A stretch of 64,000 bases of DNA from Ligustrum vulgare. Taxonomy: Eukaryota; Streptophyta; Magnoliopsida; Lamiales; Oleaceae. How positions within the stretch are numbered: position 1 is the stretch's first letter; each line of letters begins with the position of its first letter. Of the stretch, positions 1 to 64,000 are shown in pieces. The stretch is from the NCBI GenBank assembly GCA_963555705.1, contig OY743169.1:50334124-50398123 (forward strand), in the 5' to 3' direction. The translations under genes were made by a program, and so were the position numbers. The notes under the pieces are model-generated. The model searched no databases. It was not told the DNA's origin and saw only the letters and a program-made list of their open reading frames with translations.

Positions 1-32
<32 letters not shown>
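1..32. repeat. (TA)n microsatellite
   Basis: The window opens inside a pure TA dinucleotide run, truncated by the window edge. No function can be assigned. Confidence 0.95.
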
Positions 33-34
<2 letters not shown>

Positions 35-190
35 AGAAATATATTTAAAAATATCGTAGATTAATATTAATAACTAATAATAATTATATTTGAGAAAATA
101 ATTAAATATTGAGGGTAATATTGACCGAAAACAAACCATTTTAAGGGTAAAATGCAATCAAAAGTTTTTATTCAACCACATTTTAATATA

Positions 191-216
191 CTAGTGAATC
201 ATCCGTGCAATGCACG
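191..216 (-). terminator. Helitron 3' terminus with hairpin
   Basis: Seen directly: stem CGTGCA/TGCACG with a one-base loop at 204-216, nine bases of spacer, then CTAG at 191-194 and a flanking T at 190 on the minus strand. In Helitrons this hairpin marks where rolling-circle transfer ends. It is not a transcription terminator. Confidence 0.8.
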
Positions 217-305
217 AGAAGAAACGTATGGATAAAAATAATACAATGTGAAATTAGATGAATCCTTTAGATAAAATAAATAAATTTCGCAAATAAGTAA
301 TAAGA

Positions 306-1330
306 TCATCGTTTATTAGTTTCATATGATTGCAAATTTTGGAATACTTCTTTGTACACAAAATTGTTTGTTGATTTTTTTGGTCTTTCATTCTTATCAC
401 AAATCAAAATCTTTAATTTGGACCGATTTGTCACCCTAGAAATCGCAACATAAAGTTGTCCATGTGTAAACACTAGCCGTTTAAGAAGAAGTCCCACATT
501 TGAGAGTGATTGTTTCTGAATCTTATTGATAGTCATGGTATAGGACACCATCAATGAAAATCGTCTTCTTTGAAATCTAATAGGTATCCTAGAATTAAAA
601 GGGTTCAACGATGTCCTTGGAATAAAGAACTTGTATCCTGCATTGCTGTTAGAAAAAAATTGACCTTCTAGAACATGGTCGCCAAGTTTTGTAACTGTCA
701 ACTTTGTTTCATTTTATAATTCCTATCGATAATCAATATTTCTCAGAAAAAGCAATGGATACTGCAAAGGAAAATAAAGAGGATGCACTTCGCTTATTCG
801 CTGCAATGGTCCACCACATGGAAAAATAATGATATCCCCGTATCCAGGTTGTGTATCAAAATCCACCGACAATCAATCCGGAAATTTCATCGACAACAGG
901 AAAATCATATCGCCTGTCATCGGTCGCCCACCATCCAATAAGTATAAGTATTACATTTGAAATGCTTTTTTCAATCATCTTTTGTCTAACTGACCTAAAC
1001 TACCTTACCAATTTATTGTATTTTCTCTGCTGAGAGACATTAAAAGATATAAATTAAATTTTAGACTATCACAACAAAATTATCTGTATTGCTTATAAAT
1101 ATATAAGCAATAAATACATAATACGTACCCCCACGGCCCTTTTTCTGCTTTCAACCTCATTCACATTGTCAACAATGTAAAGCTAAGTAAATTGCAGAGC
1201 TGAACCATCATCAGGCAACAGACTCCCAATCTTATGGCAATTTTGATCGTGTAATCTGAAGACAGTAGGTCCTCTACCATCATTCAGCCCATAATCTATT
1301 CCCCCATAGAAGTGAATGAAAACATCATAT
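306..1330 (-). pseudogene. Helitron Rep/helicase remnant
   Basis: Broken coding segments of the Helitron replication-helicase protein read in order on the minus strand. About 1330-1110 gives Helitron-like N-domain text (GLNDGRGPTVFRLHDQN, then KIGSLLPDDGSALQF). About 1000-860 gives the RRYDFPVVDEISGLIVG block. About 856-722 gives the GGPLQRISEVHPLYFPLQYP block. An open segment at 306-701 encodes the C-terminal PIF1-like helicase end, including TMTINKIQKQSLSNVGLLL and HGQLYVAISR (helicase motif VI region). The Rep nuclease and most of the helicase are absent, so the copy is internally deleted. Stops and frame changes separate the pieces, so no functional protein is expected. Confidence 0.8.
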
Positions 1331-1453
1331 TATATGTTTGAATGTTCTAAATGAAATTCTTAATCCTGTTATCCCTTCCATGTAACAAAATTTTCAAAAT
1401 AAGAGGATGATCTTCCATAAGAGGAATCTTCACTTTCCCTTACATACAACAAA

Positions 1454-2144
1454 GCAGGGGTGAAAAAAAATTGTGAAACCGAACTAAACCGCAACAAATG
1501 GTTTGGTTTGGTTTCAAATGTGAAATGGTTTGGTTCGGTTTGGTTTAGGTTTCAATTGTCAGAACCACGATTTCAAACAATCAACCCGCCAAATTTTAAA
1601 AAATTAAAATAAAATAAGGGCAAACATTTAATTTTAAAAAAATGCAACACACTTTGTATTGTCAACAAATCAAAATTAAGGAGTCAAAGATTAATTTCTT
1701 CAAATTCACAGCCATTTAGAAATAATTCTTGCTCCTACATTTCATAATCATCATCCAAGATATTTTATTAGAATAAAATTTTTAATGTAAGAACTAACTA
1801 TAGTTTATTTAAGAAAATTTAAATGTTTGCTTCTATATAATTAATTTGTTTATCAACATGAATTGATTCATAATAAAGCACTCAATTAGAAACTGAAAAC
1901 TGTTATTGAGCTAGTTTCAACTCGAAATTTTACACGAATATGTGTCTTTGAGCTCGCGTTGGAATATACTAATTCATTATTTGGAAATCCATGGTTTCAA
2001 ACCATACCAAACCGCAAAAAAATAGTTGGGTTTGGTTTTATTTAGAAAATGAAATGGTTTAGTCTGGAAAAATTCCAAACCATTTTAAATGGTTTGGATT
2101 GAAATGTTACTACAAACCTCCCAAACCAAATTGTGTTCACCTCT
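1454..2144. mobile_element. hAT-type MITE (691 bp)
   Basis: The element is bounded by a perfect 8 bp direct repeat ACAACAAA (1446-1453 and 2145-2152), the target-site length of hAT transposons. The ends are imperfect inverted repeats, AGGGGTGAA on the left and TTCACCTCT on the right. Inside there are many copies of GGTTTGGTTT-like sequence near both ends (1498-1560 and 1980-2130), as in many non-autonomous hAT elements. No transposase coding was seen, so it would have to be mobilised in trans. Confidence 0.75.
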
Positions 2145-2152
2145 ACAACAAA

Positions 2153-2596
2153 ATAAGGACTTCGAATTACGACATGTTTTATAATGCTTATCCACTCTCT
2201 TCTCGAACTAAAAATTTTCCTTGCAAAATGGACAATTAAATATAGGATCTCCACTATCCATATACTCTGAACAATCAAACAATAGATAAAAAAAATTAAT
2301 AATATAGACCATGCGTATAAAAGATAAGATTCATTGTTTTGACCATTAACAATAAAAACATAACACATGTAAGAAACAAATTCTATAATCATGAAAAAAG
2401 AAAAAAAAACTAAAATTGTGAGATTGACAAAGATTCATCAAATTCATGGTATTATAGGTTTTCAATATTTATACAACATAATTGTTTTATTGATGGAAAT
2501 TACAATATAACATTGATCTTCTCAATTTTTAGTTGAGTAAATTGAGATACAATTTACTTATTGTTGTAGAAATTTAAGAATCATAAATACTGAATT
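2153..2596. other. Intergenic stretch, nothing recognised
   Basis: AT-rich sequence between the hAT MITE and the copia element. The open frame at 2042-2392 on the minus strand overlaps the MITE end and has no recognisable domain. It may be more decayed Helitron body. Confidence 0.5.
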
Positions 2597-2804
2597 TGTT
2601 GTAAAACTACCAAAATATTAGAGAGAACAAAACTACTAAAATATTAGAGAGAATATAGAGATGAAGTGAATCCTTCTTATTCCAATTGTGTGTGAAATGA
2701 AGAAGTGAAGCACCCTATTTATAGGGGTAGATAATGGTACAATTGTAATAATATAAACTTTACATGGGCATAAAAGTCATTCACACTCAAGATATTTTAT
2801 AACA
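2597..2804 (-). repeat. 3' LTR of copia element (2.6-8.75 kb)
   Basis: 208 bp LTR, nearly identical to 8544-8750. It is preceded by TSD GAATT and ends TTATAACA next to the polypurine tract. Confidence 0.95.
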
Positions 2805-2821
2805 CTCCCCCTTGAATGACC
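2805..2821 (-). other. Polypurine tract of copia element
   Basis: On the minus strand the sequence CATTCAAGGGGGAG runs directly into the LTR start. This purine run would prime plus-strand DNA synthesis. Confidence 0.8.
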
Positions 2822-3014
2822 TAATACTCAATGTCCGTCTCATTAAAAACCTTGCTAAGAAAATCCAGTGGGATAAAACTTAAGCTAAGGAAAAGAGTAC
2901 AATCATTGTGGAGTATAAAAACAAATGCTGCCTCATTAAAACCTTGCTAGGAAAATCCAGTGGGATAAAACCTAGACGAAGGAAAAAGAGTACAGCTACT
3001 CCCCCTAATATTAG

Positions 3015-4646
3015 TCATCGTAAATCGCTGAGCCGACGCATTCCGATCTCATGTATCAATTTCTTGAGTGTAGATGTCGGTAATACTTTAGTGAATAAGT
3101 CTGCCAAATTATCACTTGATCGTATTTGTTGAATATCGATATCACCTGCTTTCTGAAGCTCATGTGTATAGAAGAATTTTGGAGAAATGTGCTTTGTTCT
3201 ATCTCCTTTGATATAGCCTCCTTTAAGTTGTGCAATACAAGCTGCATTATCTTCATACAATATGATTGGGCTATCTTTTGTCGAAGCTAATCCACATGAT
3301 GATTGGATATGATGAGTCATGTTTCTCAACCATATACATTCTCGACTTGTCACATGGATTGCAATAATTTCTAAATGCTTTGAAGATGTTGCTGTCAAAG
3401 TTTGCTTCACAGATCTCCATGATATAGCCATCCTACCACGTGTAAACACATATCCTGTTTGCGATTTTGCTTGATATGGATCAGAGAGATAACCTGCATT
3501 TGCATATCCCACTAAATAAGATCCCAAATTGTGAGAATAAAATAATCTCATACCAACAGTACCTTTTAGGTAACGAAGAATGTGTTTAACACCATTCCAA
3601 TGCCTTTGAGTTGGTGCAGAACTATATCTTGCGAGTAGATTTACAGAAAAAGCTATATCAGGTCTAGTGCAATTTGCAAGATATGATAATGCTCCAATTG
3701 TACTTAGATATGGTACTTCTAGACTAAGAACATTTTCTCCATCTTCAAGTGGACGAAATGGATTATTTTTTGGATCAAGTGATCGAACGACCATAGGTGA
3801 TGTTAATGGATGTGCTGTATCCATATAAAATCGCTTAAAACGTTTTCTGTATATGAAGATTGATGAACAAATAGTCCTTCTGAAAAATGTTCAATTTGCA
3901 ACCCAAGGCAAAATTTGGTTTTTTCCAAATCTTTCATCTCAAATTCATTTTTCAAGTAATCAGCAGTTTTGTTGAGCTCTTCTGGAGTTCCAATAAGATT
4001 TAAATCATCAGCATAAACTGCCACTATTGCAAATCCAATATTTGTTTTCTTTATGAAAACACATTGGCATATATCATAATTTTTGCTCATTCAGAAAGTA
4101 TTCGCTGAGGCGATTATACCACATACGTCCAAATTGTCTCAATCCATATAATGATCTTTGTAATTTGATTGAAAACATAATTTTCGGGTATGTATTATTT
4201 ATTTCTGGCACTTTAAGTCCTTCAGGGACTTTCATGTATATGTCACTATCAAGTGAGCCATATAGATAGGTAGTTACTACATCCATAAGGCGTATATCGA
4301 GCCTCTCTGACACAGTCAAACTAATTAAAAATCTGAATGTGATGGCGTCCATGACGGGAGAATATGTTTCCTCATAATCAATTTCAGGTCTTTGTGAGAA
4401 ACCTTGAGCTACAAGCCGGGCTTTGTACCTTGTAACTTCATTATTTTCATTTCTTTTCCTTATGAAGACCCATTTGTATCCTACAGGGATTACATTTTCA
4501 GGTGTTTGAACTACTGGTCCGAACACCTTTCGTTTTTCTAAGGAATTCAATTCGGTCTGCATAGCTTCATTACATTTTGGCCAATCCTTTCTCTGTTGGC
4601 ATCCTTTAACAGACAGTAGCTCAGGGTCATTATTTTGAAATATCAT
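3015..4646 (-). pseudogene. Copia reverse transcriptase and RNase H
   Basis: Three overlapping minus-strand frames carry the RT and RNase H part of copia pol. 4646-4074 contains the RT fingers and palm start (PVGYKWVFIRKRNEN, VARYKARLVAQGFSQ-like block). 4090-3803 contains the catalytic region with AVYADDLNLIG (the YADD active site is intact). 3824-3015 contains the connection and RNase H (TGYVFTRGRMAISW and HLEIIAIH blocks). The C-terminus LPTSTLKKLIHEIGMRRL is typical of this copia group. Frameshifts near 4080 and 3815 break it. The RNase H segment is a 269-residue open stretch. Confidence 0.9.
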
Positions 4647-4944
4647 CTATAACAACATTCTTCATTTCCCATAATTTATGAGATAACAGATAATTTATTG
4701 AAATCTCATTATTCTCGGACATCTGTGATTCTGCAGGAATCACATCATCACTATTAGGTTGTTTTATTGAAATCTGTGGTTCTACGGGAACCATGTCACC
4801 ACTATTAGATTGATCAATCTTTTCTATTATTACTCATCCAGGAGTCTTTGGTTGGTTTAATTTCCTCTTACGAGGTACGATGTCTTTTGAACCAAATGGT
4901 CGACCACACTTGTGGTGTTTTTGAGGTTCACCTGCTATAGCAGT

Positions 4945-6488
4945 TTATCCTACAGGGACATCAATCTTTTCCTGAGTGTTTTCTGCTGATATATATGACT
5001 TTGTCACTTTTCTTGTGTCAACAAATTCATCAGGTAATTGATTTGCAATTCTGTGCAAATGAATAATTTTCTCAACATCTTGCTCACATTGATTGCTTCG
5101 GGGATCAAAGTGAGATAGAGTTTTTTCATTCCAAGAAATTTTATCTTGATTTTCAGTATGTAGCTTTACTCCTCCTAAAGTTGGGAAATTTATTTCATCA
5201 AAATGATAATCTGCAAAGCGTGCAGTAAACAAATCACCTGTTAAGGGTTCAAGGTACCTAATGATGGAAGGTGAATCAAAACCAACATAAATCCTAAGTC
5301 TACGTTGGGGACCCATTTTGGTACGTTGTGGGAGAGAGATTGGTACTTGGAAAGCACAACCAAAAACCTGTAGGTGAGAAATATTAGGTTCATGACCAGA
5401 TGCAAGTTGTAGAGGTGAGTATTAATAATAAGCAGTTGGTCTTATACGAATCAATGATACAGCATGTAATATGACATGACCCCAAAGAGAAGCTGGGAGT
5501 TTTGTTTGCATGAGTAGTGGTCTAACAATTAATTGTAGACGTTTAATAAATGACTCTGCTTACCCATTTTGTGTATGGGCATGAGCAATTGAATGTTCAA
5601 TGGAAATCACAATGGACATACAATACTCAATGAATCTCTGTGATCTAAACTCACCAGCATTATCAAGACGAATTGTCTTGATTGAGTAATCGGGAAATTG
5701 AGTTCATAATTTTATTATTTGAGAAAGTAGCCTAGCAAAGGCTACATGTCTTGTGGACAATAAACAGACATGTGACCATCTAGTAGAAGAATCAACTAGT
5801 ACCATAAAATAATGAAATGGTCCACATGGTGGGTGTATCGGCCCACATATATCTCCATGAATCATTTCTAAGAAAGTTGGATATTCAACATTGACCTTTG
5901 TAGTGGAAGGTCTAATGACTAATTTCCCTTGCAAGCAAGCAACACATGAATAATCATTAGGTGAAAGAATCTTCTGGTTCTTTAAAGGTTGCTAATTATT
6001 CGACGCATCATTATCGCTCCTGGATGTCCAAGTCTGTCATGCCAAAGTATAAAACATTTTAAGTCCACGAACTTTGGGTTCGTGACGTTGTTTGATTCGA
6101 CTTCTTTTATGGATGTATAATACATTCCATAAGGAAGTGCCGGAAGTTTTTCTTTTATCTGCTTCTGGCCAGATACAAAAGAAGTAATGCAAAGATATTC
6201 AATGTTATTTTCTTGCATCGTTTCAATGTGATATCCATTGCAGCGAATATCCTTAAAACTGAGCAAATTTCTTCTAGATTTGTTAGAGTAGAGTGCATCG
6301 TTAATACATAGCTGTGTATTATTTGATAAAATAATACAAGCTTTATCGGAGCCTTCAACGATCCTCGATATTCCAGATATTGTATTAACATTATTTTCCG
6401 CTAATGTTAAGTTCATAAAATACTTTTTCTTCCGAAGAATAATATGTGTTGTTGCACTATCAACAAGACATGTATTTTGGCATTTCAT
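4945..6488 (-). pseudogene. Copia protease and integrase region
   Basis: Minus strand. At 6488 the protease active-site block reads LVDSATTH, where the family has D-S-G-A-T-x-H. The glycine is lost, so the protease is probably dead. It is followed by the GAG-pre-integrase zinc block (LWHDRLGHPGAIMMRRI, near 6060-6000) and integrase core pieces (LEMIHGDICGPIHPP and FMVLVDSSTRWSHVC at 5934-5704). The integrase-RT linker (GFDSPSIIRYLEPLTGDLF) lies at 5316-4945. Several stops separate these pieces. Confidence 0.85.
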
Positions 6489-6659
6489 CTAAAATATAAT
6501 CAAATAGATATTTTAGAAAAGTGAATTTATGATTAAAAAAAAGTTAGACATAATTTAACATGAAATGGACAATACATATTAAGATTTCAAAACAACAACA
6601 ATATCGTGACTTTCTGATAAATCAAACTAATCTATATTTTCCAATGCTTCAGTATAAAA

Positions 6660-7601
6660 ATCAGAGACATCTAAGTGTGTCCTATTAACTGGACAATCAG
6701 TAAAATTTGTCTCTATTTTTTCTTTTCCTTTAATTGACTGTTGGTAAAGGTCCAAAAGGTGTTTTTCCGTACGATAGGTACGTGACCAATGTCCTTTCAT
6801 GCCACATCAGAAGCAACTCTCTTCATGTTGCCATTTGATTATGTTATTCTCATTTGCCTTGTGCCTTTTAATTATGTGGCCATGTTGCTGATGATTTTGT
6901 CCAAAATTCCTTCCACGTCCACGTCCCTGTTCATGTCCGTGTCCACGTCTGTATCCGTGACTATTTCTTGATATAGCATTTGCTTAAAGAAATGCAGTAC
7001 CACTTGCTTCAAGAAATGGTACAGAACCGATTGGACGTAATCCGTAATTTTTCATCAATAACTCATTATTTTGTTTGGCTACTAAAAGGAAAGATTTGAG
7101 ATTTGAGTACCTTTTAAAACCACGCTCACGATATTGCTGCTGCAGGAGCACATTTGAGGCATGAAAGGTGGAGAATGTTTTTTCTAACATATCTGCATCA
7201 GTGATCTTTTCTCCACATAAATTCAATTTTGAACATATTCTGAATAGTTCAGAATTGTACTCACTTACAGTTTTAAAATCTTGTAAACGAAGGTGCATCC
7301 ATTCATAACGGGATTTTGGGAGGACTACAGTCCTTTGATTGCCAAATCTATCTTTTAAGTTTTTCCAGAGTTCTTGTGGATCCTTCACAGTGAGATATTC
7401 GATTTTCAATCCATCATGAAGATGGTGACGAAGGAAAATAAGTGCTTTTGCACGATCCTGCAGAGATTCTTTGTTTCCTTCTTTTATTGTTTCTCTAAGA
7501 CCTTTTGAAATAAGATGGATCTCGGCATCTAGGATCCTTAATAGATAATTTTTCCCAGATAAATCGAGTGCAATGAACTCAAGTTTTGTAATGTTTTCCA
7601 T
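6660..7601 (-). pseudogene. Copia gag (UBN2 type) with broken zinc knuckle
   Basis: The frame 7601-6984 encodes 205 residues with the gag-polypeptide (UBN2) pattern: an N-terminal KLEFIALDLSGKNYL, a central LIFLRHHLHDGLKIEYL, then YEWMHLRLQDFKTVSEYNS. Downstream near 6830-6780 a CCHC knuckle is recognisable (C-x2-C-x4-H), but a stop interrupts it and the last cysteine is replaced by tyrosine. Gag would coat the element RNA in virus-like particles. This copy is a pseudogene. Confidence 0.85.
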
Positions 7602-8224
7602 TAGGATAACTATTCAATCAAACAGGAGACATAATTAATTCCTTGAAAAATCTCAGTAAAGATTCAATGACATGATTTTTATATCGAGTTTTTATTCTTC
7701 TGGAATATTAATTATAATTCTAAGTTGTTGTAGCAATAAAACAAAATTTTGAAATTGCTATGTGCAAATCTAAGTTGTGGTATCAATTAATCAAGATAAC
7801 AATTATCAAGAATAAATTAACAAATGTGCATTTCAAGAATTTTGTGGTATTTGTGTAACCATGTATCATAAAGATATGTTTAATCATTATATTTCTTGAA
7901 ATTGTGATTTTAGTGTTCAAAAAGAAAAATAACTTTTGCTTTAGTAAGTGCACTTTATTGGAATGATGAATTGATTAGATTATAAATTTATCTTTTTAGA
8001 AAATACATAAAATGTGATTTCATTTAAAGCATATATTTGATAGATCAACGTAGTAAGCATCAACATAATTAACAATACATATAGTCGAAAGATCGACTAT
8101 ACAGGTATCAACAAAATTTAGGATTAACTTCTATGTATAAAGTCAAAACTTTGTAGGTATCAGTATAATTTAAAACATCCTAATATGAAGGTATAATAAG
8201 AGCAAAAATATTTAAAAACCCAGT

Positions 8225-8465
8225 AGAACTAACCATATAGGTGGTAATGTAATTTGCATATTTGAAACTAATAGAACCAACCATAATAAAACTGGTAGAA
8301 CCAACCATATAGGTGATAGTATGATATACTTAAAAATGGTGAAACCAACCATATAGGTGGTAGCATGATATAATTAAAATTGGTAAAATCAACCATATAG
8401 GTGGTAGCATGATATACTTAAAACTGGTAAAACCAACCATATAGGTGGTAGCGTAATATATAAAA
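8225..8465. repeat. 44 bp minisatellite in copia leader
   Basis: The core AACCATATAGG recurs at 8303, 8347, 8391 and 8435, exactly 44 bp apart, with decayed copies at 8231 and 8279. It sits in the untranslated leader between the 5' LTR and gag. Each unit contains a near-palindrome around CCATATAGG. Confidence 0.9.
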
Positions 8466-8528
8466 GATATTTAAAATTATTACCTTCTTTATACAGATTG
8501 AACCTCTGTTAACTTGGTTGGCTAAAAT

Positions 8529-8543
8529 CTCGTGCTGATAACG
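8529..8543 (-). other. Primer-binding site of copia element
   Basis: On the minus strand CGTTATCAGCACGAG follows the end of the 5' LTR. TATCAGCACGA is the known half-tRNA (initiator Met internal) primer type in plant copia elements. Assigned by recognition. Confidence 0.7.
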
Positions 8544-8750
8544 TGTTATAAAACTACCAAAATATTAAAGAGAACAAAACTACTCAAATATTAGAGAAAA
8601 TATAGAGATGGAGATATTCTTCTTATTCCAATTGTGTGTGAAATGAAGAAGTGAAGCACCATATTTATAGGTGTAGATAATAGTACAATTGTAATAATAT
8701 AAACTTTACATGGGTATAAATGTCATTCACACTCAAGATATTTTATAACA
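8544..8750 (-). repeat. 5' LTR of copia element (2.6-8.75 kb)
   Basis: 207 bp LTR differing from its partner by a small number of substitutions. TSD GAATT follows at 8751-8755. Confidence 0.95.
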
Positions 8751-8755
8751 GAATT

Positions 8756-9463
8756 AAATATAACAATTAATATCATGGCATAGTTAATCATAAATGAAAG
8801 TTTGATATTGGATTTGTATGACTAAACAAAATTATTCATCCATAAGATTAAGACCAATAAAATATCACACTCATTTTAAAAAAATATTTACGTATTAAAT
8901 GTAACATTCTATAAAACACAATACAAAGAAGTTCGAATTTTTAGATGTACTAAATAACTACAAAAAAATAAGATTATTCATAAAAAAAATTTATACGATA
9001 AAATTTATTTAATATTTGATGTGTAATACAACTTTGATATAATTTTGAACTGGAAATTTTACATTGAATTTGTATGACTGAATAGAAATACTTATTTGTA
9101 AGATTCAAAACATTAAAAAATTAGAATAATTTTATAAAAATAGAGGTTGAAACACAAATAACCAAATATAAAAGTAAAAAAAATCTCCATAAATATACTC
9201 TATAATTAAGCCTCATTTCATCATTGGTCGGAAGTAACAGTAGTGTGAACACAGTAAAGATCAGTTTTTCCTTCAAAACTCAGCTGCTTTTATATAGATA
9301 TAAGATAAGATAAGATAAGATAAGATATATATAGATATAGATGTAAATGTAAATAGATGTAGATATAAATAGATAACCTTAACTTTTATTTCTCTTTCAA
9401 ATTTTGTCATGAACATTCTTAATGCACAATGCTCATATATAGAGAGACCCAAAGGTAGAAAAT
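8756..9463. other. AT-rich flank downstream of ESF1-like gene
   Basis: No gene was recognised. A weakly repeated segment (GGATTTGTATGACT near 8815 and GAATTTGTATGACT near 9068) suggests an old duplication. At 9296-9330 there is a short TAAGA tandem run, then GATATAGATGTAAAT-like repeats. The 3' untranslated region of the ESF1-like gene should fall at about 9250-9463 on the minus strand. Confidence 0.5.
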
Positions 9464-12400
9464 TCACGACAAAGGTGGCGCACGACGTTGCACGGGCGGA
9501 TGAGTGTAGGGAATGCATTGTTTTTCGCACAATTCTTCAGTAGGATAACATTTAAGTTTTTTACGAGAAGGAAATCTGGTGCAACACCAGCACTCTGGTA
9601 TTGGAGTGCATTTCACTTTCTCACAACCACCAAGATTTATTTTCACACCTACATGTAAGGATTTTAATCAATCGTATGGGCTTATATGTGAATTATTGTG
9701 TATTGAATAAAAGACTATCGATTTTGGTTAAGCCCATTTAAAGTGATCTAATAAGGATTTAGTATATTGGGCTTTAATGCATCTAATTAATGTATGGGCT
9801 TTTATGTGTAGATACCAGGCCATTACCTAATTCATGATGGGCCGGATTAGGTTAACTGGCAATTCAGTATATAAAGTCGGTTATGATCCCTGAATCCTAC
9901 GTACTGTTCATCTTGTCTGACATCCCATCACCAGAGAGAAAATAAGGACTACGTATTGATTTAGAAGATCCAAACACCGTAATCGTTCATCGTGAATCAC
10001 GTTTGATTAAGTTACGCTTCCACTTCTGTTATTTAATTCTTGATAATTCGGCATGATGATTTTGGATTGTAGATAAATAATTATTATCTGTGATAAGGAC
10101 CTCTAATTTTGTACGCACATTTGTAAAACCTAATTGTGTGCGTATGAATATGCGCATAATGCTTCTTGAGAAATAAACATACACAGTTCATTCGAAAATT
10201 ATACACACTGCAAGATCAAGAAAATTTTGGAAACATGATTTAATATTTTGGATTCAGCCGACCGGTTTGTATATACATGTCTATTTATCAATTTTCGAAA
10301 GGAGATACATAGTTTGGTATTGAATTTGTGGATGAATTTGCATATATTTTTGCGCTGTGAATCTGATATGGGTGTGGTTGAAATCGGATTCTTGTATGTA
10401 TAATGTATGGATTTATGTTGAAATTGTTTTTGGCATTTTGTGTATGGTGGTCGGATTCGGTTGATGATGGATGGTTTTGAGTTGGAGCCGTCGTCGGGCT
10501 GGGTGCGCAGGACTGGCGGACTTGGCTGCGCGCGGCGTTGCGCGCGATGGGTTCGCCGGTTATGGCATTGCTTCACGCAGGGAAGCAGCATCGTGGGAGT
10601 TCGCCGGTGGTGGCTTTGCGCCTCTGCCAGTTTTGGAAACGGAGGCTGCGGCTAGGGTTACTAGCAGTTGCGATTTAGATTTTAGGGGAGGGGGCTGCGC
10701 CGGAAATTTGAATTCTTCAGTGTGTGCTGTGCAATTTTGGATAATTATGGTTATTTGCACATCAGGTCCTCCCTGTTTGTTGTGTATTAATGTTTAAACC
10801 CTGAAGTTCTTGATTTTATAACTTCAGCCCCTAAAGTCATAAAATTATTAAAGTTGGGCCTTTTAAAGTTCTGAATTTATAAATTGAGACCCTAAAGTTA
10901 TAATTTAGTTAAGTCAGGACCTCTCAAGTTTCTGATTTTATATTTCAGCCCCTGAATTTTTGAAAATTTTCAAGATTGGTACCTTTAAGGTTAAGGGTAA
11001 AAATTTCAGCTCCTAATGTTTGAGAATTTTCAAAAATGGTCCCTAAAGCTTGAAAATTCTCTTAATTGGTCCCTTAAAGTTTGAAAATTTTCATTTTCAG
11101 TCCCTAAAGTTTGAAAATTTTCTTATTCAGTCACTAATGTTTGGAAATTTTCAAAATTGGTCCTTAAAGTTTGAATTTTTTTTAAATTAAGTCCCTAAAG
11201 TTTGGGAATTTACTAAATTGGCTCCTAAAGTTTGAAAATTTTCAAAATCAACCTTTAAAGATTGAGAATTTCCTATTTTGGACCTCTAAAGTTTAATTTT
11301 CTTTCAAATTGGGACCTAATGCTTGGAATTTCTCTAAATTGGCCACTAAAGTTTTGAGAAAATTGTAATTTAAGCCCTTCAAGCTTAAAATTTTACATAA
11401 TTGGCCACCTAAAGTTTAAGAATATTGCAATTGAATCTCCTAACTTAAGGATTGCTTTATTCTAAAGTTTTGAATTCTATAATTGAAATCCTAAAGTCAA
11501 AAATAAATGCAAATCAATGGATTTCAGTTTCAAATCTTGGTACATCGGAATCTTTTGAGAGATATAATATTCGAAAGTAAGTTAGTTGAAGCAACATGTT
11601 GCCAAAGCAACCTCTCTTTTGGATATTAATTAACTTTGAATATTAGAAGGTATTTGTGTGTGTTATTCATTGCGGATATTGATCGGCCCAAAGGAAGGTC
11701 AATATTTGGCTCGAATTTCACATGCACCTGTGGGAATAAACACGTGGCAATTATTTGGTTTAACGTGTGACCAATAAATCGGTCCAAAGAAAGGTTTATT
11801 GGTTAACATGTCTTATTGCCAGTGTTTGATCACTGCACTAAGGGAAAATTAGGTGTTTGTGTGTTATTTCATGCGTTTATTGATCGGCCCAAAGGAAGGT
11901 CAATATTTGGCCCGAATTTCACATGAACTTGTGGTGATAAATACGTGACGGTTATTTGGTTTTACGTGTGATCAATAAATCGGTCCAAAGAAAGGTTTAT
12001 TGATTGACATGTATTACTGTCAGTGTTTGATTACTACACCAAGAGTACCACTTACAAGTCAATATTTCTCTCCAAAGACTAAATATTGATGTTGTGCTAG
12101 GTATCTTGTGATGGGCCCTACCATTATTTGAAAATATGATTTGCATAATAAGGTATTTATGTGAGCTATTTTATTTAAGTGTTCTCTATTCGGTTTCAAA
12201 TTCTGTTAGTAGTATATCTACAAGCTCAAATTTAATCCCTGTATTTATGGAACAAACTTCAAGGATCAAAACACGAACATTAACTTTTCGTTGGCTGCAT
12301 GGATCTAGACCGTGTACTAAGGATTGAGCAACCTGCTCCTCTTACGGATGAAAGTTCATCTAATCAAATGAGGAACTTTGAGAAGTGGGATTGCTTAAAT

Positions 12401-15400
12401 TACGTGAGTCTCATGATCATTAAGTGCGGCATTCCGGAAACCTTTAGTGGCAAGTATCTGAGGAGGTAAATGATGCTAATGAATTCCTTGCCGAAATTAA
12501 GAAACGTTTTGCGAAAAACGATAAGGCTGAAACAAGCACGCTTATGCAAAGCTTGATTTCAATAAAGTATAAAGGAAATAGGAAAATAAGGGAGTACATC
12601 ATGTAGATGTCTCACACTGCTTCAAAACTGAAAGAACTAAAACTCGACTCGTCTAATGACTTGCTCGTGCATTTGGTATTGATATCGCTTCCTGCGCAAT
12701 ATATTTAATTTAAGGTTAGTTATAACTGTCAAAGTAGAAATGGACTCTCAATGAGCTCATTTCATAGTGTGTAAGCTTCTTGCACAATTCAGTCAATTTA
12801 AGGTCAGTTGTAATCAAAGGGAGAAATGAACTCTAAATGAGTTCATTCTATTTTGTGTGCAAGAGGAAGAAAAGTTGAAGCAGGACAGAACTGAAATCAC
12901 TTGGAAAACACCTCTAAAGATAAGGGGAAGAAAACAAATAAAGAAAATAAAGTTGTTAAGGGGCTATTAATTTTATAATCCCACACTTAAGTCAATTTTT
13001 GAAACGGGAACTGCAACAATTTTGAGGAAGTTGAGTTTGGGGGGAGAAATAAGGTTAGAGATATTGTCCTTAAGGAATAAGTTGAGGAAGGATCGGTTTC
13101 GATTCCTACTATTGCTTTTGACAACGTGCAAGTTTTTATGCATGTCATTGATCAAGAAGCATATTCGGAACCTCAACTAGACAATGTTGAAGAACCTCCC
13201 ATCCAAAATAAAGTAAATTTCAGAAGTACAAACTCAACAACCTCAATAACTAAAGCCATTAAGGAGATCCACGAGAGAAAGGGAAAAAATGCTATTCCGG
13301 ATAATTTAAATAGTATTTTTCCAAGAACATAAGGAAATAATGGAATGGTGGAAGATGGTCCAATCAATTCCATCAGGCCATGCAGGGTTCTAACTCTCAA
13401 AAGTGGATTGATGCCATAAATAAGAAGTATAAGCATATGCAAGACAATAAAGTTTGAGATCTTGTCCCATTACCACAAGGTACGAGCCCATTGGTCTTAA
13501 ATGGATTTTTAAACCAAGAAGGATTCGAAAGGTAATGTGGAAAGATATAAGGTTCGTGTTGTATCTAAGGGCTTTACACAGAATAATGGCATTGATTATA
13601 AAGAGATTTTCTCTTTGGTTTCTACAAAAGACTCTTTCAGGAAAGTTAGGTTGTTGCACATTTTGACCTCGAGTTACATCAAATGGATACTAAGGTGGCG
13701 TTTCTCAATGGCGACATTGATGGGACGATCTATTTGGTGCAATCAGAAAACTTTGTGTCAGTAGACCCAAAGCAAATGATTTGCAAATTAAAGAAATCCA
13801 TTTATGTGCTCAAGCCAGCTTCTCGTTAAGGGTAATACAAATTTCATCAAGTAATTATCTCATTTGGTCTTGAGATTAATGCTGTTGATGGTTGTGTGTA
13901 TTACAAGTTCAGTGGGAATAAGTATATTTTCCTGGTTTTATATGTTGATTATTGCTTGCCACTAATGATATAGGTATGTCACATAAAATTATGAGATTTT
14001 TTGTCAAGAAATTTTGAGATTAAAAATCTTGGTGACGTCTCTTTTGTATTAGGAATTCAGATACACCGGGATTGTTCTCGGGGTATTCTTGAATTGTCAC
14101 AAAAGGGCTATATCGACAAAGTACTTAAGAGGTTTGGCATGCAAGACAGTAAATCAGGGGACAGCCCTATCGCTAAGGGAGACAAATTTAGTCTCGACTA
14201 ATGCCCGAAAAGTTATCTTGAAGTTAAAGAAATGCAGAGGCTTTCATATAGTTAAGCTATAGAAAATTTGATGTATGCTCAAGTTTGTATGCGTTTGGAT
14301 ATTGCATACATTATTGGGATACTAATCAGATATTTAAGTAACCCTGGGATGGATCATTTGGAAAAGCAGCCAAACATGGGTTATAAGGTATTTAAAGAGA
14401 ACAAAAGATTACATGCTCGCATACAGAAAATCGGATCAGTTGGAGATCATATGGTATTATGATTCAGATTTTTGCTAGATGCAAGAAAGTAAAAGATCCA
14501 CATCAGGCTACATTTATCTGCTGGTTGAAGGAGCTATTTCCGGAAGGAGTGCTTAACAAACACTTTAGCTTCTTTCACTTGGCAGCACAGTTTGTAGCAA
14601 TTTTGGGGGCATCTAATTATGGAATATAGCTGCGAAATTTTGTCACTGGGTTGCATATTTTGTACGGTAAAGAAAGACCACTAAAGTTATATTGTGACAA
14701 TAACTCAGCAGATTTATATTCCAGTAACAACAGGAGCTCAACTAAGTCAAAATACATTAACATAAGTTCCTGATTGTGAAGGATACAGTTCAGAGTGGAC
14801 ATGTGTCAATAAGAGCACATTGGGACAAACTCCATAATTGTGGATCCGCTTACTAAAGTATTACAACCCAAGGTCTTTCATGAGTACATTACTCATATAG
14901 GTGTTGTATTTCTTAAGGATATTCGGTTTCAGTGGGAGTTTGTATTTTGGGTGCATTAGACACATTTACTGTCCTTTTGGATACAGTTTAAAGTTGAAGT
15001 TATTTACAGCTGTAAGGTTTCAGGTTTATTATCTCCGAACTTGTTTAAGGATGATCTCACTTAAGTCGGACCAGTTGGAAATAGGCATGTTGAAGATCAC
15101 ATTACATGTAATTTCCATGCTACACATCCATACTTGATCCATGTCATTCAGTTATGTCGATATACGTGACCATTGAAGGTTTAGTTACGATTAATGTAGC
15201 GAAAGCCGCTTTGATCCTATGTTGATATAATTGATGGACCGGATTGTTTGGGGATGCATTCAGTAATGATATCAAAATTCTGAGTACTCATAAGGTTATG
15301 ATTGATACACAATTTTAAGGTTACACATATAGCCCAAGTGGGAGATTGTAAGGATTTTAATCAATCGTGTGGGCTTATATGTGAATTATTGCGTATTGAA

Positions 15401-16022
15401 TAAAAGGCTATCGATTTTGGTTAAGCCCATTTAAAGTGATCTAATAAGGATTTAGTATATTGGGCTTTAATGCATCTAATTAATGTATGTGCTTTTATGT
15501 GTAGATACCAGGCCATTATCTAATTCATGATGGGCCGGATTAGGTTAACTGGAAATTCAGTATATAAAGTCGGTTATGGTCCCTGAATCCTACGTACTGT
15601 TCATCTTATCTGACATCCCATCATTAGAGAGAAAATAAGGACTACGTATTGATTTAGAAGATCCAAACACCGTAATCGTTCATCGTGAATCACGTTTGAT
15701 TAAAGTACGCTTCCGCTTCAGTTATTTAATTCTTGATAATTCGGCATGATTATTTTGGATCGTAGATAAATAATTATTATCTGTGATAAGGACCTCTAAC
15801 ACTACAATGCCATTTTCATCATTTCCACTTGCAAATTTCAAAATTAAAATAATTATATATGAATTTTGATTCATTCATCATGTTACGAGGATGAAAAAAT
15901 AATACTTGGGTATTGGGACCAAACTAGATGAAAGGAAAAAATGGTTTACCTTCAAGAGGAGTGAACATGGCAAGCACAATCAGAGTGAAGATAGTAAAAT
16001 GGATTAAGGTATAAAACGCCAT
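9464..16022 (-). CDS. Secreted cysteine-rich peptide, ESF1-like, split by a retrotransposon
   Basis: Two exons on the minus strand. Exon 1 (16022-15950) starts at an ATG with an in-frame stop 21 bases upstream. It encodes a 24-residue signal peptide (MAFYTLIHF, then a hydrophobic run) and ends before a GT donor (GGTAAAC). Exon 2 (9648-9464) begins after an AG acceptor. The split codon is phase 1 and joins in frame to give about 85 residues. The mature part has eight cysteines (residues about 33, 38, 44, 46, 47, 58, 65, 69; pattern C-x4-C-x5-C-x-CC-x10-C-x6-C-x3-C) with a CWCC core. This resembles ESF1-like peptides, which signal from endosperm to embryo; the family call is from recognition. 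The intron holds a 6.1 kb copia element inserted at the acceptor. A TATA box lies at 16097-16109. Splicing may be impaired, so the gene could be dead or shortened. Confidence 0.7.
9654..10108 (+). repeat. 5' LTR of copia element (9.65-15.8 kb)
   Basis: 455 bp, closely matching 15347-15801. It begins TGTAAGG after TSD CTACA. The expected CA end is TT here, so either it mutated or the boundary is off by a few bases. Confidence 0.85.
10440..10700 (+). other. GC-rich, CpG-rich island in the copia leader
   Basis: A stretch far richer in G, C and CpG than the rest of the element (for example GCGCGCGGCGTTGCGCG near 10525-10541). Three open frames overlap it on both strands, as expected in GC-rich sequence; none has a recognisable domain and I do not call a gene. 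It could be captured sequence or a structured leader. Confidence 0.55.
10795..11480. repeat. 30 bp minisatellite in copia leader
   Basis: Degenerate tandem units with the core CCCTAAAGTTTGAAAATTTT. Unit starts at 11041, 11071, 11102, 11131, 11161, 11192, 11222 and 11252 give a 30-31 bp period. About 22 units can be traced. Similar words (GGTCCTTC, TTTAGTCCC) occur irregularly in the Athila LTR at 19260-19440. Confidence 0.85.
11640..12045. repeat. 201 bp tandem duplication in copia leader
   Basis: Two adjacent copies offset by 201 bp: GATCGGCCCAAAGGAAGG at 11681 and 11882, CGGTCCAAAGAAAGG at 11780 and 11981. Each copy itself holds two related half-units (GATCGGCCCAAAGG, then ATCGGTCCAAAG). 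Confidence 0.85.
12240..12960 (+). pseudogene. Copia gag remnant
   Basis: Reads the UBN2 gag pattern in one frame with stops: IKCGIPETFSG, then NEFLAEIKKRFAKNDKAET, LMQSLISIKYKGN, REYIM-stop-MSHTASKLKELKL, and DLLVHLVLISLPAQY. The segment just after (12700-12865) contains an 88 bp tandem duplication of the next gag block (FKVSYNCQ-like text appears twice). This breaks the frame. Confidence 0.8.
13380..14830 (+). pseudogene. Copia RT and RNase H remnant
   Basis: Frameshifted copia pol. Near 13540 the text reads YKVRVVSKGFTQNNGIDY, then about 13680-13770 the QMDTKVAFLNGDIDGTIYL block. 14001-14201 gives the RT thumb (FEIKNLGDVSFVLGIQIHRD). 14268-14400 gives the VCMRLDIAYIIGIL connection block and 14500-14760 a weak RNase H. 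Protease and integrase are missing between gag and RT. No intact frame remains. Confidence 0.8.
15347..15801 (+). repeat. 3' LTR of copia element (9.65-15.8 kb)
   Basis: 455 bp, starts TGTAAGG directly after the purine tract AAGTGGGAGAT and ends CTCTAACA. It is followed by TSD CTACA. Confidence 0.92.
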
Positions 16023-16096
16023 TGATTTAGAGATGAATTACGATGATTTTCCAGAGCAATATTAAATTTCTTTAATTTATAGATTCAGATATCCTC

Positions 16097-16109
16097 TTAT
16101 ATATATATT
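16097..16109 (-). promoter_or_regulatory. TATA box of the ESF1-like gene
   Basis: On the minus strand TATATATATAAGA lies 75-87 bases upstream of the ATG at 16022, leaving room for a short 5' untranslated leader. It fits plant TATA-box consensus and spacing, but the region is generally AT-rich. Confidence 0.55.
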
Positions 16110-16433
16110 TTAAATTTATCAACTATCAAATACCGGTCTATCTACATTTACATCTACAATATCTAAAAAAGATGGATGAAGGAAAATCGATACTTATTTT
16201 ACCCCTATATATTTAGTTATATACCCAATATACCATTATCCATATTTAATAAAATTAAATAATTTATTACACTAATTAATTTATTGTTAAGAATTACATT
16301 GTTATAATGTAATTTCAAATTATTATACTATTTCATTTATTTATAATCAAATTAACTTACTATCAACATTTTGCAATGTTGTAATAAAATATTATTATTC
16401 TTACATTATTACACTTTTTATTTATTTAGTATT

Positions 16434-16638
16434 AAAAAAAAAGACTTCGTATTTACTTTTCGTTTGTCTTTTTATTATTTGGGTATTCTTCTCAATATTT
16501 TTCAAATTTTATAATAATTTATTATTATAGTTTTTTCTTTAAAGTTTTTTATGTTATAATTTTTACTTCCTCATTTAATAAATATTACTATGATTATAAA
16601 ATATTACTATAATAATCAAAATATTACATTCAAAATTT

Positions 16639-16697
<59 letters not shown>

Positions 16698-17009
16698 TAT
16701 ATTATGAATATAATAACCATGTACGTGAACTTGAATTCAAAATGCTACAATTTCATTAATCAGTGACTTTTATTTCATTGGATATATATATATATATATA
16801 TTAAAAACTTTAATTCGCATTTACTTTTTGTTTGTCTTTTTATTATTTGGGTGTTCTTCTCAATATTTTTCAAATTTTATAGTAATTTATTATTATAGTT
16901 TTTTCTTTAAAGTTTTTTATGTTATAATTTTTACTTCCTCATTTAATAAATATTACTATGATTATAAAATATTACTATAATAATCAAAATATTACATCCA
17001 AAATTTCAA

Positions 17010-17043
<34 letters not shown>

Positions 17044-17070
17044 ACCTTCAATCCAAAATGCTACAACTTC
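16434..17070. repeat. 368 bp tandem duplication hosting the CACTA insertion
   Basis: Two copies in direct orientation offset by 368 bp (GTTTGTCTTTTTATTATT at 16462 and 16830), both with a TA-rich microsatellite. Copy 1 (16434-16801) is continuous through GCTACAATTTCATTAATC near 16744. Copy 2 (from 16802) is interrupted by the CACTA element after CTACAACTTC at 17070 and resumes at 40799 with TTCATTAATCC. Copy 1 is thus an empty-site reference. Confidence 0.9.
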
Positions 17071-17180
17071 CACTAGTACAAAAAGATTCATTTGAATCGA
17101 TTGTTAAAGATAAAAGGCATCAGTTGTACAAGCGACGCATTTGTTGGAGACCTGTAACTTTATGCGTCGATTCTCTAATT
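17071..17180 (+). other. CACTA left terminus with subterminal repeats
   Basis: Terminal CACTAGTACAAAAAG, then subterminal words GCGACGCATTTG and ATGCGTCGATTC. In En/Spm elements such subterminal motifs bind the TNPA-type protein. The motif here is read from recurrence at both ends, not from a known binding site. Confidence 0.7.
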
Positions 17181-17622
17181 TTTTTTTCTTCCCCTACCAA
17201 TAAATTGGGTGAAACGTCAACTAAATTCAAAACATGAAAACCAAATACTATACTTGAAAATATATGCTAATCAAATTCAAATGTCAATCAATAAATAAAA
17301 ATAGTAAAAAATACATACATTTAGAATTTGAATTGACCAACTATTCTCAAATTCACTTTCACATAAACTATTCTAAAAAAAAAAAAAATTCTACCAAACA
17401 TGGATTACTAGTCATCACTAAAACAGACGTATGTAATCCTTGCTTCCTTCTGAGTAGTTGAAGCTTCCCTCTCCTTCCTTCGAGCAGTCTATAATGAACA
17501 AACATAATTGTTAAAATCAACATCCGCAATTTACAAGACTCATTTGGAAAGATAAGGTTTTAGTTAATTTTCTTCTTTAAAAATGTTGAATGTGCCAAGA
17601 TTGCATATTCTTTTATGATCTA

Positions 17623-17648
17623 CTAGTTTATGGCCTGTGCAATGCACA
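17623..17648 (-). terminator. Helitron 3' terminus inside the CACTA element
   Basis: On the minus strand: hairpin TGTGCA-T-TGCACA at 17636-17648, nine bases, then CTAG at 17623-17626 and flanking T? the base at 17622 is A on the plus strand, hence T on the minus. The layout is the same as at 191-216 and the hairpin core is shared (GTGCA/TGCAC). The Helitron body to its right was cut by the Athila insertion at 17867. Its 5' end was not located. Confidence 0.65.
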
Positions 17649-17866
17649 TGCTATTGTTTTTTGGAGGCAATGTGAGTGTTTTCCATTACGGATCATTCTA
17701 CCTCTTGTAAGATGATGCACACTTATATAAACTTAGCATTTTCCATTAAGGATCTTCATATGGCATTTGAAGATGTAAAATAGAAGATAACAGGGTCAAG
17801 AAACCAATTAACTATATCTAGGGGTACCGGTTTTTAAAGAAGATTAAAAATAATAGGAAGTCTTAA

Positions 17867-19608
17867 TGTTCGTTAAAATTGTATACCACAAGTGCACGGT
17901 TCACGTTCAAGTAGTAAAGTGTACTCGAAAAGTCCGAGATATCGTACCCACGAGGATTGATTGATTTGTAGCTAAATTTATTGATTTCATTTTTAAAAGA
18001 AAGGTCAAGTAACATAAAATATTTGGTTTGTTGGTGAATCACTAACTAAATGACATAAGTAAAAAAAAAAAACATTACAATAAGAAAACTAGTTAACTAA
18101 AACAAATAGATAATGATATATAAAATCTAGAATTAAAACTAATTAACCAAAGTAAACTAGTGACAATTAAAACTTGGTGATTAAACTAAGTTACAAAACA
18201 TGGATTAAGGTGGATTTAGTTTTCTTAAATACACTAAGTTCTTCTTTTAAAAATCAATTAGTGTTAGTTAATAACTAGACCAAATTACATGGAAAATTTT
18301 AAGTTTAGTCTAACAAGCATAATAACTTGCAAAGACATTACAAATTATTAACAACATTAGAAAATTACATAAACATAAAACAACATGCCTAATCATGAAA
18401 ATATAAACATAAATACCCAATATCCATAAACAATCTAAAATGCTTAAATAAAAATAAACTAGTCAAATATTTCTACACAAGAATATTAACCCATAATAAA
18501 AAGTAACAACATTTAACAAATAACATAAACATATCAACAATAATCTAAATAAAGATTAAAAAAAAGATAATAAAGGAAACTCCCATTTGTGTTAAGGTCT
18601 TGAAGTAAAAATTCAAGATTCCTTCACTTTGAATCAAGTTTCTCCATTAATCATTAATGTCTCTAACAACTTAAGCATAAAACATTAAATGCGTTCAAGA
18701 TATATGGAATTTATGGTAGAAATTTGAGAAAATACCAACAATCAAAAGCTTAAACAACAACAAGATGATGTAATGTGGAAAACGATTACTAAAATATTAA
18801 AACATTAATTGAAAATTGCATTAAAGAGTGTAAGATTGAGAGAAAAAATACAAGGAAAATAAAAAAAAAAAAAAAAAAAAAAAGCATGAACTTACATAAC
18901 CCTAGTTGAAAATCAGATTTTGGTATTTATATCCATAAAAAAAAAAAAAAAAAAAAAAAAAACCCCAAAAATACCAAAAAATGGCAAAGATCCGCATAAA
19001 ATAGCATTCTGGGCTGAATCGGGCCAGCCGGGTTGACCCTGACCGGCCCAAAATAAATATAATTGATTTTTTTTTTTTAAAATCAATGTCGCGCGATCGC
19101 GCGGCTGTGACACGCGTGATCACGTGGTTCACTTTTCTGCGAGCCATTTCAGTTCTGCCTGGCTTCTAGCACTGTTCGCGTTCGCATCTGGGTTCGAGCC
19201 AAGCATTCGGGTGGCTTAGCTATGGCGTCGTTTTGCAACTTAGCCCTTTTCGTAATTGCAATCTAGTCCTCCATCTTTCAGTGACCGATCAATTTAGTCC
19301 CCGAATTTTGCGATTTCTTTCAAATAGGTCCTTCTAAAATTGCACTTTTGGTCCTTCAACTTTTGGAATCTTGAAATTTGGTTCATTGGTTAATTGCGCA
19401 GCTCGTCCAGAACTTTTCGGAAGTGACAAAATGGTCCCCAAACTTGGAATTTCAGCATAATTTGCACTCCTTTTATGATTTTTGGCCTCAAACTTGGATA
19501 TTAACCTATTTAAACACATAATATGCATAAATTAGTAGATATTTGCTCAAGATATTCCAAAATATGCCAATTTAAAGGCATAACAAGTGTATAAAAATAC
19601 ACTTAACA
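17867..19608 (-). repeat. 3' LTR of Athila-like element
   Basis: 1742 bp, highly similar to 26879-28566 but with expanded poly-A runs (18861-18883, 18939-18961). It contains irregular repeats of the GGTCC-TTTTGG kind at 19260-19440. Confidence 0.92.
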
Positions 19609-21604
19609 AATACCCCCAAACTTAAACTTTTGCTCGTCTCGAGCAAGAATATCTACTAACACAAAAAATAAATGAATGAATGATCAACAATGCTTGATAA
19701 CTTATAGATTCTTTCTTGAGTGTAAAATTGCATGATTAATTCACAATTATGTTTTCAAAATAATACTACAAACAGCAGTTGAGCTTATCTCATGTTTGAT
19801 CGGTGTGTGTGCATAGCCACTTCCAATCATCACTAAGGTTTAAAGAAACATTGTAGGAAGGATAAATTTCAAAACAATACTATCCGCCCTTAATGGTCAA
19901 TTTCATTCATTTATCTCTTGTTACATTCATCCCCCTCAAATTATTTCTTTTCTCTCCCGAGAAGTAATCCTAGAGGTAACTCTCAATTCACACATTTCTT
20001 TTTCCATTAAAGCTTGGTTGTGACTTACTAGCAATCTTAACAATCTAGATATGCAATGACTCTCCACTAGATGAGTGCTTCAACATTAAAGTTTTTACCA
20101 AGCAATTCAAACTCACTATTAATCTAAGCTCTTATGCAAGTACAAATGCATGATTTCTATAAATTAACATGATGATTGCTTGTGACTTCCCCCACTCCTT
20201 TAAGCTTTCTAGTTGAACCATGTAGCGAGTTTTAGGTCGGAAGCTCCCCGATTGTTTTAAGATCAAAGGGTACCAGATTTCAAAATACCCCTACGGACTT
20301 AATAACTCGAGTAAAAAAGGCTACAAAGTGAGGTAGACTTATTAAGCAAATGCAATGATGATGTGCATTTTTTTTAAAAGTGTGTGTGTGTACCCTACTC
20401 ATTAAGCTTTCTAATTGACCCATGTAGCGAGTTTTAGGCCGGTGACTCCCAAGTTTCAAACTTAAGGTACCAAGTTTCAAGATACTCCTACGGGCTTAAT
20501 AACTAGAGTCAAAAAAGCTACGAGATAGGGCAATGCAATAATTAAAATGAGCATAGATCTCTAGCAGTTGGTCATCACTTAGCTTATACTTAACATCAAC
20601 AACACTCCATTCAAATTTATATCAAGCATGCATGGAATCACTACACATCTAGACCGTTTCCTTTACCGGCTCAACCACCCCCCAACTTGTCTCACAAAGG
20701 ATCAAGAGATTAAGAGCATTGAAAAGAAATTTGATAGGTTCATTAAAATTGAAAATACAAGCTCACAACCTAATTTTTCTACTTCACAAATTTCTCCAAC
20801 CTTCAATAGATTCCAAATCTCAACAAAAATTAGTCATGACTATTGTGCTCAAGAGAACTTATGATCACTCATAGATAAGAATTTATAAAAATAGGCACAA
20901 GTAGCATATTCGATCATAATTCGTAATTAAAGCAATTTTAAACATCAAATCATTTTAAGCCGACAAGGCTATCTAGCATGTCAATATCCAAAACAAAATG
21001 AGCAAAATTAAACATCACAACATCTTAAGTCAGTAAGGCTCTCTAACATGATAAAGTGCAAAATGAAGTCTACACCCCCAAACTTGAATTACACATTGTC
21101 CTCAATGTGAAAATAGAAACAACATGTAAAGAAGAAAAGAGTTAGTAAAACTTCCCTGATTCGATGCTTGTTTGATATGTTTGAAATTGACTTAAGCTTT
21201 CGTCGAATGTAGTTCACCCCCAAACTTGTTGAGGACAATGTCACTTAGGATTTTCATAAACTTTTGTTACCTACAAAAGTTTGACAATTAATTAAAAAGA
21301 AAGTAAAGAAGTAAAGTAAATAATAGCAAGTAAATCAAAAGAGAAGAAATTTGGGTTGCCTCCCAAAAAATGCTTGGTTAAATTCATAAGCTCGACTTTT
21401 TGATTTTCATTCGAGAGCATTGAGAAAAATGGATGACTTTTCCTCCGAGGGGTCCCCTTCCAAGAATGGTTTCAACCTTTACCCGCTGACTTTGAAATGT
21501 CCCTTGTTGGGATGATATAGCTCAATAGCTCAATGGGGAAAAATTTGAGAAATTGTGAATGGCCCCCACCAACGGGATCGAAGCTTTCTGGGGAATAACC
21601 GAAG
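19609..21604 (-). other. Non-coding 3' region of the Athila-like element
   Basis: No env-like frame is recognised. It contains a 202 bp tandem duplication (CATGTAGCGAGTTTTAGG at 20219 and 20421) and a roughly 72 bp repeat (TTTTAAGCCGACAAGGCT near 20953). On the minus strand it has two structured sites shared with the element at 45.8-60.3 kb: hairpin TTGGG-AGGCAA-CCCAA (21351-21366) and hairpin CACATT-GAGGAC-AATGTG (21092-21109) followed by an AAGTTTGGGGGT purine tract. The open frame 20628-20864 has no domain. Confidence 0.7.
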
Positions 21605-22500
21605 TCAGGAGTTGAATAGAAGAACTTGTTGCCCAACTTTGAAATCTCTCTTCACAATGTGGTTATCATGCCATTTCTTGGTCCTCTCCTTATAGATATA
21701 AGCATTTTCATATGAGCTGAGGAAAAATTCATCAAGTTTATTGAGTTGAAACAACCTCTTATCACCAATTAATTTTGCATCAAAGTTCAATGCCCGTGTA
21801 GCCCAAAATGCTCCATGCTCAAGTTCAATGGGGAGATGACATAATTTTCCGAAAACAAGACAAAATGGAGACATACCAATAGGAGTTTTGAAGGCGGTGC
21901 GGTAAGCCCATAATGCATCATCTAGCTTTCTAGACCAATCTTTCCTTGATGTATTCACCGTCATCTCAAGAATTCTTTTCAACTCTCGATTTGAGATCTC
22001 CACTTGGCCACTTGTTTGGGGATGGTAAGGTGTGGCTACTTGGTGATTCACTCCATACTTTGACAAAAGTGACTCAAGGAGGCGATTGCAAAAGTGTTTG
22101 TCTCCATCACTAATGATGAGTCAGGAGGTTCCAAAAAGTGTAAAAAACTTCTTTTTGAGAAAATTGAAAACCACCTGAGCATCATTAGTAGGAAATTCCA
22201 CCACCCCTACCCATTTAGAAACATAGTCCACAGTCACCAAAATGTATTGATTTGAGAACGAGGATGGAAATGGCCCATAAAATCAATTCACCATACATCA
22301 AAAATCTCCACTTCTAAGATTGAAGATAATGGCATTTCATTACGCCGAGAGATATTCCCACTCCTTTTGCATCTATCACATTTGGATACTAGAGTATAAG
22401 CATCCTTGAACAAGGTTGGCCAATAGAACCCCGATTGAAGAACTTTTGAGGTGGTTTTGGAAGCTCCAAAATGACCCCCATAAGGTGATGAATGACACCT
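21605..22500 (-). pseudogene. Athila-type integrase
   Basis: Minus strand. The zinc-binding N-terminus is recognisable near 22500-22350 (CHSSPYGGHFGASKT-like, then KCDRCKRSGNI-like). Core pieces follow (a VWGIDFMGPFPSS-like block near 22300, a TVDYVSKWVGVVEFP-like block near 22220), and the region with ISDGD lies near 22110. 22066-21605 is open for 153 residues ([23 protein letters not shown] with the catalytic E, then [17 protein letters not shown] and [15 protein letters not shown] blocks). Stops and frameshifts interrupt the first half. Confidence 0.85.
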
Positions 22501-22512
22501 ATCAAGAATTGC

Positions 22513-23280
22513 TTACATTTCTTTCTCAGGAACACATCTTCTAATAATTTGGTCTGAACCCCTCTTGAACAAATATGGTTCATCCAAAAAATAATGTTTC
22601 ACATCGGCAAAGAATTTCTTCTTTTGTTGATAATAAAAACCTGGGGAAAGAATACCACTTACAAGGAGATTCACGAAGTCTGCATACCATGGTGCTTTGA
22701 AGACTTGGAGAAGATGTTTGGCATGCAAAAGTTGTTCATCCGAAAAGGCTTCATTGATTTCCTCTACTCCCAACTCATTAGGTTGATCAAGCTTAGATAG
22801 ATGATCTGCTACAAGATTATCTGCTCCCTTCTTATCATGGATCTCCAAATCAAATTCTTGTAAGAGAAGGACTCATCTAATTAATCTTGGTTTTGCATCC
22901 TTCTTAGCAATCAAGTATTTTAGAGCGGAGTGATCGGTATAGACAATTATCTTTGAGCCGATGAGATAAGATCAAAATTTTTCTAAGGCATAGACCATGG
23001 CAAGCATCTCTTTCTCGGTTGTGGCATGGTTCAGTTGAGCATCACTCAATGTTCTGCTTGCATAATAGATCACATGCAACACTTTACCTCTCGTTTGCCC
23101 CAAAATCTCTCCCGCGGCATAATCGATAGCATCGCACATGAGCTTAAATGGTAAGCTCCAATCTGGGGCCACAATAATAGGAGCTGTGATAAGCCTCTCC
23201 TTAAGAGTGTCGAAAGCGAATAGACACTCTTGAGAGAAATGGAAAGTGTTGTTCTTCTCAATTAGAGAACAAAGAGTCTT
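22513..23280 (-). pseudogene. Athila-type RNase H
   Basis: Minus strand frames 23172-22972 (MCDAIDYAAGEILGQ, then SRTLSDAQLNHATTEKEML) and 22848-22513 ([17 protein letters not shown], then the linker to integrase). These are the DA...G and ADHLSR-type blocks of gypsy RNase H. A gap with stops near 22900 separates the halves. Confidence 0.85.
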
Positions 23281-23310
23281 ATGATTTTGGAGAAATCTTT
23301 GATGAATCTC

Positions 23311-24288
23311 CTATAGAAGTTGGCATGCCCCCAAGAAGCTCCTTATGCCTTTCACCGAAGTAGGAGGGGGCAATTTCTCAATAACTTGAATTTTGGCTTT
23401 ATAAACCTCAATCCCCTCTTGTGAAATCCGATGGCCAAGTACAATGCCTTCTTTCACCATAAAATGACATTTCTCCCAATAAAGCACTAGCTTGGTTTCT
23501 TCACATCTTTTCAACACCAAGTCAAGATTACTCAAGCATTCATTAAAAGAAGAACCAAAAACCGAAAAATCATCCATGAATACCTCGATGAATTTTTTCA
23601 CCATGTTAGAGAATATGACCATCATACAACGTTGAAAAGTGGCCAGTGCATTGCAAAGACCAAACGGCGTCCTCCTATAAGCAAAAGTCCCATATGGACA
23701 TGTGAAAGTGTTCTTCTCTTGATCTTCGGGATCTATCAAGATTTGATTGTAGCCCGAGTATCCATCCAAGAAACAATAGTGGGAGTGCCCCGTCAACCTC
23801 TCAAGCATTTGGTCAATAAAGGGGAGAGAGAAATGATCTTTTCTAGTTGCATTGTTCAACTTTCGGTAGTCAATGCACACTCTCCATATGGTCACGGGCC
23901 TTGTAGGAATAAACTCATTGTTCTCATTTTCAACCACCATGACACCTCCTTTCTTTGGAACACATTGGACGGGACTTACCCATGTACTATCCGAGATTTG
24001 ATAGATAATTCCCTCATCCAACCACTTCAATACCTCGACTTTTACCACTTCTTTCATGTTTGGATTTAGATGGCATTGATGCTCCACTATTGGTTTGAAG
24101 TCATCCTCCATGAGGATTTTATGCATGCATAGAGTAGATCTAATACCCTTGATATCCGCCATAGTCCACCCAATGGCCATTTTATGCATTTTCAACACCT
24201 TAAGTAGCTTTTGTTCCTCCATTTCATTCAACAAATTTGAGATAATAACCGGAAGGGTAGAAGAATCTCCCAAGTATGCATACCTCAA
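23311..24288 (-). pseudogene. Athila-type reverse transcriptase
   Basis: A 325-residue open frame on the minus strand carrying an almost complete RT: CHLNPNMKEVVKVEVLKWLD, WVSPVQCVPKKGGVMVV, VCIDYRKLNNATRKDHFSL, FLDGYSGYNQI, and the catalytic FMDDFSVFGSS (x-x-DD intact, in the Athila style VYMDDFSVFG). It ends in SFLGACQL near 23311, where a frameshift leads into RNase H. The family normally has this as part of one gag-pol reading frame. Confidence 0.92.
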
Positions 24289-24935
24289 ATGTGATGGAAG
24301 AGGTTTAAGTTCGAGAGTTGGGATTGTTGAATGGAGGGTAGTGAAGGAGAAGAGCTTTCTCCCAATTCTTCAAAATATGGCCTCTTCTTGTAAGAATAAG
24401 ATTTGGTCGCCTCCAAGTGTTGTACCATCCTTCCCATGTCTAGGTCATCCTCCCCCTTAGTGGCTAAAGAGTGGACAATGCACATCTCAAGGGGATCCTT
24501 AGATGATCCATGTATGAATGATGTAGCTACTTCTTGATCAATGATGTCTACTCGAGAGCATGAAGTGGCCTCGGCAGGGTACTTAATCGACTTCATGATG
24601 TCAAATGTGATTTGCTCATCTTGAACCCTCAATATCAATTTTCCTCCTTGCACATCTATCAAAGCTTGACCGGTTGCTAGGAAAGGTCTTCCCAAGATGA
24701 TAGGGATATCAAGGTCTTCCTCCATGTCAAAAATGATAAAGTCGGCGGGGAAGATGAATTTGTCCACATGGATTAATACATCCTCGATAATACCACGTGG
24801 GTGCTTAATAGAGCTATCGGCCAATTATAATGAAACTATAGTTGGCTTCACCTCTCCCATGCCAAATCTCCTGAAAATAGAAAAAGGCATCAAATTAATA
24901 CTAGCACCAAGATCACATAATGATTTTCCAAAAGT
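24285..24935 (-). pseudogene. Athila-type retropepsin
   Basis: On the minus strand the active-site region just above 24824 reads like LCDLGASINLMP (the D-L-G variant usual in Athila elements), then a stop. The frame 24824-24285 continues with HPRGIIEDVLIHVDKFIFP, the flap side, and IPIILGRPFLATGQALID, the second conserved motif (ILGRPFL). It continues into the protease-RT linker. One nonsense codon separates the two halves. Confidence 0.85.
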
Positions 24936-26823
24936 TTAATCATCAATAGTACAAGGAATTGTAAAACTCCCTGGATCTTTGATTTTTGGAGGCAATTTGT
25001 TTTGTAGTATGGCACTGCATCCTTCTGTTAGCATCACAGTTTCATGATCTTCTAGCCTCCTCTTGTTCGAAAGAATGTCTTTCATGAACTTTGCATAGCT
25101 AGGCATTTGTGCTAATGCATTGGAAAAGGATATGTTGATGTGAAGTTTCTTGAAGACTTCCAGAAATTTACCAAATTGTGCATCCACTTTGTACTTTTGA
25201 AGTCTTTGAGGGAAAGGAATGGGAGGTACATATGCTTTCACCGGAGTAGGAACCTTTGTTGAAGTCTCCCCATTTTCCTTGGATGTTGCATCATTTTCAT
25301 TTGCCTCCTCAACATGTTCTGCACCTTTTCCCTTCACCTCGGGTTGTGCCAAAGGTTGTTTTACCATGATTTTCGGTAGTTGAATTTCACTTCTTGTATT
25401 AATGGCTTGCACATTTTCCCTTGGATTAATCTCGGCGTTGCTTGGCAAGGCTCCTTGTTGTCTCTCCGTCATCATCTTTGCCAATTGCCCAACTTGAGTT
25501 TCAAGATTTTTGATGGAAGTCGCTTGATTTTGGAGAATAGTGTTGGTCTTGTTCATATATTGCATGAGTATCTCTTCAATAGAGGACTTCTTCTCTTGAG
25601 GTGGTGGAGGTTGAACAAAACCGAGGGGTTGAAAAAAACCGGGAGGTTTTACTTGGTTTTGATTGTTTGACCACGAAAAATTTGGATGATTCCTCCAACC
25701 CGGATTGTATGTGTTGGAGTAAGGATTGCCTTCGGTTGGAATTTTGAGCATAATTCACTTGCTCATTTGAAGTAGAAGCCATTTTGAGCATGGGACATTC
25801 CTCAACCTTGTGTGTTGCTCCACATACATCACAAATAGACATAGGAGGGTAGATTGCTTTTACCGTATGTTAAGAAGACAAATCATCATATTTCTTGAAT
25901 AGAAGGTCCATATTTGCCGACAAAGCCGCATATTCATCAACTTCATGAATTTCAGCGGCTTTCTTTGGTACTATGCGATCTGTTGGCCAAGTGGAATTGT
26001 GACTAACCATCCTCTCAAAAAGCTCAATTGTCTCATTAGGTGATTTTGTAGTGATAGCTCCATTGGAAGTCGAATCAACTGTCACTCGGCTTGATGGATT
26101 CTTCCCAAGATAGAAATATTGGACTTGGATTTGCTTGGAGAACCCATGATTTGGACATTTTCTCAACATCTCCTTGAATCTTTCCCATGCCTCATAGAAA
26201 CATTCGGTATTTAGCATCTAAACATTCGGAGGGAAGTACTCTGTAGTGAATTTTTGAGCAAGATCATTCCATGTTGTGATACTTCCAATGGGGTTAGCAT
26301 CTAACCATTCAAGAGCTACATCTCTAAGGGTATGTGGAAATAACCGCATGTTGATAGCCTCCTTGCTAATACCTGGATAATCAAAGTTACTACACATCTC
26401 CAAAAACCGCTAGATGTGAGTAAACGGATTCTCCTCGGTCATTCCATAGAATTGTAGATGCCCCTTGAAGAGATTTATCACACCCGGCTTTAGATGAAAG
26501 TTCGGATGTCCAAATGGGGGATATGTGATGTTTCCTCGGTTTTGAGTGATGAGATGGACCATGAATTGCCCATTTGGTCTATCATCTTCATCAATGACGG
26601 GATTTGCACCATCTTGGTTGTTATCCCCCATGTTGCCTTGTATTCTTTGTTGTTCAACTTGTTCTCTTCTTTCCCTAATCCTCCTCCTATAAGTTTGTTC
26701 GGGTTCGGGATTAAATGGAAGAATTTCCCAAGTAGGACGTTGTTTCATATACAAGACAAGAGTACCTAAAATAAAAATAAAAAGAAGAAACAGGGGAGAA
26801 TGAGAAGACAATTCAATTAACAA
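24936..26823 (-). pseudogene. Athila-type gag
   Basis: Minus-strand frames in sequence. 26823-26410 ends in NLFKGHLQFYGMTEENPFTH. 26403-26218 contains FPHTLRDVALEWLDANPIG, the retrotransposon gag domain core (A-x-x-WL). 26217-25870 contains CFYEAWERFKEMLRKCPNHGF. 25842-25576 has a zinc knuckle ICDVCGATHKVEECP. 25751-24936 has NPGWRNHPNFSW and the C-terminal PFPQRLQKYKVDAQFGKFLEVFKKLHI block. Stops and frameshifts separate the segments. Confidence 0.88.
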
Positions 26824-26854
26824 AAATCAATGCACTGAGTGCAAATAAAATCAA

Positions 26855-26876
26855 TCCTCGACAACGGTGTCAAAAA
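26855..26876 (-). other. Primer-binding site of Athila-like element
   Basis: On the minus strand TTTTTGACACCGTTGTCGAG directly follows the 5' LTR. It is a diverged version of the site at 53984-54005 in the second Athila-like element. Confidence 0.75.
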
Positions 26877-26878
26877 CT

Positions 26879-28566
26879 TGTTCGCTAAAATTGTATACCG
26901 CAAGTGTACGATTCGCGTTCAAGTAGTAAAGTGGACAGGAAAAGTCCAAGATATCGTACCCACGAGGATTGATTGATTTGTAGCTAAATTTGTTGATTTC
27001 ATTTTTAAAAGAAAGGTCAAGTAACATAAAATATTGGGTTTGTTGGCGAATCACTAACTAAATGACATAAGTAAAAAAAAAAAAAAACATTACAATAAGA
27101 AAACTAATTAACTAAAGCAAATAGATAATGATATATAAAATCTAGAATTAAAACTAATTAACCAAAGTAAACTAGTGACAATTAAAACTTGGTGATTAAA
27201 CTAAGTTACAAAACATGGATTAAGGTGGATTTAGTTTTCTTAACTACACTAAGTTCTTTTAAAAATCAATTAGTATTAGTTACTAACTAGACCAAATTAC
27301 ATGGGAAATTTTAAGTTTAGTCTAACAAGCATAATAACTTGCAAAGACATTACAAATTATTAACAACATTAGAAAATTACATAAACATAAAACAACATGC
27401 CTAATCATGAAAATATAAACATAAATACCCAATATCTATAAAAAACCTAAAATGCTTAAATAAAAATAAACTAGTCAAATATTTCTACACAATAACATTA
27501 ACCCATAATAAAAAGAAACAACATTTAACAAATAACATAAACATATCAACAATAATCTAAATAAAGATTAAAAAAAAGATAATAAAGGAAACTCCCATTT
27601 GTGTTAAGGTCTTAACGTGAAAATCCAAAATTCCTTCACTTTGAATCAAGTTTCTCCATCAGCCATTAATGTCTCCAACAACCCAAGCATAAAACATTAA
27701 ATGCGTTCAAGATATATGGAATTTATGGTAGAAATTTGAAAAAATACCAACAATCAAAAGCTTAAACAACAACAAGATAATGTAATGTGGAAAAAGATTA
27801 CTAAAACATTAAAATATTAATTGAAAATTGCATTAAAGAATGTAAGATTGAGAGAAAAATGCAGGGAAAAAAAGCATGAACTTACATAACCCTAGTTGAA
27901 AATCAGATTTTGGTATTTATATCCATCAAAAACAACCCAAAAATACCAAAGAACCGCGTAAAACAACATTTTGGACCGAATCAGGCCGATCAGGTTGACC
28001 CGGACCTGCCCAAAATAAATATAATTATTTTTTTTTAAAATCATTGCCGCACGATCGCGGGGCTGTGACACGAGCGATTGCGCGGTTCACTTTTTCGCGA
28101 GCAATTTCGGTTCTGCCTGGTTTCAAGCCACGACTCGCGTTCGTGTCTGGGTTTGAGCCACACGTTCGCGTGGCTTAGCTGGGGCGTGTTTTTCCAGCTT
28201 AGATCTTTTCGTAATTGCAATCTAGTCCTCCATCTTTCGGTGCCAATCAATTTAGTCCCCGAATTTTGCAATTTCTTTCAAATAGGTCCTTCTAAAATTG
28301 CACTTTTGGTCCTTCAACTTTTTGAATCTTGCAATTTGGTTCCTCAGTTAATTGCGCAGCTTGTCCACAACTTTTCGAAAGTGACAAAATGGTCCTAAAA
28401 CTTGGAATTTCAGCATAATTTGTACTCCTTTTGTGCTTTTTGGCCTCAAACTTGGATATTAACCTATTTAAACACATAATATGCATAAATTAGTAGATAT
28501 TTGTTGAAGATATTCCAAGATATGCCAATTTAAAGGCATAGCAATTGTATAAAAATGCACTTAACA
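26879..28566 (-). repeat. 5' LTR of Athila-like element
   Basis: 1688 bp, TGTTCG...TTAACA, followed by CTTAG as target duplication. It contains the conserved block TCGTACCCACGAGGATTG near 26955, also seen in related form in other gypsy LTRs in this window. Confidence 0.92.
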
Positions 28567-28860
28567 CTTAGGAAATTTCAACGTATGTAAATCAATTTGA
28601 GCAAAGTTCAAAAGGCACAGCTTATCATTTTTGGACTGCACTTGAATACTCAAAGAACCACGTGGATAAAAAAGCTAAGAAACACAATTGAAAAGTTCAA
28701 AAGATTATCACAATTAAAAGGCAAGTACAAACAAACATATACAATGTATTTTAAATGAAGAAGAAAATGAAACCAAATTTGCTATAAAATAGTGATTTGA
28801 AAGTATACACAGATTTTTTCCTCGCATGCTTATAGTAACAAGCAACATATCAGCTTTTAC

Positions 28861-29109
28861 CTTTTTAAGCATGATGACAACAAAACTACTCTCAGAAACT
28901 TTATTTTCTTCTAGTATTGTGCCATCCTTGAGAACTTTTCCTTGTGGTATAAGCATGTGTTGTGCAGCAGGAAGCAGGTATGTGTTTCTATTGTTGGCAC
29001 AAGCAAGCTGCTCCTCACAAATTTGAGCTTTCAGTTGGCATACTGTATTATCAGGATAACCAACTTTTACATCTACTGTAGATTTCTCTGGCTCCTCTTC
29101 TCTGATCAC
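28861..29109 (-). pseudogene. RAD23-like ubiquitin-like domain exon fragment
   Basis: The minus strand encodes [20 protein letters not shown] and then [17 protein letters not shown]. This closely matches the second half of the N-terminal ubiquitin-like domain of plant RAD23 proteins, which carry ubiquitinated substrates to the proteasome. Coding ends exactly at a GT (28860-28859) after AAAAAG, consistent with a retained intron donor. The first part ([19 protein letters not shown]) is less like RAD23, so this may be a diverged or related ubiquitin-like gene. The UBA and XPC-binding domains are absent. It lies in a CACTA transposon, so it is a transduplicated gene fragment rather than a gene. 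Confidence 0.7.
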
Positions 29110-29461
29110 ATTATTTATCTAGAAGGCTTTTATTTCTGAAATAGAAGTCTGCTGGCTGAACCAATTAAATATGAATTAAAATCCATCCTTGCAACTCGAA
29201 AATTTTGATTTTGATATGTTTTTTTCATAATAAGTCAGAACACAATGAATTTGATTTAGACCCTTTTCAGCTTTGAGTCTATTAATAAGTGCAGAGAGTT
29301 ATTTGATGTTAAAATTATCTCAATATTTGATGTGCAAAAGAATGAAAATGAAGTCAGCAACAACTTTCTTGGATTATTCATAAACTACAAGGACCAGGTT
29401 TCAACTGATCTACAGTTCTTGGATCATTTTTCAAATCATAAGGGTCGCACCTTCCATGTAT

Positions 29462-29465
<4 letters not shown>

Positions 29466-29514
<49 letters not shown>
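29466..29514. repeat. (GA)n microsatellite
   Basis: Near-pure GA run with one interruption (GAAGAG near 29497). It may lie in an intron of the captured gene. Confidence 0.9.
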
Positions 29515-30302
29515 CATTTAAATCCATGCACTTATCAAAAAAACTCGTGCATTTATTCTTGGAAAAAAACATGACAATGACATTGTATATTATGGGCAAG
29601 TTTACTCCCGTTCAAAATTTCTCATGAGTACTTTCTTAAATTACAGAAGCAATTTACTGACACACAGAATACTATTCAATTCTTCGAAGAAATTATTGAT
29701 ATTAAATCAGAGTCTCTACAGCTAAGCTTGCCTATTTTTCGGCATTTAGTACCCCAGTCAACTTTTTAGATAGCTGAATTCTACCTCAGCAACTTATGAT
29801 CTCCCAAAAGAACTTCTCAAAAATGATACTCATGGTCCATGTCAGCAACTCAAATCATTACTAACAATAAGCTTACCAACTGAACAAACCCACATTCAGT
29901 CTAAGAATGAACCGTGTTAAAACGTTTTAATGAGGCTGATCATAAGAACTCATATCACAAGATCCCAATTCCAATATTTCTATTAAACCTTGATAAGCCC
30001 AACGGAAAAAAGTTAAACGAGATTTGATATTTGAGTCAAAACCTCATAAAACTAAACTTCACAGTACAGATCCTTCATTAACTACACCATATCAAAATTA
30101 ATAGATCCTAAGAAAACAATCAAACATATAAGTTTCAAAATTTATCTAAACATAAAACCTGAATTGTCAGGCAAAAAATCAAATAATAAACAATAAATAA
30201 GCACTAACTTTTTAAAATTAATAGAAAATAAGTAATCAACAAGAGAAATTAATAAATTATATAGAAAGCAGTGATAGTTCCAGCAGAATCACCCTCTACA
30301 AG

Positions 30303-31263
30303 TGTTGGAGAAATAACCTTGCAAAAACACCAAGTAATTCAAGATTAGTCACAATAAATAATAGATTGACAATATATGATTGAATCAATATTAAAGAAAT
30401 AAAAGCAAGTGATGAAAACTCCCTCTATTGCACAAAAATAGCCAGCTGGATTGGTGTTAAAAGAGGGCTCAGAATCTGCTCCAAACCTCCACAAAGGCAA
30501 CACTTCCCAAACAAGGCTAGAGAACACTTCAAGACCACACCCAAACCCATTGCCAACATACCCAACCAACACCGAACCAGAGGCTGCTCAAAGAGACCAA
30601 GTGACAGGACCACACAAGGAGCTGCACTAAAGGGAGACAGGGCCACGACAAGGGCCGAATAGAGACAGCATGAACCAAACACAACAGGAGCTGCACAAGC
30701 AAGAATCGAACACAGCAAGTTCAGCCACAACAATATAGCAAGAACACGGTCTACAACAGCATCAAGGAAGCATGGCCATCAAGGAAGAAGAAGCACACAG
30801 TCACAAGGATCGGGTCACACTTCCAGTCACCAAGAGAGGGAGAAGAGAGGATGGGACGATTTCACCAAGAAGAGAAGTCAGGTTCTTCGCAGAGTGAGAG
30901 GGTGCCACATTTATCAAGAGAGAAAGAGGCTTTGAGAGAGTGTCGTGAGTGTTTTACCAAAACCAAAACGAGGGTTGGGTGCGGATAGATATAGGTTAGG
31001 CACTTAATTAGATTAGGTAGGAAGCCCTAATTAAGATGGGTCGTCTCCTAATCCTACCCATCGAGAAATAGGGCTAAGACATAATTAAAACCTCAAAGTA
31101 GGTAGTTAATCACTTAGACCATCTCGGAAATAGGTTACAACATTTGTGGAGTTTTGGACAGTACCATTATCTTCGATCATGAGCAAAAAGATGAGGTATA
31201 ATTAACCCGAAATTGAGTATCATCATTGCCCCCGAAGTTTGATTGGGACCAAAAATCCCAACA
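30303..31263 (-). repeat. 3' LTR of gag-only copia
   Basis: 961 bp. The open frames inside (30345-30733 on the minus strand) are low-complexity LTR translations, not genes. It lacks the long GA run present in its partner. Confidence 0.92.
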
Positions 31264-31969
31264 AACCTCCACCTTGGTTCCAAAAAAACCTGCAACACCA
31301 AATCACAAAGTTTATTAGTTGCACAAAAGATAGTTCCAAATTAATTAGAACTCAACATATCTTTACCAATGTTTCAAGTTAGAAACTTATCTCATACCTA
31401 CTAATAGTACTCACCAAGAGCCAAGGTCAAACCCAAGTACACACTAAATCATAGCTAGCTAAACTATGTATTTATATCACATTAGCAAGTAACACAACTT
31501 TAGACAAACAACACATGCCTTCTAAAGATAAATGTAAACACATTACATTCACACATGAGTCAGTCAAGAGCATTTAATAACGAAAAGTTATAGGTGACTC
31601 CACACATGCAATTAGAGCACATCAAAGGGAAAACTACAAATCTTTTCACCAAGTTCACATAAAGAACTTAACATTAACACCGAGTTAATCAGAACATCCC
31701 CAAGAAAAAAGATATAACAACAATTAGCCAATTCCAAAACCGATGTAGCTCTCCTCTCATCGCCATCTATGCTCACTAGACTACTCAACAATCACACAAC
31801 TGGAAAACTACTAAAGATCCTAAGACAACGGATGTACCTGTATCACAACCTCACTTCTTACTCAAAGAAGATAAACCTCGAATCTACATCTCACCTAGAG
31901 ATAATAGGAGCATCCTCAACCTAATAGAGATCCTTACAAATAGATTTTAACAAGACATTTGACAACCTC

Positions 31970-32934
31970 TGATGTGATCCGGAAAAGAAGCTAAGAAAAA
32001 TGTTATGATTCGGGACGAATCATCTTAAAGGAAGAGGGGATGATGTGATCCGGAAAAGGCGTCAAAAATGAGAAATCAAGATACGGGAAATTCAACAATA
32101 TTCTACATGGAAAAATGAACAAGTTTCGTGTTGGACTCGAGTCGAGATTCAAATCACGTCAACGGATCAGAAAATCAGAAAATTGGGCAGAAGATGTGTT
32201 ACGGCCGTAACATTGTTTCTCACGGCCGTAACTTATGGATTTCACGGCCGCATCACATTCCTCACGGCCGTAAATGAAAATTGGTATTTTTGTTCAGAAG
32301 GAGATTTACGGCCGTAACATCAATCTTCACGGCCGTAACTAATATGGTGACATTTTGATCAGAGAAGGACTTACGGCCGTAAGTCCGACTTTTACGGCCG
32401 TAAGCGGTGCAAATCAGATTTTTCGGAATTTTAGTATTTCAGTTGATTTGTATTTCCTTTATTGGTTTTTAATTCTTTTTCTAATTTTGGTAATTTTGGT
32501 AATTTTAGTTATTTTAGCTATTTTAGCCTAATTAGAATTCTATTAAGAGTCAGTTAGCGATTAGGGTTTATTTTGCCTATTTATATGCTTTTCCATTCAA
32601 TGTAAAAAAACAGAATATTTTTGATGAATAAAATTATATTGAGTGTTTTCTCAACATTGTTCTGGAATTGAACAAACTTCGAACTTATCAAATATTGTGG
32701 GATATTTGTGGTGTTCAACAAATTGAACTTATCAAGGATCTGGACATTCCTGGTGGCGTTCCCCCTTTGTGGTTCTTATGTCCGCATCGTAACGGGTTTT
32801 GGGTTTAATATACCCATAGTTCTTGCGTCGTGAGGTCGGGATTGCATTGTTATCGTCCTTTCCAACCTGGATTCGGAACTTTCCAAGCGTTATTCCGCGA
32901 GCTACGACGAGGACCCCCTCCCGGGTTCTCATCA
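31970..32934 (+). repeat. 5' LTR of the 3.8 kb element
   Basis: 965 bp. The first 71 bp are a duplication of the LTR start plus the preceding purine tract (TGATGTGATCCGG at 31970 and again at 32041), including the palindrome ATGATTCG-GGA-CGAATCAT. Confidence 0.92.
32201..32401. promoter_or_regulatory. Phased ACGGCCGT palindrome array (8 sites)
   Basis: ACGGCCGT starts at 32201, 32222, 32244 (ACGGCCGC), 32264, 32308, 32329, 32373 and 32394. Steps are 21, 22, 20, 44, 21, 44 and 21 bp. Sites are usually extended to TTACGGCCGTAA or TCACGGCCGTAA. Spacer bases are unrelated. A regulatory role is inferred from spacing only. Confidence 0.7.
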
Positions 32935-33560
32935 TATGGTATCAGAGCTGGACTCTGGATTCAGGTTCTTGTGTTATTCTATCCAGTTTGATTTTGTGTT
33001 TTTACCATAGAGTCTACACAAAATCATCCATATCTTGTTCTTCTTGCCAGTAAATTTTTTTCCAGTTTGATCCATAAGAGTCGCCCTAAAAAAATCAAAA
33101 GTGTTTTTCTTATTCGATTGTTTTCCAAATCCTGTCCCGTTTGTTTTGTTGCGTTCGTGTCGAATTTTCGGATTTTATTTAAAAAAAAAAATTTTATTAA
33201 TTCCGAAAATTCATCATAATTCAAAAAAAAAAAAAAAAAAAAAAAGTCACTCCGAAATTCAAGAACTACTTTCTTGAATTTCCTTTATTTCTTGATAATT
33301 CCTTGCCTTCCAAGTCAAATAAAAATTCTTGATATTCTTTCCTTTCTAATCAAAATTCAAGAACCACTTTCTTGAATTTCTACAATATTCTTGATATTCT
33401 TTCCTTTCGAGTCAAATTCAAGAACCACTTTCTTGAATTTCTTTAAAATTCTTGATATTGGTTTCCTTTTCGAGTCAACATTAAATTCCTTCTTGATATT
33501 TGTCAATATCTGGACCCTCTTATTTTGAGTCTCTCAAATTTTTAAAAGCTACATAAAGGG

Positions 33561-34895
33561 ATGAATTATGAGTTCGATCCTACCTTCCAGACTAGGTGTC
33601 ATGTGGGCAGTAAAGTGTGCAATATTATTATTGATAAGGAGTATTATTGCGATCTGGCCAGTACCACCATGGTTGAGGAGTTGGGCTTACCTTTACTACC
33701 ACATCCCAATCCTTATAGGCTGACGTGGTTAAAGGAGTGTGGGCAGGTAAATGTAACCCATGGGGTTATTGTGAAATTGGAACTTGGAAGATATAGCGAT
33801 GAGTTTTGGTGTGATGTAGTGCCTCTAGAATCGTGTGACATCTTGTTGAGTAGATCGTGGAAGCATGAGAGGAAAGCAGTCTATGATAAGCGCAGGAATA
33901 TATATAAATTTGTTAAGGATGGGAAAAGTATTAAGCTTATGCCGTTAACCCCGGAACAAATACTTGAAGAGAAAGTATCGCGAGAAAAGAGGGATGAGCA
34001 AAGAAAATTCAGAGATGATGAATGGAGTATGAAGGGTGAATTCATGGAGATGGCCAAGAAATTAATATAGTTAAATAAAGAGATGAAGGAACGAGAGGCT
34101 AGGAAAGAGTTAGCCGAGTTTCAAGAGAGAGAAAGGGGAAGAGAGGAGGTAGTTAAATTACAAGAAAAACCTTTGGAAATGATTGTTGAGAAGAAGGAGG
34201 AAGACTTGAGGAAAGAGTTAGAAGATAAAAATTTGTGTAGTGTTGAGGTGGTGCCTAATCATGTCAATAAAATTATTTATGAGGAGGTGCATGAGCAAAA
34301 GCATGAGAAATTAGGAGAGGTGGTAGAATCCATAAATTTAGAAGTGGAGGTTGAGTGTGCGAAAAAAGAATTAGAAGTAGTTGAAGAGACCCCGAATTTT
34401 GTGGTAGGAGATGAAAAGGTGGAGTTAGGTGATCAAACTCCAATATTTGATGAGGAAAAATTGGAAGTTGGGGATGAAGAATTAGAAGAGGTGGTAGAGT
34501 CCAAAAATTTGGAAGAGGAGGTTGTGCGTGAGAACGTGGAGCTAGAAGAATTGGTTGAGTTTGGGAGTAAAAAGATAGAAGATGTTGAGCAAGAAATTGC
34601 AAAGAAGGAAGGAGGTGAAGACCGGAATTTTGTTGTTGGGAAAAATGAATTGGAAATAATTCATCATGAATACAAGGATCCATACCTTGTATCTCATGAA
34701 ACTAACATTTCCCTCCCTATTTTATTTGATTCTTTTTTGCAGGTTGATTACACATGGAAGTCTGAGTCAAATTCACGTTGGAAAATTAACCTCGTGTTTC
34801 AATACATTCGTGTTCAACAATTGGAGGATTGTCGTCTATTAAATTCATGTCATGTAGTCCACAATTTTCCTTTTGATCCAGGAGGTACAGTTTGA
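33561..34895 (+). pseudogene. Retropepsin-like and glutamate-rich coiled-coil ORF
   Basis: One frame of about 444 codons interrupted by a single TAG at 34068-34070. Residues 1 to about 130 align with the protease region of the element at 48198 onward: FQTRCHVGSKVCNIIID, ASTTMVEELGLPLLPHPNPY, CDVVPLESCDILLSRSW. The catalytic D-G-G there is D-K-E here and ILLGRPW has become ILLSRSW, so peptidase activity is unlikely. From about residue 130 on it is charged and repetitive (EEVVESKNLEEEVV-like units), predicted to form coiled coils. It ends in a distinct FDPGG tail. Its role is unknown; the domain may have been kept as a structural protein. Confidence 0.75.
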
Positions 34896-35134
34896 TTTTT
34901 CAAGAACAACACCATGATTCGGGACGAATCATCCTAAAGAAGGAGGGAATGGTACGAATCAGGGTGGGCTTAACGGGAAAAACTATAATTCAAGCCAAAA
35001 CAAGAAGTCAACCAGGTTCGGAGAACGTCAAAGATCAAACATTGCTTGTACGAAGAAGGTTCGAGGCTTAACCAAGTGAGCAAGCCAAGAACAGTTTTAT
35101 GATTCGGGATGAATCATTTTAAAGGAAGAGGGGA

Positions 35135-35745
35135 TGATGTGATCCGGAAAAGAAGCCAAGAAAAATGTTATGATTCGGGACGAATCATCTTAAAGGAAGA
35201 GGGGATGATGTGATCCGGAAAAGGCGTCAAAAATGAGAAATCAAGATACGGGCAATTCAACAATATTCTACATGGAAAAATGAACAAGTTTCGTGTTGGA
35301 CTCGAGTCGAGATTCAAATCACGTCAACGGATCAGAAAATCAGAAAATTGGGCAGAAGATGCGTTACGGCCGTAACATTGTTTCTCACGACCGTAACTTA
35401 TGGATTTCACGGCCGCATCACATTCCTCACGGCCGTAAATGAAAATTGGTATTTTTGTTCAGAAGGAGATTTACGGCCGTAACATCAATCTTCACGGCCG
35501 TAACTAATATGGTGACATTTTGATCAGAGAAGGACTTACGGCCGTAAGTCCGACTTTTAAGGCCGTAAGCGGTGCAAATCAGATTTTTCGGGATTTTAGT
35601 ATTTCAGTTGATTTGTATTTCCTTTATTGGTTTTTAATTCTTTTTCTAATTTTGGTAATTTTGGTAATTTTGGTTATTTTAGTTATTTTAGCTATTTTAG
35701 CTATTCCGCGAGCTACGACGAGGACCCCCTCCCGGGTTCTCATCA
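35135..35745 (+). repeat. 3' LTR of the 3.8 kb element
   Basis: 611 bp. It matches the 5' LTR but lacks about 350 bp between TTTTAGCTATT and CCGCGAGCTACG, so it suffered an internal deletion after insertion. It retains the same eight-site array (35366-35566) with the same spacing. One site has become ACGACCGT and one AAGGCCGT. Confidence 0.9.
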
Positions 35746-36149
35746 ACCTCACCTCTCGTGATCTACATGTCAAAACACACATCCCCTAGTATGTCACCAA
35801 ATACACTTTTAGGCATCTAATCCAACATTACCAGCTAGTCCTCACAACTACTAAATACCCATCCCACCAAGAGAACACATCTGGAACCTATTGCAAGAAC
35901 ACACACAGTATTAAAACCTCACACCAACCCCAACCACCATGCATGTAACCATGTTATACACAAAACAACATATCACACTCGGATTCATGCAAATGTTGAA
36001 TAAATGTAAATATAATGTAACATAATGCAACCGAATAAAGTGACCACACACATTCAAAAAGGTAAAAATGAATCAGATGTACACAATTATTTAGTAGTAA
36101 CTACAAGTGAGATAAGAGTATCAATAAACTCCACTCGGATCACCATCCG

Positions 36150-36912
36150 AGCAAGTAACTACATTGACCCATTTCTATCTCCATCTCTCATTTTGATTTT
36201 CTCTCCAGGGCAGTCTCTGTTATAATGTCTAGACCTACCACAACCATAGTACTCCTTCCCTTTGTCTTACCCTGTGACCTAACTACTTCCACCCTTCCAT
36301 CTATCACCCTCATTTTTTGAGTCACCTCTATTTTTACCACGTCCACCTCGCATCATGTGGACCTCACCACTACCCCTCTCATTTCTTTCAGCTTTTATCT
36401 CTCTCTCCCTACTTTTCAAGGAATCAATGACTCTTTCAGGTGTAAGGATATCCCTACTATATTGTATAGCATTATTAACTTCTTTATAAGTGTTAGAATA
36501 ACATTTAACAATATAACAACTTTATATTCTTCAGGTATTTTTTCACCACAGTTAGTGATGTCTTGCACAAGTTTATTAAAGACACCAAGGTTATCATCTA
36601 AGTCCATAGAGGGATCAATTTTAAAACTGAAAAAACTTCAAGTAAGTAAAGCTTATTAGGAGTAGATTGAGTCAAGTAAAGTTCTTCCAATTTCTTCCAA
36701 AGTTTTTCAGTGATTCATGTTTACCAACTTTACGCAAAATAGAGTCGGATAGATGCAAAATGATAGAAGTGTACACGAGTTCATCAAAATCCTTTTTCTC
36801 ATCAGCAGTCACATTATTTGGGAAAGAATTGTCAATTGCTTTTGAAATCTTTTGTTGTACCAAAATACCTTTCATTTTCTGTTGCCATATAGAAAATCAC
36901 GTTTACCATTGA
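36150..36912 (-). pseudogene. Copia gag of the gag-only element
   Basis: Minus strand. 36875-36672 reads NVTADEKKDFDELVYTSIIL and SDSILRKVGKHES, the N-terminal half of UBN2 gag. 36607-36416 reads DDNLGVFNKLVQDITNCGEK then KVVILLNVILTLI. Further down a zinc knuckle is recognisable but degraded (YYGCGRSRHYNRDCPGEK near 36240-36190). No protease follows. Confidence 0.8.
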
Positions 36913-38290
36913 AGATGTTCAATTCAAAACGGTGTGCAGACATGTTAAGAAATAAGAAACACACAAAGCAATATAAGCACCACACGGAAAATCACACAGA
37001 AAATAAAGATCGTAATATACACCGTTCTAAATTCCCAGGATTCCATGAGACTCAAGGATCTCAAGTCAAGGGAATTTTTGACACGGGTAAAGTCTAGGTG
37101 ACAGTTCTAATAATAATGCAACAAGAAAAATAATCACAAAAGATACCACAAGACAAACAGCTATGAAAAATATAGGTAATGGTAAATAATTCCTACAACT
37201 AGCAACATGCAGCAAGCCTAATGGTCACCCCACACGATGACCTGCTATTACTGGAATTTAAAAGTGATCAAGCCAATTTACCAGAGCGGATTTTTTTGAA
37301 TCCATAATATTGAAGAGATGAGAAATTCTTTATCATTTTATGCTTTGCAATTAGCCAATTTTGAAGTGTAAATTAGCACCAAGCTCGAGAACCTCCAAAA
37401 TAGTACCTAACCTCTCAAAAGCCAAAAAAACACCAATCAATCAACAATTTTCAATCACAAAGAATTTGAAAATATAATTGGAACCAAATAATTTCAACAA
37501 CAAAAACACAATTAATTTTTAGTTAATGAAAATTAAAATAGGGAACGAGAAAAATCAGTCATGAGTTCAAATATTGATTCCAGTTCAACCAATCAAGCAA
37601 CCAAGGCTTTGATACCAATTGTTGGAGAAATAATCTTGAAAAAACACCAAGTAATTTAAGATTAGTCACAATAAATAATAGATTGACAATATATAATTGA
37701 ATCAATATTAAAGCAATAAAAGCAAGTGATAAAAACTCCCTCTACTGCACAAAAGTAGCCTGCTGGATTAGTGTTAAAAGAAGGCTCAGAATCTTCCCCA
37801 AAGCTCCAAAAAGGCAACACCACCCAAATGAGGCTAGAGAACTCTTCAAGACCACACCCAAACCTACTGCCAAAGCACCCAACCAACACTAAACTAGAGA
37901 CTGCTCAAAGAGACCAATGACAGGACCACACAAGGAGCTGCACCAAAGGGAGACATGGCCACAACAAGGGCCGAATTGAGACAGCAAGAATCAAACACAG
38001 CAAGATCCGCACAAGCAAGAACCGAACATAGAAGAAGTTGCACAAGCAAGAACCGAACACAGCAAGAGCCGCACAAGTAAGAATCGAACACAGTAGGAGC
38101 TGCTCAAGCAAGAACCGAACACAACAAGTTTGGCCACAGCAATATAGCGAGAACACAGTCCACATTGGCAGCAAGGAAGCATAGCCAACAAGGAAGAATA
38201 AGCACACGGTCACAAGAATCGGGTCACACTTCCAGTCACCAAGAGAAGAAGAAGAGAGGATGGGTCTGGTTCACCAAGAAGAGAAGTCGG

Positions 38291-39673
38291 TGATGGGTGT
38301 CGAATCCAACAAATAATAATATTTTCTTGCTCTTATAAAAATAAATTGTAATAGTGGTGAGTAAGGTCGAATCCATAGGGATTGGTTAGATTTAATTCTT
38401 CAAGAAAATTAAAACAATAAATTAAAAAGCAACGAGGGTTTTGAATTTCGAACATAAAATCAAATTGTAAATAAACAAGTGTGAAATTAAAGTGATGAAA
38501 ATAACAAATTAAACAAGTATCCAGCCCAAGGTATAATCTTAGTATTGATTCATTGAATTAATCATCGATGCAAAAATAAAATCCTTTACTCATTTTCTAA
38601 ATTGGTTATGGTTGTTCATACGATCTAACAACCTTCTCTCCTTACTGTCTCGATAATCAAGAGACGTTCGTTGATTATTTCCCTAATCAATAAGTACCCC
38701 TAGATACAATCTTAGGATTTAATTTATCAATAGTATTAACCTCTAGAGAGACGACCAATTCTAACAAAAAAATTCACGCGTGTGATTCATTTAAGCTAGG
38801 TTATATATCTTCATAACATAAATCGAAAATCAATCTATAATCAATTATGTTATTTGCCACTTGTATTAGAAAACCTAAAAAATTACAGATTTAAATTTCT
38901 AATTGGCTATGTATCATTTTGACAATTAAAACAATGTGCAATTTGTATTAATCAATCAAAATAACAACTTCAATGCCAACAAAAGATATATAAATAGAAA
39001 AGAGATAAAAGAACAATAAAACTTATTAGATCTCACAATTCTTGAAGAATCAACACTTCGATTATCCTTGAACTAGAATAATAAAATTAGCTATTCATCA
39101 ACGCAATTCAAAAAGTTAAATGAATAAATAAAAAGACAAAAGAAAATCAAATTCCAATGAACATATATCCCCAGAACATGGCTGATGTCGTTCCTTGTTG
39201 AGTCGTGTCCGGCTGCCTTCTCAATTCTCCCTTTTAATAGTGTCTGAATGCTCCAATTTTTAATCCCTCCCCCAACAAATCTCCAGCAACTGGACCTTCT
39301 TCCTCTCTAAAACAAAGCCCTAGTGGGGCTCCAAAGAAAAAGTCCAAAGAGGGCTCCCAAGGAAAGGCTTCAGCTGGGCAAATAAAGGTCAAAAATTGCT
39401 AGCCAAATTAGGGATATGGAGAAATCCACCCATGTGATTCAAGTCTTCCTGAGACAATAAGGTGTGCCCACACCTTATGAAAAGTCCTTATCTGATTGTG
39501 TACTTTATGAGTTAAAACTTCTTTTAAATTTGTGATATGAAGTCCAACTTGATCCAGCTCCTTCATCTAATTCACAAAGCATGAAATATAATTAATATCC
39601 ACAAATTAAACATTTGAAACCATTAGATTAAGATAAAATATCACGAATGAAACATCGATTATGCACTCTATCA
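38291..39673 (-). mobile_element. Solo LTR of a gypsy-type element
   Basis: 1383 bp starting TGATGGGTGTCG and ending CACTCTATCA, with a perfect duplication GTCGG (38286-38290, 39674-39678). It contains GTGAGTAAGGTCGAATCC near 38356, a block resembling GTGAGAGTAAGGGTCGATCC on the complementary strand of the 45.8-60.3 kb element's LTRs. This suggests an Athila/Tat-type LTR; orientation is inferred from that. A solo LTR forms by recombination between two LTRs. Confidence 0.85.
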
Positions 39674-39711
39674 GTCGGGTTCTTCACAGAGAGAAAGAGG
39701 GCGCCACTTTT

Positions 39712-39713
<2 letters not shown>

Positions 39714-39775
<62 letters not shown>
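39714..39775. repeat. (GA)n microsatellite
   Basis: About 62 bp of GA in the 5' LTR of the gag-only copia. The partner LTR has only a few GA units there. Confidence 0.95.
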
Positions 39776-39777
<2 letters not shown>

Positions 39778-40104
39778 TGTGTCGTGAGTGTTCTACCAAA
39801 CAGAGGGTTGGGTGTGGGTAGATAAAGGTTAGACACTTAATTAGGTTAGGAAGGGTGCCCTAATTAAGTTGGGTAGTCTCCGAAGCCTACCCATCGAGAA
39901 ATAGGGCTGAGACCCAATTAAAATCTCAAAGTGGGTAGTTAATCACTTAGCCCTTCTCAGAAATGCTTACAACATTTGTGGAGTTTTAGGCAGTACCATT
40001 ATCTTCAATCATGAGCCAAAAGACCCGCTAAGCATAATTACCCCAACATTGTGTATCATCATTGCCCATGAGGTTTGATTGGGACCAAAAATTCCAACAA
40101 CAAG

Positions 40105-40338
40105 CTTTATTTTAATACTGACTATTCTGAACATATACTTGCTCTTTGATGAAAATCCAGCTCCTGCATTGAAAAAATAAGAACACATTCAATTTAAAGT
40201 AGAAGATCGGAAAATATAGTTAAGAAACAAAGCAAATGGGCAACAAAAATGCAGTAAGAGACCATTTTTTGTGATACTGATGTTCGATGAACTCATAGAG
40301 AGCCAAGAAAACCCCAAAATCTAGAGGGTGTGTGCGTG

Positions 40339-40393
<55 letters not shown>

Positions 40394-40550
40394 ATGTGTA
40401 CGTGATGGATGAGGGAAAGGGGAGGGGAGGGGAGGTGAGTTCCTTACCGTGGTTGATGGTGTCGGCGGCTAGGAGTGGTTGAGAGAAGAGAGACGGCCGG
40501 AAGAGTAGCGGGAGATGAGAGCGAGGGAGAGGCGAATGCCTGAGATTTTA
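40105..40550 (-). pseudogene. Captured 5' gene end: leader and short exon with splice sites
   Basis: On the minus strand 40550-40455 is pyrimidine-rich and leader-like (CTCTCATCTCCCGC, CTTCCGGCCGTCTC) and ends CACCATCAACCACG before a GTAAGG donor. After an intron holding a GT microsatellite, a TTTTTTCAATGCAG acceptor precedes a short exon GAGCTGGATTTTCATC near 40160, then a GTATAT donor. No ATG is visible in the leader. These may be the 5' end of the same captured gene as the RAD23-like exon at 28861-29109. Confidence 0.5.
40328..40390. repeat. (GT)n microsatellite
   Basis: GT run with one GTGCGTGA interruption near its left end. It lies in the presumed captured intron. Confidence 0.95.
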
Positions 40551-40564
40551 ATTTTAGGTTAAAT

Positions 40565-40798
40565 AAAATGCGTCACTTCGGTTCTTTTTAGAACTAACGC
40601 CTTTAACTGATTTATACACGTCATTTTCAAACTATAATCGACGCCTATAGTTCTGACCGCAACATATGCGTCGGTTGTTCTTAAGCAACCGATGTGTATA
40701 GTTTAGACATAATTACAAAAAACTCACCGTCCTTTTACACGCATCTGTTTTTCCAAAAAGCGGCGAGTTTTTTTTTTTTTGTCTAATTTGTACTAGTG
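40565..40798 (-). other. CACTA right terminus with subterminal repeats
   Basis: Contains ATGCGTCACTTCGG, ATCGACGCCTATAG, ATGCGTCGGTTG and CAACCGATGTG words, then the terminal TTTGTACTAGTG. GGTTGTTCTTAAGCAACC at 40674-40691 is a hairpin. The shared core with the left end is TGCGTCG. Confidence 0.7.
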
Positions 40799-41269
40799 TT
40801 CATTAATCCATGACTTTAATTTTCACAGGTTACATGAAAAATATTTCACGAATTTTAATTCACATTTACATACAATACAATTATTAAAACAATTAATTGC
40901 ACTACATTAATATAAATAATTTGTTTAATTAATCTGCATATGACATTTTATACGTAGTGCTTCATTGACTTACATACTAAATCAATAGATAACAATGAGA
41001 TACTCTAAATCCTTACACAATATCATCATTATTAATTAATAATATAGTTCATTACATTAATTTATTACCTAACAATAAACAATGTATATTATAATTTCAT
41101 ATTATTATTATATGCAACTCCTTCTGATTTTGTGGCACAACATGAATTTTTTCAACAAAATACGAGTATGATAACTGCCTTAATGACAAACTATTTGAGT
41201 TATTTCTTGTAGAAAGTGTAGAATTTGTTAGTTTCAATGAAGCAATAGATGATACAAACTAACTTTACC

Positions 41270-41979
41270 AAGAGGAGCTCCTGAATACATTGTTGCCAAA
41301 TGGTATCCAACCAAAGAAGTTAATCTTAAAAATAAATTCTCTAATGATACTCTTAAGGAATCTAGACTCATCCAACGATTTTTGCAATGAGACATGAATG
41401 ATTTATCATGATTTCAAAAGACATATAATCTATGCAAAAATAATCATTGGATAACATGCTTAAAAAATAAGTTTTTCTTTCAAGTATCCTATTAATTCCA
41501 GTAAATGATGTAGTGTATTAATTCAAATTCAAGATGAAATTTTTTCAATATGTCTATACTTTGCAATAACTATGAATAAGGCTTAAGGATAAATAATGCT
41601 ACTCTTAGAATATACATTCATGAACATGGATTCTCTCATGATCAACTATATATAACACTTTCTCGACAAATTTCAATACAAACTATTAAAGTCTTGGTAA
41701 AATAAGAAAAAAATGTGATAAGTTGACAAAAAATATTATGTACAAAAGTGTATTATAATCAAAATATTTACATTTTGGTTTATTCAAAATTTTCACATTA
41801 TATACATAATTTCATAAAAAAAAATTATTCTTATATAAATTTTTTAACAATTTCAATTTTTTTCTTTTAATAATATTTAATACCTCAACTACTTTTAAAA
41901 ATAGTATTACTAATTCAAAAACGATACACATCTTTGTCATCCTATACATAACTCATGCAACGTACGTGCTTACTACTAG
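41270..41979 (+). mobile_element. Helitron 3' part with helicase remnant
   Basis: Plus strand. Text of the helicase C-terminal region is clear despite stops: LLPNGIQPKKLILKINS then LLRNLDSSNDFCNET (about 41280-41395), LYFAITMNKA (about 41552), and HGFSHDQLYITLSR (about 41625-41667). An imperfect hairpin around CATGCAACGTACGTG (41954-41968) precedes the end CTAG at 41976-41979, followed by host T. The 5' part must lie beyond the CACTA insertion to the left and was not found. Confidence 0.75.
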
Positions 41980-42926
41980 TGATTTTTAAACGTGTGATAA
42001 AATAATTACTATGGGTGAAGTCTGATAACATGTAGAGAATAATTTTCATTGTTTAACAACTGTTACCAAACGTTTTTTATTTTTTATTTTTTTTATTTTG
42101 AGTATTAAAATTGAGTTGTTATGTACATTTATTGTCATTGACTTCGTAATAAATGCAAAACTAGTGAAAAAAGAAAAATTACTGACAATTTTTTATACTA
42201 AAAACACATCAAAATGCATTCCAATGTAGAACATACATACTAGACATGCTAGTGAAATTAAATATAAAGGTGGAGATCAAGATGTTAGAATTTGTTGATG
42301 TATTTTTTTCGGGTGATATAATGCTGATACAAAATTTCTTATTCTAGTGAAATTACATAAAAAGGTGGAGATCAAGATGTTAGAATTTGCTGATATATTT
42401 TTTTCGGGTGATATAATGCTGATACAAAATTTCTTATTCTTTCTTTCTTTTCACTTAGTTCTTTCTTCAGTTTTCCTCCTCTATTTGTAGTAGCTCTCCA
42501 CCAATGTCAGTCCCCTTGATTTCTGCCAACATTAATTTTCATTTTCTTGAATGCAGGCAAGATTATTAGGTAACTCCTCCATTACTCTTAATCATTCCTG
42601 AATATTAGTCCAATCTTGCAGGATCCGTGGGACTAACCGAAACTGGTCCTTCATCTATTCACTTTCTTTTATTTATAACCCAATTATTGGGATTTTATTT
42701 ATCTCTAATTGTAGCACCACATTATTAGATATTGGGCTTCGACTTATAGTCCAATAGGACCTTTTTTTATCGCCTTGGGCCTAAAAAAGACTAACTAGTA
42801 TTTGGGCCTATTTTTTATACCCATTACAGTTGCCCCATTTTTCATTTATGAGTAATTTTTACTGTACAGATGAATTTTACACAATATAGATGAAATCGCG
42901 TATGTATAAAAAACTTGGAATACTTC
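41980..42926. other. Flank and putative upstream region of the antisense ORF
   Basis: No coding recognised. A 95 bp tandem duplication lies at 42250-42440. 42540-42870 has words such as GGGCCTATTTTTTATACCC. This may include the 3' LTR of the Tat-type element, but no LTR partner is visible. Confidence 0.45.
42250..42440. repeat. 95 bp tandem duplication
   Basis: AGTGAAATTA at 42251 and 42346 opens two near-identical copies ending ACAAAATTTCTTATTC. Recent, with few differences. Confidence 0.92.
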
Positions 42927-42934
42927 TATAAATA
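42927..42934 (+). promoter_or_regulatory. TATA box and leader of the antisense ORF
   Basis: TATAAATA followed 25-60 bp later by a pyrimidine-rich leader (CTCTCACTTTCTCTTCC) is a typical plant core promoter. It reads toward the plus-strand spliced ORF at 44257-45589. The link between them is inferred. Confidence 0.55.
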
Positions 42935-43068
42935 CCCCCAAGCTCTCACTTTCTCTTCCACTCTCTCTTCAACACTTGCAAAATTTCTCTCTACTTGTTA
43001 AGTCTCTTCTTCCGTTTCTTATTTTTGTTGTTTGTTTCCATTCATTCTTGCTTTAATATATGTATATG

Positions 43069-43074
<6 letters not shown>

Positions 43075-43138
<64 letters not shown>
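43075..43138. repeat. (TA)n microsatellite
   Basis: About 64 bp of TA, continuing into CACACACATA. The Tyr-Ile open frames over it are artefacts. Confidence 0.95.
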
Positions 43139-43148
<10 letters not shown>

Positions 43149-43290
43149 TACATATCAAACTTTTCAAACTTTCACCTAACATTTCAAAACTTTCACTTCA
43201 TTTCCATCGTGAACTCACTTAGCGTATCTTCTAGCCAGTCAGAATGCAGTGGGCATATTTCCTTATTTAGAACAAGGTTATCACTTTTTC

Positions 43291-43585
43291 CACCGTATAG
43301 CGATTTAAGATTTTCCACCGCTAAGCGGTTTAGCAATCGTCACCGCAAAGCGGTTTAATATTTGCCACCGTCAAGCGATTTTGCAATCGTCACCGCAAAG
43401 CGGTTTAATATTTGTCACCATCAAGTGGTTTAGCAATCGTTACCGCAAAGCGGTTTAATATTTTTCACCTCCAAGCGGTTTAGCAATCGTCACCGCAAAG
43501 CGGTTTAATATTTGCCACCGTCAAGCGGTTTAGCAATCGTCACCGCGAAGCGGTTTAATATTCACCACCGCAACAGCGGTTTAAT
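43291..43585. repeat. 25 bp hairpin minisatellite, 12 units in 50 bp pairs
   Basis: CACCG opens monomers exactly 25 bp apart from 43291 to 43566. Alternate monomers are more alike, giving a 50 bp higher-order unit (GCAATCGT at 43333, 43383, 43433, 43483, 43533). Each monomer has a small inverted repeat, ACCGC-AAA-GCGGT or a variant. Confidence 0.95.
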
Positions 43586-43599
43586 TCGGGTACGCCGGT

Positions 43600-44256
43600 C
43601 CCCCATGCCCCATTTCCCACTCACACCTTTCATGGTATAGAAGTACACCCATTCTTTCTTAAAACTTGGGATACATGCATTTTGAGAAAACTTGAACTTA
43701 CCACATTCTTCATTTAAAATCATTTGACTTCCCCAACTCAATGACAATGCATGCTTGACAATGTAATGACATGATAACATGTATGCTTAAACATTCCCTT
43801 AATAATACATACATGTATAAAATTCATGGAAAGCATCACAAGCAAATAAATTTCAAGAATATAGTTTAAGCACATTAATTACATGTTAAACATTTAACAT
43901 CAATGAAAATAGGAGAAGTTTACTTACTGAGCTTTAGCTCACCCCAATCCCTCCCCAACATTTCAGGTGATGAAAGTTAGGTGATCCGAGGAGAGCACTT
44001 GGCAGCTGACTCAGACAGTACTCGCTCCCATTCTTTTTAAATAAAGTAAATTTGGGATTTAGTTAAGTTTTTCATTAATCGTTCTTTATTCGTTCATTTT
44101 TATAGTTTTGAATAAGTAATGGCATCGCATTAGCGATTAAACTATCTCTTATTTTATTTGTTAAAGTTTGTTGGTTTGGAATTTTTGTATTGAGGAGTTT
44201 GGGATTTATTTTAGGATGATGTGGTGATGTGAGAGTTGATATTGAATTGTGACTGA
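43600..44256 (+). other. Spacer between minisatellite and antisense ORF
   Basis: No domain recognised. It contains TTTACTTACTGAGCTTTAGCTC near 43920, a repeat-element-like segment. It may be intron or leader of the plus-strand ORF. Confidence 0.4.
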
Positions 44257-45589
44257 ATGTTGAATATTGAATGGGTTGAGATTTGCACTTTTAAATTGTT
44301 ATACCATGACTGGAAACCTGAGTTCTTCTTTGCCAAGGCTGCGAATTGGCCCTTCTTGGAGGATTGGAGCAAAAATGTGGCAAAGTTCAAGTCTTTTAAG
44401 TTCACCAATCCCCGCATTGAGCACTTCACTGACTTTCTGAGTCTTCAGGTGTTCAAGTGTTCGGGAGTAGTTACTAAGGCTGCTTTGTCATTAGCAGGGA
44501 TGAGCCCTCCCGATAGGATAGATCCTAACTTGACTTTGGGTATTCTCAGTTTGAATGTTTGTTGATTGCTATCGCTTATAACTTTGCATTATGCTTTTCT
44601 TTCGACTTGTACTGATATACACCCCTTGCTCTTCGTTGCTTTTGCAGTTGCACTTATGGATCAAGCACAATTAACAAAATCTATGAAGAGGAGGATTGCA
44701 AGAGGTAACTAGGGGTCTTCATCGAGTTGTGCTGTTAAAAAAGCATTGCGCAACTCTTGTCAAAAGTTGAGTATTCATCTTCAGTTGTTGACAAGTCCAG
44801 TTTGCCCCCGTTTCATCAAAGCATTAATGTTCCTCCAAACATCGGTGGGAGTTTTGACTTCCCCCAAGCACTCAACATTTTCATGAGAAATTCATTCATG
44901 ATTGGACAGTGAGGTCTAGTGACTCTGTTTTAGAGAGCCCAGCTACTGCAATGGCGCTCCTTCAAGGCCTCTCTTTTGACAGGGACATGGAGATTGTTAG
45001 CGACCGGGCATCCGAGAACATGGTCTCAACCTTTTACCACGATCTATCCAAGGTATGGTACTTATATCATATTTATAAAATGAATTTTCTACTCTTTGCA
45101 TGTGTACTTTTACACCCGCCCACCTTTTTAGGTGGTTTTGGGCGCTAATTTGATGCAAAACACCTTAGCTTGTCAGACCAATAGTTTGATGAATAGTGAT
45201 GAGAGAGTCCAAAAGCTACTAAAGAAGTTGGAGGATTCCAAATCGAGGGAAAAGAGGTTAGAGCAGCAGGTGTCTGACCTTCATTCTCAGGTTGTTTCCC
45301 AAGAATTGGAGATGCAGGAAGAAGTTTCTCTTCTTACTGTGACATAGATGAGTTCCAGTCCCTCGTGGATGATGCTATTAAGGTGTACAAGACATCTCCC
45401 GATTATTTCGAGGGGATAGTTAAGGCATCATCTGCTCTGTACACTAACAGTTTCGAGGCTTGCAAGAAGCAGCTTTTGAAGAAGAAAGAGGGAGACTGGG
45501 GGTTCTTATGTGTCGAAGAGTTTGACTGTGAGCCAATTGGCACTAAAGAAGAAGAAGAAAAGCCTGATGATGATAACATGGAGGATTGA
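44257..45589 (+). pseudogene. Spliced ORF of the plant gypsy-associated (PF04195-like) type, antisense in a Tat element
   Basis: Exon segments read in order on the plus strand. 44257-44550 gives YHDWKPEFFFAKAANWPFL, resembling the short Transposase_28/PF04195 domain. From 44655, after a TTTTGCAG acceptor, comes LMDQAQLTKSMKRRIARG. 44909-45051 ends TFYHDLSK before a GTATGG donor. 45132-45345, after TTTTTAG, continues in frame as VVLGANLMQNTL into a coiled coil (ERVQKLLKKLEDSKSREKRL). 45365-45589 gives SFEACKKQLLKK and an acidic tail. Internal stops (for example TAG near 45346) make this a pseudogene. Tat-lineage gypsy elements are known to carry antisense ORFs of this kind between pol and the 3' LTR, and the Tat integrase remnant at 60703-60960 on the opposite strand supports that. 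Confidence 0.65.
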
Positions 45590-45907
45590 CATAGTCCTAG
45601 GTGATTCTTGGTTTTCACTTGGCTTTTGCGGCATATATTCTAAGGTTTATGACCTCGTTTGTAATATGATATTGGTTATCTGGAGGTGTCATTGCCCCCT
45701 TTTGTGGTGTACTAATAACATTTTCTCCTAGTAATGTAATTTTTGTAGACTTGGTGCGCCTTTTTGTTAGATTGTGACTCTGTATTCTAGACTTTCAAAG
45801 TTGTAGTATCTCAGAGAGTGATAAGTGCTTTATTAGCATGTATTTAATTCACTTATTATCTTATTTTGCTATTGGTTTGATCCTATTGATGTATCGTTTA
45901 ATGCACT

Positions 45908-46788
45908 TGATGTGATCCAGACCACGGATACAAACCCGCACAAAGATCCGTTGAAGATCAAAGGAGGACCGATGACTCGATTGCAAACAAAGAGGGCCAA
46001 CGAAGCAATGGACAAGCTAGTTCAAGGAACAATGGCCAAAACAATGTTCGTGTCATTAAAAGAAGCAAGTTCCATGTTGGGACCGAGCCAAAACGACGAG
46101 TGGATCAACCTCATTCAAGCCGTCGAAGAAAATTGTGAAATTTCAAGAATTACGGCCGTAACATATGGAGCTCACGGCCGTAACCAACCTACTGTTGAAA
46201 ACTGTGATTTTGAAGAAAATTGGACTTACGGCCGTAACGCAGATTTGTCACGACCGTAACGCAGCCTCGGATCAAAAACAAGATTTTCAGAAAATATAAA
46301 TTACGGCCGTAAATATTTATCTCACGGCCGTAACTATTAAACAGAAACAAGGTTACGGCCATAAGGGAGTTAGTCACGGTCGTAAAATCCTATACGCGTG
46401 AATTTTAGGGTTTATTTATTTCCTTATTTTTAGGTAGTTGTTTCCTTATTTAATTAGAACTCTTAACCTAGATTTTGACCCTATTTATAGGGATGTAATT
46501 TTCATTATTAGATACACAAATTTGATATTATAATTGAGAGGCTATTTTGCTTTCATATTCTTATTCTTCATTGAATAAAATCCGAACTTGCGAGTTAATC
46601 TTGTTTGTTCAAATCTTGGGTGAGATTTACTTTTATTGTGATCAAGAGGTCAGCATATATATTGATTGTGTTAGTTGCTTGGTTCAATTAATTTGAATCA
46701 ATCTCTAAATCGTGGTTCTTTGGCGTTCTTGGGTCGATTCCAATAATTTGTGGGTTGCGTAGCTACAATTGCTACGTGGTTTGCATCA
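45908..46788 (+). repeat. 5' LTR of CRM-like element
   Basis: 881 bp. Includes the ACGGCCGT array 46152-46383. Because the LTR also encodes the C-terminal tail of the polyprotein, 45912-46259 is open here too. Confidence 0.95.
46152..46383. promoter_or_regulatory. Phased ACGGCCGT array in CRM-like 5' LTR (8 sites)
   Basis: Sites start at 46152, 46174, 46228, 46250 (ACGACCGT), 46303, 46324, 46355 (ACGGCCAT) and 46376 (ACGGTCGT). Steps are 22, 54, 22, 53, 21, 31 and 21 bp, near 2, 5, 2, 5, 2, 3 and 2 helical turns. The identical steps in the 3' LTR are 51810, 51832, 51886, 51908, 51961, 51982, 52013, 52034. Confidence 0.7.
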
Positions 46789-47366
46789 TCTGGTATCAGA
46801 GCTTAGGCTCCAAAAATCAAGGTTATATCTTTGTTTTGTTTTCTTGAGTCTTCTTTAATCTTGTTCTTCGTGTTCTTCCAGTTCTTGAGTCTTTAATCAA
46901 AAAAAAAAAAGTGTCACAAAAATTCAATAGTCGTTATTTCCTTCGTTTGTTATCCAAATTAAATTTCGTTTGTTTCATTAGTCTCGTAGTTGAATTTTCG
47001 AGAAATTGAAAAAAAAAAACGAAAATTCTCAGTCCAATTACAATAGCAGTTATTTGATTTCAAAAAAATATATATTCTTGACTCAATCCTAGTTTCCATA
47101 AAAGTGTCAAGTTCTATATAGAGTCAAATTCCATTCTCTAAAGGTCTTCTTCAAGTTTTCTGAACAGTTCATAGAATTCTCACTCTTACTCGATTTGAAT
47201 CATTCGGGCTTAAACTTGTTTGAGTTCGGGTTCGTTCTTTGAAGCAATTGGGGTGAAAGCCATTGAGTGGAAAAAGGCAGAGAGGTGAGATCAATAGAGG
47301 ATAAAAACCAAATTTGAGTGATACACGAGCGAAATACACGTGAGGCATATAATATTTAGTTTTAGA

Positions 47367-48182
47367 ATGTCTGCACAATCTTCTACTACAAAAAACAATG
47401 ATCGAGCCAACATGACGGAAGAGATGGTACAACGGTTTGAGCGGTTGTTTGGGGATGTGTTAGGTAGATTAGACATGCTTGAGCAACCTCGGGAAGTGCC
47501 TAATGCCCGTAGGCAAGGTGGGCAAGGTCGTAGAGTAGAGGGGATCGACGAGAATGAAGAAGGTAGTGATTTTGACGATGGGGCAATTGTGGATAGAATA
47601 GTTAGGCATGGAAGAAGGGATAGAGATCTTGGTGGCGATAGGATGGATGGTAGTATGAGCAACATCAAAATGACAATTCCGTCATTCAAGGGTAGGAGTG
47701 ATCCGGAAGCATACCTAGAATGGAAAAAGAAGATGGAATTAATTTTCAATTGCTACACTTATTCGGAAGAGAAAAAGGGAACAGAAAGGTATCAATATGG
47801 TTCTAATTCTTCTTGGAAGCCGAAGTGGGATAGTAAAGGAGATGGGACTGTTTCTAAAGGGAAGTTTGAAGCACCAAAAGGGAAATTTGAGGCACCAAAA
47901 GGGAAGGAGGAACAAGCTAATAAACTCGTACCTAAAGGGGAACCTCAACCATCTAGGAGTAGAGACATTCAATGCTTCAAATGTTTGGGGAGAGGACATG
48001 TGGCATCTCAATGTCCTAATAGGCGAGTGATACTTGTGCGAAAGGATGGAGCCATGGAGAGTGATAGTGAGGAAGAGGATTATAGCGATATGCCGGCATT
48101 GGAGGAAATATGTGATGATGAGGATGTGTTATCCGGGGAGCATGGCGAGTTATTAGTGGCAAGGAGAGCTCTTAGTGCTTAA
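47367..48182 (+). pseudogene. Gag of CRM-like element with internal deletion
   Basis: Starts at ATG 47367 (MSAQSSTTKNN). It has the N-terminal charged part, the entry of the gag domain (IPSFKGRSDPEAYLEWKKKM, LIFNCYTYSEE) and then jumps directly to the basic linker before the zinc knuckle (IQCFKCLGRGHVASQCP, CCHC intact). The main capsid segment of roughly 150 residues expected between them is missing without a frame change. KGKFEAP is repeated in tandem. The frame ends at TAA 48180-48182 but pol continues in the same frame, so this stop looks like a mutation within a single gag-pol frame. Confidence 0.85.
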
Positions 48183-48197
48183 ATCAACACGGATGAT

Positions 48198-51100
48198 TTG
48201 GAACAACAACGGGAGAACATATTCCATACACGATGTCGCATTAATAACAAGGTATTTAGTATGATTATTGATGGTGGTAGTTGCACTAACGTCGCTAGTA
48301 CTATATTTGTTGAAAAATTAGGATTACCTTTGTTAAAACATCCTAAACCTTATAGGCTTCAATGGTTAAATGATAGTGGAGAAATTAAGGTGAATAGGAG
48401 GGTGTTGGTGAGATTTTCTATTGGTAGCTATGTGGATGATGTTATGTGTGATGTGGTTCCTATGCATGCCGGACACATTTTGTTGGGTAGGCCTTGGCAA
48501 TATGATAGGAAGGTAACGCATGATGGGTATAAAAATAGGTATAGCTTTACCAAAGGGGGAAAAACCATTACACTTGCACCATTGACACCGTCACAAGTGT
48601 ATGAAGATCAAATAAAATTGAAAAATGATGAAGAGAAAAGAGTGAAGGAAAATGAGAGAAAGAGAGTTGAGGCCACGACCTCAGCAAAAGGAGAGGAAAA
48701 GAGAGTTGGAGCCACGACTCCAGAAAAAGGAGAGGCGAGAGAAAAAAGGAGTGTTGGGGTACATACCTCAGAAAAAGGAGAGGGAGCGAAGAGTGCCAGA
48801 AAAGAAAGAAAAATGAGTTTCTACGCAAAAAGGAGTGAAATCAAGAAAGCATTCATGGAAGAACGGCCAATGGTCCTTCTGCTATACAAGGAATCATTCC
48901 TTGCATTTGATGAAACTAACAAATCCCTCCCTAGTTTGGCTATTTCTCTCTTGCAGGAATTTGACTATATATTTCTCGATGACATACCTAGTGGGTTACC
49001 ACCCATTCGAGGTATTGAACATCAAATTGATTTTGTACCTGGAGCAGTCATTCCGAACCGCCCCGCTTATCGAAGTAACCCCGAGGAGACAAAGGAGCTC
49101 CAAAGGCAAGTGGAGGACTTGATGAGCAAATGGTATATAAGGGAAAGTATGAGTCCATGTGCCGTCCCCGTGTTACTTGTGCCCAAAAAGGACGGGACTT
49201 GGAGAATGTGTGTCGATTGTAGGGCCATCAACAACATAACGGTAAAGTATCGTCATCCTATTCCTAGGTTAAATGATATGTTGGATGAATTGCATGGCTC
49301 TAGCATATTTAGTAAAATTGAACTTAAGAGTGGTTATCATCAAATTCGAATGAAAGAAGGAGATGAGTGGAAAACTGCTTTTAAAACTAAGTATGGCCTG
49401 TATGAATGGTTAGGAATGCCTTTTGGACTTACTAATGCACCTAGCACATTTATGCGTTTAATGAATCATGTTTTACGTGCATTTATAGGTAAATTCGTTG
49501 TAGTTTACTTCGATGATATCTTGATATATAGTAAAACTTTGAATGAGCATGTGGAGCATGTTAGGTGTGTGCTTGTGGTTTTAAGACAAGAGCAACTTTT
49601 TGCTAATTTTAAAAAGTGTGATTTTTGCATGGAAAAAGTTGTGTTTCTTGGCTATGTGGTTAGTGCTAAAGGAATAGAAGTAGATGAAGAAAAAGTCAAA
49701 GCTATTAAAGAATGGCCAACACCTAAAAGCATAACTGAGATTAGGAGTTTTCATGGCTTGGCTAGTTTTTATAGGCGCTTTGTTAAAAATTTTAGCACGA
49801 TTTCCGCACCACTCACAGAAATTGTCAAAAAAAGTGTAGGTTTTAAATGGGGAGTAGAACAGGAACATGCATTTGAAACAATCAAAAATATGTTGTGTAA
49901 AGCATCGGTTTTATCACTTCCTAACTTTGACAAGGCTTTTGAGATTGAATGTGATGCCTCAGGGCTAGGCATTGGAGCTGTTTTAATGCAGGATCAAAGG
50001 CCAATCACCTATTTTAGTGAAAAACTAAAAGGGGCTGCACTTAATTACCCCACATATGACAAGGAGTTATACTCACTTGTGCGCGCTTTGGAGACATGGC
50101 AACATTACTTGTGGCCACGGGAGTTCGTGATACACACTGATCATGAATCCTTGAAGCATTTGAGGGGTCAAGCTAAGCTGAGTAAGAGACATGCAAGGTG
50201 GGTAGAATTCATCGAAACATTTCCCTATGTCATCCGATACAAACAAGGTAAGGAAAATGTGGTGGCAGATGCATTGTCTCGAAGGTATGTTCTTTTAAAT
50301 TCTTTAAATTCTAAATTACTTGGATTTGAATACATTAAGGACATGTATGCTAGTGATCTGGACTTTTCTAATATTTATGAATTATGTGGTAAAGGGGCTG
50401 TGGATAGGTTCTTTAAACATGATGATTATTTATTTCGAGAAAATAAATTGTGTGTCCCTAGATGTTCAATGAGGGAGTTACTTGTGAGAGAGGCCCATAG
50501 TGGAGGTTTAATGGGTCATTTTGGGGTTAAAAAGACCATTAAAATCCTAAGTGAACATTTCTATTGGCCTAAGATGAAGATTGATGTTGTTCGGGTTTGT
50601 AATAGATGCATTACTTGTAAGAAGGCTAAATCTAGGATTAAACCCCATGGATTATATATGCCTTTACCTGTACCTAGTGAACCTTGGGTCGATATCTCTA
50701 TGGATTTTGTTTTGGGACTACCGAGGACTAAGAAGGGAAGAGATTCAATTTTTGTGGTAGTAGATCGCTTTAGTAAAATGGCACATTTCATACCATGCCA
50801 CAAAAGTGATGATGCAACTAACATAGCTGAAATTTTCTTTCGGTAAGTCGTACGCTTACATGGGGTTCCTAAAAGTATTGTCTCGGATAGGGATGTTAAA
50901 TTTCTTAGTCATTTTTGGAGGGTCTTGTGGAACAAATTAGGTACAAAACTACTTTTCTCTACAACTTGTCACCCACAGACCGATGGACAAACCGAGGTAG
51001 TAAATAGGACAATGATTCAATTGTTGCGCACGATAATCAATAAAAATCTGAAAAATTGGGAAGAGTGTTTACCATTTATTGAATTTGCATATAATAGGGC

Positions 51101-51917
51101 TATACATTCTACTACTTCTTATTCACCATTTGAAATTGTTTATGGTTTTAATCCGCTAACACCATTGGATTTAATTCCTTTACCTGTGAATGAACGTAGT
51201 GGCTTAGATGGAAAGAAAAATGCTGAAATGGTTAAATCACTCCACGACAAGGTGAGGTTGGCGATTGAAAAGAAAAATGAACATTATGCTTCGCAGGCTA
51301 ACAAAGGAAGAAAAGGCGTCATATTTGAACCCGGTGATTGGGTTTGGGTACATTTGAGAAAGGAGCGGTTTCCAGAACAACGCAAGTCAAAGTTACAACC
51401 GCGAGGAGATGGTCCATTCCAAGTGATCGAAAGGATCAACAACAATGCCTATAAACTCGATCTTCCTGGTGAGTATAATGTTTCGGCTTCATTTAATGTT
51501 TCTGATCTATCTCCGTTTGATGTAGGTACAGATTCGAGGTCGAATCCTTTCGAAAAGGGAGGGGATGATGTGATCCAGACCACGGATACAAACCCGCACA
51601 AAGATCCGTTGAAGATCAAAGGAGGACCGATGACTCGATTGCAAACAAAGAGGGCCAACGAAGCAACGGACAAGCTAGTTCAAGGAACAATGGCCAAAAC
51701 AATGTTCGTGTCATCAAAAGAAGCAAGTTCCATGTTGAGACCGAGCCAAAACGACGAGTGGATCAACCTCATTCAAGCCGTCGAAGAAAATTGTGAAATT
51801 TCAAGAATTACAGCCGTAACATATGGAGCTCACGGCCATAACCAACCGACTGTTGAAAACTGTGATTTTGAAGAAAATTGGACTTACGGCCGTAACGCAG
51901 ATTTGTCACGTCCGTAA
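48198..51917 (+). pseudogene. Pol of CRM-like element: protease, RT, RNase H, integrase
   Basis: Continuous frame, numbered from 48198. Protease with catalytic [12 protein letters not shown] (about residue 23) and ILLGRPW (about 94). A charged linker with repeats ([23 protein letters not shown]). RT with [20 protein letters not shown] and intact YFDDILIYS (about 437). RNase H with [13 protein letters not shown] (about 582) and [11 protein letters not shown]. Integrase with zinc-finger H-x-H...C-x2-C (about 768-810) and core [14 protein letters not shown] at 50844-50846 interrupts the integrase core; downstream (50847-51917) the same frame carries [15 protein letters not shown] and continues past 51566 into the 3' LTR ([11 protein letters not shown]). 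No chromodomain is evident. All other catalytic residues that can be checked are present. Confidence 0.92.
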
Positions 51918-52446
51918 CGCAGCCTCGGATCAAAAACAAGATTTTTAGAAAATATAAATTACGGCCGTAAATATTTATCTCACGACCGTAACTGTTAAAC
52001 AGAAACAAGGTTACGGCCGTAAGGGAGTTTGTCACGGCCGTAAAATCCTATACGCGTGAATTTTAGGGTTTATTTATTTCCTTATTTTTAGGTAGTTGTT
52101 TCCTTGTTTAATTAGAACTCTTAACCTAGATTTTGACCATATTTATAGGGATGTAATTTTCATTATTAGATACACAACTTTGATATTATAATTGAGAGGC
52201 TATTTTTCTTTCATATTCTTATTCTTCATTGAATAAAATCCGAACTTGCGAGTTAATCTTGTTTGTTCAAATCTTGGGTGAGATTTACTTTTATTGTGAT
52301 CAAGAGGTCAGCATATCTATTGATTGTGTTGGTTGCTTGGTTCAATCAATTTGAATCAATCTCTAAATCCTGGTTCTTTGGAGTTCTTGGGTCGATTCCA
52401 ATAATTTGTGGGTTGCGTAGCTACAATTGCTACGTGGTTTGCATCA
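51566..52446 (+). repeat. 3' LTR of CRM-like element
   Basis: 881 bp, few differences from 45908-46788. Among the eight array sites six differ between the two LTRs, a marked concentration. Followed by TSD GCACT. Confidence 0.95.
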
Positions 52447-52854
52447 GCACTTTTACTTATTGTGCTATGTAAGGTCAAAAAAAAGAAAATAAAGGAAACA
52501 AGACCAAAGAAATACAAAAAAATCAAGAAGTGAGGTTCAAGGGCATATTCAAAGAGCTCCAAATCAATAATGGCATGTGGGAAGAAGATTAGATGCAAAA
52601 ATTATGGTCAAAGAAGGTTTGGGATGAAGTTAGAAATCAAAAACCCGCAAGGATTGTGATCATGAATTTTAGTCATAGATTGAAGCTCAATTTGGTCATA
52701 GAAAATTTTCGAATTTGAGAAGATCTATTTCACAAATAATTTTATATATTTAAGTTTTCTTTCCAACGCAACTTGAATCACCACAATCGGACTTCGGGAG
52801 AGAAAATTATGACCAAAACATCGAGCACAGGCGCTTCTCGGCAGAGATGAACTT

Positions 52855-52948
52855 ACGGCCGTAAATGACATAGTTACGACCGTAACATCCAAATTCCGAA
52901 AATTTTCAGTAGCTCACTTACGGCCGTGATAAGGAAAGTTACGGCCGT
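52855..52948. promoter_or_regulatory. Phased ACGGCCGT array in Athila-like 5' LTR (4 sites)
   Basis: Sites start at 52855, 52876 (ACGACCGT), 52920 and 52941; steps 21, 44, 21. The 3' LTR has the same positions (59155, 59176, 59220, 59241), with the first two sites decayed to ACTGCCTT and ACGGATGT. Confidence 0.7.
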
Positions 52949-53983
52949 AACTTGCTTTCCAAGAAATTTCCTTATCTAGTTCAAGGTCTATCTTTGGTAT
53001 ATTTTGTGGGTAAAGTTAGAGCACGATTATTGGAGTATTAAATGAGCAAAATCACCACAAAAGGAGGCTGGACATTGAGGAAAATTGAGAGCAAAACATA
53101 GAGCATTCTTGGGAGATTTTCAAGCACAAGAATATCAACAACAATGGAATTCATGAAGCAACTTGAAGAATCTACCACAACCATGCTAGGCTAAATTCCA
53201 TATCTTGTTCAAAGGGGAAGTTGTGTTAGCTTGATTATGTTATTTTCTTTTCCTACAAATTAGTAGCGCCAATTTATTCCTTTATTTCAATTGTTGGATT
53301 ATTATGTTTTGAATGTTCAATTGAGTTTATTTGATTAATAGTTTAATTTGGCCAATTGGATTATTGATCTTTGGATTCATGAATATGCTATGTTTAGATT
53401 CTTGATCCGTAATTGTCATTGAATCGTTACTTTAGTAGCAAATAAATCTCGTCCAGGTTTAGTTATAATTCAATTTGGATTGATTAATTCGAGCTTGTGA
53501 AATTAACGATCTAATTCAATCTATTCTTCTAAATTTTCATACTAGTCGTACATTAAATCTTAAGAGCTTGTTTAGGATTGTTCGTGGCTAGAATTGGTTT
53601 GAATAGCTTGTTTTGAATCAATACACATAAGGAAGAATTTAGATAATCAGAACTTGTTGATTATTTATGATTGATAATTGAATTAGGGATAGAAACACGT
53701 TACAAGGAAAAGTATAACATTAATCAAGGGCACAACCGAACCCGAGAACAAGATTTCTTCTCATATTATTTCTCTAGTCATATTTAATTGTTTATTTTTA
53801 TGCATATTTTTTATTCAAGTAATTTCAAACAACAAACCCACATGCCATTCTAATTGATCGAACAACTAAAATTAGTTTCCGTTTCTCGTGGGATCGACCC
53901 TTACTCTCACTACTACATTATTAATTAATATTTAGCGAGTAAGAAATTATTTATTATTTTGGTGCATTGCGACACGCATCAAA

Positions 53984-54005
53984 TTTTTGGCGTCGTTGTT
54001 GGGGA
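53984..54005 (+). other. Primer-binding site of Athila-like gag-protease element
   Basis: TTTTTGGCGTCGTTGTTGGG directly after the 5' LTR. It matches the family form TTTGGCGCCGTTGCCGGGG with C-to-T changes. Confidence 0.8.
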
Positions 54006-54146
54006 ACGGTCAACCAATTTAGTTGTTTAGTTAATTATAATTTTATTTTTTTCTGCATTTTATTTTATTAATTTTATTTTCACTTTATTTCTATAATTTT
54101 TCAAAATAAAATAAAATAAAATAAAATTTCTTGCATTTCTACTTCT

Positions 54147-55779
54147 TTGCTTATATGCGTAAAACTCGATCAACTAATTTTGAATTTTTTTGATTTTGAC
54201 CCAGAAATCGAGAGAACTTTTCAACAGCAAAGAAGAGCTGTACAACCAATGGCAGTAGCTAACAGTAATCTGACTCTCAAGCAACTTGCTACCCCGATGT
54301 TGCTCAACAACCGCTATGCATCACTTTTCCGACTGTGGAAGAAGGCAGAACTTTTGAGCTAAATTCCGGACTGATCCATCTTTTGCCAACTTTTAGAGGA
54401 CATCCCGGTGAGGACCCTTACAGACATCTGAAGGAGTTCCATGTCATTTGTGATAACATGAGACCCACGGGTATTACTGAGGAACAAATCAAGATGAGGG
54501 CATTTCCATTCTCGCTGAAGGATGCTGCTACTGACTGGTTATACTGTCTACCATCTGGATCAGTCACCACCTGGAACGACATGAAGAGGCTATTCCTAGA
54601 AAAGTACTTTCCTGCATCGAGAGCTGGAACGATCAGAAAGGAAATATGTGGGGTGCGCCAAAACAATGGTGAATCATTATATGAGTATTGAGAGCGCTTC
54701 AAAAAGCTCATCTCGAGCTGCCCCCATCATCAGATCAGTGAGCAACTCTTGGTGCAATATTTTTATGAAGGTCTGGCACCGATGGATAGAAGCATGATAG
54801 ATGCCGCAAGCGGAGGTGCATTAATGGACAGGACACCGGAACAAGCACGGGCTTTAATCTCCAATATGGCTGAGAACACTCAGCAGTTCAACTCCAATAG
54901 GGATATGCAAGTTCGACGCGTGAATGAGGTAAGTAGTTCCAATATTGAAAGTCAATTGTTTGAATTAACAAATCTCGTTAAACAACTTGCTGTAGGGAAG
55001 GCACAACAGGTCAAAGCTTGTGGGATACGTGCAAACTTCGGACATCCAACAGATACTTGTCCGGTGTTGCAAGAGGGAAATGGTGAACAAGTAAGTGCTG
55101 CAGAGGGTTTTCCGTTCCAAAGACAACAGTACAATCCGTACTCCAATACCTACAATCCAGGATGGAGGGATCACCCCAACCTAAGCTACGGAATTAACAA
55201 GCCCCCAGGTTTCATTTCAAACAAACCTCAAGGGCAATTTCAGCAACAAGGAACCTTCCAACAACATGGCCAGTATCAGCAAAAACCTCAAGACTCAAGT
55301 ATGTCTCTTGAAGACATGGTAAAGCAACTAACACATTACAATTTCAACAGGATGCAAAGTCTAGCATTCAAAATTTGGAGAACCAGATGAGCCAAATGGC
55401 CACCGCCATCAACAGGTTGGAAGCACAATTCGGAGAGAAACTACCATCTCAGCCTAAGGTAAATCCAAATAATGTGAGTGCAATTACTCTCCGAGGTGGA
55501 AAAGGGCTTGAAGAACCACAACTGAAACCTACCCCAATCAAAGAGAAGGAAATTGAGGGAAGGGAAGTCGGGAAGAACGACAGCACCTCAAAAAGCTCGC
55601 AAGTAAAAAAGGATTCCACTTTAAATATTAAATTGACTCCACCTCCTTTTCCTAGCAGGCTAGCAAAGGCGAACAAGGAAAGCAAGGAGAAAGAAATCCT
55701 GGAGTTGTTCGGGAAAGTGGAAGTCAACAGTCCACTGTTGATGCAATCAAGTAAGTACCCCGATACGCAAGGTTTTTGA
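54147..55779 (+). pseudogene. Athila-type gag
   Basis: Frames in order: 54147-54362 (N-terminal part), a frameshift, then 54335-54691 with LPTFRGHPGEDPYRHLKEFH and FPFSLKDAATDWLYCLPSG (the gag-domain A-x-x-WL core). A TGA at 54689-54691 falls where relatives have Trp, and the same frame resumes (ERFKKLISSCPHH, then 54749-55390). A zinc knuckle is reduced to CGIRANFGHPTDTCP. After another frameshift 55375-55779 gives the coiled region and PPPFPSRLAKANKESKEKE. Non-functional as it stands. Confidence 0.88.
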
Positions 55780-56450
55780 AGGAGCTGTGCACCAACAAAC
55801 GGAAATTGAAGGAGAATGAGAAGGTGATGATGGGAGAAAATGTGTCTGCATTATTTCAAAGGAAATTACCTCCAAAATGCAAGGATACTGGTATGTTTAG
55901 AATCCCTTGTATAATAGGTGAAACTAAATTTGAGAAGGCCTTGATAGATTTGGGAGCGTCAATTAATGTAATGCCTAGGTCCACATATGCTTCTTTAAAA
56001 CTGGCCAATTTAACTGAAACGAATGTCATAATTCAATTGACTGATCGCTCTAACGCCTATCCGGATGGGGTAGTTGAGGATGTGCTAGTGCAAGTAGGAG
56101 GGTTAGTGTTCCCGGCTGACTTTTATGTGTTAGACATGAATAATGATCACTCTCCCAACTCCACTCCTATTTTGTTAGGTAGACCATTTCTAAAGACATC
56201 TAAGACCAAGATAGATGTCAGTAGTGGCACACTCACCATGGAATTTGATGGTGAAATTATTCAGTTTAATATTTATGATCCCATGAACTACCTTGATGAT
56301 GATAATCCTGTTCATTCTGTTAATGTAATTGATTCTTCAGTACAAGAAACTTTCAAACTTGGTGGAAATGGTGAAAAGCCAGGTAAAATCTCGTGTATTA
56401 CATTGCCAACTTCTGATGACATGCTTTTGCCCCTGTCTTGCAGGCCCTAA
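55776..56450 (+). pseudogene. Athila-type retropepsin domain
   Basis: A 224-residue frame overlapping gag by a few bases in another frame. It contains ALIDLGASINVMP, the active site in the D-L-G form usual for Athila elements, and PILLGRPFLKTSKTKIDV, the second motif. The frame ends about where relatives begin the RT linker. No RT follows, so the element lacks the replication enzymes. It is open throughout, but the upstream gag frameshifts make expression unlikely. Confidence 0.85.
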
Positions 56451-56549
56451 TGAAAAATATGAAAAAGAAGTTGAGCTTTGGAAATCCACCTAATCCCAGT
56501 TGAAGGAGGAAACAACAAGTCTAGCTAAAGACAGTAGACAAAGGCGCTG

Positions 56550-56567
56550 CTCGGGAGGCAACCCGAG
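56550..56567 (+). other. Covarying hairpin with AGGCAA loop
   Basis: CTCGGG-AGGCAA-CCCGAG, a perfect 6 bp stem. The Athila-like element at 17.9-28.6 kb has TTGGG-AGGCAA-CCCAA in the same relative place (21351-21366, minus strand). The loop is identical and one stem pair differs with pairing kept. Confidence 0.8.
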
Positions 56568-56680
56568 AGGGGAGTTTCTTTACTCCCTCAAATTGTTATT
56601 TTTTTATTTTCATTTTTGTCATTTTTCTTATTAATTAATTTCATTCAAAAAAAGAAAGAAAAAAATTCAGTGGCCTTGTT

Positions 56681-56839
56681 ACGGCCGTAAGTTAAAACTT
56701 TACGGCCGTAACTCTACTCCATCGAATTTATCAAGAGGCCTAATTACGGCCGTAACTATATTGTTTACGGCCGTAGTTAATTCTTTTTAAATTTTTTCAG
56801 ATTGTCACTTACGGCCGTAATTAATATCTTCACAGCCGT
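56681..56839. promoter_or_regulatory. Phased ACGGCCGT array, most regular copy (6 sites)
   Basis: Sites start at 56681, 56702, 56746, 56767, 56811 and 56832 (ACAGCCGT). Steps are exactly 21, 44, 21, 44, 21, a 65 bp period of paired palindromes. Spacers are AT-rich and unlike each other. It lies outside the LTRs, downstream of protease. Confidence 0.75.
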
Positions 56840-56919
56840 AAGTTTCGCAAACTTTTAAAACTACATCTCTTCTTCTGATTCCATTCACATTCCCCTATTT
56901 TGTTTTGTATTGTCATGCT

Positions 56920-56966
56920 CCACATTCAGGACAATGTGGAATTCAAGTGTGGGGGGGGGGGGGAAT
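56920..56966 (+). other. Internal polypurine-tract-like site with hairpin
   Basis: Hairpin CCACATT-CAGGAC-AATGTGG (56920-56939), then GAATTCAAGTGT and a run of 13 G (56951-56963). The terminal purine tract of the same element reads TTTAAGTGTGTGGGGATT, so this is a second similar tract 1.7 kb upstream. The other Athila-like element has the same pair (21092-21109 and adjoining purines, minus strand). Confidence 0.7.
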
Positions 56967-58662
56967 GATTATCTATTATCTTTTGTTATCCCTGTTTTAT
57001 TTATCTTCATTCAGTTTTTTGTTAGTTAGCTTTAATTGTGCTTAGACCCACATTTGGTTTAATAGGAAGCAGCCCCACTTATGATAATTTTTGAACTACC
57101 AACTTCTTAAATTGCATAATCAGACAAAGAACGAGCACATAGAGATGAGTCATAAAGATGAGTTTTCCAATAATTTCTGAATTAGTTTGAAAATGGGGAC
57201 AAATTGAAAATTTTCTGCTACCTAATTGAGTCAAACCAAAACTGATATGATAAAATACCACCCCGAGTAACTTCATTCTATCCTTATCCACTAGATTTTG
57301 AGTTCGGAACCAAGACTGAGCAATGACCTATAACTCATAATTGGATGGGAGGAACACATATAATCCATAATTTGTGAGCTTTTAAGCCTATGAGCTACTT
57401 TTACTCTTTATATTAAGCTCTATTTTTTATGTGTGTCCTGTATGGTTGGTTTGTGCTTGGATGTGATTTCTTGTGCATACCGTTGTAGCTTCTGACTCAA
57501 GTGCAAAATATAGTAGAGGCATTAGGTGAAACTAAATTTGACCTGCTAAAAGGGCCTACCATGATACATGTACCAATAGAAGCCCTTTTGAGCCTTAGCC
57601 TTTCTTTGAATTTTTTATGCCACGCTACAAGACACGAATACCCTTTCTTTCACATTGTCTATGTTTTGAACCCATAGAGAAGGGATTTGCAAGCTTTTGT
57701 TGATTTAGGATCGTGCTGTGGTCTAAGTCTAAGAAGTTGCAATGGTTATCTTGTGTTGGGTGACGGTTGTGTAATGGACTGAATTCAGGGGAATGTAATT
57801 CTATCTTGTGTCAATTGGTGACTGCGTAATGATTTGAACAAAAGAGAAAAAGTTGCAGTCTATACTCGAAAAAAAAATCGAAAGAGAAAAAGCAATAAAA
57901 AGGAAGTTTAGTCAAGAAAATTAGTAGTTGAGGAAGTCAAACACTCAACTTGTAAAAAAAAAAAATTCAAGTGTGAACAAAGTTGGGTAGAGTGAAACAA
58001 TGAAGTTCGTATTGAGAGTGAAGGAAGTAATGTCATTGTGAATTGACTTGGTTTGCGAAATTCCTTCTCGACTAGGCCTAAATATGTCATTTTATCCTAC
58101 CTGACCTGAGGCCCCGTTACAACCAAATAAAGACCTTTACTTTGCACTTGTGTTATTGTTAGCTCCGGTTATGACATTTGAGCAGTCTGTGGTAATAGAT
58201 TCTCCATGCAGTGAGTTGAGTGAAAAATCTCACCCTTATACACTTTGTGCGAAGAGAGAAATATCTATTGAGGGTGTGAACTCCCATTACATATGCTTAT
58301 GAGTGGTTTGAATTGGTTGGTCTATATTTTGTGCTTTCAAGTTGGCCAAAAACTAACACCCATGTAGTAAATCATTGATAGAGGTTAAAAGAGAACTCAC
58401 GAGAGGTGGGAGGATACAAGCCACATTGGGAAATGAATTGGACCGGGGGTATTGATTTTCATTTCTGTTCAGAGGATATTGGATAATGCATCTCTTGCAC
58501 ACACTAACACACTCCGGTTATGCAATTGAATTTTCATGCTAAAAGAGAAGTGGGCTGTAACCTTGACTTTCCGATTGTAGGTCTATCTTTTTGTTTGAGT
58601 TATGTTTCTTTTCTTTCACATCATTATTCGAGGACGAACAATGGTTTAAGTGTGTGGGGATT

Positions 58663-60281
58663 TGATAAGTTCTTTATTAGCACGTATTTAATTCACTTAT
58701 TATCTTATTTTTTTATTGGTTTGATCCTATTGAAGTATCGTTTAATGCACTTTCACTTATTGTGCTATGTAAGGTCAAAAAGAAGAAAAGAAAGGAAACA
58801 GGATCAAAGAAATACAAAAAAATCAAGAAGTGAGGTTCAAGAGCATATTCAAAGAGCTCCAAATAAATAATGGCATGTGGGAAGAAGATTAGATGCAAAA
58901 ATTATGGTCAAAGAAGGTTTGGGATGAAGTTGGAAATCAAAAACTTGCAAGGATTGTGATCATGAATTTTAGTCATAGATTGAAGCTCAATTTGGTCATA
59001 GAAAAATTTCGAATTTGAGAAGATCTATTTCACAAATAATTGTATATATTTGAGTTTTTTTTCCAATGCAACTCGAATCACCACAATCGGATTTTGAGAG
59101 AGAAAGTTATGACCAAAACATCGAGTACGGGCGCTTCTCGGCAGAGATGCACTTACTGCCTTAAATGACATAGTTACGGATGTAACTTCCAAATTCCGAA
59201 AATTTTCAGTAGCTCACTTACGGCCGTGATAAGGAAAGTTACGGCCGTAACTTGCTTTCCAAGAAATTTCCTTATCTAGTTCAAGGTCTATCTTTGGTAT
59301 ATCTTGTGGGTAAAGTTAGGGCACGATTATGGGAGTATTAAATGAGAAAAATCACCACAAAAGGAGGCTGGACATTGAGGAAAATTGAGAGCAAAATATA
59401 GAGCATTATTGGGAGATTTTCAAGCACAAGAATATCAACAACAATGGAATTCATGAAGCAACTTGAAGAATCTACCACAACCATGTTAGGCTAAATTCCA
59501 TATCTTGTTCAAATGGGAAGTTGTATTAACTTGATTATGTTATTTTCTTTTCCTACAAATTAGTAGCGTGAATTTATTCCTTTATTTCAATTGTTGGATT
59601 ATTATGTTTTGAATGTTCAATTGAGTTTATTTGATTAATAATTTAATTTGGCCAATTGGATTATTGATCTTTGGATTCATGAATATGCTATGTTTAGATT
59701 CTTGATCCGTAATTGCCATTGAATCTTTACTTTAGTAGCAAATAAATCTCGTGCAGGTTTAGTAATAATTCAACTTGGATTGATTAATTCGAGCTTGTGA
59801 AATTAACGATCTAATTCAATATATTCTTCTAAATTTTCATACTAGTCATGCATTAAATCTTAAGAGCTTGTTTAGGATTTTCCGTGGTTAGAATTGGTTC
59901 GAATAGCTTGTTTTGAATCAATATACATAAGGAAGAATTTAGATAATCAGAGCTTGTTGATTATTTATGATTGATAATTGAATTAGGGATAGAAACACGT
60001 TACAAGGAAAAGTATAACATTAATCAAGGGCACAACCGAACCCGAGAACAAGATTTCTTCTCATATTATTTCTCTAGTCATATTTAATTGTTTATTTTTA
60101 TGCATATTTTTTATTCAAACAATTTCAAACAAAAAACCCCCATGCCATTCTAATTGATCGAACAACTAAAATTAATTTTCGTTCCTCGTGGGATCGACCC
60201 TTACTCTCGCTACTACATTATTAATTAATATTTAGCGAGTAAGGAATTATTTATTATTTTGGTGCATTGCCACACGCATCA
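58663..60281 (+). repeat. 3' LTR of Athila-like gag-protease element
   Basis: 1619 bp, TGATAAGT...ACGCATCA, uninterrupted. It includes array sites 59155-59248 and the conserved GTGGGATCGACCCTTACTCTC-like block near 60188. Confidence 0.95.
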
Positions 60282-60372
60282 AAGAGCTTTTGGTTTCGAA
60301 TGACTCAATTCTGTATTGTTTCACATGTTTAATGACAATGTTGACCTAGTTGTTTTAGCCTTTTCCATGTTT

Positions 60373-60600
60373 TGGTGGTCGCAGTGATCCAGTTGTTTTT
60401 CTGTGGTTGGCTGCGTTAGGCGTTCGGTGGCCATAATAACCCAATTTTTTACTGTGGTCCGCCGTTTTCGCACTTTTGTTATTTTAGTGACCCAGTCATT
60501 AACTGTGGTCGGTCGTTTACATTTTTGGTGGCCTAGTGACCCAGTTGTTTACTATGGTTGGCCATTTGTGTGTTTGCGCATTTTGTGACCTAAGTGGACA
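60373..60600. repeat. Degenerate minisatellite of about 52 bp
   Basis: Four diverged units with the core GTGACCCAGTTGTTTACTGT-like sequence followed by GGTTGGCCGTTT (near 60385, 60435, 60490, 60537). Tandem repeats between pol and the 3' LTR are common in Tat-type elements. Confidence 0.75.
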
Positions 60601-60702
60601 CATAGAAGACCATTCAAGTGAAAAAATAACTCAGGATTTATAAAAATAACCTCCTTACATTATTAAAGTAGCAATGAATTGGAAAGGAAAGAAAAGAATG
60701 AC

Positions 60703-60960
60703 ATTACATAATACTTTTTTAGATTCTGGATGTTCCATGGACGGACTAGCTTTTTGCCTTCAAGGTCTTCAAGTTCATAGGTGCAGGGCTTTACCACTCT
60801 TAGGACTTTATAGGGTCATTCCCATCTCGCATCCAGTTTCCCTACTGCGTGCCCTGCTGCATCGTCTCTCCTTAGCACAAGTTCTCCGCATTGGAGGGTA
60901 CGTAGTTGGATCCTTTGGTTGTAATAGTTCATCATCCTTCTTCAATATTCTGCGGCTTTT
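60703..60960 (-). pseudogene. Tat-lineage integrase C-terminus
   Basis: The minus strand reads MMNYYNQRIQLRTLQCGELV, then LDARWE-stop-PYKVLRVVKP, CTYELEDLEGKKL and PWNIQNLKKYY. This is the characteristic end of Tat/Ogre-type gypsy polyproteins (GDLVLR...GP.....Y.L...G...PR.WN...LK.YY). About 85 codons remain with one stop. It marks the host element disrupted by the 45.8-60.3 kb insertion. Confidence 0.8.
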
Positions 60961-60972
60961 GATTTCGCCTGG

Positions 60973-61130
60973 ATTCACTTTTAGTGAATAATCATATCTA
61001 AAATTCACTTATGGTGAATAACTAAACATTACTCATTTCCAAATTCACTTTTGGCGAATAAATAAATTCATTTTGAATTTACTTCTGGTGAATAATTAAA
61101 TATTCATTTTCGAATTCACTTCTTGTCAAT
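60973..61130. repeat. Palindromic TTCAC...GTGAA repeat cluster
   Basis: Five units 30-40 bp apart (ATTCACTT at 60973, 61003, 61043, ATTTACTT at 61077, ATTCACTT at 61113), each followed by a GTGAATAA or variant. Each unit is a small inverted repeat, TTCAC-TTTTA-GTGAA in the first. Confidence 0.85.
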
Positions 61131-61632
61131 AATCAATTGCCTAGATATCAAATATAATTTATAATAATAGTACACTCCAATTTCAACATATTATATCATA
61201 GGGTCATTTGTATCATCCTGTAGTGATACTACTTTGGGTATATTGAATCTTTCAATGATTATACATATATGTTCTTGCATCTTATAAATCATTGCATAAG
61301 TATAATCAATCATTGAATAGATATCAATTTCGACATATAATCTATAATCATTTTAATTGAAATCTCAACGTGATCAACTGGTACATCAAAGAATACTCTC
61401 AAAGTACCGAGATGAGAATCATACATTTTGTTCTCACTCATTGGTATATCAAAGAGCTCAAGCTAGTGATTTAGATTACAGTCTCATCCACCATATATTA
61501 TGTCAATTCTTTGAAAAGTTTTGTTTGCAACGGGTCGTCTTTTACGACTATGTAATATTTTTTCATTTGCACAAATAACTGCTGAATTTATACATTTAAG
61601 TATTTGGACTTTAGGTCCTATAATAATGATCC
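61131..61632. other. Intergenic stretch, nothing recognised
   Basis: AT-rich with short direct repeats (TATCAAAGA near 61384 and 61447). No domain in either strand. Confidence 0.5.
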
Positions 61633-62419
61633 TAGGGATGACAGTAAAATCCACGAACCCGATACCCATTGGAGACCCGACATAAACGGGAGGGGATTAC
61701 CCGACTAATTGGATTTGTGGGTCGGGTATGGAGGTAAATGTTAAAACCCGAAATGGGTATGGGTAGGGTGTGAATTTTACTACAAAATATATACCCGATC
61801 CATATACCCATTAATTTCCTTAAAGAAATATAGAATTTAAAATAAAAGTGATTGTTTGAAAAAAAAAATCGTTAAAAAAACATAAGGGAGAGATATGACT
61901 ATATATCGTCATTGGGAAGTAATTTTTTGAAATAGTAAAATCGTTAAAAAATAAGTGTAAGTGAGTTATATGTAAGATCAAATTCTTTAATCTTCAATAT
62001 GCCGTGTCTGGTAGCGAATTTTTGGCTAATTTTTCTCAGATTTTGATAGTTTTTATAATAAAATATTATATTTTTTTTTTATCAACAGTAGTTGCTACCT
62101 ATGAAAAAGAATCAAAAACTCATTTTTAATCTCTTGCATAGACCATTATATATCAACGTGGATCATGGAAGTATATATATATAATTTTAGAGTTTGTCAC
62201 ACCAGCACGTTTATTAGAAAAATTAAATACAAAAATTAAAAAATAGGTAATGGGTTTCAAATGGGTATAGAAGTGTACTCGCCCCTAACCCGCCTCCGAC
62301 CCAACCCTGACCCACCATTTTTAAATGGGTAATAGGTAGGGTATGGATGTTGTAAATCTCTAGTGGATAGGGTACAAATTTGGTAAACCTGGCACATACC
62401 CAACTCATTGTCATCTCTA
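61633..62419. mobile_element. hAT-type MITE (787 bp)
   Basis: Ends TAGGGATGACA and TGTCATCTCTA-like (inverted, one mismatch), with 8 bp flanking repeats AATGATCC (61625-61632) and AATGATTC (62420-62427), seven of eight matching. The interior near both ends is full of GGGTAATGGGT / ACCCATTACCC words. No transposase. Confidence 0.8.
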
Positions 62420-62427
62420 AATGATTC

Positions 62428-63051
62428 CTACATTGGGATTTTTTAAATTTGGCCAAAGTATTTTATATTTCATCAACCTCAATTTCATAAGAGAGTTGTG
62501 TAATGTATGTAGTCAACTTCTTTATCGATTCCATTTCATCTCAATTATTCAAGAGGCATTTGCTTTTTAGAATCGATTGTCATTGTGCTTCAGGCATGAT
62601 CACGTTTTAGGTGTGTTTTTGTTTAATTTTCCCATAAAAATCTGTATTATATAAATCGGCTAAAAATGCAGCAACACATGTCATTCATAAATGGGGATAT
62701 AATCTCAATCATATATTTCAGTGCATTTTGTTTGGGGGGGGGGGTGTGTGTGTGTGTGTGTGTGTGTGTTGCACTTCTTAGAAATCATAAAGCTTCACAA
62801 GGAAATCGTTGTTTCATCATATTTACATGTTTATATGTAAAATATTGTTGCATGTGAAAACATTTCTATTTAAATTATTCTCATAGAAAATAACTGGAGG
62901 CTTTTAATCTGCTACAATATTCTATTATCTCAACTAATTCGTAAAATCATTAATGATTTTAAGAAGTATTCATGCTAGTATTTATCACTTTGCTCGTAAT
63001 ATCATTACTTGAGCAAATAATAAGTAATTCATTTTCTTAGTAAGATAATTA
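62428..63051. other. Intergenic stretch with GT microsatellite
   Basis: Contains a run of G then (GT)n at about 62732-62769. The open frame 62666-62857 runs through it and is not a gene. Nothing else recognised. Confidence 0.6.
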
Positions 63052-63226
63052 GCCCTTGTTTGAGCCCCATTATTTCTCATTATTTTTACAATTTTTTTCT
63101 ACAGTAATCAATCTCAACCATCCAAAAAAGTCAAGCCCACAATTTTTTACTTTTCAAACCACTTTTTAACCATTAGATTTCCAAAACTCAAATTATAAAT
63201 TGAAATAATGGGGCTCAAACAAGGGC
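63052..63226. mobile_element. PIF/Harbinger (Tourist-like) MITE, 175 bp
   Basis: Perfect 25 bp terminal inverted repeats starting GCCCTTGTTTGAGCCCC (63052-63076 and 63202-63226) and a 3 bp duplication TTA (63049-63051, 63227-63229). The length, ends and TTA target are those of Tourist-like MITEs. Too short to code. Confidence 0.93.
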
Positions 63227-63229
63227 TTA

Positions 63230-64000
63230 ATTTGCTTTTGAAAACAAGCAGCAATGAGAACTTGTTAACTCGAATAATCTTCTGGTTCTTCAGTGAATGT
63301 CATTTTGCATTCTCAATAAATCTCATTATTGAATTGGGATGATCCAACCAATCATGCTAAAGTTCAGTAAGTTATTTATTCACTTGTACATATGTATAAA
63401 CTTCTAGTTCATTACATTATTCATTTCACTTGTACATATTATGTATAGGACATATCAGTATACCTTGATTTATTTTATTATACCCAAAAAGGCCAGGAAC
63501 AATATCCAAGAAAATACTTCTTGTTCCCATTCTTGTCTACAAATCTTTCCTTCTCTTTTATTATATCAAAAAAGGTTATGGGGGCATTATCTCAAAATAA
63601 TTTTTGTTCCCACCTTTTTTATATTTTATTCCCATTTTTCTTGGTGGAATCAATGCCACATGGAGCCACTGCTCTTCACACGTTAAACAATGCATTTAAA
63701 TAGATCATTTGGGAAGAAGGTTATATCCATACAAAATTGATGTTTATTATCAAATATCCGTAAATACTATTCTAATCTTTCGGTAAATATTTTGAAAAAG
63801 ATTTACTGAGTTCGACTTAAAAGATTGAGGCTACTAATGGATCAAAGTATCCTAGAAGATGTTCGTTGGTTGATGGAAGTAAAAATTCGATTAGTTGGCT
63901 AATTACTAGAATTGTTTTCTAAACACATGCCTAGTTTTGGTAAGAGTACTTTTACAAAGAAGTGAAGAGAAAGAAGATTAAAAGGATGCTACAAAATGTG
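63230..64000. other. Intergenic stretch to window end, nothing recognised
   Basis: AT-rich. Weak internal repetition (TTGTTCCCA near 63521 and 63605). The open frames at 63441-63703 overlap each other and have no domain. Confidence 0.5.

What the first reader, a model, noticed from the sequence alone, without database searches (positions are those of the whole stretch)
56681..56839. Helically phased array of paired ACGGCCGT palindromes with a 65 bp period
Six palindromes start at 56681, 56702, 56746, 56767, 56811 and 56832: steps 21, 44, 21, 44, 21. The 8-12 bp site (TTACGGCCGTAA) is conserved while the spacers are not. 21 bp is two helical turns and 44 about four, so all sites face one side of the DNA. 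The pattern looks like an operator array for a dimeric or tetrameric DNA-binding protein. Alternatives: RNA stem-loops formed by pairing the two palindromes of a pair, or a link to 21-nt small-RNA phasing. It lies in non-coding DNA downstream of protease in a gag-protease element. I know of no described retroelement module of this form.
Basis: partly seen in the sequence, partly recalled or inferred. Interest (0 to 1): 0.9.

Follow-up and report, generated by a model that had tools for sequence, protein, structure and literature searches.

The report
Shared palindrome arrays in plant retrotransposons
Three different retrotransposons in this apparently plant DNA carry the same 12-letter palindrome in pairs spaced about 21 letters apart, in their end repeats and once inside an element; the pairs are likely docking sites for a host DNA-binding protein that would help switch the elements on, and they resemble an array already described in another retrotransposon group.

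Summary
The array is real (five exact ACGGCCGT cores, a sixth with one mismatch; steps 21/44/21/44/21), but it is one of four. TTACGGCCGTAA-like sites occur 45 times in the window (at most 2 mismatches), 44 of them in three Ty3/gypsy-type LTR elements: E1 (LTRs), E2 (LTRs, gag-pol) and E3 (LTRs plus the internal array of the finding). Outside the sites, the LTRs of the three show no significant similarity. Spacers are near random in sequence, yet the within-pair distance stays 20-22 bp while pair-to-pair distance varies from 22 to 54. A CAG starts 11 bp upstream of the first site in 8 of 12 units. In E1 and E2 the array lies upstream of a TATA-like box. An Athila-like relative of E3 in the same window lacks sites. 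None of 39 site changes is compensated in a stem, which speaks against RNA. The architecture closely matches the palindromic 'RM boxes' of Sirevirus (Ty1/copia) LTRs (Bousios 2010). I read it as a cis-regulatory operator array: a new variant of a known kind, in Ty3/gypsy-type elements, with one palindrome shared across families. Genome-wide spacing could not be tested: the genome search did not complete.

The parts
56679..56841 (+). E3 internal array (the finding): six 12-bp sites at 56679, 56700, 56744, 56765, 56809, 56830
52853..52950 (+). E3 5' LTR array: sites at 52853, 52874, 52918, 52939 (steps 21, 44, 21)
59153..59250 (+). E3 3' LTR array: 59153 and 59174 decayed (2 mismatches each), 59218, 59239
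46150..46385 (+). E2 5' LTR array: eight sites, steps 22, 54, 22, 53, 21, 31, 21
51808..52043 (+). E2 3' LTR array: eight sites; the first four lie in the end of the integrase ORF (stop codon 51915-51917)
32199..32403 (+). E1 5' LTR array: eight sites (32242 degenerate, 3 mismatches), steps 21, 22, 20, 44, 21, 44, 21
35364..35568 (+). E1 3' LTR array: eight sites (35407 degenerate, 3 mismatches)
45819..60281 (+). E3, gag-protease LTR element; 5' LTR 45819-45907 and 52447-53981 (split by E2), 3' LTR 58663-60281; gag domain in 54335-54691, protease 55776-56450; no pol domain found
   Evidence: boundaries read from the sequence
45908..52446 (+). E2, Ty3/gypsy-type gag-pol element inserted in the 5' LTR of E3; LTRs 45908-46788 and 51566-52446 (97.5% identical); target duplication GCACT
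31970..35745 (+). E1, short element with an E2-like protease (33561-34070) and no RT recognised; 3' LTR has lost about 350 bp; target duplication ACCTC
46482..46489 (+). TATTTATA, TATA-like box of the E2 LTR, 97 bp downstream of the array
32578..32585 (+). TATTTATA, TATA-like box of the E1 5' LTR, 175 bp downstream of the array
56557..56564 (+). GGCAACCC landmark upstream of the E3 internal array; also in Athila-like E4 (- strand, 21353), where no array follows

Best explanation
The array is one of four copies of a palindrome module, paired TTACGGCCGTAA-type sites 20-22 bp apart, carried by three different Ty3/gypsy-type LTR elements, and it is likely a cis-regulatory operator on which a host protein would bind each palindrome as a dimer, two dimers side by side, to activate transcription. 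Shown: the sites, their spacing, their presence in the LTRs of E1, E2 and E3 and in the interior of E3, the lack of other significant LTR similarity, the TATA-like sequence downstream in E1 and E2, the CAG 11 bp upstream in 8 of 12 units. Inferred: that a protein binds, that it is a host protein, that pairs are bound cooperatively on one DNA face, that the effect is activation, and that the internal E3 array works as a second enhancer or promoter at the place where Athila-type elements pass from pol to the 3' region. The sites are probably under selection in the replicating lineages; single inserted copies lose them.
For: 44 of 45 sites (at most 2 mismatches) lie in E1 (14), E2 (16) and E3 (14), 1 elsewhere at 15004. 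33 of 34 CGGCCG in the window lie in these arrays. With sites masked, the best BLAST hit between the LTRs of E1, E2 and E3 has E 0.023. Within-pair step 20-22 in 13 of 13 pairs of the four arrays; pair-to-pair step 22 to 54. Between arrays (53 unit pairs) mean site identity is 97% (site 1) and 89% (site 2), against 28% for spacers and 27% for random 20-mers. CAG at -11 in 8 of 12 units; in random placements the best of any trinucleotide over 22 offsets reached 6 in 2 of 5000 and never more. In E1 and E2 the array begins 229 and 242 bp into the LTR and ends 175 and 97 bp before TATTTATA. CpG observed/expected is 1.5-1.9 in the arrays against 0.63 for the window. A similar architecture is in print for Sireviruses. 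ONSEN shows that a host factor can drive a plant LTR through its own sites (passages).
Against: No factor is identified; no motif database of plant factors was at hand. The phasing of distinct pair-to-pair distances is not significant (4 values, p 0.058). All four arrays have the same orientation relative to their element, and the module is directional (CAG upstream; TC variant mainly in the second site), which a symmetric operator does not need. Site changes are not compensated within a dyad either (0 of 39). Between LTR copies, sites differ more than the rest: 13 of 240 positions against 82 of 2725 (sum of E1, E2, E3), so single copies are not conserved. Downstream of the E3 LTR array only a weak TATAT at 52998 was found, and after the internal array none of four exact TATA-type motifs scanned. 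The CAG is at -11 in only 1 of 4 E2 units. E1 and E2 share an ancestor (protease 44%; LTRs also share their first 11 bases), so they are not independent. CpG o/e is also raised in the rest of the E1, E2 and E3 LTRs (1.12, 0.96, 0.79).
Confidence: 0.55

Rival explanations
1. The pairs act as RNA: each pair folds into a 12-bp stem with a loop of about 9 nt in the element's transcript and serves as a source or target of small RNAs, or as an RNA signal.
For: All arrays would lie in the genomic RNA (U3 at its 3' end, or internal; inference). Strong predicted folding: z -9.4 for E3 internal, -5.8 for E1, -4.6 for E2, though any palindrome pair gives this, and in E1 and E2 the predicted fold joins largely sites of different units. 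Same orientation in all four arrays. A paper on palindromic structures in maize Sirevirus LTRs and the host epigenetic response exists (title seen in a reference list; paper not held).
Against: 39 changes from the consensus over 23 units (both LTR copies included, so some are counted twice; 17 of them are T>C at position 2): 0 compensated, 34 broken stem pairs, 4 G-U. The TC variant of site 2 faces an unchanged A in site 1 in the E1, E2 and E3 pairs that carry it. The tight 20-22 bp spacing is not needed for a hairpin.
Confidence: 0.2
2. A protein encoded by a transposon, not the host, binds the array to counter silencing, as VANC proteins do on VANDAL elements.
For: VANC21 targets are short motifs in dense same-orientation arrays in non-coding parts (passages). 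Retand elements carry antisense ORFs predicted to bind DNA and, in about half, tandem repeats between pol and the 3' LTR (passages).
Against: No candidate ORF seen: in 56450-58700 the longest antisense open frame is 82 aa (those frames were not run against family models, except 58520-58870, which gave none). The E1 and E2 ORFs scanned gave retroelement domains or nothing. A target shared by three families does not fit a family-specific protein. A spliced gene or one elsewhere in the genome is not excluded.
Confidence: 0.1
3. No function: an old tandem-duplicated module spread between elements by template switching or nested insertion and is decaying.
For: E1c and E1d share flanking sequence, and spacers inside E3's internal array are somewhat more alike than random (44% against 27%). 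Sites mutate faster than the rest after insertion. Template switching in a U3 repeat is on record for Tnt1 (passages).
Against: Spacers are near random while sites and pair spacing are kept, which neutral decay of CpG-rich sites would not leave.
Confidence: 0.1
4. The self-complementary sites help genomic RNAs of different elements pair with each other and be co-packaged, which would let E1 and E3, without recognised pol, ride on E2.
For: Same palindrome in a pol-bearing element and in two elements without recognised pol.
Against: Predicted folds satisfy the sites within one RNA; no precedent was looked for here.
Confidence: 0.04

Closest known systems
Sirevirus (Ty1/copia) RM boxes, Bousios et al. 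2010, PMC2829016 (abstract, sections 9, 10 and 19, and passages seen)
   Same: Palindromic repeats, 12 of 13 with a CGG-CCG core, at least 8 and up to 32 copies, in the LTR upstream of a TATA box, extra interior cluster upstream of env, high site identity in diverged flanks, CpG-rich, function untested
   Different: Here the elements are Ty3/gypsy-type; the core is CGGCCG without intervening bases; one palindrome is shared by three elements; sites come as pairs 20-22 bp apart. I saw no such spacing rule in the sections read.
VANC target arrays of VANDAL elements (PMC5735166, passages)
   Same: Dense arrays of a short motif in non-coding parts of a mobile element, evolving by tandem repeat formation
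   Different: The VANC21 motif YAGTATTAY is not a palindrome and belongs to one DNA transposon family with its own binding protein; none seen here
[quoted passage not shown]
   Same: Repeats between the coding region and the 3' LTR of a non-chromovirus Ty3/gypsy element
   Different: Those are family-specific repeats with antisense ORFs; here a short dyad shared with LTRs, and no antisense open frame over 82 aa
Heat-responsive element of ONSEN (PMC3907296, passages) and Tnt1 BII repeats (PMC2923131, passages)
   Same: Host-factor site (ONSEN) or repeats (Tnt1) in the promoter part of a plant LTR
   Different: Other elements and sequences; [quoted passage not shown]

Membership tests
Sirevirus RM box | Palindrome with CGG-CCG core | tested here: met
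   TTACGGCCGTAA, 20 exact copies
Sirevirus RM box | At least eight copies per element | tested here: met
   E1 and E2 eight per LTR (one degenerate in E1), E3 four per LTR plus six internal
Sirevirus RM box | Cluster 200-400 bp into the LTR, upstream of a TATA box | tested here: inconclusive
   Met in E1 (229 bp) and E2 (242 bp) with TATTTATA downstream; the E3 array starts 490 bp into the LTR (59153 minus 58663) and has only a weak TATAT
Sirevirus RM box | Clusters coincide with CpG islands | tested here: inconclusive
   CpG o/e 1.5-1.9 but GC 39-46%; no formal island call made
Sirevirus RM box | Extra internal copies upstream of env | tested here: inconclusive
   E3 has an internal cluster after the protease, but no env gene was recognised
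Sirevirus RM box | Host element is a Sirevirus (Ty1/copia) | tested here: not met
   E2 has protease, RT, RNase H, then integrase H2C2 and SH3_Tf2-1, the Ty3 order; E3 has Retrotrans_gag and aspartyl protease. E1 by its protease only
VANC anti-silencing system | Element-encoded sequence-specific protein | tested here: inconclusive
   No candidate among open frames of the E3 3' region or the ORFs scanned; spliced genes not excluded
Retand lineage | Antisense ORF, mostly with TRP28, between pol and 3' LTR | tested here: not met
   Longest antisense open frame 82 aa in 56450-58700; TRP28 model not run on it
Host-factor operator | A protein binds the pair | not testable with these tools
   No binding data or plant motif library held

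The most novel reading that the evidence does not exclude
One host DNA-binding protein with a dimer-of-dimers footprint (two ACGGCCGT dyads two helical turns apart) controls a cross-family set of Ty3/gypsy elements: autonomous E2-like elements, their pol-less relatives, and Athila-like gag-protease elements all captured the same operator, so that carriers and parasites are switched on together. Together with Sirevirus RM boxes this would make CGG-CCG dyad arrays a general, convergent control module of plant LTR retrotransposons.
Probability: 0.35. Interest if true: 0.78.

Novelty: new variant of a known kind. Interest (0 to 1): 0.52.

Why it matters
Palindromic, mostly CGG-CCG arrays were reported as a feature peculiar to Sireviruses among the Ty1/copia elements compared. 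Finding the same architecture, with one identical palindrome, in Ty3/gypsy-type elements of two kinds suggests that unrelated plant retrotransposons converge on, or exchange, one control module. That makes it testable which host factor reads it, and whether pol-less elements use it to be expressed together with the elements that supply their enzymes.

Tried and rejected
RNA stem by covariation: no compensation in 39 changes. Rfam: no match at gathering thresholds in the window. Relatives in public DNA: the pair pattern with the full 12-mers has 0 matches in viral contigs and 0 in genome contigs; the looser core pair gave 48 viral stretches, none with the 12-mer pair and 43 of 48 above 50% GC, taken as unrelated; protein-led scans of viral contigs found no relative. 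Proteins as a proxy: none of 120 listed integrase relatives has a palindrome-encoded tail (120 of 3202 hits were listed). I recalled that cotton repeats contain CACACGGCCGTGTG arrays and built a 103-aa query from that memory; 387 candidates, none at E 1 or better, and a paper search for ACACGGCCGTGT gave 6 papers, 4 listed, none on plants by title, so this lead stays untested.

Papers: the 12-mer occurs in one unrelated paper; ACGGCCGT with 'retrotransposon' in one paper that I did not open. Searches are the ten searches behind my statement that I found no description of this module in Ty3/gypsy elements; several list only 20 of more than 20 papers, and the library holds open-licence papers only.

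A first version of the statistics script failed and was rerun corrected. One paper query had a term too short and was rerun without it. The E3 LTR offsets printed (500, 1630) used a boundary a few bases off; from the intact 3' LTR the array starts at 490 and the LTR is 1619 bp.

In the unit statistics I used 12 of 13 pairs of the four arrays (the degenerate E1 pair at 32242/32262 was dropped) and one LTR copy per element; one search used 23 units including it and both copies.

Full report
WHAT IS THERE. The six sites of the finding are at the stated places. Five have the exact core ACGGCCGT and the sixth one mismatch. The window holds 31 exact ACGGCCGT against 0.07 expected, and none of 100 shuffles reached 31 (largest 1). 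All 31 lie in three LTR elements, and 33 of 34 CGGCCG do too. With two mismatches allowed in TTACGGCCGTAA there are 45 sites: 14 in E1, 16 in E2, 14 in E3, 1 elsewhere.

THE ELEMENTS. The window is AT-rich (35% GC), and the listed protein relatives that bear an organism name are from plants, so I take it as plant DNA; the species is unknown. E3 is the gag-protease element of the finding: a gag domain and an aspartyl protease domain, no RT found. Its LTRs begin with TGATAAGT at 45819 and 58663 and end at CATCA at 53981 and 60281; the part compared is 95.7% identical. E2, a Ty3/gypsy-type gag-pol element, sits inside the 5' LTR of E3 with a GCACT target duplication; its LTRs are 97.5% identical. 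E1, at 31970-35745, has an ACCTC duplication, a protease 44% identical to that of E2 and no RT recognised. E1 and E2 are thus related. The E3 protease is only marginally similar to that of E2 (28% over 65 residues, E 0.006) and resembles that of an element on the minus strand here called E4 (37% over 122 residues). 'Athila-like' for E3 and E4 is my label from memory of such elements, not a tool result.

FOUR ARRAYS. E1 LTR: steps 21, 22, 20, 44, 21, 44, 21. E2 LTR: 22, 54, 22, 53, 21, 31, 21. E3 LTR: 21, 44, 21. E3 internal: 21, 44, 21, 44, 21. Pairs are 20-22 bp apart in 13 of 13 cases while the distance between pairs runs from 22 to 54. With the sites masked, the LTRs of the three elements match at best at E 0.023, and E1 against the E3 internal region at 0.014; unmasked, the comparisons reach E 6e-8 to 3e-3 through the sites. 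Across arrays, sites are on average 97% (first) and 89% (second) identical, spacers 28%, random 27%. So what is kept is the dyad and the pair distance. Site 2 reads TCACGG in most E1 and all E2 pairs.

A SECOND CONSERVED MARK. Aligning 12 units on the first site shows CAG at -11 to -9 in 8 of 12 (E1 3 of 3, E2 1 of 4, E3 LTR 2 of 2, E3 internal 2 of 3) and A at -10 in 12 of 12. Over all trinucleotides and 22 offsets, random anchors in the same regions reached 6 in 2 of 5000 trials and never 8. The units of one array are not independent, so this comparison is optimistic. The mark lies about one helical turn upstream of the palindrome; what it does is unknown.

POSITION. In E1 and E2 the arrays start 229 and 242 bp into the LTR and end 175 and 97 bp before TATTTATA, so they occupy the U3 enhancer position (that this is the TATA box is inferred from sequence). 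In E3 the LTR array starts at 490 (59153 minus 58663), with only a weak TATAT after it. In E2 the first four sites of the 3' copy lie in the end of the integrase ORF. In E3 the internal array lies between two landmarks, GGCAACCC (56557) and AAGTGTGGGGG (56945). E4 has matching landmarks (21353; 21227 and 21085, minus strand) and an AT-rich interval without such a palindrome, and no site anywhere. The array is therefore an addition in E3 or a loss in E4, not a fixed feature of the kind.

DNA OR RNA. The RNA of the three arrays folded is predicted to fold far better than shuffles, which any palindrome pair would. The better test is compensation: of 39 changes in 23 units none is compensated by the partner site, 34 pairs of the would-be stem are broken, 4 are G-U. 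None is compensated within its own dyad either, as expected if most are decay after insertion. Tight spacing with free spacer sequence is expected of proteins on DNA, not of hairpin loops. On the other side, all arrays share one orientation relative to the element, and the module is directional.

SELECTION LEVEL. Between the two LTRs of each element, site positions differ at 2 of 96 (E1), 6 of 96 (E2) and 5 of 48 (E3), against 5 of 451, 16 of 785 and 61 of 1489 elsewhere. Eight of the 13 site changes are transitions. CpG-rich sites in silenced copies are expected to decay by methylation (inference). Yet sites are near perfect across units whose spacers are near random, so the constraint probably acted on the active lineage before insertion.

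PHASING. At 10.5 bp per turn all 22 steps give R 0.86, and 13 that I picked as roughly independent R 0.84 (0 of 5000 uniform draws as high in either case), but the four distinct pair-to-pair steps alone give p 0.058. The 21-bp pair is two turns; strict phasing between pairs is not established.

WHAT IS KNOWN. Bousios et al. 2010 (PMC2829016; abstract, sections 9, 10 and 19 and passages seen) describe 'RM boxes' in 13 Sireviruses: palindromes, 12 of 13 with a CGG-CCG core, 8 to 32 copies, in the LTR upstream of a TATA box and, in env-bearing elements, in a second cluster mostly upstream of env; in most elements the clusters mark CpG islands; identity is commonly over 85% in diverged flanks, and function is untested. 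They call them Sirevirus-specific in comparison with other Ty1/copia elements. The present arrays match in core, copy number, LTR position (E1, E2), second internal cluster (E3) and CpG enrichment, and differ in host lineage, in sharing one palindrome among three elements, and in pair spacing. A later paper links palindromes of maize Sirevirus LTRs to the host epigenetic response; I saw only its title. Retand tandem repeats (PMC11963269, passages), VANC targets (PMC5735166, passages), ONSEN (PMC3907296, passages) and Tnt1 (PMC2923131, passages) are looser parallels.

VERDICT. An operator array for a host protein is the most likely reading (0.55). It is a new variant of a known kind, not a unique module.

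Noticed in passing
43286-43584: Another array of inverted repeats of the type ACCGC-AA-GCGGT, period 25 (unit 50 bp, 5.8 copies), with the opposite CCG-CGG order; element not identified.
   Followed up: partly
17867-28566 (- strand): Athila-like element E4 with 1.7-kb repeats 90% identical, an RT domain, GGCAACCC and AAGTTTGGGGG landmarks, and no palindrome site; used as a negative control.
   Followed up: yes
45908-52446 within 45819-60281: E2 is nested in the 5' LTR of E3, about 400 bp from that LTR's own array; each array is also in the element's other LTR, so both should predate the nesting.
   Followed up: yes
35082-35745: The 3' LTR of E1 lacks about 350 bp that its 5' LTR has (with the TATA-like box), and a 71-bp tandem repeat spans the LTR start.
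   Followed up: partly
L023 and L036 (one IMG/VR contig, possibly overlapping), also L047, L005: Viral contigs with 48, 49, 31 and 20 ACGGCCGT sites in 7-14 kb, above the other 44 loci; probably another repeat or dyad, unrelated to the plant array.
   Followed up: no
51566-51917: The E2 integrase ORF runs 116 codons into the 3' LTR and ends inside the palindrome array, so four sites are also codons, the last ending in the stop.
   Followed up: partly
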